DNA of 64,000 nt from Pseudooceanicola batsensis HTCC2597 (lineage in GTDB: Bacteria > Pseudomonadota > Alphaproteobacteria > Rhodobacterales > Rhodobacteraceae): NCBI RefSeq assembly GCF_000152725.1, contig NZ_AAMO01000007.1:1-64000 (forward strand). The letters are read 5' to 3'. A program made the position numbers and the translations under genes. This document shows positions 1-64,000 of the stretch, piece by piece. Every line of letters starts with the position of its first letter. Position 1 is the first letter of the stretch. Below the pieces are notes generated by a model that was given only the letters and a program-made list of their open reading frames with translations, did not search any database and was not told the origin of the DNA.

Positions 1-36
1 AGGTGGGTCTGCGATGATCCACAAAGGAGGACGGTC

Positions 37-1065
37 ATGTCGGAGATTATCACGGTCGGGCTCGATCTGGCGAAGAATGTGTTCCAGGTGCATGGGGCGG
101 ACGCCGCAGGCGGTGCGGTGCTACGGAAGAAGCTGCGGCGCACGCAGGTGCTGGGGTTCTTTGAGGCTTTGCCGCCTTGCGTCGTGGCGATGGAAGCCTG
201 TGGTGGTGCACATTACTGGGGTCGAGAGATTGGCAAGCTTGGACATGAGGTCCGGCTGATCCCTCCGGCCTACGTGAAGCCCTTCGTCAAACGGCAGAAG
301 AATGACGCCGCCGACGCCGAGGCGATTTGCGAAGCTGCACAGCGTCCGACGATGCGCTTCGTGTCGGTGAAGAGCGAAGAGACCCAAGGGGCGGCGATGG
401 TGTTCCGCGTGCGCGAGTTACTGATCCGGCAGCGCACCCAGGCGATCAACGCCCTGCGCGGTCACCTTGCCGAGTTCGGGCAGGTTGTGCCGCAGGGCGC
501 TGCCAATGCCTCGAAGCTGATCGCCATCGTCGAAGATCCAGAGAGCGGGTTGCCCGCCGAGGCGACAGCCACCCTGCAGGTTCTGATCGGATCCTTGGCG
601 CACCTCGAGGCGCAGATCGGGAGGCTCGATGCCGAGATCTCACGCTGCGCCAAAGAGAACGAGGTCGCCCGACGGCTGATGACGGTGCCGGGCATCGGCC
701 CGCTGATCGCGACGGCCATCGCGACACTTGCGCCGCCTCCCGAGACCTTCCGGAAGGCCCGGGATTTTGCAGCCTGGCTCGGGTTGGTGCCCAGGCAACA
801 CTCGACCGGTGGCAAGCAGCGCCTCGGAGCGACGACGAAGATGGGCGAGCGGTCTCTCAGGCGGCTGCTGATCATTGGCGCCAACAGCGTGATCATCAAG
901 CGCCACGTCCATCGTGAAGCTCAACCCGGCACATGGCTGGGGAACATGCTGTCGCGCAAGCCGTCGATGCTGGTGCGTGTCGCGCTGGCGAACAAGATGG
1001 CGCGGATTGTCTGGGCTTTGATGGCCCGCGGTGGCGTATACCAGTCTCCGGCCGTGGCAGCGTAA
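37..1065 (+). CDS. IS110-family transposase (DEDD recombinase), copy 1
   Basis: A 342-residue protein with the IS110 architecture. The N-terminal RuvC-like DEDD domain shows GLDLAK, MEACGGAH and KNDAADAEAI. The C-terminal Transposase_20 domain shows the helix-hairpin-helix PGIGPLIATAIA and the conserved Ser-Gly segment QHSTGGK, which holds the catalytic serine in studied IS110 recombinases. Length is normal. The ATG at 37 is preceded by a strong Shine-Dalgarno AAGGAGG (24-30). IS110 enzymes excise and insert the element as a circle, guided by an element-encoded RNA. The copy looks intact and is the same as the protein at 7469-8497. Confidence 0.95.
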   Translation: MSEIITVGLDLAKNVFQVHGADAAGGAVLRKKLRRTQVLGFFEALPPCVVAMEACGGAHYWGREIGKLGHEVRLIPPAYVKPFVKRQKNDAADAEAICEAAQRPTMRFVSVKSEETQGAAMVFRVRELLIRQRTQAINALRGHLAEFGQVVPQGAANASKLIAIVEDPESGLPAEATATLQVLIGSLAHLEAQIGRLDAEISRCAKENEVARRLMTVPGIGPLIATAIATLAPPPETFRKARDFAAWLGLVPRQHSTGGKQRLGATTKMGERSLRRLLIIGANSVIIKRHVHREAQPGTWLGNMLSRKPSMLVRVALANKMARIVWALMARGGVYQSPAVAA

Positions 1066-1337
1066 GCAGCCGTCGGTCGCGAGGACGTCGGAGCGGAAGA
1101 GGGCAAGGAGCAGTTTGGCGCAACAGTCGTGAGACGGGATCGGGAGAACCAGTGTGCAACAGAGTGCCTTTGAGCACGCGGCTTTGATCTGGACCCGACC
1201 TTCGAACACCATACGGGCCCGCGGCATGACCAAGGCCGCATCAGAGGCCGGACACATGTCAGCACCCGGTGACGCGCGGAAAGCAGCTCTGAAATTACCC
1301 CTTGCGCAAGGGGCGGTTACACATGTTGCACAAATCG
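1066..1337 (+). other. 3' non-coding end of IS110 copy 1 (candidate guide-RNA region)
   Basis: About 270 bases after the transposase hold no convincing gene. A perfect 16-base palindrome, CCCCTTGCGCAAGGGG, lies at 1298-1313, close to the inner end. Elements of the IS1111 subgroup keep their long non-coding part downstream of the transposase, and in the wider family this part encodes the bridge RNA that pairs with donor and target. That this stretch makes such an RNA is inferred only from position and size. The same sequence recurs at 7197-7468. Confidence 0.35.
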
Positions 1338-1372
1338 GCTGAACGCCGAGGTTCCCCTTTCCCCGGACAGAC

Positions 1373-1781
1373 TTATCCCACAGCTTCCGTGACGGGTATG
1401 CCGAGCGCGGTGTAGCCGTTCAGGACAGCGATGCGGACCTGGAGCTCGGCGACCTGTCGGTCGAAGTCTCGCGCCATGAGCCGCTGGCCCAGCAGTTTCA
1501 CACAATGCATCTTGGTCTCGACGCGGCTCCTGCGGTGGTATCCGCTCCATCGTCGCCAGAGGGCCCGGCCGAGGTATTTCGCGGCGCGCAGGGCCTCGTT
1601 TCGTGCGGCCGCGCCAGCTGTGATCACCTTCCACGGCTTGGCGTTCCTGCGGGGCGGGATGACGGCATGGGCACCGCGGTCAGCGATGGCATCGTGGCAC
1701 TTGCGGGTGTCGTAGGCACCGTCTGCCGTGACACTGCCGATCTGTTGGTCATCCGGGATCTGGCTGAGGAGGTCGGGCAAG
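1373..1781 (-). pseudogene. IS5-family transposase, C-terminal piece
   Basis: Carries the second half of the DDE domain: the second Asp in ADGAYDTRKC and the Glu in RSRVETKMHC, followed by the usual ending up to a TAA at 1373. The piece is cut at 1781 by the IS21-family element. Bases 1777-1781 (GCAAG) recur at 4085-4089 as the target duplication. Joined to 4085-4513 and 7045-7152 with the duplications counted once, it gives 933 nt, a 310-residue protein of normal family length. It cannot make an active enzyme alone. Confidence 0.9.
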
Positions 1782-1937
1782 TGTAACCGCCGCTCGTAAT
1801 ATCCCCAGAAGCGCCGTTTGAAATTTCCCCAGACGTGAGCGGTGCTGGCGTTTTCGAACCTCATCTATTCGAAAATCGGCGGCGCCGCGGGCCACCTGGC
1901 GGATGCTTCCCCCAAAAAGAGCAGTGGGGGCCATCAG

Positions 1938-3167
1938 GTGAAAGGACTGAGGGAGATCGTCTTGATCCATGATCTGAGGAAGCAGGGGCTGAGCATCAGC
2001 GCCATCGCGCGGAAGGTCGGCTGCGACCGCAAGACCGTCCGCAGACATCTCGACCGGGGACTTGAAGCTCCGGTCTACGGGCCGCGTGCGCCGCGGCCGC
2101 GGGCCATCGAGCCCTTCGAGGCATATCTGCGGGAGCGCGTGCTGTCCTTTCCCGATCTCACCGGCGCCCGGCTTCTGCGGGAGATACGCGATATGGGATA
2201 CGAGGGTGGCTACACCGCGGTGACGGATTTCCTGCGCGAAGTCCGGCCGCCACGGCAAACTGCCTTCGAACGCCGGTTCGAGACCGCTCCGGGCCGACAG
2301 GCCCAGATGGACTTCGCCGAGTTCGCCGTCGAATTCACTGACGAGCCCGGCGTTGTCCGAAAGGTCTGGCTGTTCAGCATGATCCTCGGGCACAGCCGCT
2401 GGCTCTGGGGCCGGTTCGTTGCCAGCCAGAACCTGCAATCGGTTCTCCGCTGTCACATCGGCGCCTTCGAAGCGATTGGCGGTGTGCCGGAGGAGGTCCT
2501 CTACGACCGCATGAAGACAGCGGTGATCGGCGAGGACGAGGCCGGCGTGATCACCTACAACGCCGCGCTGGTGGCGCTGCTGAACCACTATGGGGCCGTG
2601 CCGCGGGCCTGCCGGCCCTATCGCGCGAAGACGAAGGGCAAGATCGAGCGGCCGTTCCGTTACATCCGGCAGGATTTCTTCCTGGCGCGCACCTTCCGCA
2701 ACATGGACGATCTCAACGCCCAGTTCGACGTCTGGCGGGCCGAGGTCGCCAATCCGCGTGTCCACGCCACCACCCGCCGTGTCGTCGACGAGGCCTTCGC
2801 CGAGGAAATGCCGAGCCTGACCCCGCTCCCCGCCATCGCCTACAACGCGGTGCTGACTGTCGAGCGCCGCGTCAGCAAGGACGGCATGGTCTCGGTCGGC
2901 GGCAACCTCTACTCCGTCCCCGACACCACCCGGCGCCGGACGCTCGAGGTCCGGCACCATGCCACGGAACTCAGGATCTTCGAGGACGGCCAGCTGATCG
3001 CCCGCCATCCCGTGCTCGAGGGCAAGGCCCTGCGCCGGGTCGATCCGGCCCACCGAAGGGCGCCACCACCGCGACCGCCGCACCAGCTGCCCAGCCAGGG
3101 GCTGCGCCGGCCACTGGAGTTCTATGACGCCGTCGGCCGCCGCCTTGCCGCAGGGGCCCCGCAATGA
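1938..3167 (+). CDS. istA: IS21-family transposase IstA
   Basis: About 409 residues from a GTG at 1938, chosen because the N-terminal HTH of the family (GLSISAIARKVGCDRKTVRRH) then starts near residue 15; an in-frame start at 1842 lies within the terminal repeat zone. The HTH is followed by the rve integrase core with QMDFAEF holding the first Asp, then a region of the Mu-type C-terminal domain ending at 3167. The stop overlaps the istB start (ATGA), so the two are probably translationally coupled. IstA carries out strand transfer with IstB as its ATPase helper. No frameshift is visible. Confidence 0.92.
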   Translation: MKGLREIVLIHDLRKQGLSISAIARKVGCDRKTVRRHLDRGLEAPVYGPRAPRPRAIEPFEAYLRERVLSFPDLTGARLLREIRDMGYEGGYTAVTDFLREVRPPRQTAFERRFETAPGRQAQMDFAEFAVEFTDEPGVVRKVWLFSMILGHSRWLWGRFVASQNLQSVLRCHIGAFEAIGGVPEEVLYDRMKTAVIGEDEAGVITYNAALVALLNHYGAVPRACRPYRAKTKGKIERPFRYIRQDFFLARTFRNMDDLNAQFDVWRAEVANPRVHATTRRVVDEAFAEEMPSLTPLPAIAYNAVLTVERRVSKDGMVSVGGNLYSVPDTTRRRTLEVRHHATELRIFEDGQLIARHPVLEGKALRRVDPAHRRAPPPRPPHQLPSQGLRRPLEFYDAVGRRLAAGAPQ

Positions 3168-4006
3168 GCGAGCTCCTCGACCGCATCCGCGGCGCGCTGG
3201 TCGGGCTCAAGATGCCTCGTGCGCTGGAGGCGCTGGACCACACGCTCCAGCAGCTGGAGAAGGGCGAGATCAGCGCCATCGAGGCCATCGACGGGCTGCT
3301 GAGCGAGGAATACGCGACGCGCGAGAGCCGCCGCATCGACGTCGCCCTGCGCACCGCCAAGCTGATGCCGGTCAAGACGCTGGAAAGCTTCGAGTTCAGC
3401 TTCCAGCCCTCGCTCGACCGGGAACGGATCGCGGCCCTGGCACAGCTCGATTTTATCCGCCGCGCCGAGGTCGTGCACTTCCTCGGCCCGCCGGGCACTG
3501 GCAAGTCGCACCTGGCCACCGCCCTCGGCGTCGCCGCGGTGAAGGCCGGGCGCAGCGTCTACCGGGCCACCCTGGCCGAGCTGATCGAGGGGCTGGCCCA
3601 GGCCGAGCGCGAGGGCCGCCTGCCGGAGAAGATCCGGTTCTATGCCCGGGCGTCTCTGCTCATCGTAGACGAGATCGGCTACCTGCCCATCACCCGCGGC
3701 GGCGCCAACCTGTTCTTCCAGCTCGTCAACGCCCGCTACGAAAAGGGTGCCATGATCCTCACATCCAACCGCGGCTTCGCCGAATGGGGCGAGGTGTTCG
3801 GCGATCCCGTCGTCGCGACCGCTCTGCTCGACCGGTTGCTCCACCATGCCGTCGTCATCCAGATCGAAGGCGCCAGCTACCGCCTGCGCGCGCACGCCGA
3901 TCTGATCCCCGAGCACGTCCGCGCCAACGCACCCATCTCGCCGCCACCGCCGCCCAGGCGCAGGGGCCGCCCGCCGAAAGCCAAAAACGGAGCCGCCGAT
4001 CACTGA
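3164..4006 (+). CDS. istB: IS21-family helper ATPase IstB
   Basis: A 280-residue AAA+ protein with Walker A GPPGTGKS at about 108-115 and Walker B LLIVDEIGY near 165-173, the hallmarks of IstB, the DnaA/DnaC-like ATPase that prepares the target complex for IstA. A proline/arginine-rich tail ends the protein. The start ATG overlaps the istA stop. Length matches the family (about 250-280). The gene appears intact. Confidence 0.93.
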   Translation: MSELLDRIRGALVGLKMPRALEALDHTLQQLEKGEISAIEAIDGLLSEEYATRESRRIDVALRTAKLMPVKTLESFEFSFQPSLDRERIAALAQLDFIRRAEVVHFLGPPGTGKSHLATALGVAAVKAGRSVYRATLAELIEGLAQAEREGRLPEKIRFYARASLLIVDEIGYLPITRGGANLFFQLVNARYEKGAMILTSNRGFAEWGEVFGDPVVATALLDRLLHHAVVIQIEGASYRLRAHADLIPEHVRANAPISPPPPPRRRGRPPKAKNGAADH

Positions 4007-4084
4007 GACCGGCTGATTACCGGACCCGCCGAAGTGGGGAATTTTACTTCGGCACTTCTGGGGAAAGTTCAGTCGGCGTTGAAA

Positions 4085-4513
4085 GCAAGACCGGCGCATC
4101 GCCGATGTGGCTCCCGGTGATCTCAACGGCCCGAACCTCCAGCGTTTCCTCGTCGATCCCGAGGTGGATCTTGCGCCAGACGCGACGTTTCGGGCCACCA
4201 TGCTTGCGGGCGTGCCATTCGCCTTCGCCCTCGACCTTGATGCCGGTGCTGTCGATCAGCAGGTGCAGCGGGCCTTTCGATCCACGGTATGGAATGTTGA
4301 CAGCCAAGGTCTTCTGGCGGCGCGACAGCGTGCTGAAGTCGGGCACCGTCCAGTCGAGGCCAACCAGTCGCAGCAGACTTTCGACGAACCCGGTCGTCTG
4401 CCGGAGCGCCATGCCGAACAAGACCTTCATTGAAAGGCAGGTCTGGATAGCGGCATCGCTGTAGGTTTGCTGTCGGCCACGCCGGCCTGTCGGCGCGCCA
4501 TCCCAGCTCATCT
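4085..4513 (-). pseudogene. IS5-family transposase, central piece
   Basis: Holds the SWDG-PTGRRGRQQTYSDAAIQ segment, the DUF4372-like/IS5 N-terminal region and the first catalytic Asp in LLIDSTGIK. It is cut on the left by IS21 (duplication 4085-4089) and on the right by IS66 (duplication GCTCATCT, 4506-4513, repeated at 7045-7052). The in-frame ATG at 4511 is an internal methionine of the original protein, not its start: the first 36 codons lie at 7045-7152. Confidence 0.92.
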
Positions 4514-4538
4514 GTAACCATCCGGCGTGGGCCGCGGT

Positions 4539-6164
4539 TTAGGCCGCTCGGCGAAGTTCGGACGCCTTCCAATTCCAGGGCAAGAGATCCGGCACCCGAG
4601 AAGCTGTCGTCCCGGGCAGTCTGGCCAGGACATCGGCGAGCCAGGCTTGAGGATCGACATCGTTCATCTTAGCCGTGACGATCAGGGAATACATGAAGGC
4701 GGCGCGGTCACCACCACGCTCTGAGCCAGCGAAGAGCCAGGACTTCCGGCCAAGCGCGACACCGCGCAGCGCCCGCTCCGCCGCATTGTTCGTCAGGCAG
4801 ACCCTGCCATCGTCGAGGAACCGGGTGAAGGCGGGCCAGCGCTCCGCCTTGAACATGTAGTCGATCGCCTTGGCGACCGGGTTGTGCTTCGACAGCCGGT
4901 CGCGCTCGGCGCGCAGCCAGCCCTGAAGACCCTCGATCAGAGGCCGGGACAGCTGGTGCCTGACCGCCTGGCGCTCCGCCGCCGTCAGCCCATTGATGCC
5001 TCGCTCGATGTCGAAGATCGCGTCGATCCGGGCCACTGCCTCCAGCGCGACGGGGGAGATGTCATGGGCGGGCTTGCCCTTCCGGGTGTTCCCCTTGATG
5101 TCGGCGAGTTCGAAGAACTTGCGCCGGGCATGGCTCCAGCACAGCGCAGACTCGACTGGCCTCGGATCGCGGTCGGTGCGGTAGAGGTCATTGTAGCCGC
5201 CATAGGCATCGGCTTGCAGGATGCCCTGCCATCCGGCGAGATGCCGGTTGGGGTTGGCCATGCCGCGGTCGCGGGAGAAGTGGAACAGCGCGGCAGGTGG
5301 GCTACCGCCGCCGAAGGGGCGGTCGTCCCGGACATAGGTCCAGAGCCGCGCGGTTTGCGTGCCACCCTTCGCCAACAGCGGCACCGTCGTGTCGTCGCCG
5401 TGCAGCCGCGCGGCCTCAAGAACATGGGCCCTGATCAGCGCATGGACCGGCGCGAGCGCGACGGCGCAGGCCCCGACCTGATCGGCCAGCGTCGAGAGGC
5501 TGATCTCGACGCCTTCCTTCGCATAGCGCTCGGCCTGACGGTTCAAGGGTTGGTGCTGGCCGAACTTCTCGAACAAGATCATCGCCAGCAGGTTCGGACC
5601 GGCCCAGCCACGGGGCGTGGGGTGGAACGGCGCCGGCGGCTGGCTGATCTTCTCGCATTGCCGGCAGGTGAACTTCTCACGCACCGTCTGGATCACCTTC
5701 CACTGCCGTGGAATGACGTCGAGCGTCTCGGTGATGTCCTCGCCCATCTTCACGATGCGATCCGAGCCGCAGCAGGTGCAGGAGGTTGGGGCTTCGATCA
5801 CAACGCGCTCGCGCGGCAGATGCTCCGGAAAGGGCTTGCGCGCCGGGCGACGGCGCTCGAACCCGGAGACGGTCGTGGTCTTCGCCACCTTCTCGGCAGC
5901 GATCTCGTCTTCGGTGGCCGCGGCCTCGAGTTCCTCGAGCTGCAATTCCATCTGGTCGATCAGGCGGGCGCGACGTTCCGAGCTATGGCCGTATTGCTCG
6001 CGCCGGAGCTTGGCGATCTCGAGCCGGAGATGCTTGATCATCGCCTCGGAGGTCGAGACCATCGCCCGGGTCTGCGCCAGTTCACTCTCGGCGGCCGCGG
6101 CACGGGCCTCCGTGGCCGCGAGTGCAGCGCGCAATCTGGCGATCTCGGAAGCGGCATCTGACAT
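4539..6164 (-). CDS. tnpC: IS66-family transposase TnpC
   Basis: A 541-residue protein in normal IS66 order: an N-terminal coiled coil/leucine-rich part (residues 1-95), a Cys-rich zinc-finger segment (CTCCGSD and CRQCEK, about 130-180), then the DDE core with LHGDDTTVPLL, LQADAYGGYND and NNAAERALRG. The C-terminal DLLPWNWK tail is typical. TnpC carries the catalytic residues and acts with TnpA and TnpB. The gene ends about 25 bp from the left end of the element. Confidence 0.95.
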   Translation of the reverse strand: MSDAASEIARLRAALAATEARAAAAESELAQTRAMVSTSEAMIKHLRLEIAKLRREQYGHSSERRARLIDQMELQLEELEAAATEDEIAAEKVAKTTTVSGFERRRPARKPFPEHLPRERVVIEAPTSCTCCGSDRIVKMGEDITETLDVIPRQWKVIQTVREKFTCRQCEKISQPPAPFHPTPRGWAGPNLLAMILFEKFGQHQPLNRQAERYAKEGVEISLSTLADQVGACAVALAPVHALIRAHVLEAARLHGDDTTVPLLAKGGTQTARLWTYVRDDRPFGGGSPPAALFHFSRDRGMANPNRHLAGWQGILQADAYGGYNDLYRTDRDPRPVESALCWSHARRKFFELADIKGNTRKGKPAHDISPVALEAVARIDAIFDIERGINGLTAAERQAVRHQLSRPLIEGLQGWLRAERDRLSKHNPVAKAIDYMFKAERWPAFTRFLDDGRVCLTNNAAERALRGVALGRKSWLFAGSERGGDRAAFMYSLIVTAKMNDVDPQAWLADVLARLPGTTASRVPDLLPWNWKASELRRAA

Positions 6165-6224
6165 GGGCGAGACCTACCATGCGGCCACCAGAAAGCCTAT
6201 GTAAATAAGTCTGAGGAGGCCGAT

Positions 6225-6575
6225 TTATCCAGCCTTTGCAGGGCGTTGTGTCCAACGCGGATTGCGCCAGTCGATCCCCTCCAGGAGATACCCGAGCTGG
6301 GCTGCGGAGATCTGCACCGCTTCACCACTTCCGCTGGTCGGCCAGATGAACTTCCCCGCCTCCAGCCGCTTCGTGTAGAGCGACATACCGACCCCGTCGT
6401 GCCAAAGAAGTTTGACCAGGTCGCCCTTGCGCCCGCGGAAGCAGAAGATCTCGCCGGCATGCGGATCGCGCCCGAGACCCTGCTGAACCGTCAGCGCCAG
6501 GGTGTTCATACCGCGCCGCATGTCCGTCACTCCGCCTGCGATCCACACGCGCACCCCCGCCGGGAAGGCGATCAT
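6225..6575 (-). CDS. tnpB: IS66 accessory protein TnpB
   Basis: A 116-residue IS66 Orf2-like protein with the family signature GGVTDMRRGMNTLA, the stretch FCFRGRKGDLVKLLWHDG, and the ending with GIDWRN. The ATG at 6575 overlaps the tnpA stop (ATGA); an in-frame GTG at 6581 is an alternative. TnpB is needed for full IS66 transposition, but its biochemical role is unsettled. A truncated copy lies at 26890-27093. Confidence 0.92.
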   Translation of the reverse strand: MIAFPAGVRVWIAGGVTDMRRGMNTLALTVQQGLGRDPHAGEIFCFRGRKGDLVKLLWHDGVGMSLYTKRLEAGKFIWPTSGSGEAVQISAAQLGYLLEGIDWRNPRWTQRPAKAG

Positions 6576-6985
6576 CGGCACTCCAGGGCAGGTAGCAGCC
6601 GCGCCAAAATCTCCGGGTCCACCGAAGACGGGACCAGAAGCCGCCGACCGTTTCTGAGCACGATCTCGAGCTGGACGTCCGGGGTGTCGCGCGGCGCCTC
6701 CTGCGCCGTAACGGACACTGCCGCAGGCGCCTTGGGCGAAACCCTCAGCGGGAAAAACGAAGGCGGCGCCTCGTTGCCAAGCTCACCGTCGCGATACTGC
6801 CGCCGCCATATCGTCAGCAACGAGCGCGACACACTATGCCGCCGCGCCGTCGCCGAGACCTGGCGGTGCCCCAGAAAGCTCTCCTCTACGATCCGGATCT
6901 TGTCCGCATCATCCCAGTATCGCCGACGCGGCACGTCTTCGGCAGAAAGGACTTCGATCTCGGGTCTGAACTTATGGTCGGCCAT
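6572..6985 (-). CDS. tnpA: IS66 accessory protein TnpA
   Basis: A 137-residue protein with a Tn3/IS66-type helix-turn-helix near the N-terminus (DKIRIVEESFLGHRQVSATA, then RRHSVSRSLLTIW), as expected for IS66 TnpA. It ends with the common SSVDPEILARLLPALE tail. Its stop overlaps the tnpB start. The same protein is encoded at 26480-26893. Confidence 0.92.
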   Translation of the reverse strand: MADHKFRPEIEVLSAEDVPRRRYWDDADKIRIVEESFLGHRQVSATARRHSVSRSLLTIWRRQYRDGELGNEAPPSFFPLRVSPKAPAAVSVTAQEAPRDTPDVQLEIVLRNGRRLLVPSSVDPEILARLLPALECR

Positions 6986-7044
6986 AAGGTCGGACTTAGC
7001 ACCGACGCCGAAATCCCGTCAGACGGCCTCCGCCGGAGGGATAC

Positions 7045-7152
7045 GCTCATCTCAGGGTCGAACCAGATCGTCAGCGAGCCCCGGCGTTTGAGCGCTTCAT
7101 TGTAGGCTGGCCAGTTCCTGGTTCTGTAGGTTGGGGGTGTAGGTCTGCTCAT
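7045..7152 (-). pseudogene. IS5-family transposase, N-terminal piece
   Basis: Starts with an ATG at 7152 and encodes the IS5/IS427-type N-terminus with RNWPAYNEALKRRGSLTIWF. It is cut after codon 36 by the IS66 element. It continues in frame at 4505 once the 8-bp duplication is counted only once. The apparent reading frame beyond 7045 runs into IS66 end sequence and is not the native protein. Confidence 0.9.
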
Positions 7153-7196
7153 GCATCCCAGCTACCACGCTGGATTCACGAGATGAATCCCTCACA

Positions 7197-8622
7197 CGAT
7201 TTGTGCAACATGTGTAACCGCCCCTTGCGCAAGGGGTAATTTCAGAGCTGCTTTCCGCGCGTCACCGGGTGCTGACATGTGTCCGGCCTCTGATGCGGCC
7301 TTGGTCATGCCGCGGGCCCGTATGGTGTTCGAAGGTCGGGTCCAGATCAAAGCCGCGTGCTCAAAGGCACTCTGTTGCACACTGGTTCTCCCGATCCCGT
7401 CTCACGACTGTTGCGCCAAACTGCTCCTTGCCCTCTTCCGCTCCGACGTCCTCGCGACCGACGGCTGCTTACGCTGCCACGGCCGGAGACTGGTATACGC
7501 CACCGCGGGCCATCAAAGCCCAGACAATCCGCGCCATCTTGTTCGCCAGCGCGACACGCACCAGCATCGACGGCTTGCGCGACAGCATGTTCCCCAGCCA
7601 TGTGCCGGGTTGAGCTTCACGATGGACGTGGCGCTTGATGATCACGCTGTTGGCGCCAATGATCAGCAGCCGCCTGAGAGACCGCTCGCCCATCTTCGTC
7701 GTCGCTCCGAGGCGCTGCTTGCCACCGGTCGAGTGTTGCCTGGGCACCAACCCGAGCCAGGCTGCAAAATCCCGGGCCTTCCGGAAGGTCTCGGGAGGCG
7801 GCGCAAGTGTCGCGATGGCCGTCGCGATCAGCGGGCCGATGCCCGGCACCGTCATCAGCCGTCGGGCGACCTCGTTCTCTTTGGCGCAGCGTGAGATCTC
7901 GGCATCGAGCCTCCCGATCTGCGCCTCGAGGTGCGCCAAGGATCCGATCAGAACCTGCAGGGTGGCTGTCGCCTCGGCGGGCAACCCGCTCTCTGGATCT
8001 TCGACGATGGCGATCAGCTTCGAGGCATTGGCAGCGCCCTGCGGCACAACCTGCCCGAACTCGGCAAGGTGACCGCGCAGGGCGTTGATCGCCTGGGTGC
8101 GCTGCCGGATCAGTAACTCGCGCACGCGGAACACCATCGCCGCCCCTTGGGTCTCTTCGCTCTTCACCGACACGAAGCGCATCGTCGGACGCTGTGCAGC
8201 TTCGCAAATCGCCTCGGCGTCGGCGGCGTCATTCTTCTGCCGTTTGACGAAGGGCTTCACGTAGGCCGGAGGGATCAGCCGGACCTCATGTCCAAGCTTG
8301 CCAATCTCTCGACCCCAGTAATGTGCACCACCACAGGCTTCCATCGCCACGACGCAAGGCGGCAAAGCCTCAAAGAACCCCAGCACCTGCGTGCGCCGCA
8401 GCTTCTTCCGTAGCACCGCACCGCCTGCGGCGTCCGCCCCATGCACCTGGAACACATTCTTCGCCAGATCGAGCCCGACCGTGATAATCTCCGACATGAC
8501 CGTCCTCCTTTGTGGATCATCGCAGACCCACCTTGGCACAGAGATGCCGTCGGGGGGCGGTCACATCATCAGAGCCGATGTCAGCGCTCGCGTCGTCGCC
8601 GAAATCTGCGACCCATGCAACA
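7197..8622 (-). mobile_element. IS110-family insertion sequence, copy 2
   Basis: Inverted copy of the element at 1-1337, with 7197-8533 pairing with 1337-1. The inner edge abuts the IS5 end motif. The outer edge is not seen in copy 1; the heptamer TGCAACA occurs at both the inner (7204-7210) and a possible outer position (8616-8622), which would give an element of about 1.4 kb, a normal size. The outer boundary is an inference. The perfect palindrome recurs at 7221-7236. Confidence 0.85.
7469..8497 (-). CDS. IS110-family transposase (DEDD recombinase), copy 2
   Basis: Same 342-residue protein as at 37-1065, with the DEDD motifs, the PGIGPLIATAIA hairpin and QHSTGGK. The ATG at 8497 with AAGGAGG upstream is preferred over an in-frame start at 8539, which has no ribosome binding site of that quality. 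An intact second copy in inverted orientation means the intervening 5.9 kb could invert by homologous recombination. Confidence 0.95.
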   Translation of the reverse strand: MSEIITVGLDLAKNVFQVHGADAAGGAVLRKKLRRTQVLGFFEALPPCVVAMEACGGAHYWGREIGKLGHEVRLIPPAYVKPFVKRQKNDAADAEAICEAAQRPTMRFVSVKSEETQGAAMVFRVRELLIRQRTQAINALRGHLAEFGQVVPQGAANASKLIAIVEDPESGLPAEATATLQVLIGSLAHLEAQIGRLDAEISRCAKENEVARRLMTVPGIGPLIATAIATLAPPPETFRKARDFAAWLGLVPRQHSTGGKQRLGATTKMGERSLRRLLIIGANSVIIKRHVHREAQPGTWLGNMLSRKPSMLVRVALANKMARIVWALMARGGVYQSPAVAA

Positions 8623-8691
8623 AGGTGGCTTCAAGGCGAGATATCGTTTCAGGGGAGCGAATGACATCTCATTTTTTGCGTCATCAAGGCC

Positions 8692-8761
8692 GACAGGCCC
8701 GCAAACAGGCCCACGAAAAGATGACAGGCCCGCGAAAAGATATGGTGGCGATCTTTTCGCG
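8692..8761. repeat. Short direct repeats ending in an 11-bp inverted repeat
   Basis: Three diverged units built on (G)ACAGGCCC-(A/G)C follow one another at about 8692-8741, the last two also sharing (C)GAAAAGAT. The last unit forms a perfect stem CGCGAAAAGAT (8731-8741) / ATCTTTTCGCG (8751-8761) with a 9-base loop. It lies just past the stop codon of the monooxygenase gene and could act as its terminator or stabilise the 3' end, although no clean U-run follows on the minus strand. It could equally be IS-associated debris. Confidence 0.5.
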
Positions 8762-8783
8762 AGGGATGGCGGTGCGCCAGCGT

Positions 8784-10454
8784 TTATTGCAGATCGAAAC
8801 CTTCGTAGCCTTTGTTCGCCACCTCTTCCAGGCGGCGCCGATACCGGGGAGAGCCGCCATTATAGATGAGGTAGCGGATTCCGTCGCGGCCTTCGATGTT
8901 TGAGTTATACCCGGTGAACCAGGATTTCGCGGTGTGGAACAGCGTCATCTGGTAAAGGTCGCGGACTTCCTTTTGCCAGGCGTCAACCGCATCCTGCTGC
9001 GGTTCGACCCGCTGAACGCCCTTGTCGCGAAGCGTCACAAGGAAGTCGGCAACCCAGTCCACGATGTCTTCGATTCCGCGCGGGAAATTTGTCGACACCG
9101 AACCGCCCTGAGGACCGGCCAGCGTGAACAAATTCGGGAACCCGTGCGACTGGACGCCGAGGAAAGTAAGCGGTCCTTCGTTCCATTGGTCGCGCAGGCT
9201 TTGCCCGTTCCGGCCGATGATATTGATCCGGTCGAAAGAGCCGGTGATGGCGTCAAAGCCGGTGGCGTAAATCAAGCTGTCGAGTTCGTATTCCCCGTCC
9301 GCAGTGCGAACCCCTTTGGGCGTGATCCGTTCGATCGGGGATTCCTTGACATCAATAAGGTGAACATTGTCCTGATTGTAGGCTTCGTAATAGCGCGTTT
9401 CGAGCGGTACGCGTCTGGTGCCAAATCCGTGATCTTTCGGGATCAGTTTTTCGGCCACTTCGCGATTGTGGACCCGCTGGCGGATCTTGTCGGCGATGAA
9501 GGCGGTGTATTCGGCATTCACCTCGGGGTCGGTCAGCACCTCGACAAAGTTTCCGACCCAGACCCCGAACCCGGGCGAGGCGTAAAGCTCTTCCCAGAAA
9601 GCAAGGCGATCTTCTTCGGAAACTTCGTTGAATTTGCGGCGGTCCGGGCCGTGCAGGAAACCCCCGGGCGTCTTGCTGCACTTCTCGAATATCTCGTCAT
9701 AACGCGCTTTGATTCGGGCCATTTCTTCGGGCGGAATCGGCGAATTATGCAAGGGGGCGCACCAGTTCGGGCGCCGCTGGAACACGTAAAGCTCTTTGGC
9801 CTGTTTGGCGACGACCGGAATGATTTGGACACCGGTCGCACCGGTTCCGATGACGCCGACGCGTTCGCCGGTGAAATCGGTTTTCTCCTGCGGCCAGTCA
9901 TAGGTATGAAACGCCGTGCCGCCAAAGGATTCCCGGCCCTCGATGCGCGGCAGGGTCGGCGCGGACAGCATGCCGACGGCGGTCATCAGATAGGTGCTGC
10001 GGTAGACAGCGCCATCCTCGGTCTGCACCACCCACTCGTTCTCGGCCTCGTCAAAGATAGCATCGCTTACCCGGCTGCCAAACACCATATGGCGGCGCAG
10101 GTCGAACTTTTCGACGACATAATTGAGGTAGGAAAGGGTTTCCGGCTGCGGGGCGAAACGCTCTTTCCAGTCCCATTCCTGAAGGAGTTCGGGCGAGAAG
10201 GAGTAGCCGTAGGTGTAGCTTTCGGAATCAAAGCGGCAGCCGGGATAGCGGTTCCAGTACCAGGTGCCGCCGGGCGCATCGCCCGCTTCCAGAACAATCG
10301 TTTTAAAGCCGAGTTCGCGCAGGCGATACAATGTATAGATGCCGCATACGCCTGCACCAATTACAAGAACTTCGGTCCGCACCACGGGAGCGCTTTCTTG
10401 ATCCGAAGAAGGCTCGGTTCGGGGCGTTAGGCTTTGAGTCTGGCGTTGTGTCAT
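8784..10454 (-). CDS. Baeyer-Villiger-type flavin monooxygenase
   Basis: A 556-residue class B flavoprotein. The FAD Rossmann motif GAGVCG is at residues 33-38 and the NADPH motif GTGATG at about 203-208. Between them lies the type I Baeyer-Villiger fingerprint FGGTAFHTYDWP (about 177-188). Such enzymes insert an oxygen next to a ketone to give an ester or lactone, using NADPH, FAD and O2; phenylacetone- and cyclopentanone-type enzymes are the nearest family members by pattern. The ATG at 10454 is chosen because GGAG lies 6 bases upstream; 10466 and 10499 are alternatives. It is divergent from dctP, with a promoter at 10541-10569. The substrate cannot be named from sequence. Confidence 0.9.
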   Translation of the reverse strand: MTQRQTQSLTPRTEPSSDQESAPVVRTEVLVIGAGVCGIYTLYRLRELGFKTIVLEAGDAPGGTWYWNRYPGCRFDSESYTYGYSFSPELLQEWDWKERFAPQPETLSYLNYVVEKFDLRRHMVFGSRVSDAIFDEAENEWVVQTEDGAVYRSTYLMTAVGMLSAPTLPRIEGRESFGGTAFHTYDWPQEKTDFTGERVGVIGTGATGVQIIPVVAKQAKELYVFQRRPNWCAPLHNSPIPPEEMARIKARYDEIFEKCSKTPGGFLHGPDRRKFNEVSEEDRLAFWEELYASPGFGVWVGNFVEVLTDPEVNAEYTAFIADKIRQRVHNREVAEKLIPKDHGFGTRRVPLETRYYEAYNQDNVHLIDVKESPIERITPKGVRTADGEYELDSLIYATGFDAITGSFDRINIIGRNGQSLRDQWNEGPLTFLGVQSHGFPNLFTLAGPQGGSVSTNFPRGIEDIVDWVADFLVTLRDKGVQRVEPQQDAVDAWQKEVRDLYQMTLFHTAKSWFTGYNSNIEGRDGIRYLIYNGGSPRYRRRLEEVANKGYEGFDLQ

Positions 10455-10540
10455 CAAATTCTCCATCTCGGTGGCCTGTGTATGTCTCCAGATCGCCAAG
10501 GCGCGCGTCTCGCGTCAGTGTTACGTTTTTCTACTCAGAG

Positions 10541-10569
10541 GTAGTACAAGCGAAGCTTTAGGTTGTCAA
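10541..10569 (-). promoter_or_regulatory. Predicted promoter of the monooxygenase gene with overlapping operator-like motif
   Basis: Read on the minus strand, TTGACA (10569-10564) and TACTAC (10546-10541) are separated by exactly 17 bases. The -10 box lies in TACTACCTCTGAGTA (10546-10532), a motif with parallels at 10695-10707 and 17268-17283. This is consistent with repression by a regulator such as the TetR protein at 14801. Confidence 0.5.
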
Positions 10570-10678
10570 CGCGGCCGTTTCAGCCGCATATTTTGCTGAT
10601 AACACGTAAAAAGCGCCATGATTTGCTGTTGATGCGACTCTTTCGGGCGGGAGGCGCTCAAACTGATCGGAAACCGCC

Positions 10679-10708
10679 TTGACAGGGAAGTTAATACTAC
10701 CGTATGGT
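10679..10708 (+). promoter_or_regulatory. Predicted promoter of dctP with operator-like motif
   Basis: A consensus TTGACA at 10679-10684 and TATGGT at 10703-10708, 18 bases apart. The -10 box overlaps TACTACCGTATGG (10695-10707), which shares its first half with the motif in the divergent monooxygenase promoter. The leader to the TTG start at 10826 would be roughly 110 nt. Confidence 0.45.
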
Positions 10709-10825
10709 TTTTTGACCATTTTCTGGAGGGAAGATGTTCTGGAAGAGCGATCTCCTGGAGGGGAGGTCGCGATACTAAAAAATGGCTTGGGCGGTTTAGC
10801 TCACACACAACGGAGGAACGGATTT

Positions 10826-11974
10826 TTGTTTTACAGGGCACTAAATAGAACCGCTTTAACCGCCTCGGCGCTGCTTTTGGCAGGGGCGTTTACCGCAGAT
10901 GATGCGGCGGCGAAGTCACTTACATTGAACCAATATGTGCTTCCCAAACACGTGGTTGTCACCAAGGGTTCTATTCCGCTGATCGAAGAGATAAAAGAGG
11001 CCAGCGACGGCGAGATTGATATCAAGCTCTTTACCGGTGGTACACCGCTGAGTGCGCAGGCAACGCTTGGCGGCCTGCAGGCGGGCGCAGTCGATGCCGG
11101 GATGGTGATTTTGACCTATCATCCCGCCGAGTTCCCGGTGATACAATATCTCAACGATCTGGCGGCGCCTACAGATGACACGCTTGTCGTTGCCGGTGCG
11201 TTTAACGAATACGTTATGACCAAGTGCCAACGTTGCCTGGATGAATTCAAGGCGGCAGGTGTGGTCTTTACAGGTTCTTACACAGCTGCGCCGCTCCTTC
11301 TTGTCAACCGCGAGGTCTATCGCACTCCCGAGGATCTGATGGCCAAGCGGGTACGGATTCCGGGCGGTGACTACAACTCGCGTTGGGCGGATTATTTTGG
11401 CCTGTCGCCGATCAATGTGGGCGGTTCGGAAATTTATGAGATGATGAACCGCGGTGCGGTGGACATCACCCTCAATCCCGCCGCGATCCTTCAGACCCAT
11501 TCGCTTGCTGACGTTGCCAAGAGCGTGATCACAATGCCCGTAGCAATGCACCGGGTTTCGTCCCCCTTCGTGTTCGCTGCAGGCAGCTGGGCTGATCTGT
11601 CAGAGCAGGAGCGCCGTGCATTCCTCGATTCGACGTCGGCCGCGATGATGCGCATCACCGGAGCTTATCTGGAAGAATCCGAAGCAGCACTGGATGCGGC
11701 TCGGGCGGGTGGCGACCTCGAGGTCATCGAGCCGAGCGAAGAACTTAAGGCCAAGATGACCGAGTTCCAGGAGCAGGATCTCGACACGATCTATCGGATT
11801 GCCCGCGAGCAATACAAGATCGAAGACCCAGAAACGATCCGGGATGATTTCATCACTCTGGTCGAAAAGTGGAAAGGCATCGCCGAAGAAACCGGACGCG
11901 ACGCCCAGAAGATGGGTGAGCGTCTGCGGGACGACGTCTATTCCAACCTCGATGCGTCGAGCTACGGCCTTTGA
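10826..11974 (+). CDS. dctP: TRAP transporter solute-binding protein, DctP family
   Basis: A periplasmic binding protein of about 382 residues with a Sec signal peptide (a hydrophobic stretch around TALTASALLLAGAFTA, likely cleaved after DDAAA). The mature part has DctP features such as LGGLQAGAVDAGMV, LLVNREVYRTPEDLMAKRVR and a repeat of helices near the end. The start is taken as TTG 10826 because GGAGGA (10812-10817) precedes it by 8 bases and the signal peptide then begins at once; an upstream in-frame TTG at 10679 falls on the -35 box. It feeds the DctQM permease encoded 11 kb downstream (22746-24639). Ligands are usually carboxylates. Confidence 0.92.
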   Translation: MFYRALNRTALTASALLLAGAFTADDAAAKSLTLNQYVLPKHVVVTKGSIPLIEEIKEASDGEIDIKLFTGGTPLSAQATLGGLQAGAVDAGMVILTYHPAEFPVIQYLNDLAAPTDDTLVVAGAFNEYVMTKCQRCLDEFKAAGVVFTGSYTAAPLLLVNREVYRTPEDLMAKRVRIPGGDYNSRWADYFGLSPINVGGSEIYEMMNRGAVDITLNPAAILQTHSLADVAKSVITMPVAMHRVSSPFVFAAGSWADLSEQERRAFLDSTSAAMMRITGAYLEESEAALDAARAGGDLEVIEPSEELKAKMTEFQEQDLDTIYRIAREQYKIEDPETIRDDFITLVEKWKGIAEETGRDAQKMGERLRDDVYSNLDASSYGL

Positions 11975-11985
11975 AGCGTGACACT

Positions 11986-12009
11986 GGGCGCCGCCACGCT
12001 GCGGCGCCC
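11986..12009 (+). terminator. Strong GC hairpin after dctP
   Basis: A perfect 9-bp stem GGGCGCCGC (11986-11994) / GCGGCGCCC (12001-12009) with a 6-base loop, 12 bases past the dctP stop. No T-run follows, so it may be an attenuator or mRNA-stabilising structure that keeps binding-protein levels above those of the downstream enzymes. Confidence 0.6.
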
Positions 12010-12053
12010 GACCAGAACGCAATACAGAACATAATACCAGATTCCCGAAACAC

Positions 12054-12749
12054 ATGGCCTACTGGCATATACAGACCGAAGAGGCCGACGGCGTCCTGCT
12101 GATCGCGCTCAACGAACCTACGCAACGCAATGCCCTGAGCCTAGGGATGCGTGCGGAACTGGCCGAGGCGATTGCGCAGGGCCGTGACGATGACAGCGTT
12201 CGCGCGGTGGTTCTTACCGGGCGCGGCGGTGCCTTTTGCGCCGGGGGCGACCTGAAAAGCCTGCGCGAGGGGGCAGACCGGGCGATCGCCACGCGGCATC
12301 GCATTCAGGGTCTGCACGCCTGGTTCGCCGATTTCGTGGATTTCCCGAAACCTGTTGTCGTGGCCGTCGATGGCCCCTGTGCGGGTGCGGGCTTTAGCCT
12401 GGCGATGGCGGGGGATGCGATCCTTTGCACACCGCGCGCCTGGTTTTGCCAGATATTCGGACGAATTGGCGTCATTCCCGACATGGCGTCGCTTTACCTT
12501 TTGCCGCGCCGGATCGGGTTGCCCGCCGCGCGTGAGCTGATCATGACCGCGCGTCGCATGGGATCTGATGAAGCCCTTTCGCGGGGTTTTGTGAATGAAA
12601 TTGTCCCCGCTGACCGGCTTGAATCCGTGGCGCGGGATGTCGCTGCCCGTCTGGCGGACGCCGCAGGCGAAGGCTTTGTCGCGCGCAAGCAAGCGTTGAA
12701 CCATGCGTTCGAGCGCGCCCCTTTTCATGACCCTGCTGCGTTGCGGTAG
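12054..12749 (+). CDS. Crotonase-fold enoyl-CoA hydratase/isomerase-like protein
   Basis: A 231-residue crotonase. The oxyanion-hole loops are GAFCAGGDLKSL-like and GPCAGAGFSLAMAGD. At the two positions where true hydratases carry catalytic Glu, it has Ser (GFSLAM) and Phe (CQIFGRIGVIPD). The FGRIG-(I/V)-PD motif is seen in PaaG-type isomerase relatives, so isomerase or other crotonase chemistry is more likely than simple hydration. It is slightly short at the C-terminus for the family. It belongs to the run 12054-14717 and closely resembles the protein at 17440. Confidence 0.8.
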   Translation: MAYWHIQTEEADGVLLIALNEPTQRNALSLGMRAELAEAIAQGRDDDSVRAVVLTGRGGAFCAGGDLKSLREGADRAIATRHRIQGLHAWFADFVDFPKPVVVAVDGPCAGAGFSLAMAGDAILCTPRAWFCQIFGRIGVIPDMASLYLLPRRIGLPAARELIMTARRMGSDEALSRGFVNEIVPADRLESVARDVAARLADAAGEGFVARKQALNHAFERAPFHDPAALR

Positions 12750-12786
12750 ACAGGGTACTTTCCGTTGATCCCCCGAAAGACCCAAG

Positions 12787-13566
12787 ATGACCGACCTAAA
12801 ACTCCAGAACGACGGTGCCGTAACGCGCATCACCATCGACCGTACGGCAAAGTCGAATGCCCTGTCAGCCGACATGATGGAGGAGATCGCGGGCATCGTG
12901 CGCGGCATCGGCGGCGCACCAGGTGAGAACGCCCTGATCATTGACGCGGCGGGTGATCGCGGCTTTTCGGCCGGCGCCGATATCTCGGAATTGCGAGCCG
13001 GACGCGAGGGTCTTGAGCGCCAGGAAGAGGTGATCCTTGGCCTGTCCGAGGCGATCGAGACCTGCCCGGCGCTGATCATCACCGTGGCGCACGGTTACGC
13101 CAAGGGCGGCGGCACCATTTTCCCCTGTCTCAGCGATATTGTGATTGCGCGGGACGATTTGTCCGTCAGCTACCCCGAGATCCAGTTCCGCATGTATCCC
13201 TTTTTGCTGCACGCGTTGTTGATCCAAAAGATCCCAAGCTCCCTGGCTTGGCGGCTGTGCGCCACCGGACGTGCGTTGGCGGCCGATGAGGCGTTTGGGC
13301 TGGGGCTGGTCACGGAAGTATTGCCGGTAGAAGGATTTCGCGACCGGGCCGAGGAACGGGTCAGCCATTATCTGGATATTCGTGCTTCGCTTGCGCTGGG
13401 GCGTGAATTCTCTGAAAATGCTGCCGGCCTGCCATTTGGCGAACAGATGAAGCTTGCCGGGGGCATGATGCACCGCAACTTTGCAGCGCCCGGCGTGGAT
13501 GAGGCGATTGAACGTCACCGGGCGCGGTTGTCGTCGAAAACCAAAAACGCGGGGGCAGCACAATGA
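12787..13566 (+). CDS. Crotonase-fold enoyl-CoA hydratase/isomerase-like protein
   Basis: A 259-residue crotonase with the CoA-binding loop GFSAGADISELRAG and the second loop HGYAKGGGTIFPCLSD. The second catalytic Glu position is kept (SYPEIQFRMYP), while the first is not an acid, as in many isomerases and hydrolases of this superfamily. It shares the stop/start overlap (ATGA) with the acyl-CoA dehydrogenase at 13563, so they are co-translated. The precise reaction is unknown. Confidence 0.82.
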   Translation: MTDLKLQNDGAVTRITIDRTAKSNALSADMMEEIAGIVRGIGGAPGENALIIDAAGDRGFSAGADISELRAGREGLERQEEVILGLSEAIETCPALIITVAHGYAKGGGTIFPCLSDIVIARDDLSVSYPEIQFRMYPFLLHALLIQKIPSSLAWRLCATGRALAADEAFGLGLVTEVLPVEGFRDRAEERVSHYLDIRASLALGREFSENAAGLPFGEQMKLAGGMMHRNFAAPGVDEAIERHRARLSSKTKNAGAAQ

Positions 13567-14717
13567 CAACCGAACGTCGCCGCCCCGGCGAAACCGTAGA
13601 CCGTGTCATGTTTCGCGATACATGTCGGCGTTTCGCCGAGCGTGAGATTGGCCCGATCTGGGAGAAGGCCGACCGTGAAAGCGAATTTCCGAGGCCGTTC
13701 TTTACCGCTGCCGCGAAGGCGGGTCTCATTGGTATTGCCGCCCCTGCCGACGTGGGGGGGGCCGATCTTGGTGTGTACGAAGAGGCGATCTGCATCGAGG
13801 AATGTGCACGTGTCAATCCAGGGCTTCCCAACGCGCTGATCATTCAGGGTGTGGCTGGCGGGATTCTGCATGACTTCGGGACTCCCGAGCAGCAGGACCT
13901 CGCACGGGCCTCGATCAATGGCGAGAAGATCCTGGCCATCGCGGTGACCGAACCCGATGCCGGTAACGACGTCCAGAACGTGAAGTCCACGGCGCGACGT
14001 GACGGTGACGACTGGGTTCTCGACGGGATCAAGTCCTTTATCACGCTGGCCGGTGAGGCCGATGTTCTGGTGCTGCTGGCACAGACCGACCGTGAGCGCG
14101 GTCGCGAAGGCATGAGCTTTTTTGCCGTTGATCGGAACAGCCCCGGTGTCGAGGTGTCGCGCATCCCCACCTATGCCAACCGTCCTGCCCCCACCTACCG
14201 GGTGCACCTGAACGGGGTGCGTGTTCCCGAGGCCCGGCGGGTTCCGGCGGGCTTTCGTCAGATCATGGCGGGGTTCAATCGCGAGCGTATCCTTGTGTCG
14301 GCGCGTTGGCTGGGACACATGCAGCACGCCCAGGACTGGGCGCTGGATTATGCCAAGACCCGCCACCAGTTCGGACGTCCGATCGGGGCCAACCAGTCCA
14401 TTGCCTTTATGCTGGCGCAGAACCAGACCGACATCGAAGCGGCGCGCCTTCTTGCCTATGAGGCGGCTGACCGCTGGGACAGCGGATGCCCGATTGGCGA
14501 TCTGATTCAGCAGGTATCCTGCGCCAAGCTGTTTGTGACCCAGGCGGTCGTGCGGGTCACCCAGTCTGCCTTGCACATTGGCGGCGGCTGGGGGCTTACC
14601 GAGGAGCTGCCCGTCATGCGCATGGCGCTTGACGCGCTCGTGGCGCCGGTCACGGTCGGCAGTTTCGAGATCCAGCTGCGCGCGATCGCAAAACAGCTTG
14701 GTCTTCCCTGCGACTGA
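13563..14717 (+). CDS. Acyl-CoA dehydrogenase
   Basis: A 384-residue FAD-dependent acyl-CoA dehydrogenase with all three family domains; motifs include TEPDAGNDVQNV, FITLAGEADVLVL and the C-terminal HIGGGWGLTEELPV. The usual catalytic Glu of the YEGT-EIQ motif is replaced (VGSFEIQ). A Glu is present in FNRERILV, the location used by isovaleryl-CoA dehydrogenase, which suggests a branched or bulky acyl-CoA. It introduces a 2,3-double bond and passes electrons to ETF. The start overlaps the preceding crotonase. Confidence 0.9.
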   Translation: MTTERRRPGETVDRVMFRDTCRRFAEREIGPIWEKADRESEFPRPFFTAAAKAGLIGIAAPADVGGADLGVYEEAICIEECARVNPGLPNALIIQGVAGGILHDFGTPEQQDLARASINGEKILAIAVTEPDAGNDVQNVKSTARRDGDDWVLDGIKSFITLAGEADVLVLLAQTDRERGREGMSFFAVDRNSPGVEVSRIPTYANRPAPTYRVHLNGVRVPEARRVPAGFRQIMAGFNRERILVSARWLGHMQHAQDWALDYAKTRHQFGRPIGANQSIAFMLAQNQTDIEAARLLAYEAADRWDSGCPIGDLIQQVSCAKLFVTQAVVRVTQSALHIGGGWGLTEELPVMRMALDALVAPVTVGSFEIQLRAIAKQLGLPCD

Positions 14718-14800
14718 TGGGGTAGACTGGCATATTCGGGTTGCTTATCGCGACGTAGGGTATATGAACGGCTTGGCAGCGCAACGGAGGCATTGCAAAA

Positions 14801-15520
14801 GTGCGCACGTCAAGGCGAGATATCCCATCGATCCTGAACCTCGATGAAGCGGGCCTTTCCGAAGGAACGAAGACACCTGCGGTGCCCGACGACAAGGCGG
14901 ACAGCAGCGGTTCAATCCGTGAAGAACTGCACTCGTACCGCCGCGAGCGCATTCTGAGCACGGCGGCCGAGCTTTTCAGCCAGAAGGGATACAGTGGTGC
15001 GTCGGTCAGTGAACTGGCCAATATGATCGGGGTAACCAAACCCTTCATCTATTACTACACGAAGAACAAGCAGGACATCCTCGAGCAGATCTGTATTGCC
15101 ACGATTGATTTGCCGCATCTGGTCATGAACGAGGTCTTTTCCGAAGATCTCTCGGCTACCGTGTCGCTTTACAAGTTTGTGCGCCGCTTTGCCTGGGTGC
15201 AGGGCCAAAATCAAAATTACGTATCTGTTTTTTTCCGCGAGGAACTGAACCTGTCGCCCGAGGTTTCCCGTTATGTACTTGCGCAGCGAAAGAAGTTCGA
15301 CGCACGCCTTGAGGAACTGCTGCTGAAGGGTGTCGAAACGGGTGATTTCCGCATAGATGACGTGCCGGTAACGGCACGTGCGATCGCCGGGATGGTTTGC
15401 TGGATCTTCACCTGGTTCAAGCCCGGAGGCCGGCTCACGCTTGAGGACGTATCCCAACTCCTGGCTGATCTGACGTTGAACATGGTTGATGCCCGCCGTC
15501 GTCCCGACCAATCTGTTTAG
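14801..15520 (+). CDS. TetR-family transcriptional regulator
   Basis: About 239 residues. The TetR N-terminal HTH is at residues 47-95 (ERILSTAAELFSQKGY, ASVSELANMIGVTKPFIYYY). A TetR_C-type ligand domain follows, ending with FKPGGRLTLEDVSQLLADL. The GTG start at 14801 has GGAGG 10 bases upstream. It is the only regulator inside cluster A and a plausible repressor for the motifs at 10532-10547, 10695-10707 and 17268-17283. In FadR/KstR-like proteins of this family the ligand is an acyl-CoA; that is inference here. Confidence 0.9.
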   Translation: MRTSRRDIPSILNLDEAGLSEGTKTPAVPDDKADSSGSIREELHSYRRERILSTAAELFSQKGYSGASVSELANMIGVTKPFIYYYTKNKQDILEQICIATIDLPHLVMNEVFSEDLSATVSLYKFVRRFAWVQGQNQNYVSVFFREELNLSPEVSRYVLAQRKKFDARLEELLLKGVETGDFRIDDVPVTARAIAGMVCWIFTWFKPGGRLTLEDVSQLLADLTLNMVDARRRPDQSV

Positions 15521-15528
15521 TCGGGACG
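15500..15528. terminator. Hairpin between convergent genes
   Basis: A 9-bp stem, CGTCCCGAC (15500-15508) / GTCGGGACG (15520-15528), with an 11-base loop, overlaps the stop codon of the TetR gene and lies before the stop of the ligase gene on the opposite strand. Symmetry and position suit a bidirectional terminator. Confidence 0.5.
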
Positions 15529-15546
15529 TCCTGCGGCGGATGGGCA

Positions 15547-17190
15547 TTATTTAGGGGCGGAAGCCCCGTTGCCGACTGCTTCTTCTGCCTGAGCGACCAG
15601 TACATGTCTCTGGATCTTGCCGCTTTCGGTCATCGGGAAATCGGTCGCGAAGCGCACATATCTCGGCACTTTGTAATCGGCGATCACCCCGCGGCAATGG
15701 TCGATCACTGATTTTTCGTCAATCGGATCGGCCCCTTCGACCCGGCGAATGAAGGCAAATCCCACCTGACCAAGCCGTTCGTGTGGAACCCCCACCACCA
15801 TTGCCTGACGGATTGCGGGATGCGTTTCCAGATGCGCCTCGATCTCGGCCGGGTAGGTGTTTGAGCCACCCACGATGAACATCTCCTTGATGCGACCTGT
15901 AATCTTCAGATAGCCGCGCGCGTCGAAGACGCCAAGATCGCCGGTGCGGAACCAGCCGTCCGAGGTAATCGCCTCGCGGGTCGCCTCGGGGTTGTTGTAA
16001 TATCCCATGGTGACGATATGGCCACGCACCTGCAATTCGCCGATCTCGTTGGCGCCCAGCGTCGCGCCGTTCCCCGGATCGACAATTCTTGCCTCGTAAT
16101 CGCCAATCAGTTTGCCTGTGTTCTCTTCGGCGACCTCAGGGGGATCATCGTAGTGCGCGAAGGTGGTCGAGATTGTGGTTTCCGTCATTCCGTAGGAAGT
16201 CAGGATATGCGGTGTCGAGAAGACCTCGCGGGCCTCGCGAACCACGCCGGGACTGATCGCGGCGCCACCGATCCATGCCGCGCGCACCGTACTCAGATCG
16301 CGCGGGCGCTTTGCCTGCGCATCGAAGCAGTCGAGAAAGTGTGTCGGAATCCCACCGAAATGCGCCACTTTCTCGGTTTCTATAAGGTCGAGCGCGCGTT
16401 CGGCGCTCCAATCAGGCATTACGATGAGGCTCATCCCGTGGATGACCGCCGGCAAAACGCCCATGAAGAGCCCGGCCACGTGGTAAAAGGGCATATGGGC
16501 AAGCGCCGCATCTCCGGTTTTCATGCCCATGACCTGCGCGACGTTCATCGACTGGCGAATGACCGCGTGGGAATGCATTGCGCCTTTCGGCCGTCCGGTT
16601 GTTCCGGACGTGTAGCAAATCAGCACCGGATCTTCGGGCTTGACCGCCTCGGTCGCGGCGCGAAGGCGTTCGGGGTTTGCCGGGGTGTCCAAAAGCGAGG
16701 CCATCGAGGTTGCGGCCGGGATATTTGTATCCTTCCAGGAGAAGATCGCATGCAGGTCGGGCAAGGCCTCGGAGTGGATGTCTCCGGGGCGTTGGCTGGC
16801 AAGATCGGGAATCACGGTGGACAGAAGTTCCGGATAGTCGATGCCCCAGCAGGTATCCATCATCAGCAACCCGCGGGCGTTGGACTGGCGCAGGATATAT
16901 TCCAGCTCGCCCGATTTGTACCTGGTGTTGATGGGAATCACGACCATTCCGATTCGGGCTGCCGCGAAAAGCATCCGCACCCAGTCGGGACTGTTCGTGA
17001 GCCAGAGCGCCACATGGTCGCCCCTTTCGAAACCCGCGGCAAGCAGCCCCTCTGCAACGCGGTCGACTTCTTCGTCCAAGCGCGCAAAGGTGATTCTGTC
17101 GCTTCCGGACACAAGGAAGTCGGCGTCAGGTTTTTCAGCGGCGATGCGACGCAGGAGGTCGCCCAAAGTTAGGTTTGCCGGATCTTGCAT
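15547..17190 (-). CDS. AMP-forming acyl-CoA synthetase (class I adenylate-forming)
   Basis: A 547-residue ligase that activates a carboxylic acid with ATP and CoA. It has the P-loop YTSGTTGRPKG (193-203), the A5 motif YGMTETTIS, the hinge region GDLGVFDARGYLKITGR and the C-terminal Lys motif ESGKIQRHVL. It most resembles medium/long-chain or cyclohexane-carboxylate/bile-acid type ligases rather than acetyl-CoA synthetase. ATG 17190 has AGGAAGAGG 7 bases upstream. It is transcribed away from the 17440 operon; its promoter at 17264-17292 shares the cluster A motif. The likely first step of the pathway. Confidence 0.9.
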   Translation of the reverse strand: MQDPANLTLGDLLRRIAAEKPDADFLVSGSDRITFARLDEEVDRVAEGLLAAGFERGDHVALWLTNSPDWVRMLFAAARIGMVVIPINTRYKSGELEYILRQSNARGLLMMDTCWGIDYPELLSTVIPDLASQRPGDIHSEALPDLHAIFSWKDTNIPAATSMASLLDTPANPERLRAATEAVKPEDPVLICYTSGTTGRPKGAMHSHAVIRQSMNVAQVMGMKTGDAALAHMPFYHVAGLFMGVLPAVIHGMSLIVMPDWSAERALDLIETEKVAHFGGIPTHFLDCFDAQAKRPRDLSTVRAAWIGGAAISPGVVREAREVFSTPHILTSYGMTETTISTTFAHYDDPPEVAEENTGKLIGDYEARIVDPGNGATLGANEIGELQVRGHIVTMGYYNNPEATREAITSDGWFRTGDLGVFDARGYLKITGRIKEMFIVGGSNTYPAEIEAHLETHPAIRQAMVVGVPHERLGQVGFAFIRRVEGADPIDEKSVIDHCRGVIADYKVPRYVRFATDFPMTESGKIQRHVLVAQAEEAVGNGASAPK

Positions 17191-17263
17191 AATGTGTCCT
17201 CTTCCTCGCCGGACTGTCTATTCTTGCGTAGCAGTGCACGGCTTGCCATATTGTAAGTAGTCA

Positions 17264-17292
17264 AGAATACTCAGTGGTACTATCGGCGTCAA
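17264..17292 (-). promoter_or_regulatory. Predicted promoter of the acyl-CoA ligase with operator-like motif
   Basis: On the minus strand, TTGACG (17292-17287) and TATTCT (17269-17264) stand 17 bases apart. TACTCAGTGGTAC (17268-17280 on the plus strand) fills the spacer and touches the -10 box. It matches TACTCAGAGGTAG (10532-10544) at 11 of 13 positions, so the ligase and the monooxygenase are probably co-regulated. Confidence 0.5.
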
Positions 17293-17342
17293 CTCAGGTT
17301 CCACGCCCTCAGCGTATCCCCATAAATTTCACGTTTGGGCGC

Positions 17343-17369
17343 TTGACACGAAAGGAGTCCATCTACTAT
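17343..17369 (+). promoter_or_regulatory. Predicted promoter of the 17440-25828 operon
   Basis: A consensus TTGACA at 17343-17348 with TACTAT at 17364-17369; the 15-base spacing is short, so the exact -10 is uncertain. A small palindrome TACC-GCAG-GGTA lies at 17384-17395. It sits about 70 bases before the first gene of the long operon. Confidence 0.35.
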
Positions 17370-17439
17370 CAAGCCCTTAAATCTACCGCAGGGTAATTTC
17401 TATTGTGAACATCTGCGGCCAAGGGAGGAGATTATCCGC

Positions 17440-18291
17440 ATGAGTAAGGAACGCCCCGAGGGGGGCGACTCTGAACTGCGTCGTGACCTGGCTACTATGA
17501 GCTATGAGTTGCGCGAAGGGGTCGCTATTGTCACTTTGAACCGTCCTGAGGCGCGCAACGCGCTGGACGTCCCGATGCGTCAGGAGCTTGCCGACCTGAT
17601 CGCCGAGATCCGCGACGATGACCGGGTGAAGGCCGTGATCCTGACCGGTGCCGGCGGGGTCTTCTGCGCAGGCGGAGATCTTCGGGGTCTGAAAGAAAAA
17701 CGCACGTCAGCGCAATCCTACAAGCGTATTGCCGACCTTCACGTATGGCTGCCAAGTCTGGTAAATCTGGAAAAGCCGGTGATTGCGGCTGTGGATGGCC
17801 CGGCCTTTGGCGGGGGGATGAACCTCGCGCTTGCGGCCGACTTTGTTCTGGCCAGCGACAACGCCCGTTTCTGTCAGGTTTTCGGCCGTATCGGTCTGGT
17901 CCCCGATCTCGCGGGCATGTCTTTGCTGCCGCGTCTTGTGGGTCTGCAACGTGCCAAGGAGCTGGTGTTTTCCGGCCGGACGTTGCGACCGGACGAGGCC
18001 AAGGAAATGGGGATCGTTCACAGCGTCCATGCGCCTGATCAGCTTCAGGATGCGGCCTTTGCGCTTGCGCGCAGGTTCTGCAACGCTTCGACCCTGGCGA
18101 TCGGACTGGCCAAGAATATTCTCAACCAGTCTTTCAATCTGGATCAACGCGCGATGGCCGAGCTCGAAGCAATGGCCCAGGCGCTGTGTATGGACAGCAC
18201 GTATCACAAAGAAGCAGTCCAGCGCTTCCTCGACAAGGAACCGGCGCTGTTTGACTGGGATAGTATGGACAAGAAAGAGGCAGCCACATGA
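17440..18291 (+). CDS. Crotonase-fold enoyl-CoA isomerase/hydratase-like protein
   Basis: A 283-residue crotonase, first gene of a tightly packed operon reaching 25828. The loops FCAGGDLRGL and GPAFGGGMNLALAAD form the CoA pocket. Both hydratase Glu positions are changed, to Asn in GMNLAL and Phe in CQVFGRIGLVPD, as in the 12054 protein. The GLVPD motif points to PaaG-like isomerases. ATG 17440 follows GGGAGGAG; a second ATG at 17497 sits nearer the usual family start. Its stop overlaps the aldolase start (ATGA). Confidence 0.82.
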   Translation: MSKERPEGGDSELRRDLATMSYELREGVAIVTLNRPEARNALDVPMRQELADLIAEIRDDDRVKAVILTGAGGVFCAGGDLRGLKEKRTSAQSYKRIADLHVWLPSLVNLEKPVIAAVDGPAFGGGMNLALAADFVLASDNARFCQVFGRIGLVPDLAGMSLLPRLVGLQRAKELVFSGRTLRPDEAKEMGIVHSVHAPDQLQDAAFALARRFCNASTLAIGLAKNILNQSFNLDQRAMAELEAMAQALCMDSTYHKEAVQRFLDKEPALFDWDSMDKKEAAT

Positions 18292-19436
18292 AGAAAGCCG
18301 TCGTCACAGGGTCTTACAGCACCAAAGTCGGAGAGCTGGAGGGCGCCACCTGCATGTCGCTCCATACCGAAGCAGGGCTAGGCGCGCTGGCCGATGCCGG
18401 GCTGGCAGTGTCCGAGGTTGATGGCCTGCTTTGCGCCTATTCCTTTACCGAACCGCATCTGATGCTGGCATCGGTATTTGCCGAATATGTCGGAATGAAG
18501 CCGGCCTATGCCTCGGCGGTCTCGATGGGTGGGGTTACGGCCTGCATGTTGGTAATGCAGGCAGCGGCTCTGGTCGAAGCGGGCTATTGCCGTCACGTGC
18601 TGGTTGTGACCGGCGATAACCGTCTGAGCGGGATGCGCGGCAACGCTGTCCAGGCTTTGGCCGAAGTCGGCAACCAGCAGTACGAGCAGCCCTACGGCAT
18701 GACCATACCCGCAGCCTACGCCCTTGTGGCACAGCGCTACATGTCCGAATTTGGCGTGACGTCGGAACAGCTCGCTGCGATCGCGGTGACCATGCGCGAA
18801 CATGCGGTGTTGAATCCCAAGGCACATATGAAAACACCGTTCACGGTAGACGATGTGATGAACTCGCGTTTCATTGCCACACCGCTGCACCTGCTTGATT
18901 GCTGCCTGATATCTGACGGAGGGGCCGCAGTTGTGGTCAGCGCTGCGGATGCGGCTGCCGATCTCAAGAAGCCTCGTATCGACATTCTCGGCACCGGGCA
19001 GGGCCATACGCATGAATATATTGTCGCGGCGCCTTCGCTGACAGATTACGGCTGTAAACGCTCTGCTGCGGATGCATTGGGTCGGGCCGGTCTGAAGCCG
19101 TCTGACATTGATGTGGTGGAGATATACGACAGCTTTACCATTACGCTGCTCGCCGAGCTGGAATCCATGGGGTTCTTTGAGCGCGGCGAAGCTGGCGCGG
19201 CTGCGGCGGCAGGCGATTTGAAGATTGGCGGCAAACTGCCTTGCAATACTCACGGCGGGCTGTTGTCATACGGGCATTCCGGCGCAGCAGGCGGCATGTT
19301 CCATGTGGTCGAGGCGGTCGAGCAGTTGCGCGGCGAGGCCGATGGCCGACAAGTCGAGGGGGCGGAGCTCGCGCTTGTTCATGGTGATGGCGGTATTCTG
19401 TCCGCTCACTGTTCCGTTGTTCTGGGGAGGGCCTAA
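18288..19436 (+). CDS. Thiolase-fold aldolase, Ltp2-like (lipid-transfer-protein type)
   Basis: A 382-residue thiolase-superfamily protein of the SCP2/Ltp type. The nucleophilic Cys of thiolases is missing: the segment reads ASAVSMGGVTA (75-85). Two tyrosines, Y280 in EIYDSF and Y328 in LSYGHSG, stand where studied Ltp2 retro-aldolases have their catalytic tyrosines, spaced nearly the same. The thiolase at 47235 has His and Lys at these points and keeps its Cys. Ltp2 enzymes cleave beta-hydroxyacyl-CoAs with a tertiary alcohol and need a DUF35 partner, which is encoded next at 19440. Predicted role: retro-aldol cleavage of a branched acyl-CoA. The substrate is unknown. Confidence 0.85.
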   Translation: MKKAVVTGSYSTKVGELEGATCMSLHTEAGLGALADAGLAVSEVDGLLCAYSFTEPHLMLASVFAEYVGMKPAYASAVSMGGVTACMLVMQAAALVEAGYCRHVLVVTGDNRLSGMRGNAVQALAEVGNQQYEQPYGMTIPAAYALVAQRYMSEFGVTSEQLAAIAVTMREHAVLNPKAHMKTPFTVDDVMNSRFIATPLHLLDCCLISDGGAAVVVSAADAAADLKKPRIDILGTGQGHTHEYIVAAPSLTDYGCKRSAADALGRAGLKPSDIDVVEIYDSFTITLLAELESMGFFERGEAGAAAAAGDLKIGGKLPCNTHGGLLSYGHSGAAGGMFHVVEAVEQLRGEADGRQVEGAELALVHGDGGILSAHCSVVLGRA

Positions 19437-19439
19437 CAG

Positions 19440-19829
19440 ATGGAAAAACCCGTTCCACGTCCGAATGCAGATTCCGCACCGTTCTGGGAAGGTTGCGCTG
19501 CGCATGAATTCCGGTTTCAGCGCTGTAACAGCTGCGGCAAGCCGCAGTTCTATTCCCGCGCTGTCTGTGCCCATTGTCAGGCCACTGACCTAAGCTGGGA
19601 GGTAGCTGCCGGCGAGGGCACCGTTCACAGCGTAACAACAGTCCATCGCGGGCCAAGCGTGGCTTTCAAGGAAGACTCTCCCTACCAGGTCGCGCTTGTC
19701 GACATGGATGAGGGTTTCCGCTTCATGGCGAACGTGCGCGGAGGTGAGGCCGAGATCGGCACGCCGGTGCGCGTCATTTACGAAAAACGCGGCGATCAGA
19801 CGATCCCGCAGGTCGAAATCCGGGGGTGA
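19440..19829 (+). CDS. DUF35 zinc-ribbon/OB-fold partner protein
   Basis: A 129-residue protein. The N-terminal zinc ribbon has cysteines at 29, 32, 43 and 46 (CNSCGKPQFYSRAVCAHC), followed by an OB-fold with the family pattern GEGTVHSVTTVHRGPS. DUF35 proteins form obligate complexes with thiolase-fold partners; in actinobacterial steroid side-chain breakdown this domain is fused to the MaoC protein ChsH2 and binds Ltp2. Here it is a free protein 3 bases after its predicted partner. Confidence 0.9.
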   Translation: MEKPVPRPNADSAPFWEGCAAHEFRFQRCNSCGKPQFYSRAVCAHCQATDLSWEVAAGEGTVHSVTTVHRGPSVAFKEDSPYQVALVDMDEGFRFMANVRGGEAEIGTPVRVIYEKRGDQTIPQVEIRG

Positions 19830-19831
19830 TT

Positions 19832-20215
19832 ATGTTCAATTACGACCACTTCGAGGTTGGGAAAAACTACGGTAGCGATACCTTTACTGTGGACCGCGAC
19901 CGGATCGGCAAATGGCTTGCCGTCTATCCTGATGATGACAACGGCGATATGATGCCTCCGGGCATGACCGCGATGATCCAGATCCAGTGCTACATGGCCT
20001 GCATCACGCCGCGCCCGAAAGGCAACGTGCACGGAAGCCAGTTCTTTGAGCTGCACCGGTTACCGAAGGTGGGCGAGACTTTGACCACCGATGTGGAGTG
20101 TACCAAAAAGGAAATCCGCAAAGGGCGAAAGTGGGTCGAAACGACCTATACCACGCGTGGCGGCGAAGGCGATGTTGTCTTCACCGGCGTGATGACGACC
20201 CTTGTGGCGGCCTGA
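19832..20215 (+). CDS. MaoC-like hotdog protein, probably non-catalytic subunit
   Basis: A 127-residue single hotdog domain with the FAS1-type/MaoC N-terminal pattern (FEVGKNYG, MMPPGM, GSQFFELHRLPKVGE). The Asp-x4-Asn-x4-His hydratase site is absent. In heteromeric hydratases such as ChsH1-ChsH2 one subunit also lacks the site. The next gene supplies the active version, so the two probably form a mixed dimer. ATG 19832 is preferred over GTG 19826, which overlaps the previous stop. Confidence 0.78.
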   Translation: MFNYDHFEVGKNYGSDTFTVDRDRIGKWLAVYPDDDNGDMMPPGMTAMIQIQCYMACITPRPKGNVHGSQFFELHRLPKVGETLTTDVECTKKEIRKGRKWVETTYTTRGGEGDVVFTGVMTTLVAA

Positions 20216-20233
20216 GCGCAGAGAGGAACCGAG

Positions 20234-20605
20234 ATGCCAAAACAGCTGGAACCCGTTAGCCTGATGATCGAGATGCCGACGATCATGGCCTATGCCGATC
20301 TTACTGACGATTATAACCCCATCCATGTGGATCGGGAATTCGCCGAGAAGACCGAGATGAAGGGCATTATCGCCCATGGTACGATGTCGCTGAACATGAT
20401 CTGGAGATCATTGCGGCAGACGCTGGGAAATGAGGCCGTGGCCGGCACCCGTCTGGACATTCGCTTTGTGCGCCCTGTGCGCGAGAACGATGTTGTGACC
20501 GGCGGCGGCGTCGAGCGTGAAGATACGCCCGGCACCTATGACGTCTGGGTACGCAATCAAAAGGACGAGCCGGTCATCACCGGCACGGCCACGGTATCGC
20601 AATGA
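20234..20605 (+). CDS. MaoC-family (R)-specific enoyl-CoA hydratase
   Basis: A 123-residue hotdog protein with the hydratase-2 motif DLTDDYNPIHVD (about 25-36), which contains the catalytic Asp and His, and FVRPVREND near the end. It adds water to a 2-enoyl-CoA. Paired with the 19832 protein and followed by the aldolase step, it would make the tertiary alcohol the aldolase needs. Stop overlaps the start of the ADP-forming ligase (ATGA). Confidence 0.88.
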   Translation: MPKQLEPVSLMIEMPTIMAYADLTDDYNPIHVDREFAEKTEMKGIIAHGTMSLNMIWRSLRQTLGNEAVAGTRLDIRFVRPVRENDVVTGGGVEREDTPGTYDVWVRNQKDEPVITGTATVSQ

Positions 20606-22749
20606 GGAACCAAGGCGGGTCCGAAGAGGATTGCACGGCCGTTCCGTCCGATACTGAAAAGCTCCGCCGGGTTCTCAATGCGCGAAGTATCGCGGTGGTG
20701 GGTGCCTCGGACGATTTGCGCAAACCAGGGGGGCGCGTGGTTAACGCGCTGCTTCATAACAGTTTCCCGGGCAAGGTCTATCCGGTGAATCCGGGCCGGG
20801 AGACGATTCAGGGTCTGGAATGTCATCCATCGCTGGCCGCGATCGCAGAGCCGGTCGATCTGGTGATCCTGTCCGTACCCGCCGACGATGTCCCCAACCA
20901 GCTGCGCATGGGATGCGATTGCGGCGTTGGCGGCTTCATCGTCTTTGCCTCGGGTTTCTCGGAAATCGGGCCGGAAGGCGTGGCGCGACAAGCCGAGATC
21001 TCCAAGATCGTGCAGGACGCCGGCATTCCGATGATCGGACCGAACTGTCTGGGCATCATGAACGGCAACCACAAGATGCTGGCTTCGTCGACGGTGGTGA
21101 TGGGTGGTCGGAAACTGCCGGGTGGCAATTACGGCTTTATTTCCCAGAGTGGCGCGCTCGGCACTTACTGGTTGGATATGTCCATGAAGGCCGGACTTGG
21201 TGTGAGCTCCTGGATTTCCACCGGCAACGAGGCAGACGTCGATTTGGCGGCCTGCCTGGATTATCTGGTTGAAGACGATGAGACCGAGGTGATCGGGCTT
21301 TATATCGAGGGTGTGCGCGATGGGGCTGCCTTTCGCGCCGCGGCACGAAAAGCCTTTGAACGTCGCAAGCCGGTTCTGGTGCTCAAATCCGGCAGCAGCC
21401 GTCAGGGTGCCACCGCAGCCGCCTCGCATACCGGGGCGCTGGCGGGTGAGGACGAAGCCTATGACGCGGTTTTCCGGCAGTATAACATCTGTCGCAGTGA
21501 CAGCCTGACCGATATGGCCAACAAGGCCGAGATCCTTCTGACGCAGCCCCGCTCCGCCGGGCAGCGGGTGGTGGTCATCTCGGTTTCGGGCGGTGCCGGC
21601 GTGCTGATGACGGATGCCGCAGTGGCCGAAGGGCTGGACGTTCCTGACTTTTCCCCGGAAACCAAGGCACGGCTGGTCGAGATACTTCCCGGATTTGCAT
21701 CGCCGCAGAACCCGATCGACCTTACCGCGCAGATCGTGATGCACAAGACGATGCTGCGCGAGGTTCTTCAGATCATCAGCGATGGTTCCGGATTCGACGG
21801 TGTGCTGCTGTTCATGGGGGGTCTCAGCCAGATCGCCGAGGAACTGGCCGATGCGCTGGTCAGTGAACTGCCGCGCGACATGCCTTGTGCGCTGACCTGG
21901 CAGGCAGCTCCCGAAGAAACGGTACAGCATGTGCGTGATCGGGGTGTTCCGGTCTATGGTGAAATCGGCGATGCCGCCCGCGCGCTGGCCGCGCAGTTCC
22001 GTATGGGGGCGGGCTGGGACAGACCTGTGCCGCCCGAAGCCCCGACGATTCAACTGGGGGGGCGGGCGACCGGTCCCTTTGCGGTGGAGCATCTGAGCAA
22101 GGACCTGCTCTGTGACGCGACCTCTCTTCAACGGCCTGTCGGCGTGTTCGCGACCGATGCCGATCAGCTGAAGAAGGTCGGCGCGTCTCTGACGGCGCCT
22201 TTGGTGGTGAAGCTGCAAAGTCCCGAAATGCTCCACAAGAGCGGTAGCGGCGGCATTGCGTTGGGTCTTGAAAGCGTCGAGGCTGCGGCCGAGGCAGCGC
22301 GTAAAATGATTGAGTCCGCAACTGAACGCGGCATCTCTGTTGACGGTGTGCTGGTCGAGGAAATGGTTCCTTTTGATCACGAATTCATCGTCGGCCTGCG
22401 CTGTGATCCGGTTTTCGGTCCGATGCTTGTGCTTGGGCGTGGCGGGGTTACGGTTGAGCTGGAACCGGATGTGACCCGGGCTTTCCTTCCTCTGACTGCC
22501 GAGCAGATCGAGGATCTGATCCGCTCTCTGCGCGCGGCACCGTTGCTGGAAGGGTTCCGTGGGGCAAAGCCTTGCGATATTGCCGGACTGGCCCGCACCG
22601 TCAAGGAATTGTGCGACCTTTATCTAAGCGACGAAACGCTGAGCGAAATCGAGATCAACCCTCTCGTGGCGGACCGCAACGGGCGCTTTGTCGCGCTTGA
22701 TGCGCTGGTCGCGAGATCGCTCGAAGACTCCGGGGGCGGCACGCCATGA
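20602..22749 (+). CDS. ADP-forming (NDP-forming) acyl-CoA synthetase
   Basis: A 715-residue fused enzyme. The N-terminal CoA-binding domain starts with SIAVVGASDDLRKPG. A succinyl-CoA-synthetase-like flavodoxin region carries the phospho-His motif AASHTGALAG (His 276). The C-terminal ATP-grasp domain has VVKLQSPEMLHKSGSGGI and EEMVPFDHEFIVG. Acs/AcdA-type enzymes activate or release acids reversibly using ATP/ADP. In this operon it could serve a short acid set free by aldolase cleavage or the substrate itself. It shares 4-base overlaps with its neighbours. Confidence 0.9.
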   Translation: MRNQGGSEEDCTAVPSDTEKLRRVLNARSIAVVGASDDLRKPGGRVVNALLHNSFPGKVYPVNPGRETIQGLECHPSLAAIAEPVDLVILSVPADDVPNQLRMGCDCGVGGFIVFASGFSEIGPEGVARQAEISKIVQDAGIPMIGPNCLGIMNGNHKMLASSTVVMGGRKLPGGNYGFISQSGALGTYWLDMSMKAGLGVSSWISTGNEADVDLAACLDYLVEDDETEVIGLYIEGVRDGAAFRAAARKAFERRKPVLVLKSGSSRQGATAAASHTGALAGEDEAYDAVFRQYNICRSDSLTDMANKAEILLTQPRSAGQRVVVISVSGGAGVLMTDAAVAEGLDVPDFSPETKARLVEILPGFASPQNPIDLTAQIVMHKTMLREVLQIISDGSGFDGVLLFMGGLSQIAEELADALVSELPRDMPCALTWQAAPEETVQHVRDRGVPVYGEIGDAARALAAQFRMGAGWDRPVPPEAPTIQLGGRATGPFAVEHLSKDLLCDATSLQRPVGVFATDADQLKKVGASLTAPLVVKLQSPEMLHKSGSGGIALGLESVEAAAEAARKMIESATERGISVDGVLVEEMVPFDHEFIVGLRCDPVFGPMLVLGRGGVTVELEPDVTRAFLPLTAEQIEDLIRSLRAAPLLEGFRGAKPCDIAGLARTVKELCDLYLSDETLSEIEINPLVADRNGRFVALDALVARSLEDSGGGTP

Positions 22750-23306
22750 TAGAACAACAGGATCCGTCCGAGATCTTGCCGGATGAGGTGCCCCCGCCGC
22801 TCACCGGGATGTCAGATATCTTTGACAAAGCACTGATCCTGCCGGCACGGATACTTGCGGTTGGCGGCGCTATGCTGCTGATCGCGATGATGCTTGTGAC
22901 CGTGACTGACGTTACCATCCGCACACTCTTTCACGGGGCCATCAAGAACGCGGAACTGATGACAAGTCATTGGTTTCTCAGCGGAGCGATCTTTCTTCCT
23001 CTTGCTTTCATCACGGTGCTCGACCGGCATATTTCGGTCGAGGTCGTGTCGCAGTTCCTGCCGATCAGGGTGCAACAGATCAAGATGGGCATCTTCATGG
23101 TTGTGGGGGCCGGCATCTTTCTTTTGCTGGCGTGGCAATCCTGGGAATTGGCGTTGGAGAAGATGCGACTGCGTGAATATCTTTCGGGCGCAACACGGTT
23201 CTATACTTGGCCGGGCAGATTCATGATGCCCGTGGGAACCTTTCTTTTCGCTCTTGCAATGGCAGCACGGGCCGTGGGGTATTTCTCCGGTCGTGTGAAG
23301 CCTTAA
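22746..23306 (+). CDS. dctQ: TRAP transporter small permease, DctQ family
   Basis: A 186-residue membrane protein with four predicted hydrophobic helices (near 31-55, 70-92, 108-128, 156-180) and the DctQ signature WFLSGAIFLPLAFITVLDRH. It starts within the previous stop and is followed by dctM after 19 bases. DctQ couples the binding protein to the large permease in Na+-driven TRAP import at the inner membrane. Confidence 0.92.
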   Translation: MIEQQDPSEILPDEVPPPLTGMSDIFDKALILPARILAVGGAMLLIAMMLVTVTDVTIRTLFHGAIKNAELMTSHWFLSGAIFLPLAFITVLDRHISVEVVSQFLPIRVQQIKMGIFMVVGAGIFLLLAWQSWELALEKMRLREYLSGATRFYTWPGRFMMPVGTFLFALAMAARAVGYFSGRVKP

Positions 23307-23325
23307 TGAACCGGGGAGCCCGTTT

Positions 23326-24639
23326 ATGACAGACTTGCAAATTGCCGGGGGATCCCTCGCAATTATCGTTTTCTTGGTGATGCTGCGAATGCCGATCGCC
23401 ATCGCGCTGCTCAGCGTATCCTTTGGCGGCATCTGGATGGCTTACGGCTATCCGATCGCTTCCGCGACGCTGACGGCCGTGACTTTCGATTTTTCCACTC
23501 ACTCCAGCCTCAGCCCGATCCCGATGTTCCTGCTAATGGGTTTTGTTGCCTATTACGCGAAGATGACAACACAATTGTTTGACTTCGCCAGGGCGAGCTT
23601 TCTCATGCGGCTGCCCGGCGGGCTTGCGGTGGCGTCGATTGGTGGCTCGGCCATGTTCTCGGCCGTCACCGGATCGAGCCTTGCCTGTGCTGCCGCCATG
23701 GGGCGGATCGCGGTGCCCGAGATGCTTCGGGCGGGCTATCAGCCCGGCTTGGCTACTGGGGTGGTCGCCGCCGCCGGAACCCTGGGGTCGATGATCCCGC
23801 CCAGCCTGATCCTGCTCTTGTTCGGTATCTTCGCTCAGGTGCCGATCGGGACGCTGTTCATCGGGGCTATCATTCCCGGCTTGCTGACAGCCTTTGCCTT
23901 TGGGCTGATGGTGGTTCTACGGGTGATGGTGAACCCGTCACTGGCCCCGCGTCCCACTCAGGAAGAGCTTGCCCATCTGGGCAAGACGGGCCTGCGTGAC
24001 ATCTGGCCGATCCTTCTGTTGATCGTCAGCGTCTTCGGCGGCCTGTTTGCCGGTCTCTTTACCGCCACCGAAGCAGGTGCGGTCGGAGCGTTGTTGTCGA
24101 TTGTGATCGCGGCCGCGAAAGGCAGCCTGTCCTGGACCGTTGCGAAACGTGTGGTGACCGACACTCTCGTGAGTTCGGCCGCCATTCTTATCATCGCAAT
24201 GAGCGCCACCTTCTTTGCCAGCTTCCTTGCTCTGACGCAGCTTCCGGCACATATCTCTCAGATCGTTGCGGATCTGAACTTTGGCCCGGTCGGGCTGATG
24301 ATCGTGGTCTTTCTTCTTTATCTTGTGCTGGGCATGTTCCTTGAGGTTCTGGGCATCATGCTGCTCACGCTGCCGGTGCTTCTGCCGCTCTTTGAGACAA
24401 TGGACATCAGTCTTATCTGGGTTGGCATTCTGCTGGCGAAGTATCTTGAGATGGGCCTGATTACGCCGCCCGTCGGATTGAATGTCTTTGTGATCAAGAG
24501 CGTCGTTGGGCGCGCCGTCCCTACGGACGTCATCTTCCGAGGCATCGCCTGGTTTGTGGCGACCGATATTGTGGTGGTTGCGTTGTTGATCGCCTTTCCG
24601 GAGCTGACGTTGTGGCTCCCGAGTTTCTTGGAATGGTAA
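23326..24639 (+). CDS. dctM: TRAP transporter large permease, DctM family
   Basis: A 437-residue integral membrane protein with about 12 hydrophobic segments and DctM motifs such as PIPMFLLMGF, AAAGTLGSMIPPSLILLL and the closing EMGLITPPVGLNVFVIK. It forms the transport pore with DctQ and is served by the periplasmic DctP at 10826. Being inside the operon that carries the degradative enzymes, it probably imports their substrate. Confidence 0.94.
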   Translation: MTDLQIAGGSLAIIVFLVMLRMPIAIALLSVSFGGIWMAYGYPIASATLTAVTFDFSTHSSLSPIPMFLLMGFVAYYAKMTTQLFDFARASFLMRLPGGLAVASIGGSAMFSAVTGSSLACAAAMGRIAVPEMLRAGYQPGLATGVVAAAGTLGSMIPPSLILLLFGIFAQVPIGTLFIGAIIPGLLTAFAFGLMVVLRVMVNPSLAPRPTQEELAHLGKTGLRDIWPILLLIVSVFGGLFAGLFTATEAGAVGALLSIVIAAAKGSLSWTVAKRVVTDTLVSSAAILIIAMSATFFASFLALTQLPAHISQIVADLNFGPVGLMIVVFLLYLVLGMFLEVLGIMLLTLPVLLPLFETMDISLIWVGILLAKYLEMGLITPPVGLNVFVIKSVVGRAVPTDVIFRGIAWFVATDIVVVALLIAFPELTLWLPSFLEW

Positions 24640-24661
24640 ATCAGTATTTGAAGGAGCGAAC

Positions 24662-25828
24662 ATGGATTTCGCATTGAATGACGAACAAAAAGAACTTCAG
24701 GAGGCAATCGGCAAGGTTTGTGCGAAGTTCGATCTTGCTTACTGGCGCGACTGCGATGCGAGCGAACGCTATCCTGAGGAATTCTATCGCGAGATGGTAA
24801 ACGGAGGTTGGGTCGGGCTGACCCTGCCGTCCGAGTATGGCGGTGCCGGGCTTGGCATCACCGAAGCGGCGCTGGTGATGCAGACAATCGTTGAATCTGG
24901 CGCAGGCTTTACCGGAGCCTCGACCATCCATTCGTATGTGTTCGCCCCGAACGCGATTGTGGTGCATGGCACGGAGGAGCAGAAGAAGCGGATGCTGACG
25001 CCGCTCATCAAGGGCGAGGAAAGAGCCTGCTTTGCGATTACCGAGCCGAATTCCGGGTTGGATACCAGCAGGTTGCAGACCCGCGCCGTGCGCAAGGGTG
25101 ACCATTACGTGATGACCGGCGAAAAGGTCTGGCCGACAGCGGCAAGCATGGCCCAGCGGATGCTGGTCATCGCGCGGACCAAGCCGATCGAGGAATGCGA
25201 ACGCCCGATTGACGGGCTGAGCCTGTTCTACACGCGGATGGACCCCGATTACGTGAAGACCCGGAAAATTCCGAAGCTGGGCCGCAACGCGGTTGAATCC
25301 TGCCAGATCTTTATCGACGGGTTGAAAGTGCCCGAAGAGGACAGGATCGGCGAGGAAGGCAAAGGGTTTTACTATCTTCTCGACGGGCTGAACCCCGAAC
25401 GGATACTGGTGGCTGCGGAATCGGTGGGGCTTGGCCGGGTCTCTCTGAGAAGAGCCACAGAATATGCCAAGGAACGGGTGGTCTTTGACCGTCCCATCGG
25501 CAAGAACCAGGGCATCCAGCATCCGCTTGCGAAAAGCTGGATGGAGCTCGAATCCGCGAACCTGATGATGCTGAAAGCGGCGACGCTTTATGACGCGGGG
25601 GAACCCTGCGGGGCCGAGGCCAACAGCGCCAAGTATCTTGGTGCGGAAGCCGGTTACCGGGCTTGCGAATGTGCTGTGATGACCCATGGCGGCTACGGCT
25701 ACGCCAAGGAGTTCGACGTCGAGCGCTACCTGCGGGAGGTTATGATCCCACGTCTGGCGCCGGTCAGCCGCGAACTGGTGATGTGTTATATCGCCGAGCG
25801 CGTGTTGGGCCTGCCCAAGTCGTACTGA
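24662..25828 (+). CDS. Acyl-CoA dehydrogenase
   Basis: A 388-residue enzyme with ITEPNSGLDTSRL, a K-W substitution in the flavin segment (GEKVWPTAASMAQ) and the C-terminal ending RLAPVSRELVM...ERVLGLPKSY typical of a distinct subfamily. The standard C-terminal catalytic Glu is absent; Glu 246 in LNPERILV sits where isovaleryl-CoA dehydrogenase has its base. This is the last gene of the long operon. Together with the 13563 enzyme it may form a mixed oligomer or serve a separate oxidation step. Confidence 0.9.
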   Translation: MDFALNDEQKELQEAIGKVCAKFDLAYWRDCDASERYPEEFYREMVNGGWVGLTLPSEYGGAGLGITEAALVMQTIVESGAGFTGASTIHSYVFAPNAIVVHGTEEQKKRMLTPLIKGEERACFAITEPNSGLDTSRLQTRAVRKGDHYVMTGEKVWPTAASMAQRMLVIARTKPIEECERPIDGLSLFYTRMDPDYVKTRKIPKLGRNAVESCQIFIDGLKVPEEDRIGEEGKGFYYLLDGLNPERILVAAESVGLGRVSLRRATEYAKERVVFDRPIGKNQGIQHPLAKSWMELESANLMMLKAATLYDAGEPCGAEANSAKYLGAEAGYRACECAVMTHGGYGYAKEFDVERYLREVMIPRLAPVSRELVMCYIAERVLGLPKSY

Positions 25829-26014
25829 CATCATCCGGCTGGGGTGCATTCACGCCCGGCCGGTTTGAAGCTGCCCGTTTATAACGTATCGCGGGTTACT
25901 TGGGGTAGATTCCTGCTGAGTGCAGAATAGTACGTTCTCATGAACGTTTTCAGGTTTCCTGACACTATTAAACTACCGCGCTGACACGGGTTCGTCAAAT
26001 AGGCCCAAGGGGCC

Positions 26015-26223
26015 CGAAGCTGCATGTGGATGCGGTTGGTCTTGATGTTGTAATAGGCGCGCGGCTCTTCGGTGCTGTCGATCTGCGCGCCGGTCGCGGC
26101 AAAGAATGTCTCCAACGCAGGGTCAGCTACGGTGCCAAGATCACGGGGCGGATCGGGCAAGATGTAAAATTGAGCGGGCAATCCCTCGATCTGGTCGGCG
26201 TTGAACACGCGGTATGCCTTGGC
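26015..26223 (-). pseudogene. ardC: ArdC-type antirestriction protein, internal fragment
   Basis: A fragment with the ArdC pattern KAYRVFNADQIEGLP, then ATGAQI and AYYNIKTNRIHMQ, which precede the zincin metal site in intact proteins. The upstream side is cut by an IS21-type end at 26224, where the frame reaches a stop. Downstream the family pattern is lost after about 26015, before the HExxH-like motif. ArdC protects conjugating DNA from host restriction and is usually carried by conjugative plasmids, matching the transfer genes at 30-34 kb. Not functional. Confidence 0.75.
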
Positions 26224-26420
26224 ATGTCAATCGGCACGCAATCTTGACCCCCTATCGGCGTCCAAAAATGACCCCCATGGAGCGCACGGGTAGCTGGCCC
26301 GATGCGGTGTAGCCACCATACAGCGCAGCCGTATCGGGCCAGCGTGGGTGTCGGTCATTCTCGGGTTTTGAAGCGCCAGCTCTCGTTGCCGGTTTGTAAC
26401 CGGCCGGTAAGGACCGCAGC
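26224..26420 (-). mobile_element. Terminal remnant of a second IS21-family element
   Basis: Begins TGTCAATCGGCACG, an IS21-like end, followed by the inner repeats TTGACCCCC and ATGACCCCC. Bases 26355-26420 on the minus strand encode the last residues of an IstB protein (TGNESWRFKTRE, stop at 26355). The rest is lost at the junction with the IS66 fragment at 26421. It differs in sequence from the IS21 at 1782-4084. Confidence 0.75.
26355..26420 (-). pseudogene. istB, 3' end only
   Basis: About 20 codons of an IstB C-terminus with the family ending GNESWRFK. Upstream codons are missing because IS66 sequence begins at 26421. Confidence 0.65.
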
Positions 26421-26479
26421 GTATCCCTCCGGCGGAGGCCGTCTGACGGGATTTCGGCGTCGGTGCTAAGTCCGACCTT

Positions 26480-26893
26480 ATGGCCGACCATAAGTTCAGA
26501 CCCGAGATCGAAGTCCTTTCTGCCGAAGACGTGCCGCGTCGGCGATACTGGGATGATGCGGACAAGATCCGGATCGTAGAGGAGAGCTTTCTGGGGCACC
26601 GCCAGGTCTCGGCGACGGCGCGGCGGCATAGTGTGTCGCGCTCGTTGCTGACGATATGGCGGCGGCAGTATCGCGACGGTGAGCTTGGCAACGAGGCGCC
26701 GCCTTCGTTTTTCCCGCTGAGGGTTTCGCCCAAGGCGCCTGCGGCAGTGTCCGTTACGGCGCAGGAGGCGCCGCGCGACACCCCGGACGTCCAGCTCGAG
26801 ATCGTGCTCAGAAACGGTCGGCGGCTTCTGGTCCCGTCTTCGGTGGACCCGGAGATTTTGGCGCGGCTGCTACCTGCCCTGGAGTGCCGATGA
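26480..26893 (+). CDS. tnpA: IS66 accessory protein TnpA (in truncated element)
   Basis: Full-length 137-residue TnpA, same as the product of 6572-6985, with the N-terminal helix-turn-helix region. It lies in an IS66 remnant that lacks the rest of its operon, so it is probably a passenger. Confidence 0.9.
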   Translation: MADHKFRPEIEVLSAEDVPRRRYWDDADKIRIVEESFLGHRQVSATARRHSVSRSLLTIWRRQYRDGELGNEAPPSFFPLRVSPKAPAAVSVTAQEAPRDTPDVQLEIVLRNGRRLLVPSSVDPEILARLLPALECR

Positions 26894-27093
26894 TCGCCTT
26901 CCCGGCGGGGGTGCGCGTGTGGATCGCAGGCGGAGTGACGGACATGCGGCGCGGTATGAACACCCTGGCGCTGACGGTTCAGCAGGGTCTCGGGCGCGAT
27001 CCGCATGCCGGCGAGATCTTCTGCTTCCGCGGGCGCAAGGGCGACCTGGTCAAACTTCTTTGGCACGACGGGGTCGGTATGTCGCTCTACACG
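26890..27093 (+). pseudogene. tnpB: IS66 tnpB, 3'-truncated
   Basis: First 68 codons of TnpB, up to GVGMSLYT, where the intact copy continues with KRLEAGKF. The IS3 element at 27094 supplies a stop at once. Confidence 0.93.
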
Positions 27094-27160
27094 TGACCTG
27101 CCCCCCGCGAAATCCCTCACCATGATGTAGAGTCTGCGCCAACTCTGAAGGAGCAGACGA

Positions 27161-27424
27161 ATGCGAAAGAGCCGTTTCACCGAGGCGCAGATAATCGGGA
27201 TGATCAAGGAGCAGGAAGCCGGTATGCCGACAGCCGAGGTGTGCCGCAGGCATGGGCTGAGCACGGCGACCTTCTACAAGCTGAAGTCCAAGTATGGCGG
27301 CATGGAAGTGTCCGAGGCGGCCAGGCTGAAAGCCCTCGAGGACGAGAACGCCAAGCTCAAGCGCCTGCTGGCGGATACGATGCTGGACAACGTTGTCTTG
27401 AAAGACCTGCTGGGAAAGAGCTGA
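27161..27424 (+). CDS. IS3-family OrfA (HTH protein)
   Basis: An 87-residue IS407-group OrfA: the [20 protein letters not shown] and [16 protein letters not shown], then a leucine-zipper helix ending LKDLLGKS. The next frame (-1) carries OrfB. A programmed -1 shift near AAAG at 27415-27418 would make the OrfAB transposase. Confidence 0.92.
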
Positions 27425-27429
27425 CGACG

Positions 27430-28320
27430 TTGACCAAGCGGCGAGACGCGGCGCTCCGAGTGATGCGGGATCACGACATCTCGCAGCGCCGGGCCTGCAG
27501 GCTGGTCGGTGTCGATCCCAAGACTGTCCGGCGAGACCGCCCGCCGGACAGTGCTGAGATCCGCAAGGAGATGCAGGAGATCGCCGGCAAGCGGCGTCGG
27601 TTCGGCTATCGCCGGATCGGCATATTGCTGGAACGCAAGGGCATGATCATGAACCACAAGAAGCTGTATCGCATTTACCGTGAGGAAGGGTTGTCGGTAA
27701 AACGGCGCCGCGGCCGGAAACGGACGCGCGGCACCAGAGCACCGATGCCCGTTGCCGCGTGTCCCAACGCGCGCTGGTCCCTGGACTTCGTGTCCGACAG
27801 TTTCGGCGCCTCGCGGAAGTTCCGCATCCTCGCCGTAATCGACGACTGCACGCGGGAATGCCTGTGCCTCATCGCGGACACGAGTCTGTCGGGCGCACGA
27901 GTGGCCCGGGAACTCAGCGCCCTGATCCGGGTCTACGGACAGCCGGGCTGCATTGTCAGTGATAACGGGACGGAGTTCACCAGTCGGGCCATCCTGAAAT
28001 GGGCTGACGAGAACAGGGTGCCCTGGCACTACATCGATCCGGGCAAGCCGCAGCAGAACGCCTTCATCGAGAGCTTCAACGGCAGCCTGCGCGACGAGCT
28101 CTTGAACGAGGAGATATTCGACAGCCTGGACGATGCACGCCGCAAGCTGGCCTTGTGGCGCTACGATTACAACACGGTCAGGCCACACTCGTCGCTCGGC
28201 AACCAGACGCCGCAGCAAGCGCGGCGGGCGCTTGAGCAAATTGAGGGCTCCGCGCCCGGCGCGCTTGCGCCAGACGGAGAACCGGAATACCCAAATCCAA
28301 ACTGCAGACTCTCGTTATGA
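27430..28320 (+). CDS. IS3-family OrfB transposase (DDE)
   Basis: About 296 residues in the -1 frame relative to OrfA. An HTH_21 region is followed by the rve core with catalytic residues in [17 protein letters not shown] and [14 protein letters not shown], and the usual ending [11 protein letters not shown]. The frame is open from 27241, consistent with a fused OrfAB; TTG 27430 is given as the nominal separate start. It looks functional. Confidence 0.9.
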
Positions 28321-28346
28321 ATGAGGGACCGGCAGGGGGCAGGTCA

Positions 28347-28677
28347 GCCGTCAGAGCTGAAGGCTCGGATTGTGGCGGAGACATTGATTGAAGGCGAGAC
28401 GGTCAAGGCGGTTGCCAAGCGGTATGAGTTGATCCCCAGTACGGTGTCTGACTGGCGGCGGATGGCGCGACAGGGCAAGTTGGTTTTGCCCAATTTGGAC
28501 GGCGTAGATTTTGTGCCTGTTGAGGTCGAGGAGATTACCCCTGCGCCTGTTGCCCAGCCTTTGCCTGTCACATCTTCCAGCACGATTGATGTGATCAAGG
28601 GCGATGTCATCGTTCGCCTTGATGCAGCAACGCCAACCGCGCGGGTCGCGGAAATCGCACGGGCCATGGGGACGTGA
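28347..28677 (+). pseudogene. tnpA: IS66 tnpA, 5'-truncated
   Basis: Encodes the HTH part SELKARIVAETLIEGETV and KRYELIPSTVSDWRRMARQG of a second TnpA type. The native first codons are lost. An ATG at 28321, inside the IS3 end, is in frame and would give a chimeric 118-residue protein, so some activity cannot be excluded. Confidence 0.8.
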
Positions 28678-29027
28678 TCACGCCATTCCACAATGTCCGG
28701 ATTTTTGTGGCCAGTGATCCGGTCGACTTCCGCAAGGGTCATGACGGGCTGGCCGCTCTGGTGCAGGGTCATTTGCGACAGAAGCCCTTTGATGGGTCGG
28801 TTTATGTGTTCCGCGCCAAGCGGGCGGATCGGCTGAAGCTGATCTACTGGGACGGCAGCGGGCTGGTGATGGCGTATAAGCGGCTGGAGGATAACAGCTT
28901 CAAATGGCCCGCGATCAAGAACGGGGTGATGCGTTTGGAACCGGCACAGTTTGAGGCCCTGTTCGCGGGTTTGGATTGGCGGCGCGTGCAGCCCTTGGAG
29001 GTCGCAGCACCTTCTGCGGCGGAGTGA
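28674..29027 (+). CDS. tnpB: IS66 accessory protein TnpB (second type)
   Basis: A 117-residue protein with DPVDFRKGHDGLAALV, VYVFRAKRADRLKLIYWDG and the GLDWRR ending of the TnpB family. The GTG start at 28674 overlaps the tnpA stop. Complete. Confidence 0.92.
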   Translation: MITPFHNVRIFVASDPVDFRKGHDGLAALVQGHLRQKPFDGSVYVFRAKRADRLKLIYWDGSGLVMAYKRLEDNSFKWPAIKNGVMRLEPAQFEALFAGLDWRRVQPLEVAAPSAAE

Positions 29028-29070
29028 CTCACAGGGGCGTTTGCGCGGGTCATTCTGCCCTTGTTTTGTT

Positions 29071-30594
29071 ATGGCATTGGGTATGACCGCACCTGATGAA
29101 TTGCCCGATGACATTGCCGAACTGAAGGCAATTATCCGTGCGCAACAAGATCAGAATGCGCGTCTCGAGGCCCTGGTCACCTCCTTCAAGAAGGCGCTCT
29201 TCGGGGCTAAATCCGAGAAGATTGATCCGGCCCAGTATGAGCTGGAACTCGAAGACATCGAAACCGCCATCGCGCAGGTCGAAGCCGAGATCGATGCCGA
29301 TGAGCGCACCGCGCCCGTGCGGCCCCCAAAGCCTCGCCAGACCAACCGAGGGTCACTGCCCAAACATCTGGAGCGGGTGGAAGTGGTCATTGAGCCTGAG
29401 CTGTCCTGCGCTTGCGGAGTCGCGCGTCACGTCATTGGCGAAGATGTCAGCGAACGGCTGGATGTTGTCCCCGCCCAGTTCCGGGTGATTGTCACCCGCC
29501 GTCCCAAATATGCCTGCCGCTCCTGTGAAAGCGGGATCGCCCAGGCTCCGGCACCCGCCCACATCATTGCGGGCGGAATGCCGACCGAGGCAACGCTCGC
29601 CCATGTGCTCGTCTCAAAATATGCGGATCACTTGCCGCTCTATAGGCAGGCGCAAATCTACAGCCGCCAGGGGATTGATCTGGATCGCTCGACCTTGGCC
29701 GCATGGGTGGGCAAGTCGGCGTTTGAACTGACCCCGGTCTATGAGGCCCTGATGGCTGACCTGAAACGTTCAACCAAGCTCTTCATGGACGAAACACCCG
29801 CACCGGTCCTGGCCCCGGGGCGCAAACGCACCAAAACCGGATACTTTTGGGCCTTGGCTCGCGATGACAGGCCATGGGGCGGCGAGGACCCACCCGGGGT
29901 CGCCTTCACCTATGCACCGGGACGTTCCGGCCAGCATGCAGACAATATCTTGAAAGGCTTCAGCGGCATCCTGCAGGTTGATGGATACGCAGGCTATAAT
30001 CGCTTGCTCAAACGTCCGACCCAGGAAGTAACCTTGGCCTATTGCTGGGCGCATGCTCGCCGCAAGCTGCATGAGGTAACCAAATCCACCTCAGCTCCAA
30101 TTGCACAGGAAGGCTTGGCTCAAATCCAGGCGCTCTATCGCATCGAAAAAGACCTGCGCGGTCTGCCTGCCGATCAACGGCTTGCTGCACGACAGGACCG
30201 CTCAAAACCCAATATCGATGCATTCGAGCTTTGGCTCGCACAAAGCCGTGCACGCGTCTCAGCCAAATCGCCGACAGGAGAGGCCCTGAAATACATCGCC
30301 AAATACTGGGACGGGCTAATCCTGTTCCTCGACGACGGTCGCATCGAACTGGATTCCAACCCCGTCGAGCGCACAATCCGTCCCATCGCCCTCAACCGCA
30401 AAAACGCGCTCTTCGCAGGTCACGATGCCGGAGCACAAAACTGGGCAGTTATCGCGTCTCTGATCGAAACCTGCAAACTCAATGGGATCGAACCGCATGG
30501 CTATCTGGCTGGTGCCATGACAGCCATCGCCGCGGGGCACAAACAGACCGATATCGACCAGCTGCTGCCCTGGAATTACGTCAGATCCGTGTGA
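29071..30594 (+). CDS. tnpC: IS66-family transposase TnpC (second type)
   Basis: A 507-residue transposase. A coiled coil (1-75) is followed by a Cys segment (CACGVARH and YACRSCE), then the DDE core with LFMDETPAPVL, LQVDGYAGYN and SNPVERTIRP, and the tail QLLPWNYV. ATG 29071 is chosen; ATG 29083 is an alternative. The gene is intact though its element lacks the left end. Confidence 0.93.
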   Translation: MALGMTAPDELPDDIAELKAIIRAQQDQNARLEALVTSFKKALFGAKSEKIDPAQYELELEDIETAIAQVEAEIDADERTAPVRPPKPRQTNRGSLPKHLERVEVVIEPELSCACGVARHVIGEDVSERLDVVPAQFRVIVTRRPKYACRSCESGIAQAPAPAHIIAGGMPTEATLAHVLVSKYADHLPLYRQAQIYSRQGIDLDRSTLAAWVGKSAFELTPVYEALMADLKRSTKLFMDETPAPVLAPGRKRTKTGYFWALARDDRPWGGEDPPGVAFTYAPGRSGQHADNILKGFSGILQVDGYAGYNRLLKRPTQEVTLAYCWAHARRKLHEVTKSTSAPIAQEGLAQIQALYRIEKDLRGLPADQRLAARQDRSKPNIDAFELWLAQSRARVSAKSPTGEALKYIAKYWDGLILFLDDGRIELDSNPVERTIRPIALNRKNALFAGHDAGAQNWAVIASLIETCKLNGIEPHGYLAGAMTAIAAGHKQTDIDQLLPWNYVRSV

Positions 30595-30610
30595 TCGGCG
30601 CACCGCTTAC

Positions 30611-32678
30611 GCTGGCTCGCATATTGGGTCATCATAACCGCAACCGTGTTCTGTTTTCGGGCGGTCACCAGCCAGTTCGAGAGCCGTTCGGCAAAGTACG
30701 GGTTGTCGAGCGCCTTCCAGGCCTCGTCGATCACGATGATGGTGGGGCGACGGTCCTCGATCTCCCGCTCGATCCGGCGGAAAAGATAGGAGAGAACCGC
30801 CATGCGCTCCTTCTCGCTCTCGCTGTCCAGAATGCCGGTCAGGTCAAATCCCACGACATCGCCATCGAGGGAGAAGGTGTCCTCAAAGCTCTGGCCGAAG
30901 ATCCAGCCGTAGCGGCCGTCCTCAGTCCATTCGAGAAGTCGCTGGTGAAGGTCGCCATTGTCGTCGGTCGAGACAAAGAGTGAGGCGAAGTCCTTCCAGT
31001 TGCGCAAGGCCGGGTTACTGGCAGTGGCGTTCTGGCGGACCACCTCCTGGATGCGGTTGGTCTGGGCCGGGGTCAGGGGCTTGTCCGGGCGATAGAGGAG
31101 CGAGGCGAGCCAGTCCGAGAGCCAGGCCGTGCCGCGCTCATCGATCTCGGTCCAGAGCGGGTTGAGGCCGGTCGCCTGTCCCGCCTTGATCGAGGCATAG
31201 CGCCCGCCATTGGCGCGGACGGCCATCTCCATGCCGAGCCGGTAGTCGAAGACGAAGATGCGCGCACCGACCCGCCGCGCCTGTGTCATCAGAAAGGCCG
31301 AGAGGACGGATTTGCCGGAACCGGGACGCCCGAGAATGAGAGTATGTCCGCTGGTGGGCTCTTTCTCTGGCGAGCCTTGCTCGTGGTAGGAGAAACGATA
31401 GGCGCTCTGTTCCGGGGTCGGGAAGAGCGTGATCTCTTGGCCCCAGGGCAGCTGGTGTTTCTCTTTACCGAGCTGGGTGCGGTGCAGCGCCGCGAAATCC
31501 GCGAAGTTGCGGTTGGTAACGGCGCTGGCGCGGACCCGCTTCGGCTGGTTGCCCGGATGCTGGCTGAAGTAATGCGACTTCGCCGCCATGCGCTCGCCGA
31601 TCATCTTCACGCCTTCTGCGGCAGCGGCGTTCACGATCTCGGCTCCGAGGGACTGCAACTCGTCGAGACTGTCACAGAAGACCGTCACCACCATGTGGTG
31701 TTCGCCGAAGCTCTGGCGTTTGGCTTCGAGATCGTCGTGCGCGATGTCGAGTGCCTCTAGGAGCGAGAGGGCGGCGTCTTGCGAGGCTTGCATCTGGCGC
31801 TTCTGGCGTTTGATCCGGCCCGCCATCAGGTTCGAATTGATCGGTGTGAAGGAATGGGTGACGATCATGTCGACCGGCAGGTTCAGCATGTCGAACATGG
31901 TGCAGGTGGTACCTTCGGCATATTCGCCGATGGTGAAGCTCTTACCGAAGCGATGGCCGACCACGCCGTCAGAGAGCTCGAAATGATCCTCGAGAAACGT
32001 CACCCGCGTGTTGGCAACGTTGTAGGCCAAAAACCCGTAGCGGTTGGCGGGATAGAGCGGCAGTTCTCGGCCGGTGTTGAGCGCGCCGAGGAACCCGACC
32101 AGTTCGCCGGAGGCTGCTGAGAGAATGCGGGGTTTGAGTTCCGCCAGGCCGGAGGTGAAAACCCCGACTGCCTCTTTAAGCCGCCGGACTCGTTTCGCGG
32201 TCTCTTCCTTGAACCGTTCCGGCGCGGAACGGTTCACGAAACCAAGAAAACTCCTGGGCGGTGGGCGTTGGATGATTGTGAGTGTGAGGGTCTTGTCCCG
32301 GAGACCTGCCGAGGCCAGCTTTGCGCGCCAGGCAACATCCACCTCCGCCGCGAAGCCGTCACCCTGGACCGAGAGCATGTCCGGGGTGATCGACTTCGAG
32401 ACCTTGTGCACATAGTAGCTGAACTCCGGCCCGAGCTGCGCGATGATCCGGGCAAAGAGCGCCGTCACCTTGTCGAGATAGGCATCGTCCGTGGTGTAGC
32501 TGTTGACCCCGCTCAGCCGTACGCACTGGAAGAGTTCGTTGACCCGGGTGCGGACTGTCTGATCATCGACGAGGCTGACATAGGGCAGCATATGCGCGAG
32601 GCGCTTCTCGCGGGCATACCAGTCTGGCATGAGGGTGCGTTCATCGACGGTCTCGTCCAGGGCTTCACTATGGCGCAT
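30611..32678 (-). pseudogene. virB4: virB4, type IV secretion ATPase, 3' end removed by IS66
   Basis: 689 native residues of a VirB4/AvhB4 (CagE/TrbE) ATPase, with the N-terminal domain, Walker A GRPGSGKS at 450-457 and Walker B TIIVIDEAW near 650. After MTQYASQ the frame enters IS66 sequence and soon stops. About 100 C-terminal residues usual for the family are gone. VirB4 energises pilus assembly and substrate transfer at the inner membrane. The start overlaps virB3. Downstream virB5-virB11 are not in the window on this side, so the operon is broken. Confidence 0.9.
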
Positions 32679-32946
32679 AGCTGTCGCCCCCGTGGACGGA
32701 CCGGTTCCGCGTCGGTGGGGTCTCCTGCAGAGACGTCATCATCACGTCGATGAAGCGTGGATCCCAGTCGGCCGCTTTCCAGAGAACCGGATAGAGGACC
32801 GCCGCGATCCCAAGCACCAGCATATGCTGCACCCAGACGAAGAGCAGCACCGACCCAAAGAGCCAGACCATGGCATACATGATCGGCAGGCCGAGGAGCT
32901 TGGGCGGGCGTACGAGGCCCAGAAAGAGCGGCGATCGTTCTGCCAC
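32668..32946 (-). CDS. virB3: Type IV secretion protein VirB3
   Basis: A 92-residue membrane protein with the family start PLFLGLVRPPKLLGLPIMY and two adjacent hydrophobic segments (about 18-55). VirB3 stays in the inner membrane with VirB4. It sits between virB2 and virB4 as in AvhB/VirB operons and overlaps virB4 by 11 bases. Confidence 0.9.
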   Translation of the reverse strand: MAERSPLFLGLVRPPKLLGLPIMYAMVWLFGSVLLFVWVQHMLVLGIAAVLYPVLWKAADWDPRFIDVMMTSLQETPPTRNRSVHGGDSYAP

Positions 32947-32958
32947 GTTCGCCTCCTC

Positions 32959-33249
32959 TCACGACCCGAAGACGGCGGCAACGATGGTCGGCGCGGCGGC
33001 AACGCCTGCGATGCCCACCAGCACCCAGAGTGCCTGGCGAAGATCGATGATGTTGAAGAACCAGCTGAGGAACACGCCGAGGACCGCGAGGGTGGCGATG
33101 ACGACGCCAAGCGGCCCGGTCAGCGCGTCCACGATGCCCTGAAGCAAGCTCTGAATCGGGGAGAGGTCGATGCTCTGGGCCAGGGCCGGTTCTGCCGCAA
33201 CGATGAGGAGAGCGGCGAGGGTGATCAGGGATTTCGTCAATGGCTTCAT
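32959..33249 (-). CDS. virB2: Type IV secretion pilin VirB2
   Basis: A 96-residue prepilin: the signal peptide ([17 protein letters not shown]) is followed by a short polar stretch and two long hydrophobic helices, the VirB2/TrbC plan. ATG 33249 overlaps the virB1 stop. The processed pilin would form the conjugative pilus. Confidence 0.9.
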
Positions 33250-33926
33250 GGGGACGCTCCTTCCAGCCGGTTGAAGACGGCCAGCACCCGCTGGACGTGG
33301 TTTTGGGTTTCTCGAAACGGTGGTATGCCGGAATGCTCGCGCACGGCGTCGGGACCGGCATTGTAGGCGGCGAGCGCGAGGCGCGCGTCGCCAAACTCGG
33401 CCAGCATCAAGGCGAGATAGCGCGCGGAGCCGTCGAGGTTCTGCTTCCAATCGTGAGGATCCACGCCAAGCGCGCGGGCCGTATCGGGCATCAACTGCCC
33501 GAGCCCGACCGCCCCGACATGGGAGACGGCGTGCGGATTGTACGCACTCTCGATTTCGATATTGGCTCGATAGAGGTGGAGCCAGTCCGTGACGGTGATA
33601 TCGGCTGCACGGAGCCCAGGGTGGCTCGCATAGCGCAGTCCGGTCTCCTCGATCGCGGCGAGGATATCCGGGCGTGGTGTGAGCGCGCGAGGAGTCATCG
33701 CCGCGACGCGCACCCCTTCACGTTCTTTTGCGCGGCGCTCCTCGCCCAAGATGCGCAACCCGTCTGAGGTCGAGCCAACGCCGACCCCGTCATTGTAGTT
33801 GCGCGCGAACCGTTCCTGGGCGCGCGACGGCGAAAGAGAACCGTCCCCCGCCATCACCAAAACCATGTCTGCCGATGCCGGGAGGGCCAGGAAGGAAAAG
33901 AAAAGGGCGCTAAGCCCGGCTGGCAG
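33246..33926 (-). CDS. virB1: Type IV secretion lytic transglycosylase VirB1 (start uncertain)
   Basis: An SLT-type transglycosylase. Catalytic-domain motifs are [13 protein letters not shown] (Glu catalytic), [13 protein letters not shown] and [12 protein letters not shown]. It opens peptidoglycan for the secretion channel. A clear signal peptide ([19 protein letters not shown]) lies before the first in-frame ATG at 33866, but no ATG, GTG or TTG stands directly ahead of it. A CTG at 33926, overlapping the end of the upstream gene, is the placement used here. A lost start, or translation from a rare codon coupled to the upstream gene, are both possible. Confidence 0.85.
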
Positions 33927-34266
33927 CCATCTCTTCGCTGGAAAGCTTGTGAACCGTCCGCTTGCCCTCTTCCAGGGGCACGTCGGCGTGTGAGAAACCG
34001 ATCCCTTGCAGGAAGGAGATGACCCCGGTGACGGTCTTGATTTCTCGGATCTTGATGTCGTTGCGTGAGGTTCGGGTCCGGGCCGTGACCAGAAGTTTCT
34101 CGATCCCGTCGTCGCTGACAGCGCGCATGATCCAGACCCCATGCCAGTTGGGGCCTTTCTTGAAGGCGTCTTCCTTGCAGACAACTTCGACGCGATAGCC
34201 GCTGGCGACCAGATCGCGGAATCTGGGTTCGGTGACCACATTCGGGGCTTCTTTTTCTAGGTCCAT
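33910..34266 (-). CDS. Conserved hypothetical protein at the head of the virB operon
   Basis: About 118 residues from ATG 34266, or 154 from a TTG at 34374. No recognised domain; mixed alpha/beta composition with [19 protein letters not shown] and two charged segments ([15 protein letters not shown]). It overlaps the virB1 coding region and shares its direction, so it is probably the first gene of the transfer operon. The function is unknown. Confidence 0.65.
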
Positions 34267-34410
34267 CACCCGGATCACGTTCTCCAATAGGGCGAATGAC
34301 CAGGCTTCAGGTGTTGAAACCAAGTCATACGATGATATAGTATTGACGCACAAGATAAACTTATGATGCGACAAGCGGATTGTTGCTCAATTGACGAATA
34401 GACGGTTCCC

Positions 34411-34731
34411 ATGCATTTGATCAAGAAAATAAGGGGCTTGGACGCCTTCAGGTTGTGCGTGTCGATCATGGCACAAGCTATACTTCTGGTCGCGTGCCTG
34501 GCAGGCGAAGTCTCCGCCGCGTCCTGTTTGCCGCCGCCCAGGCCGTTCGTGCCAAGCGATTCTCAAGCCGCGCGGGACTATGTCGATCTCATCCGCAGCG
34601 ACTTTGAGATCTACATGCGGGACATCCAGAGCTACTTTCGGTGCCTTGAGGTTGAGCGCGCGCGGGCGTTCGAAGAGGCGCGCGAGGTGAGCCAGGACTA
34701 CGGACGCTTCCTGGAATTGATGGACGAGTGA
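34411..34731 (+). CDS. Small secreted hypothetical protein
   Basis: 106 residues. A hydrophobic signal sequence (SIMAQAILLVACLAGEVSA) leads to a mature part rich in charged helices with two Cys. It is divergent from the virB operon. Similar small exported proteins are common beside plasmid transfer genes, but I recognise no family. Confidence 0.7.
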   Translation: MHLIKKIRGLDAFRLCVSIMAQAILLVACLAGEVSAASCLPPPRPFVPSDSQAARDYVDLIRSDFEIYMRDIQSYFRCLEVERARAFEEAREVSQDYGRFLELMDE

Positions 34732-34887
34732 ATTGGCCGCGACCTTTTCGAAGGGCCGCCGTCTTGTGAAATCTGGCCGTATCGGCGGCGTGCAGTTCGG
34801 AGTCTCTATCATCATGTAAACGCCCACTATCCACTTTTTAGATAATCTATAAGGTAGATTAGCCCTGTCACAAGAGGTTTGTGACAC

Positions 34888-35145
34888 GTGGCGAAAACGA
34901 TCAGGAGTTCGGGACATGAGGCACTTTGCGACGCTTTGATTGCGGCGCGGAAGGCGGCTGGCTTAACGCAGGCCGAGCTCGCTTTACGTCTCAGATGCCA
35001 CCAGTCCTTCGTCGCTCGTCTGGAGAGCGGAGAGCGTAGGGTCGACGTAGTTGAGTTGATCGTACTCGCGCGTGCTCTGCAGATCGATGCGGTTACGCTA
35101 CTGGCAGCGGCCGAGGCGGCGACGGAACTCGATCACCGGATTTAA
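34888..35145 (+). CDS. XRE-family helix-turn-helix regulator
   Basis: An 85-residue protein that is almost entirely one Cro/C1-type HTH (LIAARKAAGLTQAELALRL, CHQSFVARLESGERRVD). GTG start at 34888 with AGAGG about 10 bases upstream. Proteins of this kind control transfer, maintenance or toxin genes of mobile elements. No partner toxin gene was seen beside it. Confidence 0.88.
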   Translation: MAKTIRSSGHEALCDALIAARKAAGLTQAELALRLRCHQSFVARLESGERRVDVVELIVLARALQIDAVTLLAAAEAATELDHRI

Positions 35146-35285
35146 GACGAGGCGAAGGGCTGTCGCCTCGGATGGTATGACGAAATCAAGCCTCGGTGGG
35201 ACCGAAGGGCAATGATAACAAAGGATTGTTATGGGACGCTGCGATCCACGGTCTCTAATGCAGGTTTGGTGCAGAGGACAACGTC

Positions 35286-36032
35286 TTAGTAGTTCACCTG
35301 CTCGAACCCGTAATTGCCCTCATAGTCTCGCCAGTCGACGAACACCGAGCGGTGATAGATGGAGGGGCAATGATCGCCCCAACATTCCAAGCCGACATGC
35401 GCCTCGGGCAACGCGGCGACGGACGAACGAGACCAGGAAAAATCGCCCTGGATTCCATAGGAACCGAGAAGGACTGTTTCGAAACGGCTGCAATCGCTGT
35501 CGCGGGATTCGTGTTGGCGCGCATACCGAACATCGAAGACACGGATCGAGCGGATGAAGTTGAACTCCGGTCCACTGATGTCGATGTCGGCTCGGTCCTG
35601 GATCAGATGTAACGCAAACCCGTCAGGGTGAGGTAGTGGGTCGACGCCTTTCGACCGCACGACGGCAGGCAAGAGGGCGCCAGCTTTTTCGGAGTCAGGT
35701 TCCGCGAGGCTCTGGGGCAGGGGAGAAGCGTTGGAGAAGAGGATGTCAATTACACGCCGAGTGCGACCGGGGTCGTCTACAGGTTCGAAGGAGGCCCCCA
35801 TGGGGCAACGCCAGATCTGGAGGGGAGGCTCGACAGGCCATGGCGTGATCCGTCGTATGAACTCTGCACGTGCCCGGGAACAGGGCTCTGATGCCGGCCA
35901 GCCGCCGGAGAGGCAGAGCAGGATGGCGCAATCGATCGGGTAGGTCTGCGCCGACGCGCTGTTTCCACCTCCGCTCAGCGAGGCCGTTCCCGCGACGACA
36001 GCGAGAAAAAAATGACGAAGGAATTTGCGCAT
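35286..36032 (-). CDS. Secreted hypothetical protein of the transfer region
   Basis: A 248-residue protein with a signal peptide (FLAVVAGTASLSGGGNSASA) and several Cys pairs in the mature part (DCAILLC, EPCSRA, WRC, ECWGDHC), suggesting disulfide bonds in the periplasm. The segment CAILLCLSGGWPAS-CSRARAEFIRR resembles proteins often found near rhodobacterial type IV secretion genes. Its exact role is unknown. Confidence 0.75.
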   Translation of the reverse strand: MRKFLRHFFLAVVAGTASLSGGGNSASAQTYPIDCAILLCLSGGWPASEPCSRARAEFIRRITPWPVEPPLQIWRCPMGASFEPVDDPGRTRRVIDILFSNASPLPQSLAEPDSEKAGALLPAVVRSKGVDPLPHPDGFALHLIQDRADIDISGPEFNFIRSIRVFDVRYARQHESRDSDCSRFETVLLGSYGIQGDFSWSRSSVAALPEAHVGLECWGDHCPSIYHRSVFVDWRDYEGNYGFEQVNY

Positions 36033-36139
36033 ATCCAGGAGCTCGATTGACTGTGATGCAGAATCTGAGGATTACGATAATATACTATCGTCGATCGGTC
36101 AAATTCGAATTTTTGGAACTGTCTTGGAGCGCCTTGATG

Positions 36140-36538
36140 CTACAGCAGATCGGCTGAGCCCCTGAGCGACAGCTCCTCCAAAAGGTCAGTAACCTCATCG
36201 GTGGTGACAGTCTTTGCATTCGCAATCGTGTTCCGGCTTAACGGGGGATCGATATGGTGTGCCGTACGTTTGGGATCGAGCCAGAGGATGGACAGTTCTG
36301 ACGTATTCCAGCGATAGACCCAACCAACGGTTCGATCACTGCGACCGTCAACAAGCCGCGCGACCGGAACCGCTTCTTCCTTTTCGATGCTCACCGGTTC
36401 GTGTCCGCCTTTTCTGCTTCGGTTCTTCAGTCCTATTCGGCTGGGACGTTCCCGTGATCTGATTTCGGTCGAACTTATTCCTGGCTCGTTAAAAAGGGGC
36501 GACACCGACCGCGTCGGTGCCGCCAGAGGTTCGCCCAC
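36140..36538 (-). CDS. Hypothetical protein
   Basis: 132 residues without a recognised domain. The central part (TVGWVYRWNTSELSILWLD) looks like genuine folded protein, while the first 50 residues are basic and low in complexity, so the true start may lie further in. It closes the transfer-associated block before the catabolic genes. Confidence 0.45.
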   Translation of the reverse strand: MGEPLAAPTRSVSPLFNEPGISSTEIRSRERPSRIGLKNRSRKGGHEPVSIEKEEAVPVARLVDGRSDRTVGWVYRWNTSELSILWLDPKRTAHHIDPPLSRNTIANAKTVTTDEVTDLLEELSLRGSADLL

Positions 36539-36602
36539 AGGGAGGTGGTAGAGGGCGAAACCTATTGAAAATAGGGGAATTTCGTGTTGCGCATAATCAT
36601 TC

Positions 36603-37421
36603 TTATGTTAATTTCCAGACCCCGCCATCTTGTACCACCCGCGACTCAGACAACAGCTTCTCCAGATGCGCCGCAACGTTTCGTCCTGCGGCCATTGCGA
36701 TTTGTGGGTCGGTTTTCTGGTAGACGGAAGCGGCGATATTCTGGACCGAATCCGGGGTGTTTGAGAGGTGGGCGAGGATCTCCGCCTCGCGACGCATGCG
36801 GTTGGAAAGCAACCGTTTGACGTAAGGTTGCGGATCCCGGAGTATAGGTCCGTGCCCCGGAAAGTAGATCCTATCGTCGCGCTCAATCAGCCGCTGTAGC
36901 TGCGCGCAGTAGTCGTGCATGTTTCCGTCAGGGGGGCTGACGATCGAACTGTTCCAACTCATAACGTGGTCGCCCGTGAAGAGCACTCCGTCAGGTCTCG
37001 CGAAACAAAGGTGGTCGCTCGCGTGACCAGGTGTGTGCAGGACGGTAAGACCGGCAATGACCTGTCCGTCCTCCAGAAACCGGTCAGGTCGAAATGCATC
37101 GTCAGGGAATGCCCGTGAGGCATAAACAGGTGCGTCTGTCCGTGCTCGCAGGGCTGGGACGACTCCAAAATGATCAGAATGGTGGTGTGTGAGCAGAATC
37201 CCGGATGGTTTGGCCCCCAAATTTTCGATGATTGCCCCGAAATGTGTACTGTCTTCTGCTGGGCCGGGGTCGATTATGAACCGACCATCAGGCGTATCAA
37301 TGATGTAGCTATTTGTCCCGTGGTAGGTCATCTTTCCGGGATTGTTCGCGACGATCCTCAGAATTCCAGGGGCCAATTCGACTCCCTTCGCGCGGCAAGG
37401 CTCCGGCTCTGAGAAAAACAT
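36603..37421 (-). CDS. MBL-fold metallohydrolase
   Basis: A 272-residue metallo-beta-lactamase-fold protein. The metal motif THHHSDHFG (about 78-86) gives the HxHxDH site, with HTPGH and GDHVMSW further on and a C-terminal winged-helix-like tail as in LACTB2/glyoxalase II relatives. ATG 37421 is chosen; 37436 and 37478 are upstream options. Its place beside CoA enzymes would fit thioester or lactone hydrolysis, but that is a guess. Confidence 0.88.
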   Translation of the reverse strand: MFFSEPEPCRAKGVELAPGILRIVANNPGKMTYHGTNSYIIDTPDGRFIIDPGPAEDSTHFGAIIENLGAKPSGILLTHHHSDHFGVVPALRARTDAPVYASRAFPDDAFRPDRFLEDGQVIAGLTVLHTPGHASDHLCFARPDGVLFTGDHVMSWNSSIVSPPDGNMHDYCAQLQRLIERDDRIYFPGHGPILRDPQPYVKRLLSNRMRREAEILAHLSNTPDSVQNIAASVYQKTDPQIAMAAGRNVAAHLEKLLSESRVVQDGGVWKLT

Positions 37422-37575
37422 GCTGCTTCTTTTCATTGTGTGCGACCAGTTATTGATTGCGAACAATCCGGTTCGCACAGTTTTGTGCGTTGCTCTCGCA
37501 TGGCGCCGGAAACCTCAGGCTGGCGTCCGGTGCCTACCAAATCTGGCATCGGACCATTTCAACTTATATCGGACT

Positions 37576-37612
37576 AAGACCGTATGAGACTAAAACAGTC
37601 TGATACGGTCTT
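37576..37612 (-). terminator. Long near-perfect hairpin after bioY
   Basis: Arms AAGACCGTAT-G-AGACT and AGTCT-G-ATACGGTCTT around a 5-base loop: 15 pairs with one G-G mismatch. It lies 11 bases past the bioY stop on the minus strand. There is no long U-tract, so it may terminate weakly or protect the transcript end. Confidence 0.6.
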
Positions 37613-37622
37613 GGGCTGGCAG

Positions 37623-38189
37623 TCACACAGCGCGGCGATTATGGTAAGCAGAATACAGAACTACAGCAATTGTCGCCTTCGTCAGATCCCCGATCAGGAA
37701 TGGGTAAAGCCCGGCGTTCAGCAATTTCTCGCCATAACCGACAAAGCCACCCAACCAGAACAGCCCTGCGCAATACATGAGTATCGAGCCCGAAAAGACC
37801 GCGACAGATGCTCTGAATGAAGGCCAAAGTCCTTGCAGTGCTTGAACAACCCAACCGGCAGCCGCCGCTGCAAGTGCGAAGCCTACCAGGTATCCGCCTG
37901 TGGGACCCGCGATATATGCCAGTCCTGCCGGAGCCGGAGGCGTGCCTGCGAAGACCGGCAGGCCAAGCAGACCTTCAAAAAGGTATGTCACAACAACAAG
38001 ACTACTACGCACCGGCCCCAGGAAAAGACCCAGACCCAAGACAACCAAGGTCTGTGTAGACATAGGTACGGGGTAGAACGGCACCACGATTTTGGCGGAT
38101 ATTGTCAGAAGAATTGTGCCGACGAGTATTATCGAGATCTCTCGGGTCAGTCTTGCGACTGATCGGCTTTGAGTGGTTTCCAGATTCAT
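37623..38189 (-). CDS. bioY: Biotin transporter substrate-binding subunit BioY
   Basis: A 188-residue integral membrane protein with about six hydrophobic segments and the BioY family motifs VPFYPVPMSTQTLVVL and GPTGGYLVGF. BioY binds biotin as the S-component of an ECF importer, or works alone in some Proteobacteria. No bioM or bioN is present. It follows the carboxylase operon in the same direction, which suggests biotin supply for the two biotin enzymes encoded nearby. Confidence 0.95.
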   Translation of the reverse strand: MNLETTQSRSVARLTREISIILVGTILLTISAKIVVPFYPVPMSTQTLVVLGLGLFLGPVRSSLVVVTYLFEGLLGLPVFAGTPPAPAGLAYIAGPTGGYLVGFALAAAAAGWVVQALQGLWPSFRASVAVFSGSILMYCAGLFWLGGFVGYGEKLLNAGLYPFLIGDLTKATIAVVLYSAYHNRRAV

Positions 38190-38237
38190 CTTTTTCGTCC
38201 TTGTTTCTGTAGATTGTTACTTTTTTGGATAGTAAGC

Positions 38238-39404
38238 TCACATGCGCTTGGCGACTTCTTCCAACATGACTTCGCTCGCCCCGCCGCCGATGGCCTGCAC
38301 ACGGGCATCGCGTGACATGCGTTCCACCGGTGTTTCGCGCATATAGCCCATACCGCCATGAAACTGGACGCAGTCATAGAGCACGCTGTTCACCAGTTCG
38401 CCGCAATAGGCTTTGACCATCGAGACCTCTTTCACGCAGTCACGGCCCGCGGCATCCAAACCGGCGGCGTGATAGACCAGCTGACGCCCTGCCACGATCC
38501 GCGTCTGACAGTCGGCCAGTCGCTGGCGCACGGCCTGCTTGTCCCAAAGAGCGCCGCCAAAGGCCTTGCGCTGCTTGACGTAATCCACAGTTATGTCCAG
38601 CGCGGTTTGCGCCTCGGCACAGGCCATCGCACCCAGCACGATGCGTTCGTTCTGGAAGTTCTTCATTACCGAATAGAAGCCGTGGTTGACCTCGCCCAAA
38701 ACGTTTTCGGTCGGGATGCGGACTTCTTCGAAGATCAGTTCGGCAGTGTCCGAGCACAGCCAGCCGGTCTTATTCAACGCCCGGCCCACCGAAAAGCCCG
38801 GCGTGCCCTTTTCGACCGCGAACATGGTGATCCCGCGCGACCCCTTGGCATCGGGATCGGTCTTGGCACCGACAAAGTAGAGATCGCCATGCACGCCGTT
38901 GGTGATGAACATCTTGGTGCCGTTCAGCACCCAGTCCGACCCGTCCTGCACCGCGCGGGTGCGCATGCCGGCCACGTCCGAGCCCGCGCCCGGTTCAGTC
39001 ACAGCAACGGCGGTGATCATTTCGCCCGAGACGATCGACGGCATCCAGCGCGCCTTCTGTTCGGGCGTGCCGGCGTTTTCCAGATGCGGCGAGGCCATGT
39101 CGGTGTGGACCAGAACCGTGGCCGAGAACCCGCCGAAAGTGGATCGCCCGACCTCTTCGGCCAAAACCACGCTGGACATCACGTCCAGCCCCGCGCCGCC
39201 ATACTGTTCGTCATAGCGCATCCCCAGCACGCCGAGATCACCCATCCGGCGCAGCACGTCGCGGGGTACCTTGCCCTCCTCCTCCCAAGGCTCGGCCTTG
39301 GCGATCACCTCGGCTTCAATGAACCGGCGCAACTGGTTGCGGATCAACTCGAGGTCTTCGTTGAGCGGGCCGGTGACCTGAGTAATGCTGTCTTGTCTGG
39401 TCAT
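38238..39404 (-). CDS. Acyl-CoA dehydrogenase (citronellyl/isovaleryl type)
   Basis: A 388-residue enzyme with VTEPGAGSDVAGMRT, FITNGVHGDLYFV, and the ending AIGGGASEVMLEEVAKRM. A Glu in FQNERIVL takes the isovaleryl-type catalytic position, while the C-terminal one is Gly. The IGGGASEVML ending is of the kind seen in citronellyl-CoA dehydrogenase (AtuD-like) proteins. It would form the enoyl-CoA that the adjacent carboxylase uses. ATG 39404 overlaps the carboxylase stop (ATGA). Last enzyme gene of the operon that starts with the TetR gene at 44443. Confidence 0.88.
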   Translation of the reverse strand: MTRQDSITQVTGPLNEDLELIRNQLRRFIEAEVIAKAEPWEEEGKVPRDVLRRMGDLGVLGMRYDEQYGGAGLDVMSSVVLAEEVGRSTFGGFSATVLVHTDMASPHLENAGTPEQKARWMPSIVSGEMITAVAVTEPGAGSDVAGMRTRAVQDGSDWVLNGTKMFITNGVHGDLYFVGAKTDPDAKGSRGITMFAVEKGTPGFSVGRALNKTGWLCSDTAELIFEEVRIPTENVLGEVNHGFYSVMKNFQNERIVLGAMACAEAQTALDITVDYVKQRKAFGGALWDKQAVRQRLADCQTRIVAGRQLVYHAAGLDAAGRDCVKEVSMVKAYCGELVNSVLYDCVQFHGGMGYMRETPVERMSRDARVQAIGGGASEVMLEEVAKRM

Positions 39405-41410
39405 GTGTTTTCCTCTGGATCGAGTTTGATAAGTGGGGCGTGCCCGGCGACCGTATCGCCGGGTGCACAATAGATTTCAGTCACCACGCCCGCGACCGGC
39501 GCGGGCAGGCTTTGCAACAGCTTCATGGCCTCAAGCACCACCAGCGTGTCACCGGCTTTGACGCGGTCGCCGAGTGCGACGCGCACCTCGGCCACGGCGC
39601 CGGGCATGGGTGCGGACAACAGGTCAGCGACGCCAGACCCGCCGGTGGCACGTTGCAGATGCTGGTCTTCCAGCGTGCGCAGGTCTGTCGCGGTCATTCC
39701 AGCAGGGGTTTGCAGGTGCACTCGCCAGTGACTCGGCGCGCGCGCGACGTAAGCGATGCGCGAAAACGGAACCCCGTCGATGCGTCCGTTCAGACGGTCC
39801 CCTGTCAGGGCGGCGGTTTCGACCGTGACGGTCTGGCCGCCTGGCGGCACGGCGGCGAATACTGTTCCGGAGCCGGTCACGCGGATCGGGTCGTCTTTGG
39901 TTGTATCCCAATAGGATGCCGCACCGGGCCGTCCGCCAGGGGCGGTGATCCGCCATGACCCAAGGCTTTCCCAGGGCGACGCGCCCGCCGCCGCTGGCGC
40001 GAGATGCAGGTGCAGCGCAATCGCGGCAAGGGCCATGTCCCGGGGACCGGGGGTCGGGCGTGTCCAGCCATCGGGGAACATCTCAGGCAAACCCGAGGTA
40101 TGGTGCCGGAACGCCTCAAAATCCGGATGAGCCAGTAACGCGCGCTGATAGGCCAGGTTCAGGCCGATGCCGCCGACAGCAAAAGCATCCATTGCGACGA
40201 CCGCCCGGCGGATCGCACCGGCCCGGTCCGGCGCGTGGACGATCAGCTTGGCAATCATGGAATCGTAGTGGTGGCCGACGACCGAACCGCACTCTACCCC
40301 AGTGTCCAGCCGCACATCCGCAGGCGGTGCCCAAAGGGTGATCTCGCCCGTTTCGGGGCGGAAATTCTCGGCCGGGTTTTCGGCGGCGATGCGGATTTCA
40401 ATCGCGTGCCCGTCGAATTTCACATCCGATTGCGCCAGTGTCAGCGGCTCGCCCCGCGCGATGCGCAACTGCCATTCAACAAGGTCGATGCCGGTGATTG
40501 CCTCAGTCACGGGGTGTTCGACCTGCAAGCGGGTGTTCATTTCAAGAAAGAAATATTCGCCGCGGGCCGGATCATAGAGGTATTCCACAGTCCCGGCGGA
40601 GCGATAACCGATCGCCTGCGCCAGCCGCACAGCCGCCGCGCGCATGTCGTCGCGCACAGCCTCGGGCAGATCGGCGGCGGGGGCCTCTTCGATCAGCTTT
40701 TGGTGGTTGCGCTGAAGCGAACAGTCGCGGTCGCCCAGATGCAGCACGGTGCCGTGGGTATCGCCCAGAACCTGCACTTCGACGTGGCGGGCACGGGGCG
40801 CGTAGCGTTCAAGGAACACCGCCGGATCGCCAAAGGCCCCCTGGGCCTCCGCCCGGGCGGAGGCAATCGCCTCGGGCGCCTCGCCCAGATCGGTGACAAG
40901 ACGCATGCCGCGCCCGCCCCCGCCGGCGCTGGCCTTGACGAGAAAGGGGCTGCCTAGCGCCTCAACCTCTTCCAGCAGGCGCGCGTCAGATTGATCTTCT
41001 CCGCGATAGCCGGGCAAGACGGGCACGCCTGCCGCTTCGGCAGCCGCCTTGGCCTCGATTTTCGACCCCATCATGGAAATTGCATCGGGTTCCGGCCCGA
41101 TGAACACAAGGCCCGCCGCCTCGACCGCCGCCGCGAAACCGGCATTCTCAGACAGAAAACCATAGCCCGGGTGCACCGCACCCGCGCCCGTCGCCCGCGC
41201 GGCCTCAAGGATGGCCTCGACGTTCAAATAACTGTCCGACGGGGCGGCTCCGCCGATGCAGACGGCATGATCGGCCTCGGCCACGAAGGGCGCGTCGCGG
41301 TCCGCCTCTGAGAACACCGCTACGTTTTCCAGCCCCAGTTTGCGGCACCCGCGCTGGATGCGCCGGGCAATCTCGCCCCGGTTGGCGATCAAAACGCGGG
41401 TGAAGCTCAT
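39401..41410 (-). CDS. Acyl-CoA carboxylase alpha subunit (biotin carboxylase + biotin carrier)
   Basis: A 669-residue protein of the methylcrotonyl/geranyl-CoA carboxylase type. Biotin carboxylase domain (1-450): VLIANRGEIARRI, GGGGRGMRL, MNTRLQVEHPVTE. A BT-like linker follows, then a C-terminal biotinyl domain with EAMKL, Lys 630 being the predicted biotin site (AMKL instead of AMKM). Start overlaps the hydratase stop. Together with the beta subunit at 42211 it should carboxylate a 3-methyl-branched 2-enoyl-CoA. LiuD- and AtuF-like functions cannot be told apart by eye. Confidence 0.92.
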   Translation of the reverse strand: MSFTRVLIANRGEIARRIQRGCRKLGLENVAVFSEADRDAPFVAEADHAVCIGGAAPSDSYLNVEAILEAARATGAGAVHPGYGFLSENAGFAAAVEAAGLVFIGPEPDAISMMGSKIEAKAAAEAAGVPVLPGYRGEDQSDARLLEEVEALGSPFLVKASAGGGGRGMRLVTDLGEAPEAIASARAEAQGAFGDPAVFLERYAPRARHVEVQVLGDTHGTVLHLGDRDCSLQRNHQKLIEEAPAADLPEAVRDDMRAAAVRLAQAIGYRSAGTVEYLYDPARGEYFFLEMNTRLQVEHPVTEAITGIDLVEWQLRIARGEPLTLAQSDVKFDGHAIEIRIAAENPAENFRPETGEITLWAPPADVRLDTGVECGSVVGHHYDSMIAKLIVHAPDRAGAIRRAVVAMDAFAVGGIGLNLAYQRALLAHPDFEAFRHHTSGLPEMFPDGWTRPTPGPRDMALAAIALHLHLAPAAAGASPWESLGSWRITAPGGRPGAASYWDTTKDDPIRVTGSGTVFAAVPPGGQTVTVETAALTGDRLNGRIDGVPFSRIAYVARAPSHWRVHLQTPAGMTATDLRTLEDQHLQRATGGSGVADLLSAPMPGAVAEVRVALGDRVKAGDTLVVLEAMKLLQSLPAPVAGVVTEIYCAPGDTVAGHAPLIKLDPEENT

Positions 41411-42201
41411 TTCACCCGCCATGACGGAACGCCCTTGTTGATGAAGCTGTTGATGCCTTCGATACCTTCCTCCGTCTCCCACGCATCGGCCAGCCGGTCG
41501 GCGGTGTAGATCATGTTGGTCTCCAGATCGTGGGACGCGACATAGGCGATCAGCGCCTTGGTATCGGCCACGGCACCCGGCGCGGCCTGAAGGTGATCAT
41601 GCACCACCCGGTTCACCGTGGCGTCCAGGTCGCCCGGCGCGACAACCTCGGTCAACAGACCGATCCGCTCGGCGCGGGCCGTGTCGAACAACGCCCCCGA
41701 CAGCATGGTTTCACGCGAATGCACCTTGCCGATGCGGGCCACCACATAAGGCGATATATTCGCGGGCAGAAGGCCCAGTTTGACCTCGGTCAGACCGAAG
41801 CGCGCGCCTTCGGCGCCGATGGTGTAGTCGCAGACGGAGATCATGCCGACACCGCCACCGTAGGCCGGGCCGTTGATCCGCCCGATCAAGGGCTTAGGCA
41901 GCGTGTCAAGACGGCGCAACAGCCGCGCCAGCGTGGCGCTTTGTGCGACCCTTTCACTACGGGTTTTCTCGACGTTAGAGGCGAACCAGTTGAAATCGCC
42001 GCCCGCGCAGAAGCTCTTGCCCGCGCCGGTCAGGACCACAATACGCACATCGTCATCTGCAGCCAGCTTTTCTGCGGCATCGTATAGCTCTGCGATCAAT
42101 TCGCCATTCAGCGCGTTGTGTTTGTCGGGGCGGTTGAGCGTCAGCGTGGCGACGCCGCGCGCATCAGTTTCGACAAGGATCGTGTTGTAGGTATTGGTCA
42201 A
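41407..42201 (-). CDS. Enoyl-CoA hydratase, methylglutaconyl/isohexenylglutaconyl-CoA hydratase type
   Basis: A 264-residue crotonase with FCAGGDFNWF, GPAYGGGVGMISVCD and the motif LGLLPANISPYVVARIG, which is characteristic of the LiuC/AtuE branch that hydrates the carboxylated product. TTG 42201 is the start; there is no nearby ATG, and GAGG lies upstream. Placed between the two carboxylase subunit genes, its role in the same pathway is well supported. Confidence 0.88.
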   Translation of the reverse strand: MTNTYNTILVETDARGVATLTLNRPDKHNALNGELIAELYDAAEKLAADDDVRIVVLTGAGKSFCAGGDFNWFASNVEKTRSERVAQSATLARLLRRLDTLPKPLIGRINGPAYGGGVGMISVCDYTIGAEGARFGLTEVKLGLLPANISPYVVARIGKVHSRETMLSGALFDTARAERIGLLTEVVAPGDLDATVNRVVHDHLQAAPGAVADTKALIAYVASHDLETNMIYTADRLADAWETEEGIEGINSFINKGVPSWRVK

Positions 42202-42210
42202 CTTGAAGCC

Positions 42211-43809
42211 TCACATTCTGAATACAGGCGTATGGCGACCGGCTTCGGGCACCGATGTCACGATGGCCAGGCACAGGCCAAGGATATCGCGGGTTTGCGC
42301 GGGTTCGATCAGCCCGTCATCCCAAAGCCGCGAGGTGGCATAATAGGGATCGGACTGTTCACCATACTGGGCCCGAACCTGCTCCTCGATCAGCTTCATG
42401 TCGGCCTCCATCTTGCCCGGGTCGCCCCCTTTCTGGCGGCGCAGTTCCAGCATCACATTTGTGGCGATGTCGGCAGACATGGTGGCCAGTTCCGCGGTGG
42501 GCCAGGCAAAGAGAAAATTCGGGGCGAAACCACGTCCGCACATGCCGTAGTTGCCTGCCCCGTATGAGCCGCCCAAGAGGACCGACAGGCGCGGCACCTT
42601 GGCAACCGACATGGCATAGACCAGCTTGGCACTGTCTTTGGCAATGCCGCCGCGCTCGGCTTCGGTGCCGACCATGAAGCCCGAGATGTTGTGGAGGAAA
42701 AAAAGCGGGATGTTGCGTTGATCGCACATCGACACGAATTGCGCGCCCTTGAGCGAACTGTCGGACACAAGCGCCCCATTATTTGCGAGAATGCCCACTC
42801 GATAGCCGTGAATCCGCGCGGTGCCGCAGACCAGCGTCTCACCCCATCCGGGCTTGAATTCGCGGAATTCGCCGGCGTCGATCATGCGCAGCAGAACCTC
42901 GCGCATGTCATAGGGCTGTTTGCGATCGGCGCTGATGACGCCAAGCAGTTCCTCTGGGTTGCGCGCCGGCGGCGCGCAGGTTGCATCGGGACCCATCGGG
43001 CGCGACTGGCCCAGCTCGGCCACGATGTCGCGCATGAGTGCCAATGCGTGGTACTCGTCCTCGGCCAGATGGTCGGACACCCCCGAAACACGCGAATGCA
43101 TCTCGGCCCCGCCCAATGTTTCTCCATCAACCTCTTCGTTGATCGCCACCTTGACGATCGACGGCCCGCCCAAATGGATGCGCGCGTTGCCGCGCACCAT
43201 GATGACCTCGTCCGACAGGGCGGGAATATAGGCCCCGCCCGCCGTGCAGCCGCCGAACACGGCCGAGATCTGCGGCAGACCGCTGGCCGACATGTTGGTC
43301 TGGCGGTAAAAAGAATTGCCGAAATGCCGGGCATCGGGGAAGACCCTGTCCTGCTCTGGCAGATAGGCACCGCCGCAATCCACCAGATAGAGGCAGGGCA
43401 GCCGGTTCTCGGCTGCGATTTCCTGGGCGCGGATGTGTTTCTGCACGGTTTCGTGATAGAAAGACCCACCCTTCACTGTAGCATCGTTGGCGATCACAAC
43501 GCAGGGCAGCCCGTGGACGATCCCGATACCGGTCACAATCCCCGCACCGGGCACCTCGCCCCCGTATTGACCGTAGGCGGCAAGCGACGACAGCTCAAGA
43601 AACGCAGTGCCCGGATCTACCAGCAGGTCGATCCGTTCGCGGACCAATAGCTTGCTGCGCTTGCGATGCCGCGCGACCATGTCGGGGCGGCCGCCAGCCG
43701 TTGCTTCGGCGATCCGCGCGCGCAGCGTTTCGACGCGCTCGCTTTGTGCGGCGTGGTTGCGGGTGTAGGTCTCTGATGCGGTCAGCACCGCTGTTTCAAG
43801 ACGTGCCAT
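42211..43809 (-). CDS. Acyl-CoA carboxylase beta subunit (carboxyltransferase)
   Basis: A 532-residue carboxyltransferase of the MCC-beta type with both crotonase-like halves; motifs include GGSFYHETVQKH, FGGCTAGGAYIPALSD, and GGSYGAGNYGMCGRGFAPNF. It transfers carboxyl from biotin to the acyl-CoA. ATG 43809 comes 4 bases after the TetR stop; an upstream ATG at 43878 would overlap that gene heavily. LiuB- or AtuC-like. Confidence 0.92.
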   Translation of the reverse strand: MARLETAVLTASETYTRNHAAQSERVETLRARIAEATAGGRPDMVARHRKRSKLLVRERIDLLVDPGTAFLELSSLAAYGQYGGEVPGAGIVTGIGIVHGLPCVVIANDATVKGGSFYHETVQKHIRAQEIAAENRLPCLYLVDCGGAYLPEQDRVFPDARHFGNSFYRQTNMSASGLPQISAVFGGCTAGGAYIPALSDEVIMVRGNARIHLGGPSIVKVAINEEVDGETLGGAEMHSRVSGVSDHLAEDEYHALALMRDIVAELGQSRPMGPDATCAPPARNPEELLGVISADRKQPYDMREVLLRMIDAGEFREFKPGWGETLVCGTARIHGYRVGILANNGALVSDSSLKGAQFVSMCDQRNIPLFFLHNISGFMVGTEAERGGIAKDSAKLVYAMSVAKVPRLSVLLGGSYGAGNYGMCGRGFAPNFLFAWPTAELATMSADIATNVMLELRRQKGGDPGKMEADMKLIEEQVRAQYGEQSDPYYATSRLWDDGLIEPAQTRDILGLCLAIVTSVPEAGRHTPVFRM

Positions 43810-43813
43810 GAAG

Positions 43814-44443
43814 TCAGGTATCCTGTCTTTGGAGTATCCCGTTGAGGAACACATCGGCATAGCTGCGTGACAACGCATCGGCGCTACCGCGGTCCGGGTC
43901 GAACCAGTCGAGCGTGGCGTTGAGCGCGCCGATCAGCATCAGGCGCAGGCGGCGGATGTCGACATCGCGTTTCAGCGCGCCGTCATCTCGAAGCCGGGTC
44001 AGAAGCGCGTCCCACTCGGCCTCATAGGCGCGCCGTAGCGGCAGGTTCGCATCCCGCACGGGTTGGGGCACCTGCCCGAAGATACGCACATTGGCCGAGG
44101 TGTAATCGCTCAGGTCAAGAAGCGCGCGCAGATGGGCCTGGATCGCAGTCCTCAGGATCGCCTCGGCACCGGTGTTTTCGGGCAAGGCGGACACGGCCTG
44201 GCGCATGCTGTCATGCACCACCCGGATGCCCCTGTCGAGAACCGCCACAACGATTTCGTCCTTGGAACCGAAATGGTAATAAATGCTGGCCGCCTTGATC
44301 CCCGCGGCCCCGGCGATCTTTCTGAGCGACACTGCCCCATAGCCCTGTTCACGGAAGAGCCGCGCGGAGATATCCAGCACACCGACTCGCCCGACCGCGT
44401 TGCGCGGGGTGTCGCAAAGCTTGCTTGGTGTGGTCTCTGTCAT
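43814..44443 (-). CDS. TetR-family regulator of the carboxylase operon
   Basis: 209 residues. HTH at about 17-62 (ISARLFREQGY, VSLRKIAGAAGIKAASIYYHF), then a ligand domain containing YTSANVRIFG and NATLDWFDP, which recur in both halves of the tandem regulator at 60739. It is the first gene of the 44443-38238 operon and has a perfect CTAACA-AC-TGTTAG palindrome 27 bases upstream, so it is very likely autoregulated. An acyl-CoA ligand is plausible. Confidence 0.9.
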   Translation of the reverse strand: MTETTPSKLCDTPRNAVGRVGVLDISARLFREQGYGAVSLRKIAGAAGIKAASIYYHFGSKDEIVVAVLDRGIRVVHDSMRQAVSALPENTGAEAILRTAIQAHLRALLDLSDYTSANVRIFGQVPQPVRDANLPLRRAYEAEWDALLTRLRDDGALKRDVDIRRLRLMLIGALNATLDWFDPDRGSADALSRSYADVFLNGILQRQDT

Positions 44444-44470
44444 GGGGTCGCAATTCGCCTCCGCAAATAT

Positions 44471-44484
44471 CTAACAACTGTTAG
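44471..44484. promoter_or_regulatory. Operator palindrome CTAACA-N2-TGTTAG
   Basis: A perfect 14-bp palindrome, CTAACAACTGTTAG, upstream of the TetR/carboxylase operon. The same site occurs at 62117-62130, and close variants at 48558-48571 and 55683-55696. Confidence 0.75.
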
Positions 44485-44732
44485 GTGGCTGGCGCCAATG
44501 AGTCAATCGTTCACGGCGGGCTGGATCGGAAATCGTTAAGACTGGACGGGTTCGCGACAGTGGTCATTCGACCCGGTCACGGCAAAAGCGGGTAGCGAGC
44601 CCGCGTAATCAGGTGCCGCGCAACGTATCGGTCTCCGCTTCAGTGACGGACAAAGAGAACATCGAAAACCAAACGAAAACCCGGCACCGGCGTGGCCCGA
44701 CATGTATCTAGGTCTAAATTTGGTCGTCGTCT

Positions 44733-45590
44733 TCAGTGTTGAGCACGGGGCCGTTGCGGACCGGGTTCCCTCAGTTCGTCCAGAACCCGCGCCACCAGTT
44801 CACCCATGCCGGACGAGAAATCCGGGTTCGTCCGCATCAACCCAGCGGAACGACGGCTACCTTCGAGACTTTGAACCTGCCTGCGTAGGGTATTGATATC
44901 GACAGGGGCGCGTGCGGCCGAGAGTTTCTTGGCCTCGGGGCAGCCGATCCGCCCTTGCTTGAGTGCAGGAACAACTCGGCGTTCACAATGGCACGCACCA
45001 ATGGCTCCGGCGATCCCGCATGTCTGAGACACAAAACCCGTGACCTTGTCCCGCGCACGCCTCAGGCGCTGACGGAAAGCGGCCGCAGAGATCTCGAGGG
45101 CGGAGGAAGCTTCAGTGTCGGACAATTCGAAGATTTCACCAAGAATATAGGCGATCCTGAGATCACGACTGAGGCACACCAGCATGGCAAGCGTGCAGCC
45201 GATCTTGACCTCGTTTACGGCTAGCGCGAACTCCGGTTCGCTTAGCCCGCTCTCGTTGCTGGAAACCGCGCCATCGGCAAGATCTTCGGCGAAATCGTTG
45301 AACTCCAAGCGCATCGATTCCAATTGCCCGCGACGGCGTTCGCGAACAAGGTGTCGGCTGGCAACCTTCAACGCCCAGCCGCCAGCAGCGCCAACATCCT
45401 GAACCGTTCCCAGGTGGGTTATGATCTTCACCAGGATTTCCTGGGTTGCATCTTCCGCGTCAGAGCGGTTCGCAAGCATTCGCATCGCGAGGTTGAAAAC
45501 CGGCCGTTGCGCGCAGCGCGCGATCTCCTCGAGGGCGGCGCGGTTTCCCTCCCGCGCCGCCAGGACCACATTTGGATCAAGCTTGATCAT
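44733..45590 (-). CDS. ECF-type RNA polymerase sigma factor with Cys-rich C-terminal extension
   Basis: 285 residues. Sigma region 2 (20-90, with DAEDATQEILVKIITHLG), a linker, then region 4 (115-185, FELSDTEASSALEISAAAFRQRLRRAR). The C-terminal hundred residues contain CGIAGAIGACHCERRVVPALKQGRIGC-like spacing of Cys and His (a likely metal or redox site) plus a helical tail, which simple ECF factors lack. It overlaps the SRPBCC gene by 4 bases (ATGA). No separate anti-sigma gene is adjacent. Confidence 0.82.
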   Translation of the reverse strand: MIKLDPNVVLAAREGNRAALEEIARCAQRPVFNLAMRMLANRSDAEDATQEILVKIITHLGTVQDVGAAGGWALKVASRHLVRERRRGQLESMRLEFNDFAEDLADGAVSSNESGLSEPEFALAVNEVKIGCTLAMLVCLSRDLRIAYILGEIFELSDTEASSALEISAAAFRQRLRRARDKVTGFVSQTCGIAGAIGACHCERRVVPALKQGRIGCPEAKKLSAARAPVDINTLRRQVQSLEGSRRSAGLMRTNPDFSSGMGELVARVLDELREPGPQRPRAQH

Positions 45591-45988
45591 GCTTCCAATT
45601 GGCCTTTCAACGAGATGAGCTCGTTTGCCAGGAGTTCCATTTGCGCGCTCAGAGTTCCCTCGAGGGCCTCAAGGGGAACCGGCGGAGCCATGAGGACAAA
45701 CGAATAGACCGCCCCGTTGTCACCGTTCGGCGTGACGCGCGAGAAGGAAACCCCCTCGGACCCATCGGGAAAGGTCATGTACCAATCAACGGTGCCCCGG
45801 TCGGCATCGGTGACGGTGTTGAGCTTGATGGGCGCAACGCCGTTGGGAGTGACCAGGTCGGCGGTCTCATCGTCTGCGCGTTCAAAGGCATTTGTCCACT
45901 TCGGCAGGTTGGCCGGCTTCGAGACGAAATCGAACACGGCAGCGGCGGCTTTGTCGATTGACACGGATTGGACGTCAAAGGTTTTCAT
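45587..45988 (-). CDS. SRPBCC-superfamily protein (START/polyketide-cyclase-like)
   Basis: 133 residues with an N-terminal VSIDKAAAAVFDFVSKPANLPKW, the usual first helix-loop of SRPBCC ligand-binding folds. ATG 45988 follows AGGAGGAACC. It is co-translated with the sigma factor, so it may sense a hydrophobic ligand for it; that is inference. The 230 bases between 46148 and 46378 show nothing convincing. Confidence 0.75.
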   Translation of the reverse strand: MKTFDVQSVSIDKAAAAVFDFVSKPANLPKWTNAFERADDETADLVTPNGVAPIKLNTVTDADRGTVDWYMTFPDGSEGVSFSRVTPNGDNGAVYSFVLMAPPVPLEALEGTLSAQMELLANELISLKGQLEA

Positions 45989-46378
45989 AGGTTCCTCCTG
46001 GAATTTAGGCACCCGATCATTCGGTCTGCAACAGGTAAGGAGGAAGCGAGGAGGCAAAGCGTGACAAACTTTTTTGGTCCTGGGCTCTTTTTTTGAACGC
46101 GCATGAGAACTAATCGAGAGACAGCGCAAATAATGTAGTTCAATCACTTGCGTCGAACAGTCGAGGTGGCCAATAGGGTATCAGCTAGCGAATACAAACT
46201 CTGCCCTGCATCCGCCTTATTCGAGGCCAGCGCGGCGGGAAAATTCTCTCAGTTTAGGACCGGCGACTATTCGCCCGCTCCGGGTTGACTGCCGCCATCC
46301 AGTGCTTTCGCTTGGGGTACATGCCTCGTGACCTCACGTCTGCTTGAGTGCAAATTGCAGGACCCAGGACTCGTAGTG

Positions 46379-47209
46379 TTAGATCACGAAACCGCCACCG
46401 CAGATGATGTGCTGGCCTGAAATGAAGTTCGATTCCGGCGCACAGAACAGATAGACGGCACCGGCAGCTTCTTCCGGAGTGCCGACCCGGCCCAGCGGGA
46501 TCATGCGCTCCATCTGGGACAGGAGATCGGGATTCACGCCGACCTTGATCTCTTTTTCTTCGACCTTGATCGTGCTGTCGCCATCCGCGCTGCCTTCGGT
46601 CAGGCGGGTGCGAATCGGGCCGAAGGCGACGGCGTTGACGTTGACCTTATAGCGGCCCCATTCCTTGGCCATCGTCCGGGTGACCCCTAGGATACCGGCC
46701 TTAGCGGCGGAATAGTTGATCTGGCCAGCATTGCCGCCGGTCCCCGCGATGGACGAGATATTCACCACCTTGCGGAACACTTCCTGCCCGGCGGCGGCCT
46801 CTTGCTTGGCCTTGGCGCTGATCACCGGCTGGGCGGCGCGCATGATCTTGAAGGGCGCGGTCAGGTGAACGTCGATGATCGCCTGCCACTGGTCGTCGGT
46901 CATCTTCTGAACAACGCTGTCCCAGGTGTAGCCGGCGTTGTTGACGATGATGTCGAGCCCGCCAAAGCTGTCCACGCCGGTCTTGACGAACCGTTCGGCA
47001 AAACCGTCTTCGGTCACGCTGCCGGCGCAGACCACGGCCTCGCCGCCGGTGTTGCGAATGGCTTCGGCGGTTTCATTGGCCGGGTCCGCATCCAGATCGT
47101 TGATCACCAGCCGGGCCCCTTCCGAGGCCAGCTTGAGCGCGATTTCGCGGCCAATGCCACGGCCCGAACCGGAAACCAGGGCGACGCGCCCGTCGAGTTT
47201 TCCTGTCAT
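46379..47209 (-). CDS. SDR-family 3-hydroxyacyl-CoA dehydrogenase/oxidoreductase
   Basis: A 276-residue classical short-chain dehydrogenase: GSGRGIGREIA nucleotide motif, NNAGYTW, catalytic Ser in NISSIAG and YSAAK, and the ending SGQHIICGGG. It resembles FabG-like 3-hydroxyacyl-CoA dehydrogenases. ATG 47209 has GGAGGAAAC upstream. It is downstream of the thiolase with 25 bases between, making a pair that could run the last two steps of beta-oxidation. Confidence 0.9.
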   Translation of the reverse strand: MTGKLDGRVALVSGSGRGIGREIALKLASEGARLVINDLDADPANETAEAIRNTGGEAVVCAGSVTEDGFAERFVKTGVDSFGGLDIIVNNAGYTWDSVVQKMTDDQWQAIIDVHLTAPFKIMRAAQPVISAKAKQEAAAGQEVFRKVVNISSIAGTGGNAGQINYSAAKAGILGVTRTMAKEWGRYKVNVNAVAFGPIRTRLTEGSADGDSTIKVEEKEIKVGVNPDLLSQMERMIPLGRVGTPEEAAGAVYLFCAPESNFISGQHIICGGGFVI

Positions 47210-47234
47210 GATGTTTCCTCCTGAAAGGTATTGT

Positions 47235-48419
47235 TCACGCTTTTTCGTAAAGCGTGGTGACACAGGCCCCGCCGAGGCCCAGATTGTGCTGAAGCGCCAG
47301 ACGTGCGCCATCAACCTGGCGCGCATCTGCCTGGCCGCGAAGCTGCTGAACGAGCTCGGTACATTGCGCTAGGCCGGTCGCCCCAAGCGGATGGCCTTTG
47401 GACAAAAGACCGCCCGACGGGTTGGTCACGTATTTTCCGCCGTAGGTGTTGTCGCCATCATCAACGAATTTCGCCGCTTCGCCGCGACCGCAAAGACCAA
47501 GCGCTTCATAGGTGATCAGCTCGTTGTGGGCGAAACAGTCGTGCAGTTCGACCACATCCACGTCCTCAGGCCCGATGCCCGCCGCCTCGTAGACCTGATC
47601 GGCGGCGCGCTTGGCCATCGAGAAGCCGACAACCTCGCGCATGTCATGGGCTTCGAAAGTTTCCGGCCCGTCCGTTGTCATGGCCTGCGCCGCGATCCGA
47701 ACGGAACTGTCCAGTCCGTGCTTGTCGGCGAATTCCTTGGAACAGACGATCGCCGCCGCCGCGCCACAGGTTGGCGGGCAGGCCATCAGCCTGGTCATGA
47801 CACCGGGCCAGACGACCTGCGCGGCCATGACGTCGTCCGCCGTCACTTCCTGCCGGAACAGGGCAACCGGATTCCTGGCCGCATGGCGGCTGGCCTTGGC
47901 GCGGATTTTTGCAAAGGTATCCAGCGTCGTGCCGAACTCTTCCATATGCGCCTTGCCCGCGCCGCCAAAATAGCGCAGCGCCAGCGGGATCTCCGAATTA
48001 CCGACCAGATCGTCGGTTTCTTCGTCGAAGGCCGCGAACGGGCTGACCCGATCTTGGAACATCGCGCCGATTGCGCCGGGCTGCATCTGTTCGAACCCGA
48101 GTGCCAGCGCACATTCCACCGCGCCGCTTTCGACAGCCTGGCGGGCCAGGAACAGGGCCGACGACCCGGTTGAGCAGTTGTTGTTCACATTCAGAACCGG
48201 GATGCCGGTCATGCCGACCTGGTACAAGGCCCGCTGGCCACAGGTGCTGTCGCCATAGACATAGCCCACATAGGCCTGCTGGACCCTCTCGTAGTCCAAC
48301 CCCGCGTCGGCCAGGGCAGCCTTGGTCGCCGCGGTCGCCATCACATCGTAGCTTTCTGATTTTCCCGGCTTCTGGAACGGGACCATTCCGACGCCGACGA
48401 CATGAGCCTTGTCTGTCAT
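47235..48419 (-). CDS. SCP2-type thiolase
   Basis: A 394-residue thiolase of the SCP-x/Ltp group with an intact active site: Cys 82 in NNNCSTGSSA, HDCFAHNE, and GHPLGATG near the end. It cleaves 3-ketoacyl-CoAs, often branched ones. The intact Cys contrasts with the Cys-less aldolase at 18288. Its promoter region shares a near-duplicate operator with 55670-55698. Confidence 0.9.
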   Translation of the reverse strand: MTDKAHVVGVGMVPFQKPGKSESYDVMATAATKAALADAGLDYERVQQAYVGYVYGDSTCGQRALYQVGMTGIPVLNVNNNCSTGSSALFLARQAVESGAVECALALGFEQMQPGAIGAMFQDRVSPFAAFDEETDDLVGNSEIPLALRYFGGAGKAHMEEFGTTLDTFAKIRAKASRHAARNPVALFRQEVTADDVMAAQVVWPGVMTRLMACPPTCGAAAAIVCSKEFADKHGLDSSVRIAAQAMTTDGPETFEAHDMREVVGFSMAKRAADQVYEAAGIGPEDVDVVELHDCFAHNELITYEALGLCGRGEAAKFVDDGDNTYGGKYVTNPSGGLLSKGHPLGATGLAQCTELVQQLRGQADARQVDGARLALQHNLGLGGACVTTLYEKA

Positions 48420-48544
48420 TTCTCACTCTCCCATGCTTGGAATGGCTGTTTCGAATGCTGCGCCATGTCCATTTTCTACCGCTTGTTAGATTTTAGCTTC
48501 CGGCATTGGAAACTGTCAACATCGTCACTGTTTGACGTTGGGTG

Positions 48545-48573
48545 CTTGCGCTATTTTCTAACATATGCTTGAT
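48545..48573. promoter_or_regulatory. Operator/promoter box upstream of the thiolase and PaaY-like genes
   Basis: These 29 bases match 55670-55698 at 26 positions. The core CTAACATATGCTTG (48558-48571) is a variant of the CTAACA-N2-TGTTAG palindrome. It lies between the divergent genes at 48419 and 48687. Confidence 0.65.
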
Positions 48574-48686
48574 AATTTTAACCGCATATTCTGGCGGGTA
48601 CACGTTCTGGACGCGAGCCCGGCAACACGCGCGGTGAACGATTGATACGTGTTCCGCCGACACAGAGTCCACAGAAGGTAACGAGA

Positions 48687-49298
48687 ATGGCTTATTGTTA
48701 CGAATTCAAAGGGTTTGTGCCTGTCGTGCCCGAGGATTCATATGTCCATCCCCAGGCGGTTCTGATCGGAAACGTCATCCTCGGTCATGGATGCTATATC
48801 GGACCCGGAGCAAGTCTGCGGGGCGATTTCGGCAAAATCGTGATCGGGGATGGCGCCAATGTGCAGGACAACTGCATCATCCATTCCTTTCCCGGCCGCG
48901 ACGCGGTGGTGGAGACCGATGGTCATATCGGTCACGGCGCGATCCTGCACGGTTGCACGGTTGGCCGGAACGCTCTTGTCGGGATGAATGCCGTCATCAT
49001 GGACGGCGTGGAGCTTGGGGCGGAATCAATCGTCGGGGCGCAGGCCTTCGTGCGGGGCGAAACGGTGATACGGCCGCGTTCGATGGTGGTCGGATCGCCG
49101 GCGAAGGTGATCCGAGAAGTCAGCGAGAAAGAGGTTGCGTGGAAGACACGCGGCACTGCCGAGTATCAGCAACTTGCGCGCGACTGCCTGGTCGGATTGA
49201 GGCCCGTCACGCCGCTGAAAGCGGTCGAGCCGGACCGCCCGGAAATGTCGGCCTCTGACGTCGTTTCCATACAGGAAGCGCGGCAGACGCCGTCCTGA
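48687..49298 (+). CDS. PaaY/CaiE-like gamma-carbonic-anhydrase-fold protein
   Basis: A 203-residue left-handed beta-helix protein with hexapeptide repeats ([34 protein letters not shown]) and three metal-type histidines in the [17 protein letters not shown] region. PaaY is a thioesterase that rescues CoA in phenylacetate breakdown, and CaiE acts in carnitine metabolism; either name fits. ATG 48687 has GGTAACGAG ahead. A housekeeping role for stalled thioesters is plausible. Confidence 0.85.
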
Positions 49299-49319
49299 GT
49301 TGACAGCTTCGCGGTCTTC

Positions 49320-49340
49320 CCCGGTGCCGAAAGCGCCGGG
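49320..49340. terminator. Possible hairpin terminator between convergent genes
   Basis: Stem CCCGGTGC / GCGCCGGG (8 pairs including one G-T) around CGAAA, between the stops at 49298 and 49407. No T-run follows. Confidence 0.35.
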
Positions 49341-49406
49341 TGGTATCGTCTTGGCGCGGGGGCGGCCCCTGCGGAATACCGGCGTGCCGCCCTGCCCCTC
49401 AGGCCG

Positions 49407-51020
49407 TCACAGCCGGAAGATCCCGTAATGCGGCTCGTCTATCGGCGCGTTCAACGATGCAGAGATCGACATGCCAAGCGCATTGCGCGTGTCCGCCGGG
49501 TCGAGGATGCCGTCATCCCACAATTCCGAGGTCGAGGTATAGGCCTCGACATCGCGTTTGAATTTTTCCAGCACCGGATCTCGGATCGCGGCGATCTCTT
49601 CTTCGCTCAACTCCTTGCCTTCGCGCTGAAGCTGCCGGATCTTGACGTCCGCCATGGTATTGGCGGCCTGATCCGCCCCCATCACCCCGATCTCGGCCTG
49701 CGGCCACATGAACAGCGTGCGTGCATCCCAGGCCCGTCCGCACATGCCGTAATTGCCTGCGCCGTAAGAGGCATTGGCGATCACGGTAAACTTCGGCACG
49801 ACCGAGCCGCCCTGCGCCATCAGCATCTTGGCGCCGTCCTTGGCGATGCCGCGTTCCTCGTATTCGCGGCCGACCATGTAGCCGGTGATATTCTGGAAGA
49901 ACACCAGGGGCGTCCGGTTCTGGTTGCATAGTTGCATGAAATGCGCCGCCTTGAGCGAGCTGTCGTTGAACAGCACCCCGTTATTGGCAAGGATGCCGAC
50001 CTTGTAGCCCCAGATATGGGCAAAGCCACAAATCATCGTGGTGCCGTAATCCGGCTGGTATTCGTGAAACCGCGAACCGTCCACGATCCGGGCCAGCACT
50101 TCGCGCATGTCGAACTGGGTCTTACGGTCCTTGGGGATGATCCCGTAAAGTTCGGTCGGGTCGTAATAAGGGTCTTCGAAAGCGGCGGTCTCGATGAGGG
50201 TTTTCGGCTTGCGCTTCCACTGGCTGACAATTTCGCGCGCCAGCGAAAAGGCTTGCTGTTCGCTCGCGGCGCGGTAGTCGCCGGTCCCCGAGATCGAGGT
50301 GTGCATGACCGCCCCGCCCAGTTCCTGCACGCCGACCTCTTCGCCGGTGGCCGCCTTGACCAGCGGCGGGCCGCCCAGAAAGATCGCCCCGGTGCCCTCG
50401 ATGATGATGTTATAGTCGCTCAGTGTCGGCACATAGGCGCCGCCCGCCGTGCAATGCCCGCCGACAATGGCGAGTTGCGGGATATTGGCCTGGCTCAGCT
50501 TGACCTGGTTGCGAAACACCCGCCCGCCCAGGTAGCGGTCTGGAAACACCCCGTGTTGCAGCGGCAGGAAGCCCCCGGCGCTGTCGCAGATATGGATGAC
50601 CGGCAGGTGGTTCTCCAACGCCACATCCAGAAGGCGCACGATCTTCTTCACGGTATGCGGATACCAGGCACCGCCCTTGACGCTGGCGTCATTGGCATGA
50701 ATGGCCACCTCGCGTCCCTGCACGATGCCGATCCCCGTGACCACGGCAGCCCCCGGCACCGCACCTTCGTATTCCCGGCAGGCGGCCAGGGTCGAAAACT
50801 CCAGAAACGGCGTGCCGGGATCCAGCAGCAGCTTCAGCCGCTCGCGCACGCCCAGCTTGTTCTGCCGCGCAAGCCGGTCGATGTCGCGTTGGGGCCGCTC
50901 ATGGCGCGCCGCGTGCTGGCGGGCGTGAAACTCCTTCAGCCGCGCGGTCATGGCGGCGTGGTTGGCCTTGTAATCGGGGGCGTTGGTGTCGATCAGACTT
51001 TCAATCCTGCGCATTCTCAT
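49407..51020 (-). CDS. Acyl-CoA carboxylase carboxyltransferase subunit (second system)
   Basis: A 537-residue carboxyltransferase with GGAWYPHTVKKI, GGHCTAGGAYVPTLSD, and NASYGAGNYGMCGRAWD. It differs from the first system's beta subunit by its own insertions (KELSEEEIAAIRDPVLEKF). ATG 51020 overlaps the biotin-carrier stop (ATGA). It works with the separate biotin carboxylase and carrier proteins encoded just upstream. Confidence 0.92.
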   Translation of the reverse strand: MRMRRIESLIDTNAPDYKANHAAMTARLKEFHARQHAARHERPQRDIDRLARQNKLGVRERLKLLLDPGTPFLEFSTLAACREYEGAVPGAAVVTGIGIVQGREVAIHANDASVKGGAWYPHTVKKIVRLLDVALENHLPVIHICDSAGGFLPLQHGVFPDRYLGGRVFRNQVKLSQANIPQLAIVGGHCTAGGAYVPTLSDYNIIIEGTGAIFLGGPPLVKAATGEEVGVQELGGAVMHTSISGTGDYRAASEQQAFSLAREIVSQWKRKPKTLIETAAFEDPYYDPTELYGIIPKDRKTQFDMREVLARIVDGSRFHEYQPDYGTTMICGFAHIWGYKVGILANNGVLFNDSSLKAAHFMQLCNQNRTPLVFFQNITGYMVGREYEERGIAKDGAKMLMAQGGSVVPKFTVIANASYGAGNYGMCGRAWDARTLFMWPQAEIGVMGADQAANTMADVKIRQLQREGKELSEEEIAAIRDPVLEKFKRDVEAYTSTSELWDDGILDPADTRNALGMSISASLNAPIDEPHYGIFRL

Positions 51021-51517
51021 TCCTCCGGGGCCAGCTGGGCAAGCACGTCTTTCAGCCCGAAACTGTCGCCTTCGGCAAACGGCATCTCGGCAATCACCCC
51101 GTCGCGTGGCGCGGTCAGCGTGGTTTCCAGCTTCATGCTTTCGATGACCAGAAGCGGCTGGCCTTCCGCAACCGTATCGCCGGGTCTGACCGCGACCGTA
51201 ACCACGACGCCGGGCATCGGGGCCACCAGCCGATCACCGCTTGCACCGGCATCGCGCCCGGCCAGGCGTTCGGCGGGATCGACGCGCCCGACCTCGTAGG
51301 TTCGCCCGCTGATGTGCACAAAGGTCGCTTCCGGCCCAACCGCCAAACGCAGTTCATGCGCTCGCCCCCCCGCGCGCAAGATATGGCCGCCCGGCAGGCC
51401 CGTCGGGTCCAACTGGCAGGGCACCGCGCCATCGGGCGTCGTCAGCACGAACCGGCTGCCGTCATGTGCCAGCCAGCATTCGCTTTCTTCCCCGTCGATC
51501 TGGAAAATCCGCCGCAT
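51017..51517 (-). CDS. Free biotin carboxyl carrier protein with BT-like N-terminal part
   Basis: 166 residues from an ATG at 51517 that overlaps the biotin carboxylase stop (TGATG); GTG 51529 is an alternative. A C-terminal biotinyl domain carries ESMKLETTL (Lys 129 predicted biotinylated). The N-terminal 80 residues look like the barrel domain normally found between carboxylase and carrier in fused alpha subunits. Thus the alpha subunit of this system is split in two. Confidence 0.88.
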   Translation of the reverse strand: MRRIFQIDGEESECWLAHDGSRFVLTTPDGAVPCQLDPTGLPGGHILRAGGRAHELRLAVGPEATFVHISGRTYEVGRVDPAERLAGRDAGASGDRLVAPMPGVVVTVAVRPGDTVAEGQPLLVIESMKLETTLTAPRDGVIAEMPFAEGDSFGLKDVLAQLAPEE

Positions 51518-52986
51518 CAGTTTGTCCACCCACCCATCTTGCGGTGCATTTGCGGTATCTGCATCACCTCGTCCACCATTCGCGCGTCCGACAAGGCCGC
51601 CGCCGCCATCAGAAGGTCCGAGATATCCGCGCCCGGTGCGGTCAGTGTCTCGGCCTGTTCGGCCAGAAAGCCGGTCGAAACCTCGCCCGAGGCAAAATCG
51701 GGATGTGCAAGGATTGCATCCAGGTAACCGGTATTGGTCGTCACCCCGAGAACCACATAGTTTTGCACCGCTTGGCGCGCACGGGCGATGGCCTCTGCGC
51801 GATCGGCTCCATGCACGATCAGCTTGGACAGCATCGGGTCGAAATCAGTTGTCACCTTGCCGTCGTCCAGAATGCCACTGTCCACGCGAACGCCTTCGCC
51901 TGTGGGCTCATCCAGCAGCAGGATGTCGCCGATGGCGGGGCGGAAATCGGCCCCGGCATCCTCGGCGCAGATGCGCAACTCGATCGAGTGGCCGTTTTGC
52001 GGAATATCACCTTGCGCGGCGCTCAGCCCCTGGCCCGCCGCGACGCGCAACTGTTCGGCGACCAGATCGAAGCCTGTCACCATCTCGGTCACCGGATGTT
52101 CGACCTGAAGGCGGGTGTTCATTTCCAGGAAGTAAAACGCCCCGTCCCGCGCATAGATGAACTCGACCGTCCCGGCCCCGCGATACTTGACCGCGCGGGC
52201 GATCCCGGCGGCGGTTTCGCAGATTTCCTGACGTTGCTCGGGCGAGAGCGCCGGTGACGGCGTTTCCTCGATGATCTTCTGGAACCGGCGCTGGATCGAG
52301 CACTCGCGTTCCCAGAAATGCACCACGTTGCCCTGCCCGTCGCCCATCACCTGCACCTCGATATGGCGCGGGCTCTCGATGTAGCGTTCGACGAACAGCC
52401 GGCCATCGCCGAAATAACGCTCGCCCTCGCGGCGCGCGGTCTCGATCTCGGTCTCCAGGGCGCTGTCCTCGCGCACGACGCGCATCCCCTTGCCGCCGCC
52501 GCCGGCTGAGGGCTTGATCAGCAGCGGGTAGCCCACGGCGCGGGCGCGGTCCACAAAGGTGGCGGGGTCGTCATCCTCAATCGCCGACGGCGCGACGGGA
52601 AAGCCGCGCTCCTCGACAAAGGCGCGCGCGCGCACCTTGTCGCCCATCAGGTCGATGGCTTGGGAGGTCGGGCCGACAAATGTCACACCGGCCTCTTCCA
52701 GCGCCGCGACGAACCCGGCATTTTCCGACAGGAAACCATAGCCGGGATGCACCGCGTCGGCGCCGATTTTCTTTGCAGCCGCGACGATCTGCGAAATATC
52801 GAGATAGGCGGCCACGGGCGTCGGGCCGTCGATCATCGCGACCTCATCCGCGATCAGATGGGCCGGCCCCTCTTGCTCGGCGACATGGCGCAACACGACC
52901 GTCGCAAGCCCGCGGGCCTTGGCGGTGCGCAACACGCGCGCCGCGATTTCACCCCGATTGGCGACCAGGAGTTTCGAAATGGTCAT
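51517..52986 (-). CDS. Acyl-CoA carboxylase biotin carboxylase subunit
   Basis: A 489-residue stand-alone biotin carboxylase: LLVANRGEIAARVLRTA, GGGGKGMRVV, MNTRLQVEHPVTE and a C-terminal tail. It carboxylates the carrier's biotin with ATP and bicarbonate. Located between AtuA-like and carrier genes with 4-12 base spacing. Confidence 0.93.
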   Translation of the reverse strand: MTISKLLVANRGEIAARVLRTAKARGLATVVLRHVAEQEGPAHLIADEVAMIDGPTPVAAYLDISQIVAAAKKIGADAVHPGYGFLSENAGFVAALEEAGVTFVGPTSQAIDLMGDKVRARAFVEERGFPVAPSAIEDDDPATFVDRARAVGYPLLIKPSAGGGGKGMRVVREDSALETEIETARREGERYFGDGRLFVERYIESPRHIEVQVMGDGQGNVVHFWERECSIQRRFQKIIEETPSPALSPEQRQEICETAAGIARAVKYRGAGTVEFIYARDGAFYFLEMNTRLQVEHPVTEMVTGFDLVAEQLRVAAGQGLSAAQGDIPQNGHSIELRICAEDAGADFRPAIGDILLLDEPTGEGVRVDSGILDDGKVTTDFDPMLSKLIVHGADRAEAIARARQAVQNYVVLGVTTNTGYLDAILAHPDFASGEVSTGFLAEQAETLTAPGADISDLLMAAAALSDARMVDEVMQIPQMHRKMGGWTN

Positions 52987-52998
52987 GGTATTGTCCTT

Positions 52999-54798
52999 TT
53001 AGTTCCGGTCCGAGGCGTTCAGCCCGTCGCGGGCGGCCAGATCGACCGGCACAGGAATTTCAATATCAAGCAGCATCTGCGCGAACCCTTTGCCTTGCGG
53101 GTCGATGCGGACCGAGGCGATGCCGCCACCACCAAGCGATTCATGCAGCAGGAAGTTCAGCGAATGGCTTCCGGGCAGGTCGAACCGCTCGACCTTGCCT
53201 TCGCAGACGTGGGCGAAATAGTCTTTCACCGCCTCTTCGCTAAGAGCCGAGCGGATATAAGGCAGGTAGTCCGGCTTGCGCGCGAGGATGCCGATATTGG
53301 CGATATCCCCCTTGTCGCCCGAGCGGCCCCAGGCCAGATCGACGAGGCGGACCTTGACAACGTCCGGACCGGGCTCGTGGCTATCTGCGGGCCGTGCAGC
53401 GGGCGGGTCGAGCTTCACTGCATTCGTAGCGATGGTGACTGGAACCTCCTTGCCGTCCACCTCGACCGCGACGGGGGTATCGGCCTTGCTCTGAAGGAAG
53501 GAAAATAGACGGACCACCGGCTGCACCTTGGGCCGCCCGGCAAAGAACCCGGTCAGGCCCTGCGCGGTGGAAATCGCCATCGGCGCGATCTCGCCCGCAA
53601 AGATGTTGAGCGCCGCGCGGTCGTCATGCACCGTGCCGATCTTGAGCACGACCTCGCGGGTTTGGGCGCATGCATTGGCCCCATAGGCGGCCTCGGCGCC
53701 CAGCACCTCGACGCTGACCTGCCGGAAATCGCCCAGGTTCTTTTCGCGGAATATCCGGCGGCAACGGGTCAGGATGGCCTCGGCCACGCGCTCGGCCTTG
53801 GCGGGCGCGTCGATGGCGGCGAGGGTCAGCGTGGTGACGGCGCGCCAGCCATCGGCATGGGTCGCCGACACCTTGTAACTGCCGGTGCGCCCCAGCCCCT
53901 TGCCGCCCTTCACCAGCACCCGGTCGGGGCCCACCTGTTCCAGCGTGACCTGCGACCAGTCGCAGATCACATCAGGCAGCAGATAGGCGCGCGGATCGCC
54001 GATTTCATAAAGCATCTGTTCGCCGACCGCGCCGGGCACGACCAGCCCGCCGGTATCCGGCGTCTTGGTCATGACGAAACTGCCGTCTTCCGACACCTCG
54101 ACGATGGGCATCCCCATATCGTCCCAACCCGGCACGTCCTGCCAGTCGGTGAAATTGCCGCCCGTCCCCTGAGGGCCGCATTCGATCAGGTGCCCGGCCA
54201 GCGACCCCTGGCTGAGCCTGTCCCAGTCGTCATCGCCCCAGCCGTATTCATGCATCAAGGGACCGAGCGCCACCGCACTGTCGGCGCAGCGCCCGGTGAT
54301 CACGATCTCGGCCCCGGCATCCAGCGCGGCCGCGATGGGGCGGGCACCCAGATAGGCATTCATGCTCCAGATATCGTCTGGAAACTCAACACCCGAGAAC
54401 ATTTCCGTCTGACCGCTTTTGCGAATTTCATCGACCCTAGGCAACAGGTCATCGCCCAGCACGACTCCGATGGACAGATCGATCCCGGCTTGGGCGGCGG
54501 CTTTGGCAAGCGCATCGCTGCAGCCACGCGGGTTCACGCCCCCGGCATTGGCAACGACCTTGATCCCTTTTGCCTTGATATCCGGCAACCAGGGAGCCAG
54601 CGCCTTGACGAAGTCCGGCGCATAGCCCGACTCGGGCGCTTTGGCGCGGGCCCGCGCCATCAGCGACATTGTCACCTCTGCCAGATAGTCAAACACCAGA
54701 TAGTCGATCTCGCCCTTTGAGACCAGTTGACCGATCGCTTCGGGCGTATCGCCCCAGAATCCCGAGGCGCATCCGATGCGCAGTTTCCGATCTGACAT
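52999..54798 (-). CDS. AtuA-family (DUF1446) protein
   Basis: 599 residues. The DUF1446 domain (1-450) has VVANAGGVNPRG, ITGRCADSAVALGPL and HLIECGPQGTGGNFTD. The C-terminal AtuA-like ferredoxin-fold domain has LVDLAWGRSGDKGDIANIGI. AtuA is required for acyclic terpene use in Pseudomonas, though its chemistry is not established. Its place in a carboxylase operon supports a role in branched isoprenoid or similar acyl-CoA breakdown here. Confidence 0.92.
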   Translation of the reverse strand: MSDRKLRIGCASGFWGDTPEAIGQLVSKGEIDYLVFDYLAEVTMSLMARARAKAPESGYAPDFVKALAPWLPDIKAKGIKVVANAGGVNPRGCSDALAKAAAQAGIDLSIGVVLGDDLLPRVDEIRKSGQTEMFSGVEFPDDIWSMNAYLGARPIAAALDAGAEIVITGRCADSAVALGPLMHEYGWGDDDWDRLSQGSLAGHLIECGPQGTGGNFTDWQDVPGWDDMGMPIVEVSEDGSFVMTKTPDTGGLVVPGAVGEQMLYEIGDPRAYLLPDVICDWSQVTLEQVGPDRVLVKGGKGLGRTGSYKVSATHADGWRAVTTLTLAAIDAPAKAERVAEAILTRCRRIFREKNLGDFRQVSVEVLGAEAAYGANACAQTREVVLKIGTVHDDRAALNIFAGEIAPMAISTAQGLTGFFAGRPKVQPVVRLFSFLQSKADTPVAVEVDGKEVPVTIATNAVKLDPPAARPADSHEPGPDVVKVRLVDLAWGRSGDKGDIANIGILARKPDYLPYIRSALSEEAVKDYFAHVCEGKVERFDLPGSHSLNFLLHESLGGGGIASVRIDPQGKGFAQMLLDIEIPVPVDLAARDGLNASDRN

Positions 54799-54819
54799 AT
54801 TCTTCTCCTCCCCGCTTGA

Positions 54820-55605
54820 TTAACGGCCCGTCCATTCAGGTTTGCGTTTCGCAATGAAGGCATCAAAGCCCTCGCGCGCGTCTTCTGTCTGCGCAACGCG
54901 GGGTAAAAGTGTTTCCGCAAACCGCATCTGCTGCGGATAGGTCATGTCCTCCATCGCGTGACAGGCGTATTTTCCCAGCCGGATCGCGCTCGGCGACTGC
55001 GCAGCAATCTGGGCGACCAGTTCTGCAACCTTGTTGTCCAGTTCCGCGGCATCGGTCACATAGTTGACCAGATTGAATTGCAGGGCTTCCGAGGCCGTCA
55101 GAGGAACGCCGGTGATGAACATCTCCATCAGCCTGCGCCGGGGCAGCACGCGCATCATGGGTGGTACGATCGTCATGGGAAACAGGCCCACCTTGACTTC
55201 GGGCGTCCCAATGCGGGCATGCTCTGCCATTACAGCCAGATCGCAGGCACAGATGATGCCAGCCCCCGCCCCCATCGCGGCTCCATTGATGCGCGCGATG
55301 GTTGGCTTGCGGCACGCCTGTATCGTTTCAAACAACCTTCCGGCAAAGTGATCCGGATCTGCCGGATCCTGAACAAACGGGCCGCCATCCGCCCCCGCCT
55401 TGATGTCGCCCCCGGCACAGAAGGCGCGCTCACCCTCGCCGGTCAGAACGATCACGCGGCAATCGCTGTCCCTCTCGGCAGCACAAATGGCAGCAATGAT
55501 CCCGTCTGCGACTTCACGGTTGAGGGCATTTCGGTTTTCAGGACGTCGAATCGTGATACGCACTTCCTGGCCGAGCGCCTGCGATTGAACAGCGGTCTCA
55601 GTCAT
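54820..55605 (-). CDS. Enoyl-CoA hydratase/isomerase family protein
   Basis: A 261-residue crotonase, first gene of the 55605-49407 operon: CAGGDIKAG, GAAMGAGAGIICACD and GTPEVKVGLFPMTIVPPMMR, keeping one of the two catalytic acids. It could hydrate the carboxylated intermediate, as AtuE/LiuC do. Divergent from the dehydrogenase pair, sharing the operator at 55683-55696. Confidence 0.88.
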   Translation of the reverse strand: MTETAVQSQALGQEVRITIRRPENRNALNREVADGIIAAICAAERDSDCRVIVLTGEGERAFCAGGDIKAGADGGPFVQDPADPDHFAGRLFETIQACRKPTIARINGAAMGAGAGIICACDLAVMAEHARIGTPEVKVGLFPMTIVPPMMRVLPRRRLMEMFITGVPLTASEALQFNLVNYVTDAAELDNKVAELVAQIAAQSPSAIRLGKYACHAMEDMTYPQQMRFAETLLPRVAQTEDAREGFDAFIAKRKPEWTGR

Positions 55606-55665
55606 TTCCGTAGCTCCCCCCTGTATTCAGCGCACCGCGCATTCATACGTCGGGTCGTCAAAAGC

Positions 55666-55698
55666 TTGGCTTGATCTATTTTCTAACATATGTTTGAT
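55666..55698 (+). promoter_or_regulatory. Promoter and operator between divergent operons at 55.6 kb
   Basis: TTGGCT (55666-55671) and TATGTT (55689-55694) are 17 bases apart. CTAACATATGTTTG (55683-55696), a near-palindromic CTAACA-N2-TGTTAG site, overlaps the -10. The 29 bases 55670-55698 recur with 3 differences at 48545-48573. Confidence 0.65.
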
Positions 55699-55738
55699 TT
55701 TGGTCAACACTGCAGACGACATTTTTCGGGAGGATGAT

Positions 55739-56953
55739 ATGACCACTCAAAGAGAGGCTCTCGCGGCTGATCTGGAGGCCATCAGGGCAAACTATTCGTT
55801 GACTGATGAGCAACGCCAGATTGTCGATCACGTGGATCGGGTATCGCGCGAGGTGCTGCACCCGCTGCAAGCGCGTATGGATGACGAGGAATGGTGGCCC
55901 GATGATCTGTTCAAGCAGATGGGCGGGCTGGGCCTGCTGGGGATTACCGCACCCGAAGAGCTGGGCGGATCGGGACAGAACGAGTTCACCCAGGCGCTGG
56001 TGTCCGAGGTGATTTCGAAGTGGAATCCGGCTGTGGGCCTCTCACACGGGGCGCATGACAACCTGTGCCTGAATAACCTGCTGCGCAATGGATCCGAAGA
56101 GCATGTGAAGAAATACGTGCCGGGTCTTTGCTCGGGCGAGCTGGTTGGTGCTTTAGGCCTGACCGAACCGGGCGCGGGGTCCGATGCGCTTGGGTCCATG
56201 GCGACCACCGCGCGCCGCGACGGCGATGACTACGTCATCAACGGCTCGAAGATCTATATCACCAACGGGCCGATTGCCGATGTGATCCTGCTTTACGCTA
56301 AAACCGACAAGTCGAAGGGTGCCAAGGGCATTTCCGCTTTCATAATCGAGACGGACAATCCCGGTTTCAAGGTGGCGCAAAAGCTTGACAAGATGGGCTT
56401 TCGCGGCTCGCCTACCGGAGAACTGGTGTTTGAGGACTGCCGCGTACCCGCGTCCGCCATGGTTGGACAGGAAAACACCGGCGTTTCGGTGGTCATGAGC
56501 GGGCTGGACCTTGAACGCGCGATGGTCGCTTCGGTCTGCGTGGGCATGGCGGAACGCGCGCTGGAACTGGGGCTGGAATACGCCAAGATTCGCGAACAAT
56601 TCGGCCGACCAATCTCGAGCTTCCAGATGATGCAGTCGAAGCTGGCCGAGATCTACACCGAGGTCGAAACCGCGCGTGCCTTCAGTTATCGGGCGCTGGC
56701 CGCCTGTACCGGGTTGCCGAAGGGAGCCGGGGGTCGCGGTGAAATACACAAACTGACGGCGGCGGCCTGTCTCTATGCGGGCGAGGCCTTCAACAAGGCA
56801 GTGACCGAAGCCTGCCACATCCACGGCGGCTCTGGCTACATGCAGGACACCGAGATCAACCGGCTCTACCGCGCCAACAAGCTGTTGGAGATCGGCGCGG
56901 GCACAAGCGAAGTCCGCAAGATCATCATCGCCGAAGAACTTCTGCGCGCCTGA
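55739..56953 (+). CDS. Acyl-CoA dehydrogenase, isovaleryl-CoA dehydrogenase type
   Basis: A 404-residue enzyme with LTEPGAGSDALGSMAT, YITNGPIADVILLYAK, and GTSEVRKIII at the end. The Glu in MSGLDLERAMV is in the isovaleryl-CoA dehydrogenase position, and the normal C-terminal Glu is Ala/Gly (GAGTSE). ATG 55739 with GGGAGG upstream. Tandem paralogue of the next gene. Confidence 0.92.
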   Translation: MTTQREALAADLEAIRANYSLTDEQRQIVDHVDRVSREVLHPLQARMDDEEWWPDDLFKQMGGLGLLGITAPEELGGSGQNEFTQALVSEVISKWNPAVGLSHGAHDNLCLNNLLRNGSEEHVKKYVPGLCSGELVGALGLTEPGAGSDALGSMATTARRDGDDYVINGSKIYITNGPIADVILLYAKTDKSKGAKGISAFIIETDNPGFKVAQKLDKMGFRGSPTGELVFEDCRVPASAMVGQENTGVSVVMSGLDLERAMVASVCVGMAERALELGLEYAKIREQFGRPISSFQMMQSKLAEIYTEVETARAFSYRALAACTGLPKGAGGRGEIHKLTAAACLYAGEAFNKAVTEACHIHGGSGYMQDTEINRLYRANKLLEIGAGTSEVRKIIIAEELLRA

Positions 56954-56966
56954 GGGAGACAAGACC

Positions 56967-58166
56967 ATGAACAAGCAACTGCGCAACGACACCGCTCTGC
57001 CCACCCATTTCATGACCGACGAACAGCAGGCCCTGGCCGATCAGGCCGAAAAGTTCTTCATGTCCGAGTTTCATCACCTGAACGCGGAGATGGACGATAC
57101 CGATGACCTGCCGGCCTCGGTCTTTCCCAAGCTGGGCGAGATGGGCTATCTGGGCCTCAACGTACCGCCGGAATTTGGCGGTGCCGGGCTGGACTTCACC
57201 TCGGCCTGTATCATCACCGAACAGATGTCGCGGGCCTCTGCCGCGATCGGGCTGACCCACGTGGCCCACGACAACCTGTGCGTCAACAACATCTATCGCA
57301 ACGCGAATGACGATCTGCGCCACAAATATCTGCCGGGCCTGTGCGATGGCACGCTGATCGGCGCTCTGGGTCTGACCGAACCCGGCGCGGGGTCCGATGC
57401 GCTTGGGTCCATGCGGACCACGGCCACGAAGGATGGCGACGATTACATCCTGAATGGCGCCAAGATCTACATCACCAATGGGCCGATCGCCGATTTGGTG
57501 CTGGTCTATGCCAAGACCGCGCCCGAGAAGGGAGCCAAGGGTATCTCCGCTTTCATCGTGGAAACCGACACGCCGGGTTTCAAGGTTGCGCAGAAGCTCA
57601 ACAAGATGGGGTTCCGCGGCTCGCCGACGGGGGAGCTCGTGTTCGAAGACTGCCGCGTTCCGGCGGGGAACATGGTGGGCAAGCTCGATGGCGGCGTTGC
57701 CGTGACCATGTCCGGGCTTGATCTGGAACGTGCCATCGTCTGTTTCAACGCAATGGGCATCGCGCAGCGGGCACTGGATATTTCCATCGATTACGCCAAG
57801 ACACGCCAGCAATTCGGCAAACCGATCGCCAGTTTTCAGATGGTTCAGGCGATGCTGGCCGACATGTATACGCAGATCGAGGCCGCGCGGAGCCTTTCCT
57901 TGCGCACCGCAGCCATGTGTGAAGGCCTCGAAGAGGGCGAAGGCGGGCGTGGCGAAATCCACAAGCTCACCGCTGCGGCGATCTACAAGGCCGCCGAGGC
58001 GACGTCCTTCGTGCTCGACAAGGCCGTCCAGATTCACGGCGGCTCGGGTTACATGCGTGATACCGAAGTGAACCGGCTGTACCGGACCGGTCGCGTGCTT
58101 GAGGTCGGCGCGGGCACCCAGGAGGTTCGCAAACTCATCATATCCGGCGAATTGCTGAAGAACTAG
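56967..58166 (+). CDS. Acyl-CoA dehydrogenase, isovaleryl-CoA dehydrogenase type
   Basis: A 399-residue paralogue of the previous protein, with LTEPGAGSDALGSMRT, YITNGPIADLVLVYAK, MSGLDLERAIV and GAGTQEVRKLII. Long identical stretches indicate gene duplication. Both may act on branched acyl-CoAs, as separate homotetramers or one mixed enzyme. It is spaced 13 bases after the first. Confidence 0.92.
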   Translation: MNKQLRNDTALPTHFMTDEQQALADQAEKFFMSEFHHLNAEMDDTDDLPASVFPKLGEMGYLGLNVPPEFGGAGLDFTSACIITEQMSRASAAIGLTHVAHDNLCVNNIYRNANDDLRHKYLPGLCDGTLIGALGLTEPGAGSDALGSMRTTATKDGDDYILNGAKIYITNGPIADLVLVYAKTAPEKGAKGISAFIVETDTPGFKVAQKLNKMGFRGSPTGELVFEDCRVPAGNMVGKLDGGVAVTMSGLDLERAIVCFNAMGIAQRALDISIDYAKTRQQFGKPIASFQMVQAMLADMYTQIEAARSLSLRTAAMCEGLEEGEGGRGEIHKLTAAAIYKAAEATSFVLDKAVQIHGGSGYMRDTEVNRLYRTGRVLEVGAGTQEVRKLIISGELLKN

Positions 58167-58175
58167 GGGCGGAAC

Positions 58176-59030
58176 ATGAGCGAAGCGAAATCAACGCGTT
58201 ACGCGTCGGATCTCATGGCGGGCCAGGTTGCCCTGGTCACGGGGTCCGGATCCGGAATGGGCCGGGCGACGGCGATCGAAATGGCCTCTTGCGGGGCCAG
58301 GCTTGTGCTGTTCGCGCGCCGGGAAGAGCCGCTGGAGGAGACCGCCGAGATGATCCGGTCGGCGGGGGGCGAGGCCTTTGTCGTGCCCGGAGATACCCGC
58401 GACGAAGTCAGTATCGAAACTGCGATGGGGCGGATCAAGGACCACTACGGGCAGTTGGATGTTTTGGTGAACAATGCCGGCGGCCAATATATCGCGGCCG
58501 CCCGTGATATCACCAACAAGGGCTTCGAAGCCGTGATCCGAAACAACCTGATCGGATCTTGGCAAATGACCCGGGCAGCGGCGGATCACTTCATGTACGA
58601 CAATGGTGGATCGGTTGTGTTTGTCACCGCCATCTCGGCGCGCACCGCGCTTACCGGCTTTACACACACCGTCGCCGCCCGCGCCGGTGTGACGGGCATG
58701 ATGAAAACGCTGGCCGCCGAATGGGGCGAATACGGCATCCGCCTGAACTGTGTCGCGCCGGGCACGATCAAGACCGATGCGCTTGGCCGCTATCCGATTC
58801 CGCCGGAACAGTGGAAAAAGCTGAACCGCTCGGTGCTAAACCGGATGGGGGCGGCCGAGGACATCGCAGGCACGATCATTTTCCTGGCCTCGAAACTTGG
58901 CGGTTTCATCACCGGAGAAGACATTTATGTAGACGGCGGTGAAACCCTGCACATGGGTCACGACGCGCGGGACATGATCAACCCAGCGATGTTCGAGAAA
59001 CGCGAACGGGGAGATGGCAAGAATGAGTAA
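58176..59030 (+). CDS. SDR-family enoyl-CoA reductase-like protein
   Basis: A 284-residue short-chain dehydrogenase with GSGSGMGRATA and NNAGGQY. The Tyr-x3-Lys pair is not kept: the aligned residues are Thr and Arg (THTVAARAGVTGM). Sequence around NNAGGQ and the VDGGETLHMG ending recall 2,4-dienoyl- or trans-2-enoyl-CoA reductases, which also depart from the classical pair. The reaction is uncertain. Confidence 0.82.
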   Translation: MSEAKSTRYASDLMAGQVALVTGSGSGMGRATAIEMASCGARLVLFARREEPLEETAEMIRSAGGEAFVVPGDTRDEVSIETAMGRIKDHYGQLDVLVNNAGGQYIAAARDITNKGFEAVIRNNLIGSWQMTRAAADHFMYDNGGSVVFVTAISARTALTGFTHTVAARAGVTGMMKTLAAEWGEYGIRLNCVAPGTIKTDALGRYPIPPEQWKKLNRSVLNRMGAAEDIAGTIIFLASKLGGFITGEDIYVDGGETLHMGHDARDMINPAMFEKRERGDGKNE

Positions 59031-59826
59031 GCAACCCGTCCTTCTGGAGATTTCCGACAGGATCGCCACGGTCACGCTGAACGACCCCGAGCGGCGCAAC
59101 CCGGTCACCGGCAACGACATGATCGCTGCCCTTCTGGAGACCTTCGCCAAGGTGCAGGCCGACCCGCAAGTCAGCGTCATGATCCTGACCGGCGCCGACC
59201 CGGCCTTTTGTGCCGGCGGCGACGTCAAGGAGATGAACGATCCCGAAAGCGTGTTCCGCAAGGAACCGCTGGCGGCGGCGCAGAGCTATGTCGACGGGGT
59301 GCAGCGCCTGCCGCAGGCGCTCTACAACATGGACATTCCCACCATCGCCGCAGTCAATGGCCCGGCGGTTGGCGCGGGGTGTGACCTGACCATGATGTGC
59401 GACATGCGCATCGCGTCGGAAAAAGCAAGGTTCGGCGAGGTGTTTCTGAATCTCGGAATCATTCCGGGCGATGCGGGCAGCTGGTTCCTGTTGCGTCGTC
59501 TGGGCCACCAGAAGGCCGCCGATCTGACCTTCTCAGGGCGCATGGTCGAGGCCAAGGAAGCGCTGGAGCTTGGCATGGTGCTTGAGCTGGTGCCGCATGA
59601 AAAATTGATGGCACGAGCCCGCGAACGGGCCGCTGTCATCGCCGCGAAACCGCCGCGCGCGGTTCGGATCGCCAAGCGTCTGATGCGCAATGCCGAACGG
59701 ATGGACCTGCCGGATTACCTGAATTCTGCGGCGGCTTATCAGGCGCTCATGCATCAGACCGAAGACCATCACGAGGCGGTTGCTGCGTTCATCGAGAAAC
59801 GAAAACCCAACTTCACGGGGCGTTAA
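59023..59826 (+). CDS. Crotonase-fold enoyl-CoA hydratase/isomerase-like protein
   Basis: 267 residues from ATG 59023 (GGGAG 8 bases upstream), overlapping the SDR stop. Loops FCAGGDVKEM and GPAVGAGCDLTMMCD; the first acid is Asp, and the second catalytic position is not Glu (GEVFLNLGIIPGDAG). PaaG-like isomerase chemistry is possible. Confidence 0.85.
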   Translation: MSKQPVLLEISDRIATVTLNDPERRNPVTGNDMIAALLETFAKVQADPQVSVMILTGADPAFCAGGDVKEMNDPESVFRKEPLAAAQSYVDGVQRLPQALYNMDIPTIAAVNGPAVGAGCDLTMMCDMRIASEKARFGEVFLNLGIIPGDAGSWFLLRRLGHQKAADLTFSGRMVEAKEALELGMVLELVPHEKLMARARERAAVIAAKPPRAVRIAKRLMRNAERMDLPDYLNSAAAYQALMHQTEDHHEAVAAFIEKRKPNFTGR

Positions 59827-59838
59827 GGAAAAGATCGC

Positions 59839-60321
59839 ATGTCTGACATCACCCAAAAGAAGATGGAGCAAATCGCGCAGATGTGGAATGCGCGCGGCAA
59901 GAGTCTGATTACGCATATGGCGCTTGAGATCGAAGAGGTCTCGACCGAAGTCGTTCGCGTTCGGATGCCGTTCAATAAGGACTTTTGCGTCGATGCGGCA
60001 CAAACCCTGCTTCATGGTGGTATCCTGACGGCCCTTCTGGACAGTGTCTTCGGACTGGCAAACTTTGTGGCCATCGAAGGCGTCAGTACCATGGCCACTC
60101 TTGACCTGAGAGTTGATTACCTGCGCCCTGCTCGTTCGCGCGCGGATGTCATCGTTCAAGCGCATTGTTTTCGCGAGACTCGCCACATCGCCTTCAATTC
60201 CGGCAACGTCTGGTTCGATGGCCATGAGGACGCTGAAATAGCCCGTGGAACCGCGTCGTTTGCTTTGACGCGCGGTGCGACCAGCCTGTTTGACGCGATG
60301 ACAAAAGGAAAAGCCTCGTGA
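59839..60321 (+). CDS. PaaI-type hotdog thioesterase
   Basis: A 160-residue hotdog-fold protein with the PaaI motif LLHGGILTALLDSVFG and a sheet with TLDLRVDYLRPARS. Such enzymes hydrolyse acyl-CoA thioesters to relieve stalled pathways. Stop overlaps the next gene's start (TGATG). Confidence 0.87.
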   Translation: MSDITQKKMEQIAQMWNARGKSLITHMALEIEEVSTEVVRVRMPFNKDFCVDAAQTLLHGGILTALLDSVFGLANFVAIEGVSTMATLDLRVDYLRPARSRADVIVQAHCFRETRHIAFNSGNVWFDGHEDAEIARGTASFALTRGATSLFDAMTKGKAS

Positions 60322-60722
60322 TGGATTTGCAAACTGTCAATGCGCACGTATCCCGAGTGCCGTTTTTTCGATTCCTCAACTTTGAAGTCCACAGTTTGGA
60401 TAGCCTCCATGCCGAAGCGGAAATGACCTTTGATGACCGCCATATCGGGAACCCGGTCATGGAGTACTACCATGGCGGTATAATCGCGAGTTTTATGGAA
60501 GCCACGGCTGCCATCGCGGTACAGCCCGATTTCGCCGACGTTCCGGCCAAGCCGATCAACCTAACCGTCGATTACCTCAGACCCGGTGTGAAAGGACCGC
60601 TTCTTGCGCGCGCCAATGTCACGCGCAAGGGCCATAGGATGGCCAGCGTTAGCGTACAAAGCTGGCAGGCGGAACGGGAAAAGGCGGTTGCCGAGGGGTT
60701 GTATCACTTCCTTCTGGTTTGA
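60321..60722 (+). CDS. PaaI-type hotdog thioesterase, second
   Basis: 133 residues with YYHGGIIASFMEATAA and NLTVDYLRPGVKG, again PaaI-like. ATG 60321 is used; a GTG three bases earlier is in frame. The pair of hotdog proteins may form a mixed oligomer or hydrolyse different intermediates. Confidence 0.86.
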   Translation: MDLQTVNAHVSRVPFFRFLNFEVHSLDSLHAEAEMTFDDRHIGNPVMEYYHGGIIASFMEATAAIAVQPDFADVPAKPINLTVDYLRPGVKGPLLARANVTRKGHRMASVSVQSWQAEREKAVAEGLYHFLLV

Positions 60723-60738
60723 CAAAAGCCAATCGCTT

Positions 60739-62106
60739 TCAGGGCGTGCCTTGTCCCGTGGACGGGGTCGCCTCCCGGTTACAAATTCCTTCGAGTAACA
60801 GATTGATGAGCATGCTGGAGAATTCAGGCAGTGATAGATATCCTTCCACTCCTGCCTTGTTCGGGTCGAACCATTCCACCGTCCAATTCAAGGCGCCCAA
60901 CATTACTTGGCGCAAGGGGACGATCTTGATATCTGACCGTATGGCACCGTCGTCCTGAGCGTCACGGAGTACCCCGTCCCAGAGTTCTCCATATTCATGG
61001 CGAATACCCCTGTGCCTCTCCCTGAAATGATTGGGGAGCATTCCATAGCTTCTGATATTCGCCGAAGTGAATTCGCTTGCCTTGAAGAGGAAATCCAGGT
61101 GCGCCCAGATTGCAGTCGCTATCCTGGCGTGATGATCGTACGGGGCATCGAATTTCCGCACGGCGCTTTCGACACCTGATAGCAAGTCCTTCAGTCCGGC
61201 GTTTAGAACTTCGTCAACGATTGCATCCTTGGAATCGAAGTGGTAATAGACGCTGCCCGCCTTCATGTTCGCTTCTTCCGCGATCTTCCTGAGCGTCGTC
61301 GCCTTGTAGCCATTGTCCCTCAGAACGCGCGCCGCGGCCGTCAGGATTTCTGCACGGGTCTTAGCCGCCTTGCCGTCGGGGTCCGGAGTTTTGACGTGTG
61401 TGGCGGGGCACAGCTTCAAGCCTTCGGTATCCGCCTTACAATGCAGACACATTCCGTCAAGTATCAGCTTACTCATTCGTTCCGCGAGGATGCGCACCGG
61501 ATACTTGTCGACATCGTACCATTCTACGGTCCAGTTCATGGCACTTAGGATGAACTGGCGGATCACAGCAGTGGATATGTCGCTTCGAAGGTGGCCGGCG
61601 CGTTTGGCGTCATTCAGGAATTTGCCCCAGGCACCCGCATATGATGCACGCAATTCGCGATGCGGGGCGCGTGTTTCGTCCGACAACATCGGATAGTTCC
61701 GAATATTGGCTGACGTAAAGTCGCTGTCGGTCAATAGGTAGGTAAGGTGTGTTTCAATCAGCAGTTCGAAAGTCTTGCGAAAATCCTCCGAACTTGTCGG
61801 TGCCGACCGAACGATTTCACTGACCGCCTCATATAGTTGACGGACGCCAAGATCGAGAACTTCGCTCAGAATCTGGTCCTTGGATTGAAAATGATAATAA
61901 ATGCTGCCGGCCTCAATGCCAGCTTCCTGCGCGATGTCGCGCATAGTCGTTGCGTAGTAACCTTCGTATCGAAACAGTCGAGCAGCCGCCGAGAGGATGC
62001 CTTCGCGTGTCCTCTCAGACTTGCTCAAGTCGTCGCTCAGTGTCCTGGGTGGGTCAGTCTTGTGTACCATTCCATTTCGATACTTGCGGGACACGAGACT
62101 GTCCAT
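60739..62106 (-). CDS. Tandem TetR-family regulator (two complete repressors in one chain)
   Basis: 455 residues. The first HTH is at about 31-79 (RTREGILSAAARLFRYEGY, GIEAGSIYYHFQSKD) with a ligand domain to about 217 (FTSANIR, NWTVEWYD). A 30-residue Cys-containing linker (CLHCKADTEGLKLC) leads to a second HTH at 250-297 (KTRAEILTAAARVLRDNGY, MKAGSVYYHFDSKD) and a second ligand domain (FTSANIRSYG, NWTVEWFDP). No stop or frameshift separates the halves. Usual TetR proteins are about 200 residues and dimerise; this chain could be a built-in dimer. ATG 62106 lies 10 bases from an operator (62117-62130), so the message may be leaderless; ATG 62070 is an alternative. Confidence 0.88.
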   Translation of the reverse strand: MDSLVSRKYRNGMVHKTDPPRTLSDDLSKSERTREGILSAAARLFRYEGYYATTMRDIAQEAGIEAGSIYYHFQSKDQILSEVLDLGVRQLYEAVSEIVRSAPTSSEDFRKTFELLIETHLTYLLTDSDFTSANIRNYPMLSDETRAPHRELRASYAGAWGKFLNDAKRAGHLRSDISTAVIRQFILSAMNWTVEWYDVDKYPVRILAERMSKLILDGMCLHCKADTEGLKLCPATHVKTPDPDGKAAKTRAEILTAAARVLRDNGYKATTLRKIAEEANMKAGSVYYHFDSKDAIVDEVLNAGLKDLLSGVESAVRKFDAPYDHHARIATAIWAHLDFLFKASEFTSANIRSYGMLPNHFRERHRGIRHEYGELWDGVLRDAQDDGAIRSDIKIVPLRQVMLGALNWTVEWFDPNKAGVEGYLSLPEFSSMLINLLLEGICNREATPSTGQGTP

Positions 62107-62116
62107 TGCATTAAAT

Positions 62117-62130
62117 CTAACAAATGTTAG
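62117..62130. promoter_or_regulatory. Operator palindrome CTAACA-N2-TGTTAG
   Basis: A perfect arm match, CTAACAAATGTTAG, between the divergent tandem TetR gene and the SDR gene at 62198. Same arms as 44471-44484. Confidence 0.75.
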
Positions 62131-62197
62131 AATAACGCAAGGAACGTTCCGAATCAAGTTCTTTGCCAAGATGATAGCGGAAGAGGAGGACCTCCAT

Positions 62198-62959
62198 ATG
62201 CGAGGGTTGAGTGGAAAACGCGTGATCGTGACCGGCGGCGGCAGCGGCATCGGGCGCGCGGTGTGCGAACGGTTCGGCGAAGAAGGTGCCGAGATTGCGA
62301 TCTTTGACATGAGCGAAGACGGGGCGAAGGAAACGGTTCGCCTGATCACCGAGGCCGGCGGCAAGGCGCAGGCCTTCAAGGTGGACATCACCGACCGTGC
62401 CCAGGTCGACAAGGCTGTAGCCGAGTTCGAGGCCGGGGGTCCGGTCGATGTGCTGGTGAACAATGCCGGCTGGGACGTAATCAAACCGTTCCTCGACACA
62501 GATGCCGATCTTTGGAAAAAGGTCATCGACATCAATCTTTACGGTCCGCTGAATATGCATCACGCGGTGCTTCCGGGCATGGTCAAGAACGGGGGCGGCC
62601 GTGTGGTCAACATCGCGTCCGACGCCGGACGCGTCGGATCATCCGGCGAAGCCGTGTATTCGGCCTGCAAGGGTGGCATCATCTCGTTCACCAAAACCGT
62701 AGCCCGCGAACTGGCGCGTAAAGGTATTCAATTGAATGCGGTCGCCCCCGGCCCGACCGATACGCCGCTGTTCGCTCAGGTTGCCGAGGGCGAGGCCGGT
62801 CAAAAGATCGCCGAAGGTCTCAAGCGGGCGATTCCGATGAAGCGTCTTGCGCAGCCGACAGATTACCCCGGCATCATCTGCTTCCTGTCGTCGGACGACG
62901 CAGGGTTCATTACCGGCCAGGTGATTTCGGTTTCGGGCGGCTTGTCCATGCACGGTTAA
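62198..62959 (+). CDS. SDR dehydrogenase, 2-hydroxycyclohexanecarboxyl-CoA dehydrogenase (BadH)-like
   Basis: A 253-residue classical SDR with GGGSGIGRAVC, NNAGWDVIKPF, MHHAVLPGMV, and SSGEAVYSACKGG (catalytic Tyr and Lys). The combination NNAGWD-KPF, MHHAVLPGMV and SGQ/TGQVISVSGGL is of the BadH type, which oxidises a ring hydroxyl on cyclohexane-carboxyl-CoA; this is from memory of that protein. ATG 62198 with GAGGAGG 9 bases upstream. Next to a CoA ligase gene. Confidence 0.85.
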   Translation: MRGLSGKRVIVTGGGSGIGRAVCERFGEEGAEIAIFDMSEDGAKETVRLITEAGGKAQAFKVDITDRAQVDKAVAEFEAGGPVDVLVNNAGWDVIKPFLDTDADLWKKVIDINLYGPLNMHHAVLPGMVKNGGGRVVNIASDAGRVGSSGEAVYSACKGGIISFTKTVARELARKGIQLNAVAPGPTDTPLFAQVAEGEAGQKIAEGLKRAIPMKRLAQPTDYPGIICFLSSDDAGFITGQVISVSGGLSMHG

Positions 62960-63072
62960 AACGCTGGCAGCAGCGCCGGACACAAGGCGCTGCAGCCAAA
63001 CCGTGCCAAGAGTTACCTCCCCGACTGGTCGCGCCTTAAGTGCGGCCCTTTTTCGTTGTAGAAAGGTTGCGA

Positions 63073-64000
63073 ATGTTTCAGCCAGGCTCTGACATCCAGC
63101 GGACAAGCACGCTGACCGCATTTCTGAGGGGCTGCGGCATTGACAGTTACGAGGATCTCGTCCGCCGTTCGAATGAAGACCCAGACTGGTTCTGGGGCCA
63201 GATCATTGACCATGCCGGGATACGGTTCGCGCGGCCCTACAGCCGGTTGCGAGATATCTCCGAAGGGCCCGAATCGATCCGGTGGGCCGTCGGGAGTACT
63301 TTGAATCTGACGGAAACCTGTCTTGACGCCCGAATTGCCGATGGCTTGGGCGACAAGGTCGCAATCGACTGGGTCGGCGAAGACGGAAGCCGCCGCCGCT
63401 GGACCTATTCCGACCTTACCGCCGAAGCCTCCCGCGTCGCCTCGGCCCTTGCCGCGCGCGGTGTAAAGCCGGGTCAGGCGGTGGGCATCTATATGCCGAT
63501 GATCCCCGAAATCGAGGCCGCGCTTCTTGGTATTGCCCGGCTGGGCGCGGTTGCGGTGCCGCTGTTTTCCGGTTTTGCGCCCCATGCCATCGTATCGCGT
63601 CTGAACGACGCGGATGCCGTGGCGGTGTTGACGGCGGATGCCACACCCCGGCGAGGCAAGCCGGTCTGGATGGAAGCGACCCTTGCCCAAGCTTTGACCG
63701 ACGTGCCATCGGTTCATACCGTGATCAGCCTGCGACGGTTCGGCGGTGCGGTGGCCGATCCGGCCCGCGATCTGGACTGGACCGAAACCGTGGGCCGCGC
63801 CAGTCCGGAGTTTGCCGCCATTCCCGTCAGTGCCGACGACACCTTTCTGATCGCCTATACATCGGGCACCACCGGGCGGCCCAAGGGGGTGGTGCATACC
63901 CATCTGGGGGTACAGGCCAAGGCCACCGCCGATTTCCTGCTTTGTCTCGACATGAAACGGGACGACCGGCATCTTTGGATGACCGACATGGGGTGGGTTA
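63073..64000 (+). CDS. AMP-forming acyl-CoA synthetase, 3' end beyond window
   Basis: The first 309 codons of an acetyl/acetoacetyl-CoA-synthetase-like ligase. An N-terminal cap (residues 1-75, FLRGCGIDSYEDLVRRSNED) is followed by the AMP-binding core with YTSGTTGRPKGVVHTH. The gene runs off the right edge. It may activate the pathway's starting acid or a downstream short acid. ATG 63073 has AAAGG upstream. Confidence 0.88.
   Translation, partial: MFQPGSDIQRTSTLTAFLRGCGIDSYEDLVRRSNEDPDWFWGQIIDHAGIRFARPYSRLRDISEGPESIRWAVGSTLNLTETCLDARIADGLGDKVAIDWVGEDGSRRRWTYSDLTAEASRVASALAARGVKPGQAVGIYMPMIPEIEAALLGIARLGAVAVPLFSGFAPHAIVSRLNDADAVAVLTADATPRRGKPVWMEATLAQALTDVPSVHTVISLRRFGGAVADPARDLDWTETVGRASPEFAAIPVSADDTFLIAYTSGTTGRPKGVVHTHLGVQAKATADFLLCLDMKRDDRHLWMTDMGWV

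Follow-up and report, generated by a model that had tools for sequence, protein, structure and literature searches.

The putative hydratase-aldolase module and its genomic setting

The window, i.e., the whole stretch of DNA that was analysed, covers 64,000 nt of Pseudooceanicola batsensis HTCC2597 (contig NZ_AAMO01000007.1, positions 1-64,000, forward strand). The stretch is plasmid-like and the host is a marine alphaproteobacterium. Nine coupled genes on the + strand form a single run (17440-25828), with a module of four genes inside. The following genes were named in the island:

8784..10499, - strand: type I Baeyer-Villiger monooxygenase (BVMO); nearest PDB relative OTEMO (3uov), next PAMO and CHMO
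10679..11974, + strand: TRAP substrate-binding protein DctP (NCBIfam NF037995, above cut-off)
12054..12749, + strand: ECHa, crotonase-type enoyl-CoA hydratase/isomerase (every model below cut-off)
12787..13566, + strand: ECHb, crotonase-type (every model below cut-off)
13563..14717, + strand: ACAD1, acyl-CoA dehydrogenase; L026, L028, L030, L036 and L067 have a 68% homologue close to the module
14801..15520, + strand: TetR-type regulator (model below cut-off; R. indicus annotation agrees)
15547..17190, - strand: AMP-forming acyl-CoA ligase (Pfam AMP-binding; NCBIfam models shown all below cut-off)
17440..18291, + strand: ECHc, crotonase-type; 4-bp overlap with the ALD gene
18288..19436, + strand: ALD, thiolase-fold putative retro-aldolase; Gly82 at the Cys-nucleophile site, Y280-D-S282-F, H330
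19440..19829, + strand: DUF35 partner; zf-ChsH2 and OB_ChsH2_C, zinc ribbon and OB fold
19826..20215, + strand: MaoCi, hot-dog subunit lacking the catalytic motif (FAS1_DH_region match weak, below cut-off)
20234..20605, + strand: MaoCa, catalytic MaoC subunit (MaoC family); D26-x-N28-P-x-H31
20602..22749, + strand: ADP-forming acyl-CoA synthetase (Pfam domains; NCBIfam models below cut-off)
22746..23306, + strand: TRAP small permease DctQ, named from its position and an R. indicus homologue (NCBIfam: no match)
23326..24639, + strand: TRAP large permease DctM (TIGR00786, above cut-off)
24662..25828, + strand: ACAD2, acyl-CoA dehydrogenase (acyl-CoA dehydrogenase family)

The four module genes (ALD, DUF35 partner, MaoCi and MaoCa) are genuine and constitute a single tight operon, with all ORFs on the + strand and gaps of 3, -4 and 18 bp between successive ORFs. 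ORFs and families agree with the original prediction of four adjacent genes that make up the parts list of a hydratase-aldolase, all separate. The unfused state in a proteobacterium, which had been pointed out, is not exceptional, since both the ipf pair on pIBU218 and the orthologue loci are likewise unfused.

In 38 of the 62 orthologue loci all four genes are adjacent in the same order and on the same strand, so the arrangement is not due to chance. Neighbours in these loci were labelled by BLAST against 75 proteins. The DUF35 gene was detected in 60/62 loci, the remaining two stopping at contig edges. Ten loci have space past ALD-DUF35 and gave no match to MaoCi or MaoCa at the thresholds applied (identity floors of 38% for DUF35, 30% for MaoCi and 38% for MaoCa, coverage >80%), where absence may mean that a gene was missed. 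Sixteen loci carry a second, full-length aldolase-like gene, and one has it in partial form. The search for aldolase paralogues in the own genome gave nine places; after ALD itself, the three most similar (L005, L006, L007) lie on the same contig and are likewise Cys-less, and the paralogue in L004 carries the thiolase Cys.

Predicted active site of ALD, and its partner subunits

The nucleophilic Cys of active thiolases is replaced in ALD by Gly82, which is Gly in 64 of the 64 aligned rows. The Cys residues of ALD that are kept in at least 95% of the rows (205/206, also in TcLtp2, as well as 256 and 375) all lie off the nucleophile column. The predicted loss of the nucleophile is borne out by this, also when a thiolase Cys is looked for elsewhere in the protein. 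Together with YDSF in place of HDCF, this means that ALD lacks the features of SCP2-type thiolases. Relatives of ALD among the matches listed are annotated as 'thiolase family protein' or 'acetyl-CoA acetyltransferase', and for the Cys-less ones such names very probably denote the wrong reaction. Of 289 genomes sampled from the class to which the window belongs, 73 (own included) hold homologues with E of 1e-60 or lower, so that a correct assignment would alter many annotations.

Tyr280 is aligned with the base Tyr of TcLtp2 (Tyr294) and CtSal (Tyr302). Tyr280, Asp281 and Phe283 are each present in 64/64 rows, which argues that catalysis is kept. The third letter of this YDxF motif, position 282, is Ser in 41 rows, Cys in 23 and His in none of the 64, while Ltp2 has YDHF. 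According to the alignment and an excerpt of PMC12329534, the place to compare lies 50 residues past the base Tyr (the acid Tyr344 after Tyr294 in TcLtp2, Gln352 after Tyr302 in CtSal). Counted gap-free from Tyr280, this position, i.e., that of Ltp2 Tyr344, is His330 in ALD; it is His in 41/64 and Ser in 23/64 rows, and the same 23 rows pair Cys at 282 with Ser at 330. Tyr280 and Tyr328 had been proposed as the counterparts of the Ltp2 tyrosines. Tyr280 stands as the base Tyr, and Tyr328 had to be discarded as it is two residues out of register and is Phe in 11/64 rows.

Judged by sequence, ALD has the site Y280/S282/H330, where Ltp2 has Y/H/Y, Sal Y/C/Q and IpfD Y/A/Y. With His330 in the second catalytic position ALD is therefore not an Ltp2 by its active site, though it would be Ltp2/Sal-like in its working. 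Ser282 alone is unlikely to serve, since the C304S variant of CtSal is dead. His330 as proton donor is a guess on our side, given the rows with Ser at 330 and a model that is poor just ahead of it (residues 323-329, pLDDT <50). As a whole the single-chain model of ALD reaches a pLDDT of 85.5 and a pTM of 0.90, with 4u4e, CtSal (9myr) and TcLtp2 (6ok1) as top fold matches. In the tree the window clade comprises 57 rows (support 100/99) and Ltp2 and Sal fall outside; TcLtp2 groups with L085_RoxyB and L088-L090, with the placement of TcLtp2 and CtSal unsure as both are flagged as long branches.

The zinc ribbon of the DUF35 partner is of the C4 type (C29-x2-C32-x10-C43-x2-C46), with every Cys in 71/71 rows. 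Its ORF and that of MaoCi are separate with a 4-bp overlap, and a ChsH2-style fusion is absent. In MaoCa the motif D-x-N-P-x-H (D26-x-N28-P-x-H31) is found in 47/47 rows, in MaoCi in 0/47, and a bare D-x4-H within the first 60 residues occurs in 2/47 MaoCi rows. This fits the expected pair of one catalytic and one non-catalytic MaoC protein, with the correction that the motif is not the D-x4-N-x4-H originally given. The single-chain model of MaoCi (pLDDT 94.6) matches best to chains of HadAB entries. By sequence and model MaoCi resembles the inert subunit of a heteromeric hydratase, and its pairing with MaoCa is predicted.

The Baeyer-Villiger monooxygenase and the proposed route

The fingerprint FxGxxxHxxxW[P/D] is present in the cluster monooxygenase (FGGTAFHTYDWP at 192), as is GxGxxG at 48 and 218. 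The bit scores against PDB relatives are 571 for OTEMO, 540 for PAMO and 483 for CHMO. On this sequence evidence the protein is a Baeyer-Villiger enzyme with OTEMO as the nearest relative. The original prediction had noted the monooxygenase and missed this identity, which is relevant to the product.

A BVMO lies within 10 kb of a Cys-less aldolase-like gene in 6 pairs against 1.1 expected. These pairs, counted by eye with the own genome left out, come from 5 genomes out of the 47 that have both genes, two of the five belonging to one genus, and the excess is not a clean test since catabolic genes cluster anyway. In the flanks examined, many of them ended by contig edges, 9/62 orthologue loci have a BVMO-like gene and 53/62 have none; low identities (28-41%) are seen in L025, L047, L048, L063 and L065. 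In L014 the BVMO still adjoins the module and the other island genes were not found in the 10-kb flanks at similar identity. In L088 the DUF35 gene overlaps the BVMO gene. In three further cases (L090, Rhodococcus ruber, R. oxybenzonivorans) the BVMO and aldolase-like genes stand in one run, separated by 1-2 genes. The thiolase-like protein near the BVMO of R. oxybenzonivorans has CDNF and hence is also without the base Tyr. Among the ten next-best plasmid BVMO matches after R. indicus, two have a thiolase-like/DUF35 pair, seven do not and one is unannotated, as read from an incomplete gene table.

Hydration followed by retro-aldol cleavage of branched or ring-bearing acyl-CoAs is very likely the function of the module, and the sequence supports the reactions initially suggested. 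Gene content, conservation, residue alignment and single-chain predicted folds are consistent with a route for acyl-CoAs whose beta-carbon blocks ordinary beta-oxidation. The TRAP system would bring in the acid, and acyl-CoA ligase and acyl-CoA dehydrogenase would convert it to a beta-branched or exocyclic 2-enoyl-CoA. MaoCa (D26/H31), assembled with an inert, substrate-binding MaoCi, would hydrate it to a beta-hydroxy acyl-CoA, probably a tertiary one. A tertiary hydroxyl rules out oxidation and thiolysis, as stated in an excerpt of PMC8399759. An ALD dimer clamped by DUF35 would then split the C-alpha/C-beta bond, where Tyr280 would accept the beta-OH proton, Gly82 would occupy the former place of the thiolase Cys, and His330 (perhaps with His322, and with Ser282 in the XDCX place) would reprotonate the enolate. 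The products would be acetyl- or propionyl-CoA and a ketone, probably cyclic, which we infer is oxidised by the OTEMO-like BVMO to a lactone. ADP-forming ligase, crotonases and ACAD2 would complete the chain; neither a lactonase nor a hydroxy-acid dehydrogenase was found in the named gene set of the island. With the BVMO acting last, the full scheme has a little under an even chance. Doubtful, if possible, is the wider claim that ALD represents a third catalytic solution in the thiolase-fold aldolases that depend on DUF35, with Tyr280 as base, His330 as acid and Ser282, and that it forms ketones from tertiary beta-hydroxyacyl-CoAs in a route linked to Baeyer-Villiger oxidation of the ring. Taken overall, in a blended judgement, the proposed route is the best explanation and reasonably probable; its rivals overlap it partly, so that the likelihoods do not sum to one.

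The order of steps could be reversed, the BVMO acting before the aldolase in the manner of a camphor-like route, which we consider unlikely. An imported 2-oxocycloalkyl-acetic acid would be turned into its CoA ester and then, by the OTEMO-like enzyme, into a lactone, whose opening would give a beta-methyl enoyl-CoA; MaoCi/MaoCa would hydrate the methyl-bearing carbon and ALD would release acetyl-CoA and a methyl ketone. OTEMO, the best PDB relative of the BVMO, acts on a CoA ester according to its full name as it appears in an excerpt of PMC5225235, from which a BVMO ahead of the aldolase would follow. The island also holds two CoA ligases, and the conversion of trimethylpimelyl-CoA to isobutyryl-CoA is termed poorly characterised in a passage of PMC6027186. 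However, no P450 and no LLM-type flavin enzyme were found among the named island genes, and a plasmid cluster of Sphingobium xenophagum that resembles a camphor cluster in its gene names (P450, LLM flavin enzyme, BVMO) and contains a beta-ketothiolase shows neither DUF35 nor another thiolase-like gene within 12 kb in an incomplete gene table. On these two points the camphor pathway proper was discarded, and the reversed order stays as a rival. It is also rather improbable that ALD, taken as a real aldolase, forms an aldehyde by acting on a secondary beta-hydroxyl (Sal-like) or uses an aromatic diol (IpfD-like), the BVMO being part of an independent pathway on a shared island. The many orthologue loci without a BVMO-like gene would agree with this, as would IpfD/IpfE as a proteobacterial unfused pair (excerpt of PMC9195938), but neither a ring-hydroxylating dioxygenase nor an aldehyde dehydrogenase was found among the named island genes, and the BVMO of L014 remains beside the module.

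A steroid or bile-acid side-chain aldolase (Ltp2- or Sal-like) transferred into a marine alphaproteobacterium is very unlikely. Sal and Ltp2 are the closest characterised structures and the subunit list matches ChsH1-ChsH2-Ltp2; against this, the zinc site is C4 and not the C3H1 of Sal, the tree sets ALD outside both long branches, and the steroid-ring families KshA_C (PF19298) and TIGR03213 gave no match in the own genome (92% complete; search run with no known degrader as positive control). Still less credit is due to the view that ALD is a DUF35-partnered thiolase or acyltransferase of the ordinary kind (compare BbsAB, PhlBC and the archaeal acetoacetyl-CoA thiolase) or a dead scaffold. Fold and partner are identical in kind and the best NCBIfam models, below cut-off, are acetyl-CoA acetyltransferase and thiolase-domain families, but the reading was discarded on the invariant Gly82, YDSF stands against HDxF, and the invariant Tyr280, Asp281 and Phe283 speak against a scaffold.

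If the aldolase indeed feeds the BVMO, this would give a rule for bacterial side-chain removal from ring or fully substituted carbons, with terpenoid and naphthenic acids as examples of the substrates. It would then extend to several other aldolase subfamilies located beside BVMOs. Among the matches listed, in a search mostly outside subscription journals, there was no published description of the module or of the BVMO-aldolase link.

Comparison with known systems

The module shares with ChsH1-ChsH2-Ltp2 (T. curvata, M. tuberculosis; C. testosteroni ORF40-44) the Cys-less thiolase fold with base Tyr, the C4 zinc-ribbon DUF35 and one catalytic plus one inert MaoC. In ChsH2, however, DUF35 is fused to MaoC whereas here it is a gene of its own, and Ltp2 has YDHF and Tyr344 where ALD has YDSF and His330 (TcLtp2 39% identical over aligned positions). 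With CtSal-CtShy, the bile-acid aldolase of Comamonas testosteroni (9MYR), fold, base Tyr, Gly at the Cys site and a DUF35 partner are in common. Sal differs by the catalytic Cys304 (YDCY) and Gln352 at +50 instead of Ser282 and His330 (38% identity), and in Shy MaoC and DUF35 are fused into one homomeric protein with C3H1 zinc, in contrast to separate genes and C4 zinc in the window.

IpfD/IpfE of Rhizorhabdus wittichii pIBU218 (ibuprofen), assigned by gene order beside ligase and dioxygenase genes, are likewise an unfused aldolase-DUF35 pair without Cys nucleophile on an alphaproteobacterial plasmid. They yield 4-isobutylcatechol and propionyl-CoA (excerpt of PMC9195938). IpfD has YDAF and Tyr at +50, where ALD has YDSF and His330 (35% identity); its neighbours are dioxygenase genes with no MaoC annotated nearby, whereas the named island genes of the window include no dioxygenase. 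The nearest solved structure is 4u4e, a structural-genomics 'thiolase' of Sphaerobacter thermophilus whose title gives no function. It is 43% identical and also has YDSF and His at +50, but has NTN where ALD has NTH and sits outside the window clade in the tree.

The activity of (1-hydroxycyclohexan-1-yl)acetyl-CoA lyase (EC 4.1.3.35) was reportedly described in Arthrobacter in 1982, and we know of no gene for it. Its reaction gives acetyl-CoA and a cyclic ketone, followed by Baeyer-Villiger oxidation. The chemistry proposed for ALD would be the same, compared by description as the lyase has no known sequence, and if the proposal is true the module would supply the gene for an alicyclic-acid (cyclohexylacetate-type) lyase that is not known beyond its activity. 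With related sets known from steroid and ibuprofen breakdown, the comparison suggests that this branch is set apart by its predicted active site and by the BVMO neighbour.

Composition and conservation of the module

The module consists of four genes:

18288-19436, + strand, thiolase-fold protein and putative retro-aldolase (ALD)
19440-19829, + strand, DUF35 zinc-ribbon/OB-fold partner, best matches 9myr_B and 6ok1_B
19826-20215, + strand, divergent hot-dog subunit (MaoCi), whose single Pfam match, FAS1_DH_region, scores 20.5 bits, under the cut-off of 22
20234-20605, + strand, MaoC protein (MaoCa)

By sequence, ALD scores highest in the PDB against 4u4e (294 bits), followed by the Sal aldolase 9myr (208 bits) and the Ltp2 aldolase 6ok1 (202 bits), and these three entries also lead the structure matches of its predicted fold (pLDDT 85.5, pTM 0.90). 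In the MaoCi alignment 12 of 39 members reach FAS1_DH_region at E 0.05. The MaoCi model is a confident hot-dog (pLDDT 94.6) with HadAB entry chains as best fold matches, and ChsH1-ChsH2 entries are found at ranks 36 and 41 among the 50 listed.

One genome scan yielded 69 loci, of which 61 passed the ALD filter (at least 55% identity, more than 80% coverage); the eight failing loci were excluded from residue counts. Adding the window and the plasmid loci of Roseovarius indicus and Azospirillum gave 64 ALD rows. Gene order was counted in 62 orthologue loci, excluding the window and R. indicus. The four genes are adjacent in identical order and strand in 38 of these 62. Among the 24 others, a contig edge cuts the module in seven (L018, L020, L021, L026, L030, L032, L042), and in L035 and L040 DUF35 or all three partners lie on the opposite strand. 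At the thresholds used, MaoCi alone was undetected in L019, L022 and L031 and MaoCa alone in L027 and L051, while in ten of the 62 loci room is present, yet neither MaoC gene was detected. DUF35 is absent in L021 and L030 only, both at contig edges, and lies at 1.4 kb distance in L025 and L042.

The original prediction that one MaoC protein keeps the catalytic site and the other does not holds across the family: D26, N28, P29 and H31 are present in 47/47 MaoCa rows, whereas the motif occurs in 0/47 MaoCi rows, with a bare D-x4-H within the first 60 residues in two of them. Such an inert-partner design is known from ChsH1-ChsH2 and HadAB (PMC11321319). The DUF35 zinc ligands C-x2-C-x10-C-x2-C are found in all 71 rows; this pattern is shared with the ChsH2 type, whereas Shy, the bile-acid partner protein, has a C3H1 type.

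Predicted active site of the putative aldolase

All 64 ALD rows keep Gly81, Gly82 (in place of the thiolase nucleophile Cys), Tyr280, Asp281, Phe283, Asn320, Gly323, Gly324 and His365. In the steroid side-chain aldolase TcLtp2, Tyr294 serves as base and Tyr344 as acid, whereas the bile-acid aldolase CtSal uses Tyr302 and Cys304, has Gln352 at the Tyr344 place and is inactive as C304S variant (PMC12329534). Tyr328 had been proposed as the second Ltp2-type catalytic tyrosine of ALD. This assignment fails on register, as Tyr344 lies 50 residues past Tyr294 and a gap-free count leads to His330; in addition, position 328 is Tyr in 53/64 rows and Phe in 11/64. By analogy with the inactive C304S variant, the acid role is unlikely to fall to Ser282, and we infer that His330, the retained histidine of the thiolase GHP motif, is a candidate. 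The ALD model is poor at 323-329.

Positions 282/322/330/366/367 fall into two sharp types without any mixture in the 62 loci and the window: S/H/H/G/D in 39 loci plus the window, and C/N/S/T/L in 23. The 18 C/N/S/T/L rows kept in the tree form a single clade (100/100), and therefore the type change is, as read from the sequence tree, one historical switch and not repeated covariation. Directly after MaoCa, C/N/S/T/L loci carry an additional Cys-less aldolase-like gene. Among the 22 loci whose MaoCa is on the same strand, 16 have it full-length and one (L052) has a partial copy; these 17 loci are L046, L047, L050, L052-L062, L064, L066 and L069. No such gene follows MaoCa in the 19 S/H/H/G/D loci testable in the same way. 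The full-length copies show 40-43% identity, and those read have YDSF and a His 50 residues after the base Tyr. In C282/N322/S330 loci catalysis may have passed to the second aldolase copy, leaving the first as a partner subunit.

The island and its monooxygenase

The window's contig measures 285 kb in a genome of 4.4 Mb. The island extends from a monooxygenase gene (8784) to the second acyl-CoA dehydrogenase gene (25828), and 17440-25828 holds nine + strand genes with intergenic gaps of -4 to 22 bp. Transposase-like ORFs, identified by eye, lie on either side:

7469-8539, transposase-like ORFs
26480-30594, transposase-like ORFs

On plasmid pRIdsm_01 of R. indicus DSM 26383 the same cluster is annotated, with 94% identity for ALD and 84% for the monooxygenase, and with IS5 and IS21/IS66 genes at its flanks. 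The transposase-like ORFs at both sides suggest that the island moves as a unit.

Further along the window, 38238-64000 is another region of acyl-CoA catabolism. It contains acyl-CoA dehydrogenases and crotonases, named from BLAST labels only, and hints at terpenoid acids as possible substrates. It includes, by the same labels:

47235-48419, thiolase-like gene
52999-54798, AtuA-like gene

The window's own contig (C7) holds three further Cys-less aldolase-like genes of YDSF or YDAF type:

L005, 4992-6164
L006, from 6196, with a close copy on a Paracoccus plasmid
L007, from 15520

Because all three adjoin DUF35 genes, this contig looks like a stack of aldolase/DUF35 modules. Sulfitobacter and Pseudosulfitobacter plasmid records have five matches each.

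The island monooxygenase bears the type I Baeyer-Villiger monooxygenase (BVMO) fingerprint, and its nearest PDB relative is the camphor-pathway enzyme OTEMO (571 bits), followed by phenylacetone (540 bits) and cyclohexanone monooxygenase (483 bits). Five of seven close island relatives (L009-L014, L078) have the BVMO; in L009 it was not found within 10 kb, and the L012 sequence ends early. In L014 it adjoins the module, while the 10-kb flanks show none of the other island genes at comparable identity. Nine of the 62 orthologue loci have a BVMO-like gene, four of Roseovarius type and five at 28-41% identity, namely L025, L047 (where it is split in two), L048, L063 and L065. The own genome has more BVMO genes (C5:47356-56406 and C4:56072-57631), one of which lies next to SDR, ABC-transporter and ADP-forming ligase-like genes.

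A survey of 289 genomes from the window's class, own included, gave an ALD homologue (1e-60) in 73 and a BVMO homologue (1e-100) in 68, with both in 47 besides the own genome. With no more than six ALD candidates and four BVMO candidates scored in each genome, six pairs fell within 10 kb, in five genomes (G082, G095, G143, G195, G197; two share one genus), where 1.1 would be expected under uniform placement. Outside the window's group in the tree, L088 has the order ACAD-ACAD-ALD-DUF35-BVMO (ACAD, acyl-CoA dehydrogenase), and L089-L092 contain both an aldolase-like gene and a BVMO. The aldolase-like proteins of L088-L092 are all without Cys; L088-L090 group weakly with TcLtp2 (96/69) and L091/L092 with the YDAF group. 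BVMO clusters of Rhodococcus ruber and R. oxybenzonivorans carry a thiolase-like/DUF35 pair. The thiolase-like protein lacks the Cys in both, and in R. oxybenzonivorans CDNF replaces YDxF, so that the base Tyr is absent too. However, among the ten next-best plasmid BVMO matches after R. indicus (H42-H51; flanks of 10-15 kb) the pair is present in two, absent in seven and one is unannotated, which counts against a general BVMO-aldolase link.

Proposed chemistry and known systems

A beta-hydroxyl on a tertiary carbon does not allow the oxidation that thiolysis requires, as said of the steroid C3 chain in PMC8399759, and therefore a tertiary beta-hydroxyacyl-CoA would undergo retro-aldol cleavage with a ketone as product. 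If this ketone were cyclic, oxidation by the BVMO would be the next step. A BVMO is a usual enzyme to follow a cyclic ketone, so an alicyclic or terpenoid acid would be the simplest substrate class. The same logic is reportedly found in an old cyclohexylacetate route that combines cyclohexanone monooxygenase with a 1-hydroxycyclohexylacetyl-CoA lyase. The chief alternative places the BVMO ahead of the aldolase; in its favour, the OTEMO substrate is a CoA ester.

A DUF35-dependent thiolase-fold aldolase with a MaoC hydratase is a known kind of system, proteobacteria included. Examples are ORF40-44 of C. testosteroni (PMC12502768), the ibuprofen pair IpfD/IpfE (PMC9195938), also assigned on pIBU218, and Sal/Shy. 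Besides the ipfD-like gene, pIBU218 carries a second aldolase-like gene (L098 30939-32093, - strand) with the true Ltp2 signature YDHF and EAY, adjoining an OB-fold gene. The unfused state of the module is of little weight, because a TA441 mutant with MaoC and DUF35 domains expressed separately kept both activities (PMC12502768). As far as the literature searched shows, what is new compared with these systems is the type of active site, the clade and the link to a BVMO.
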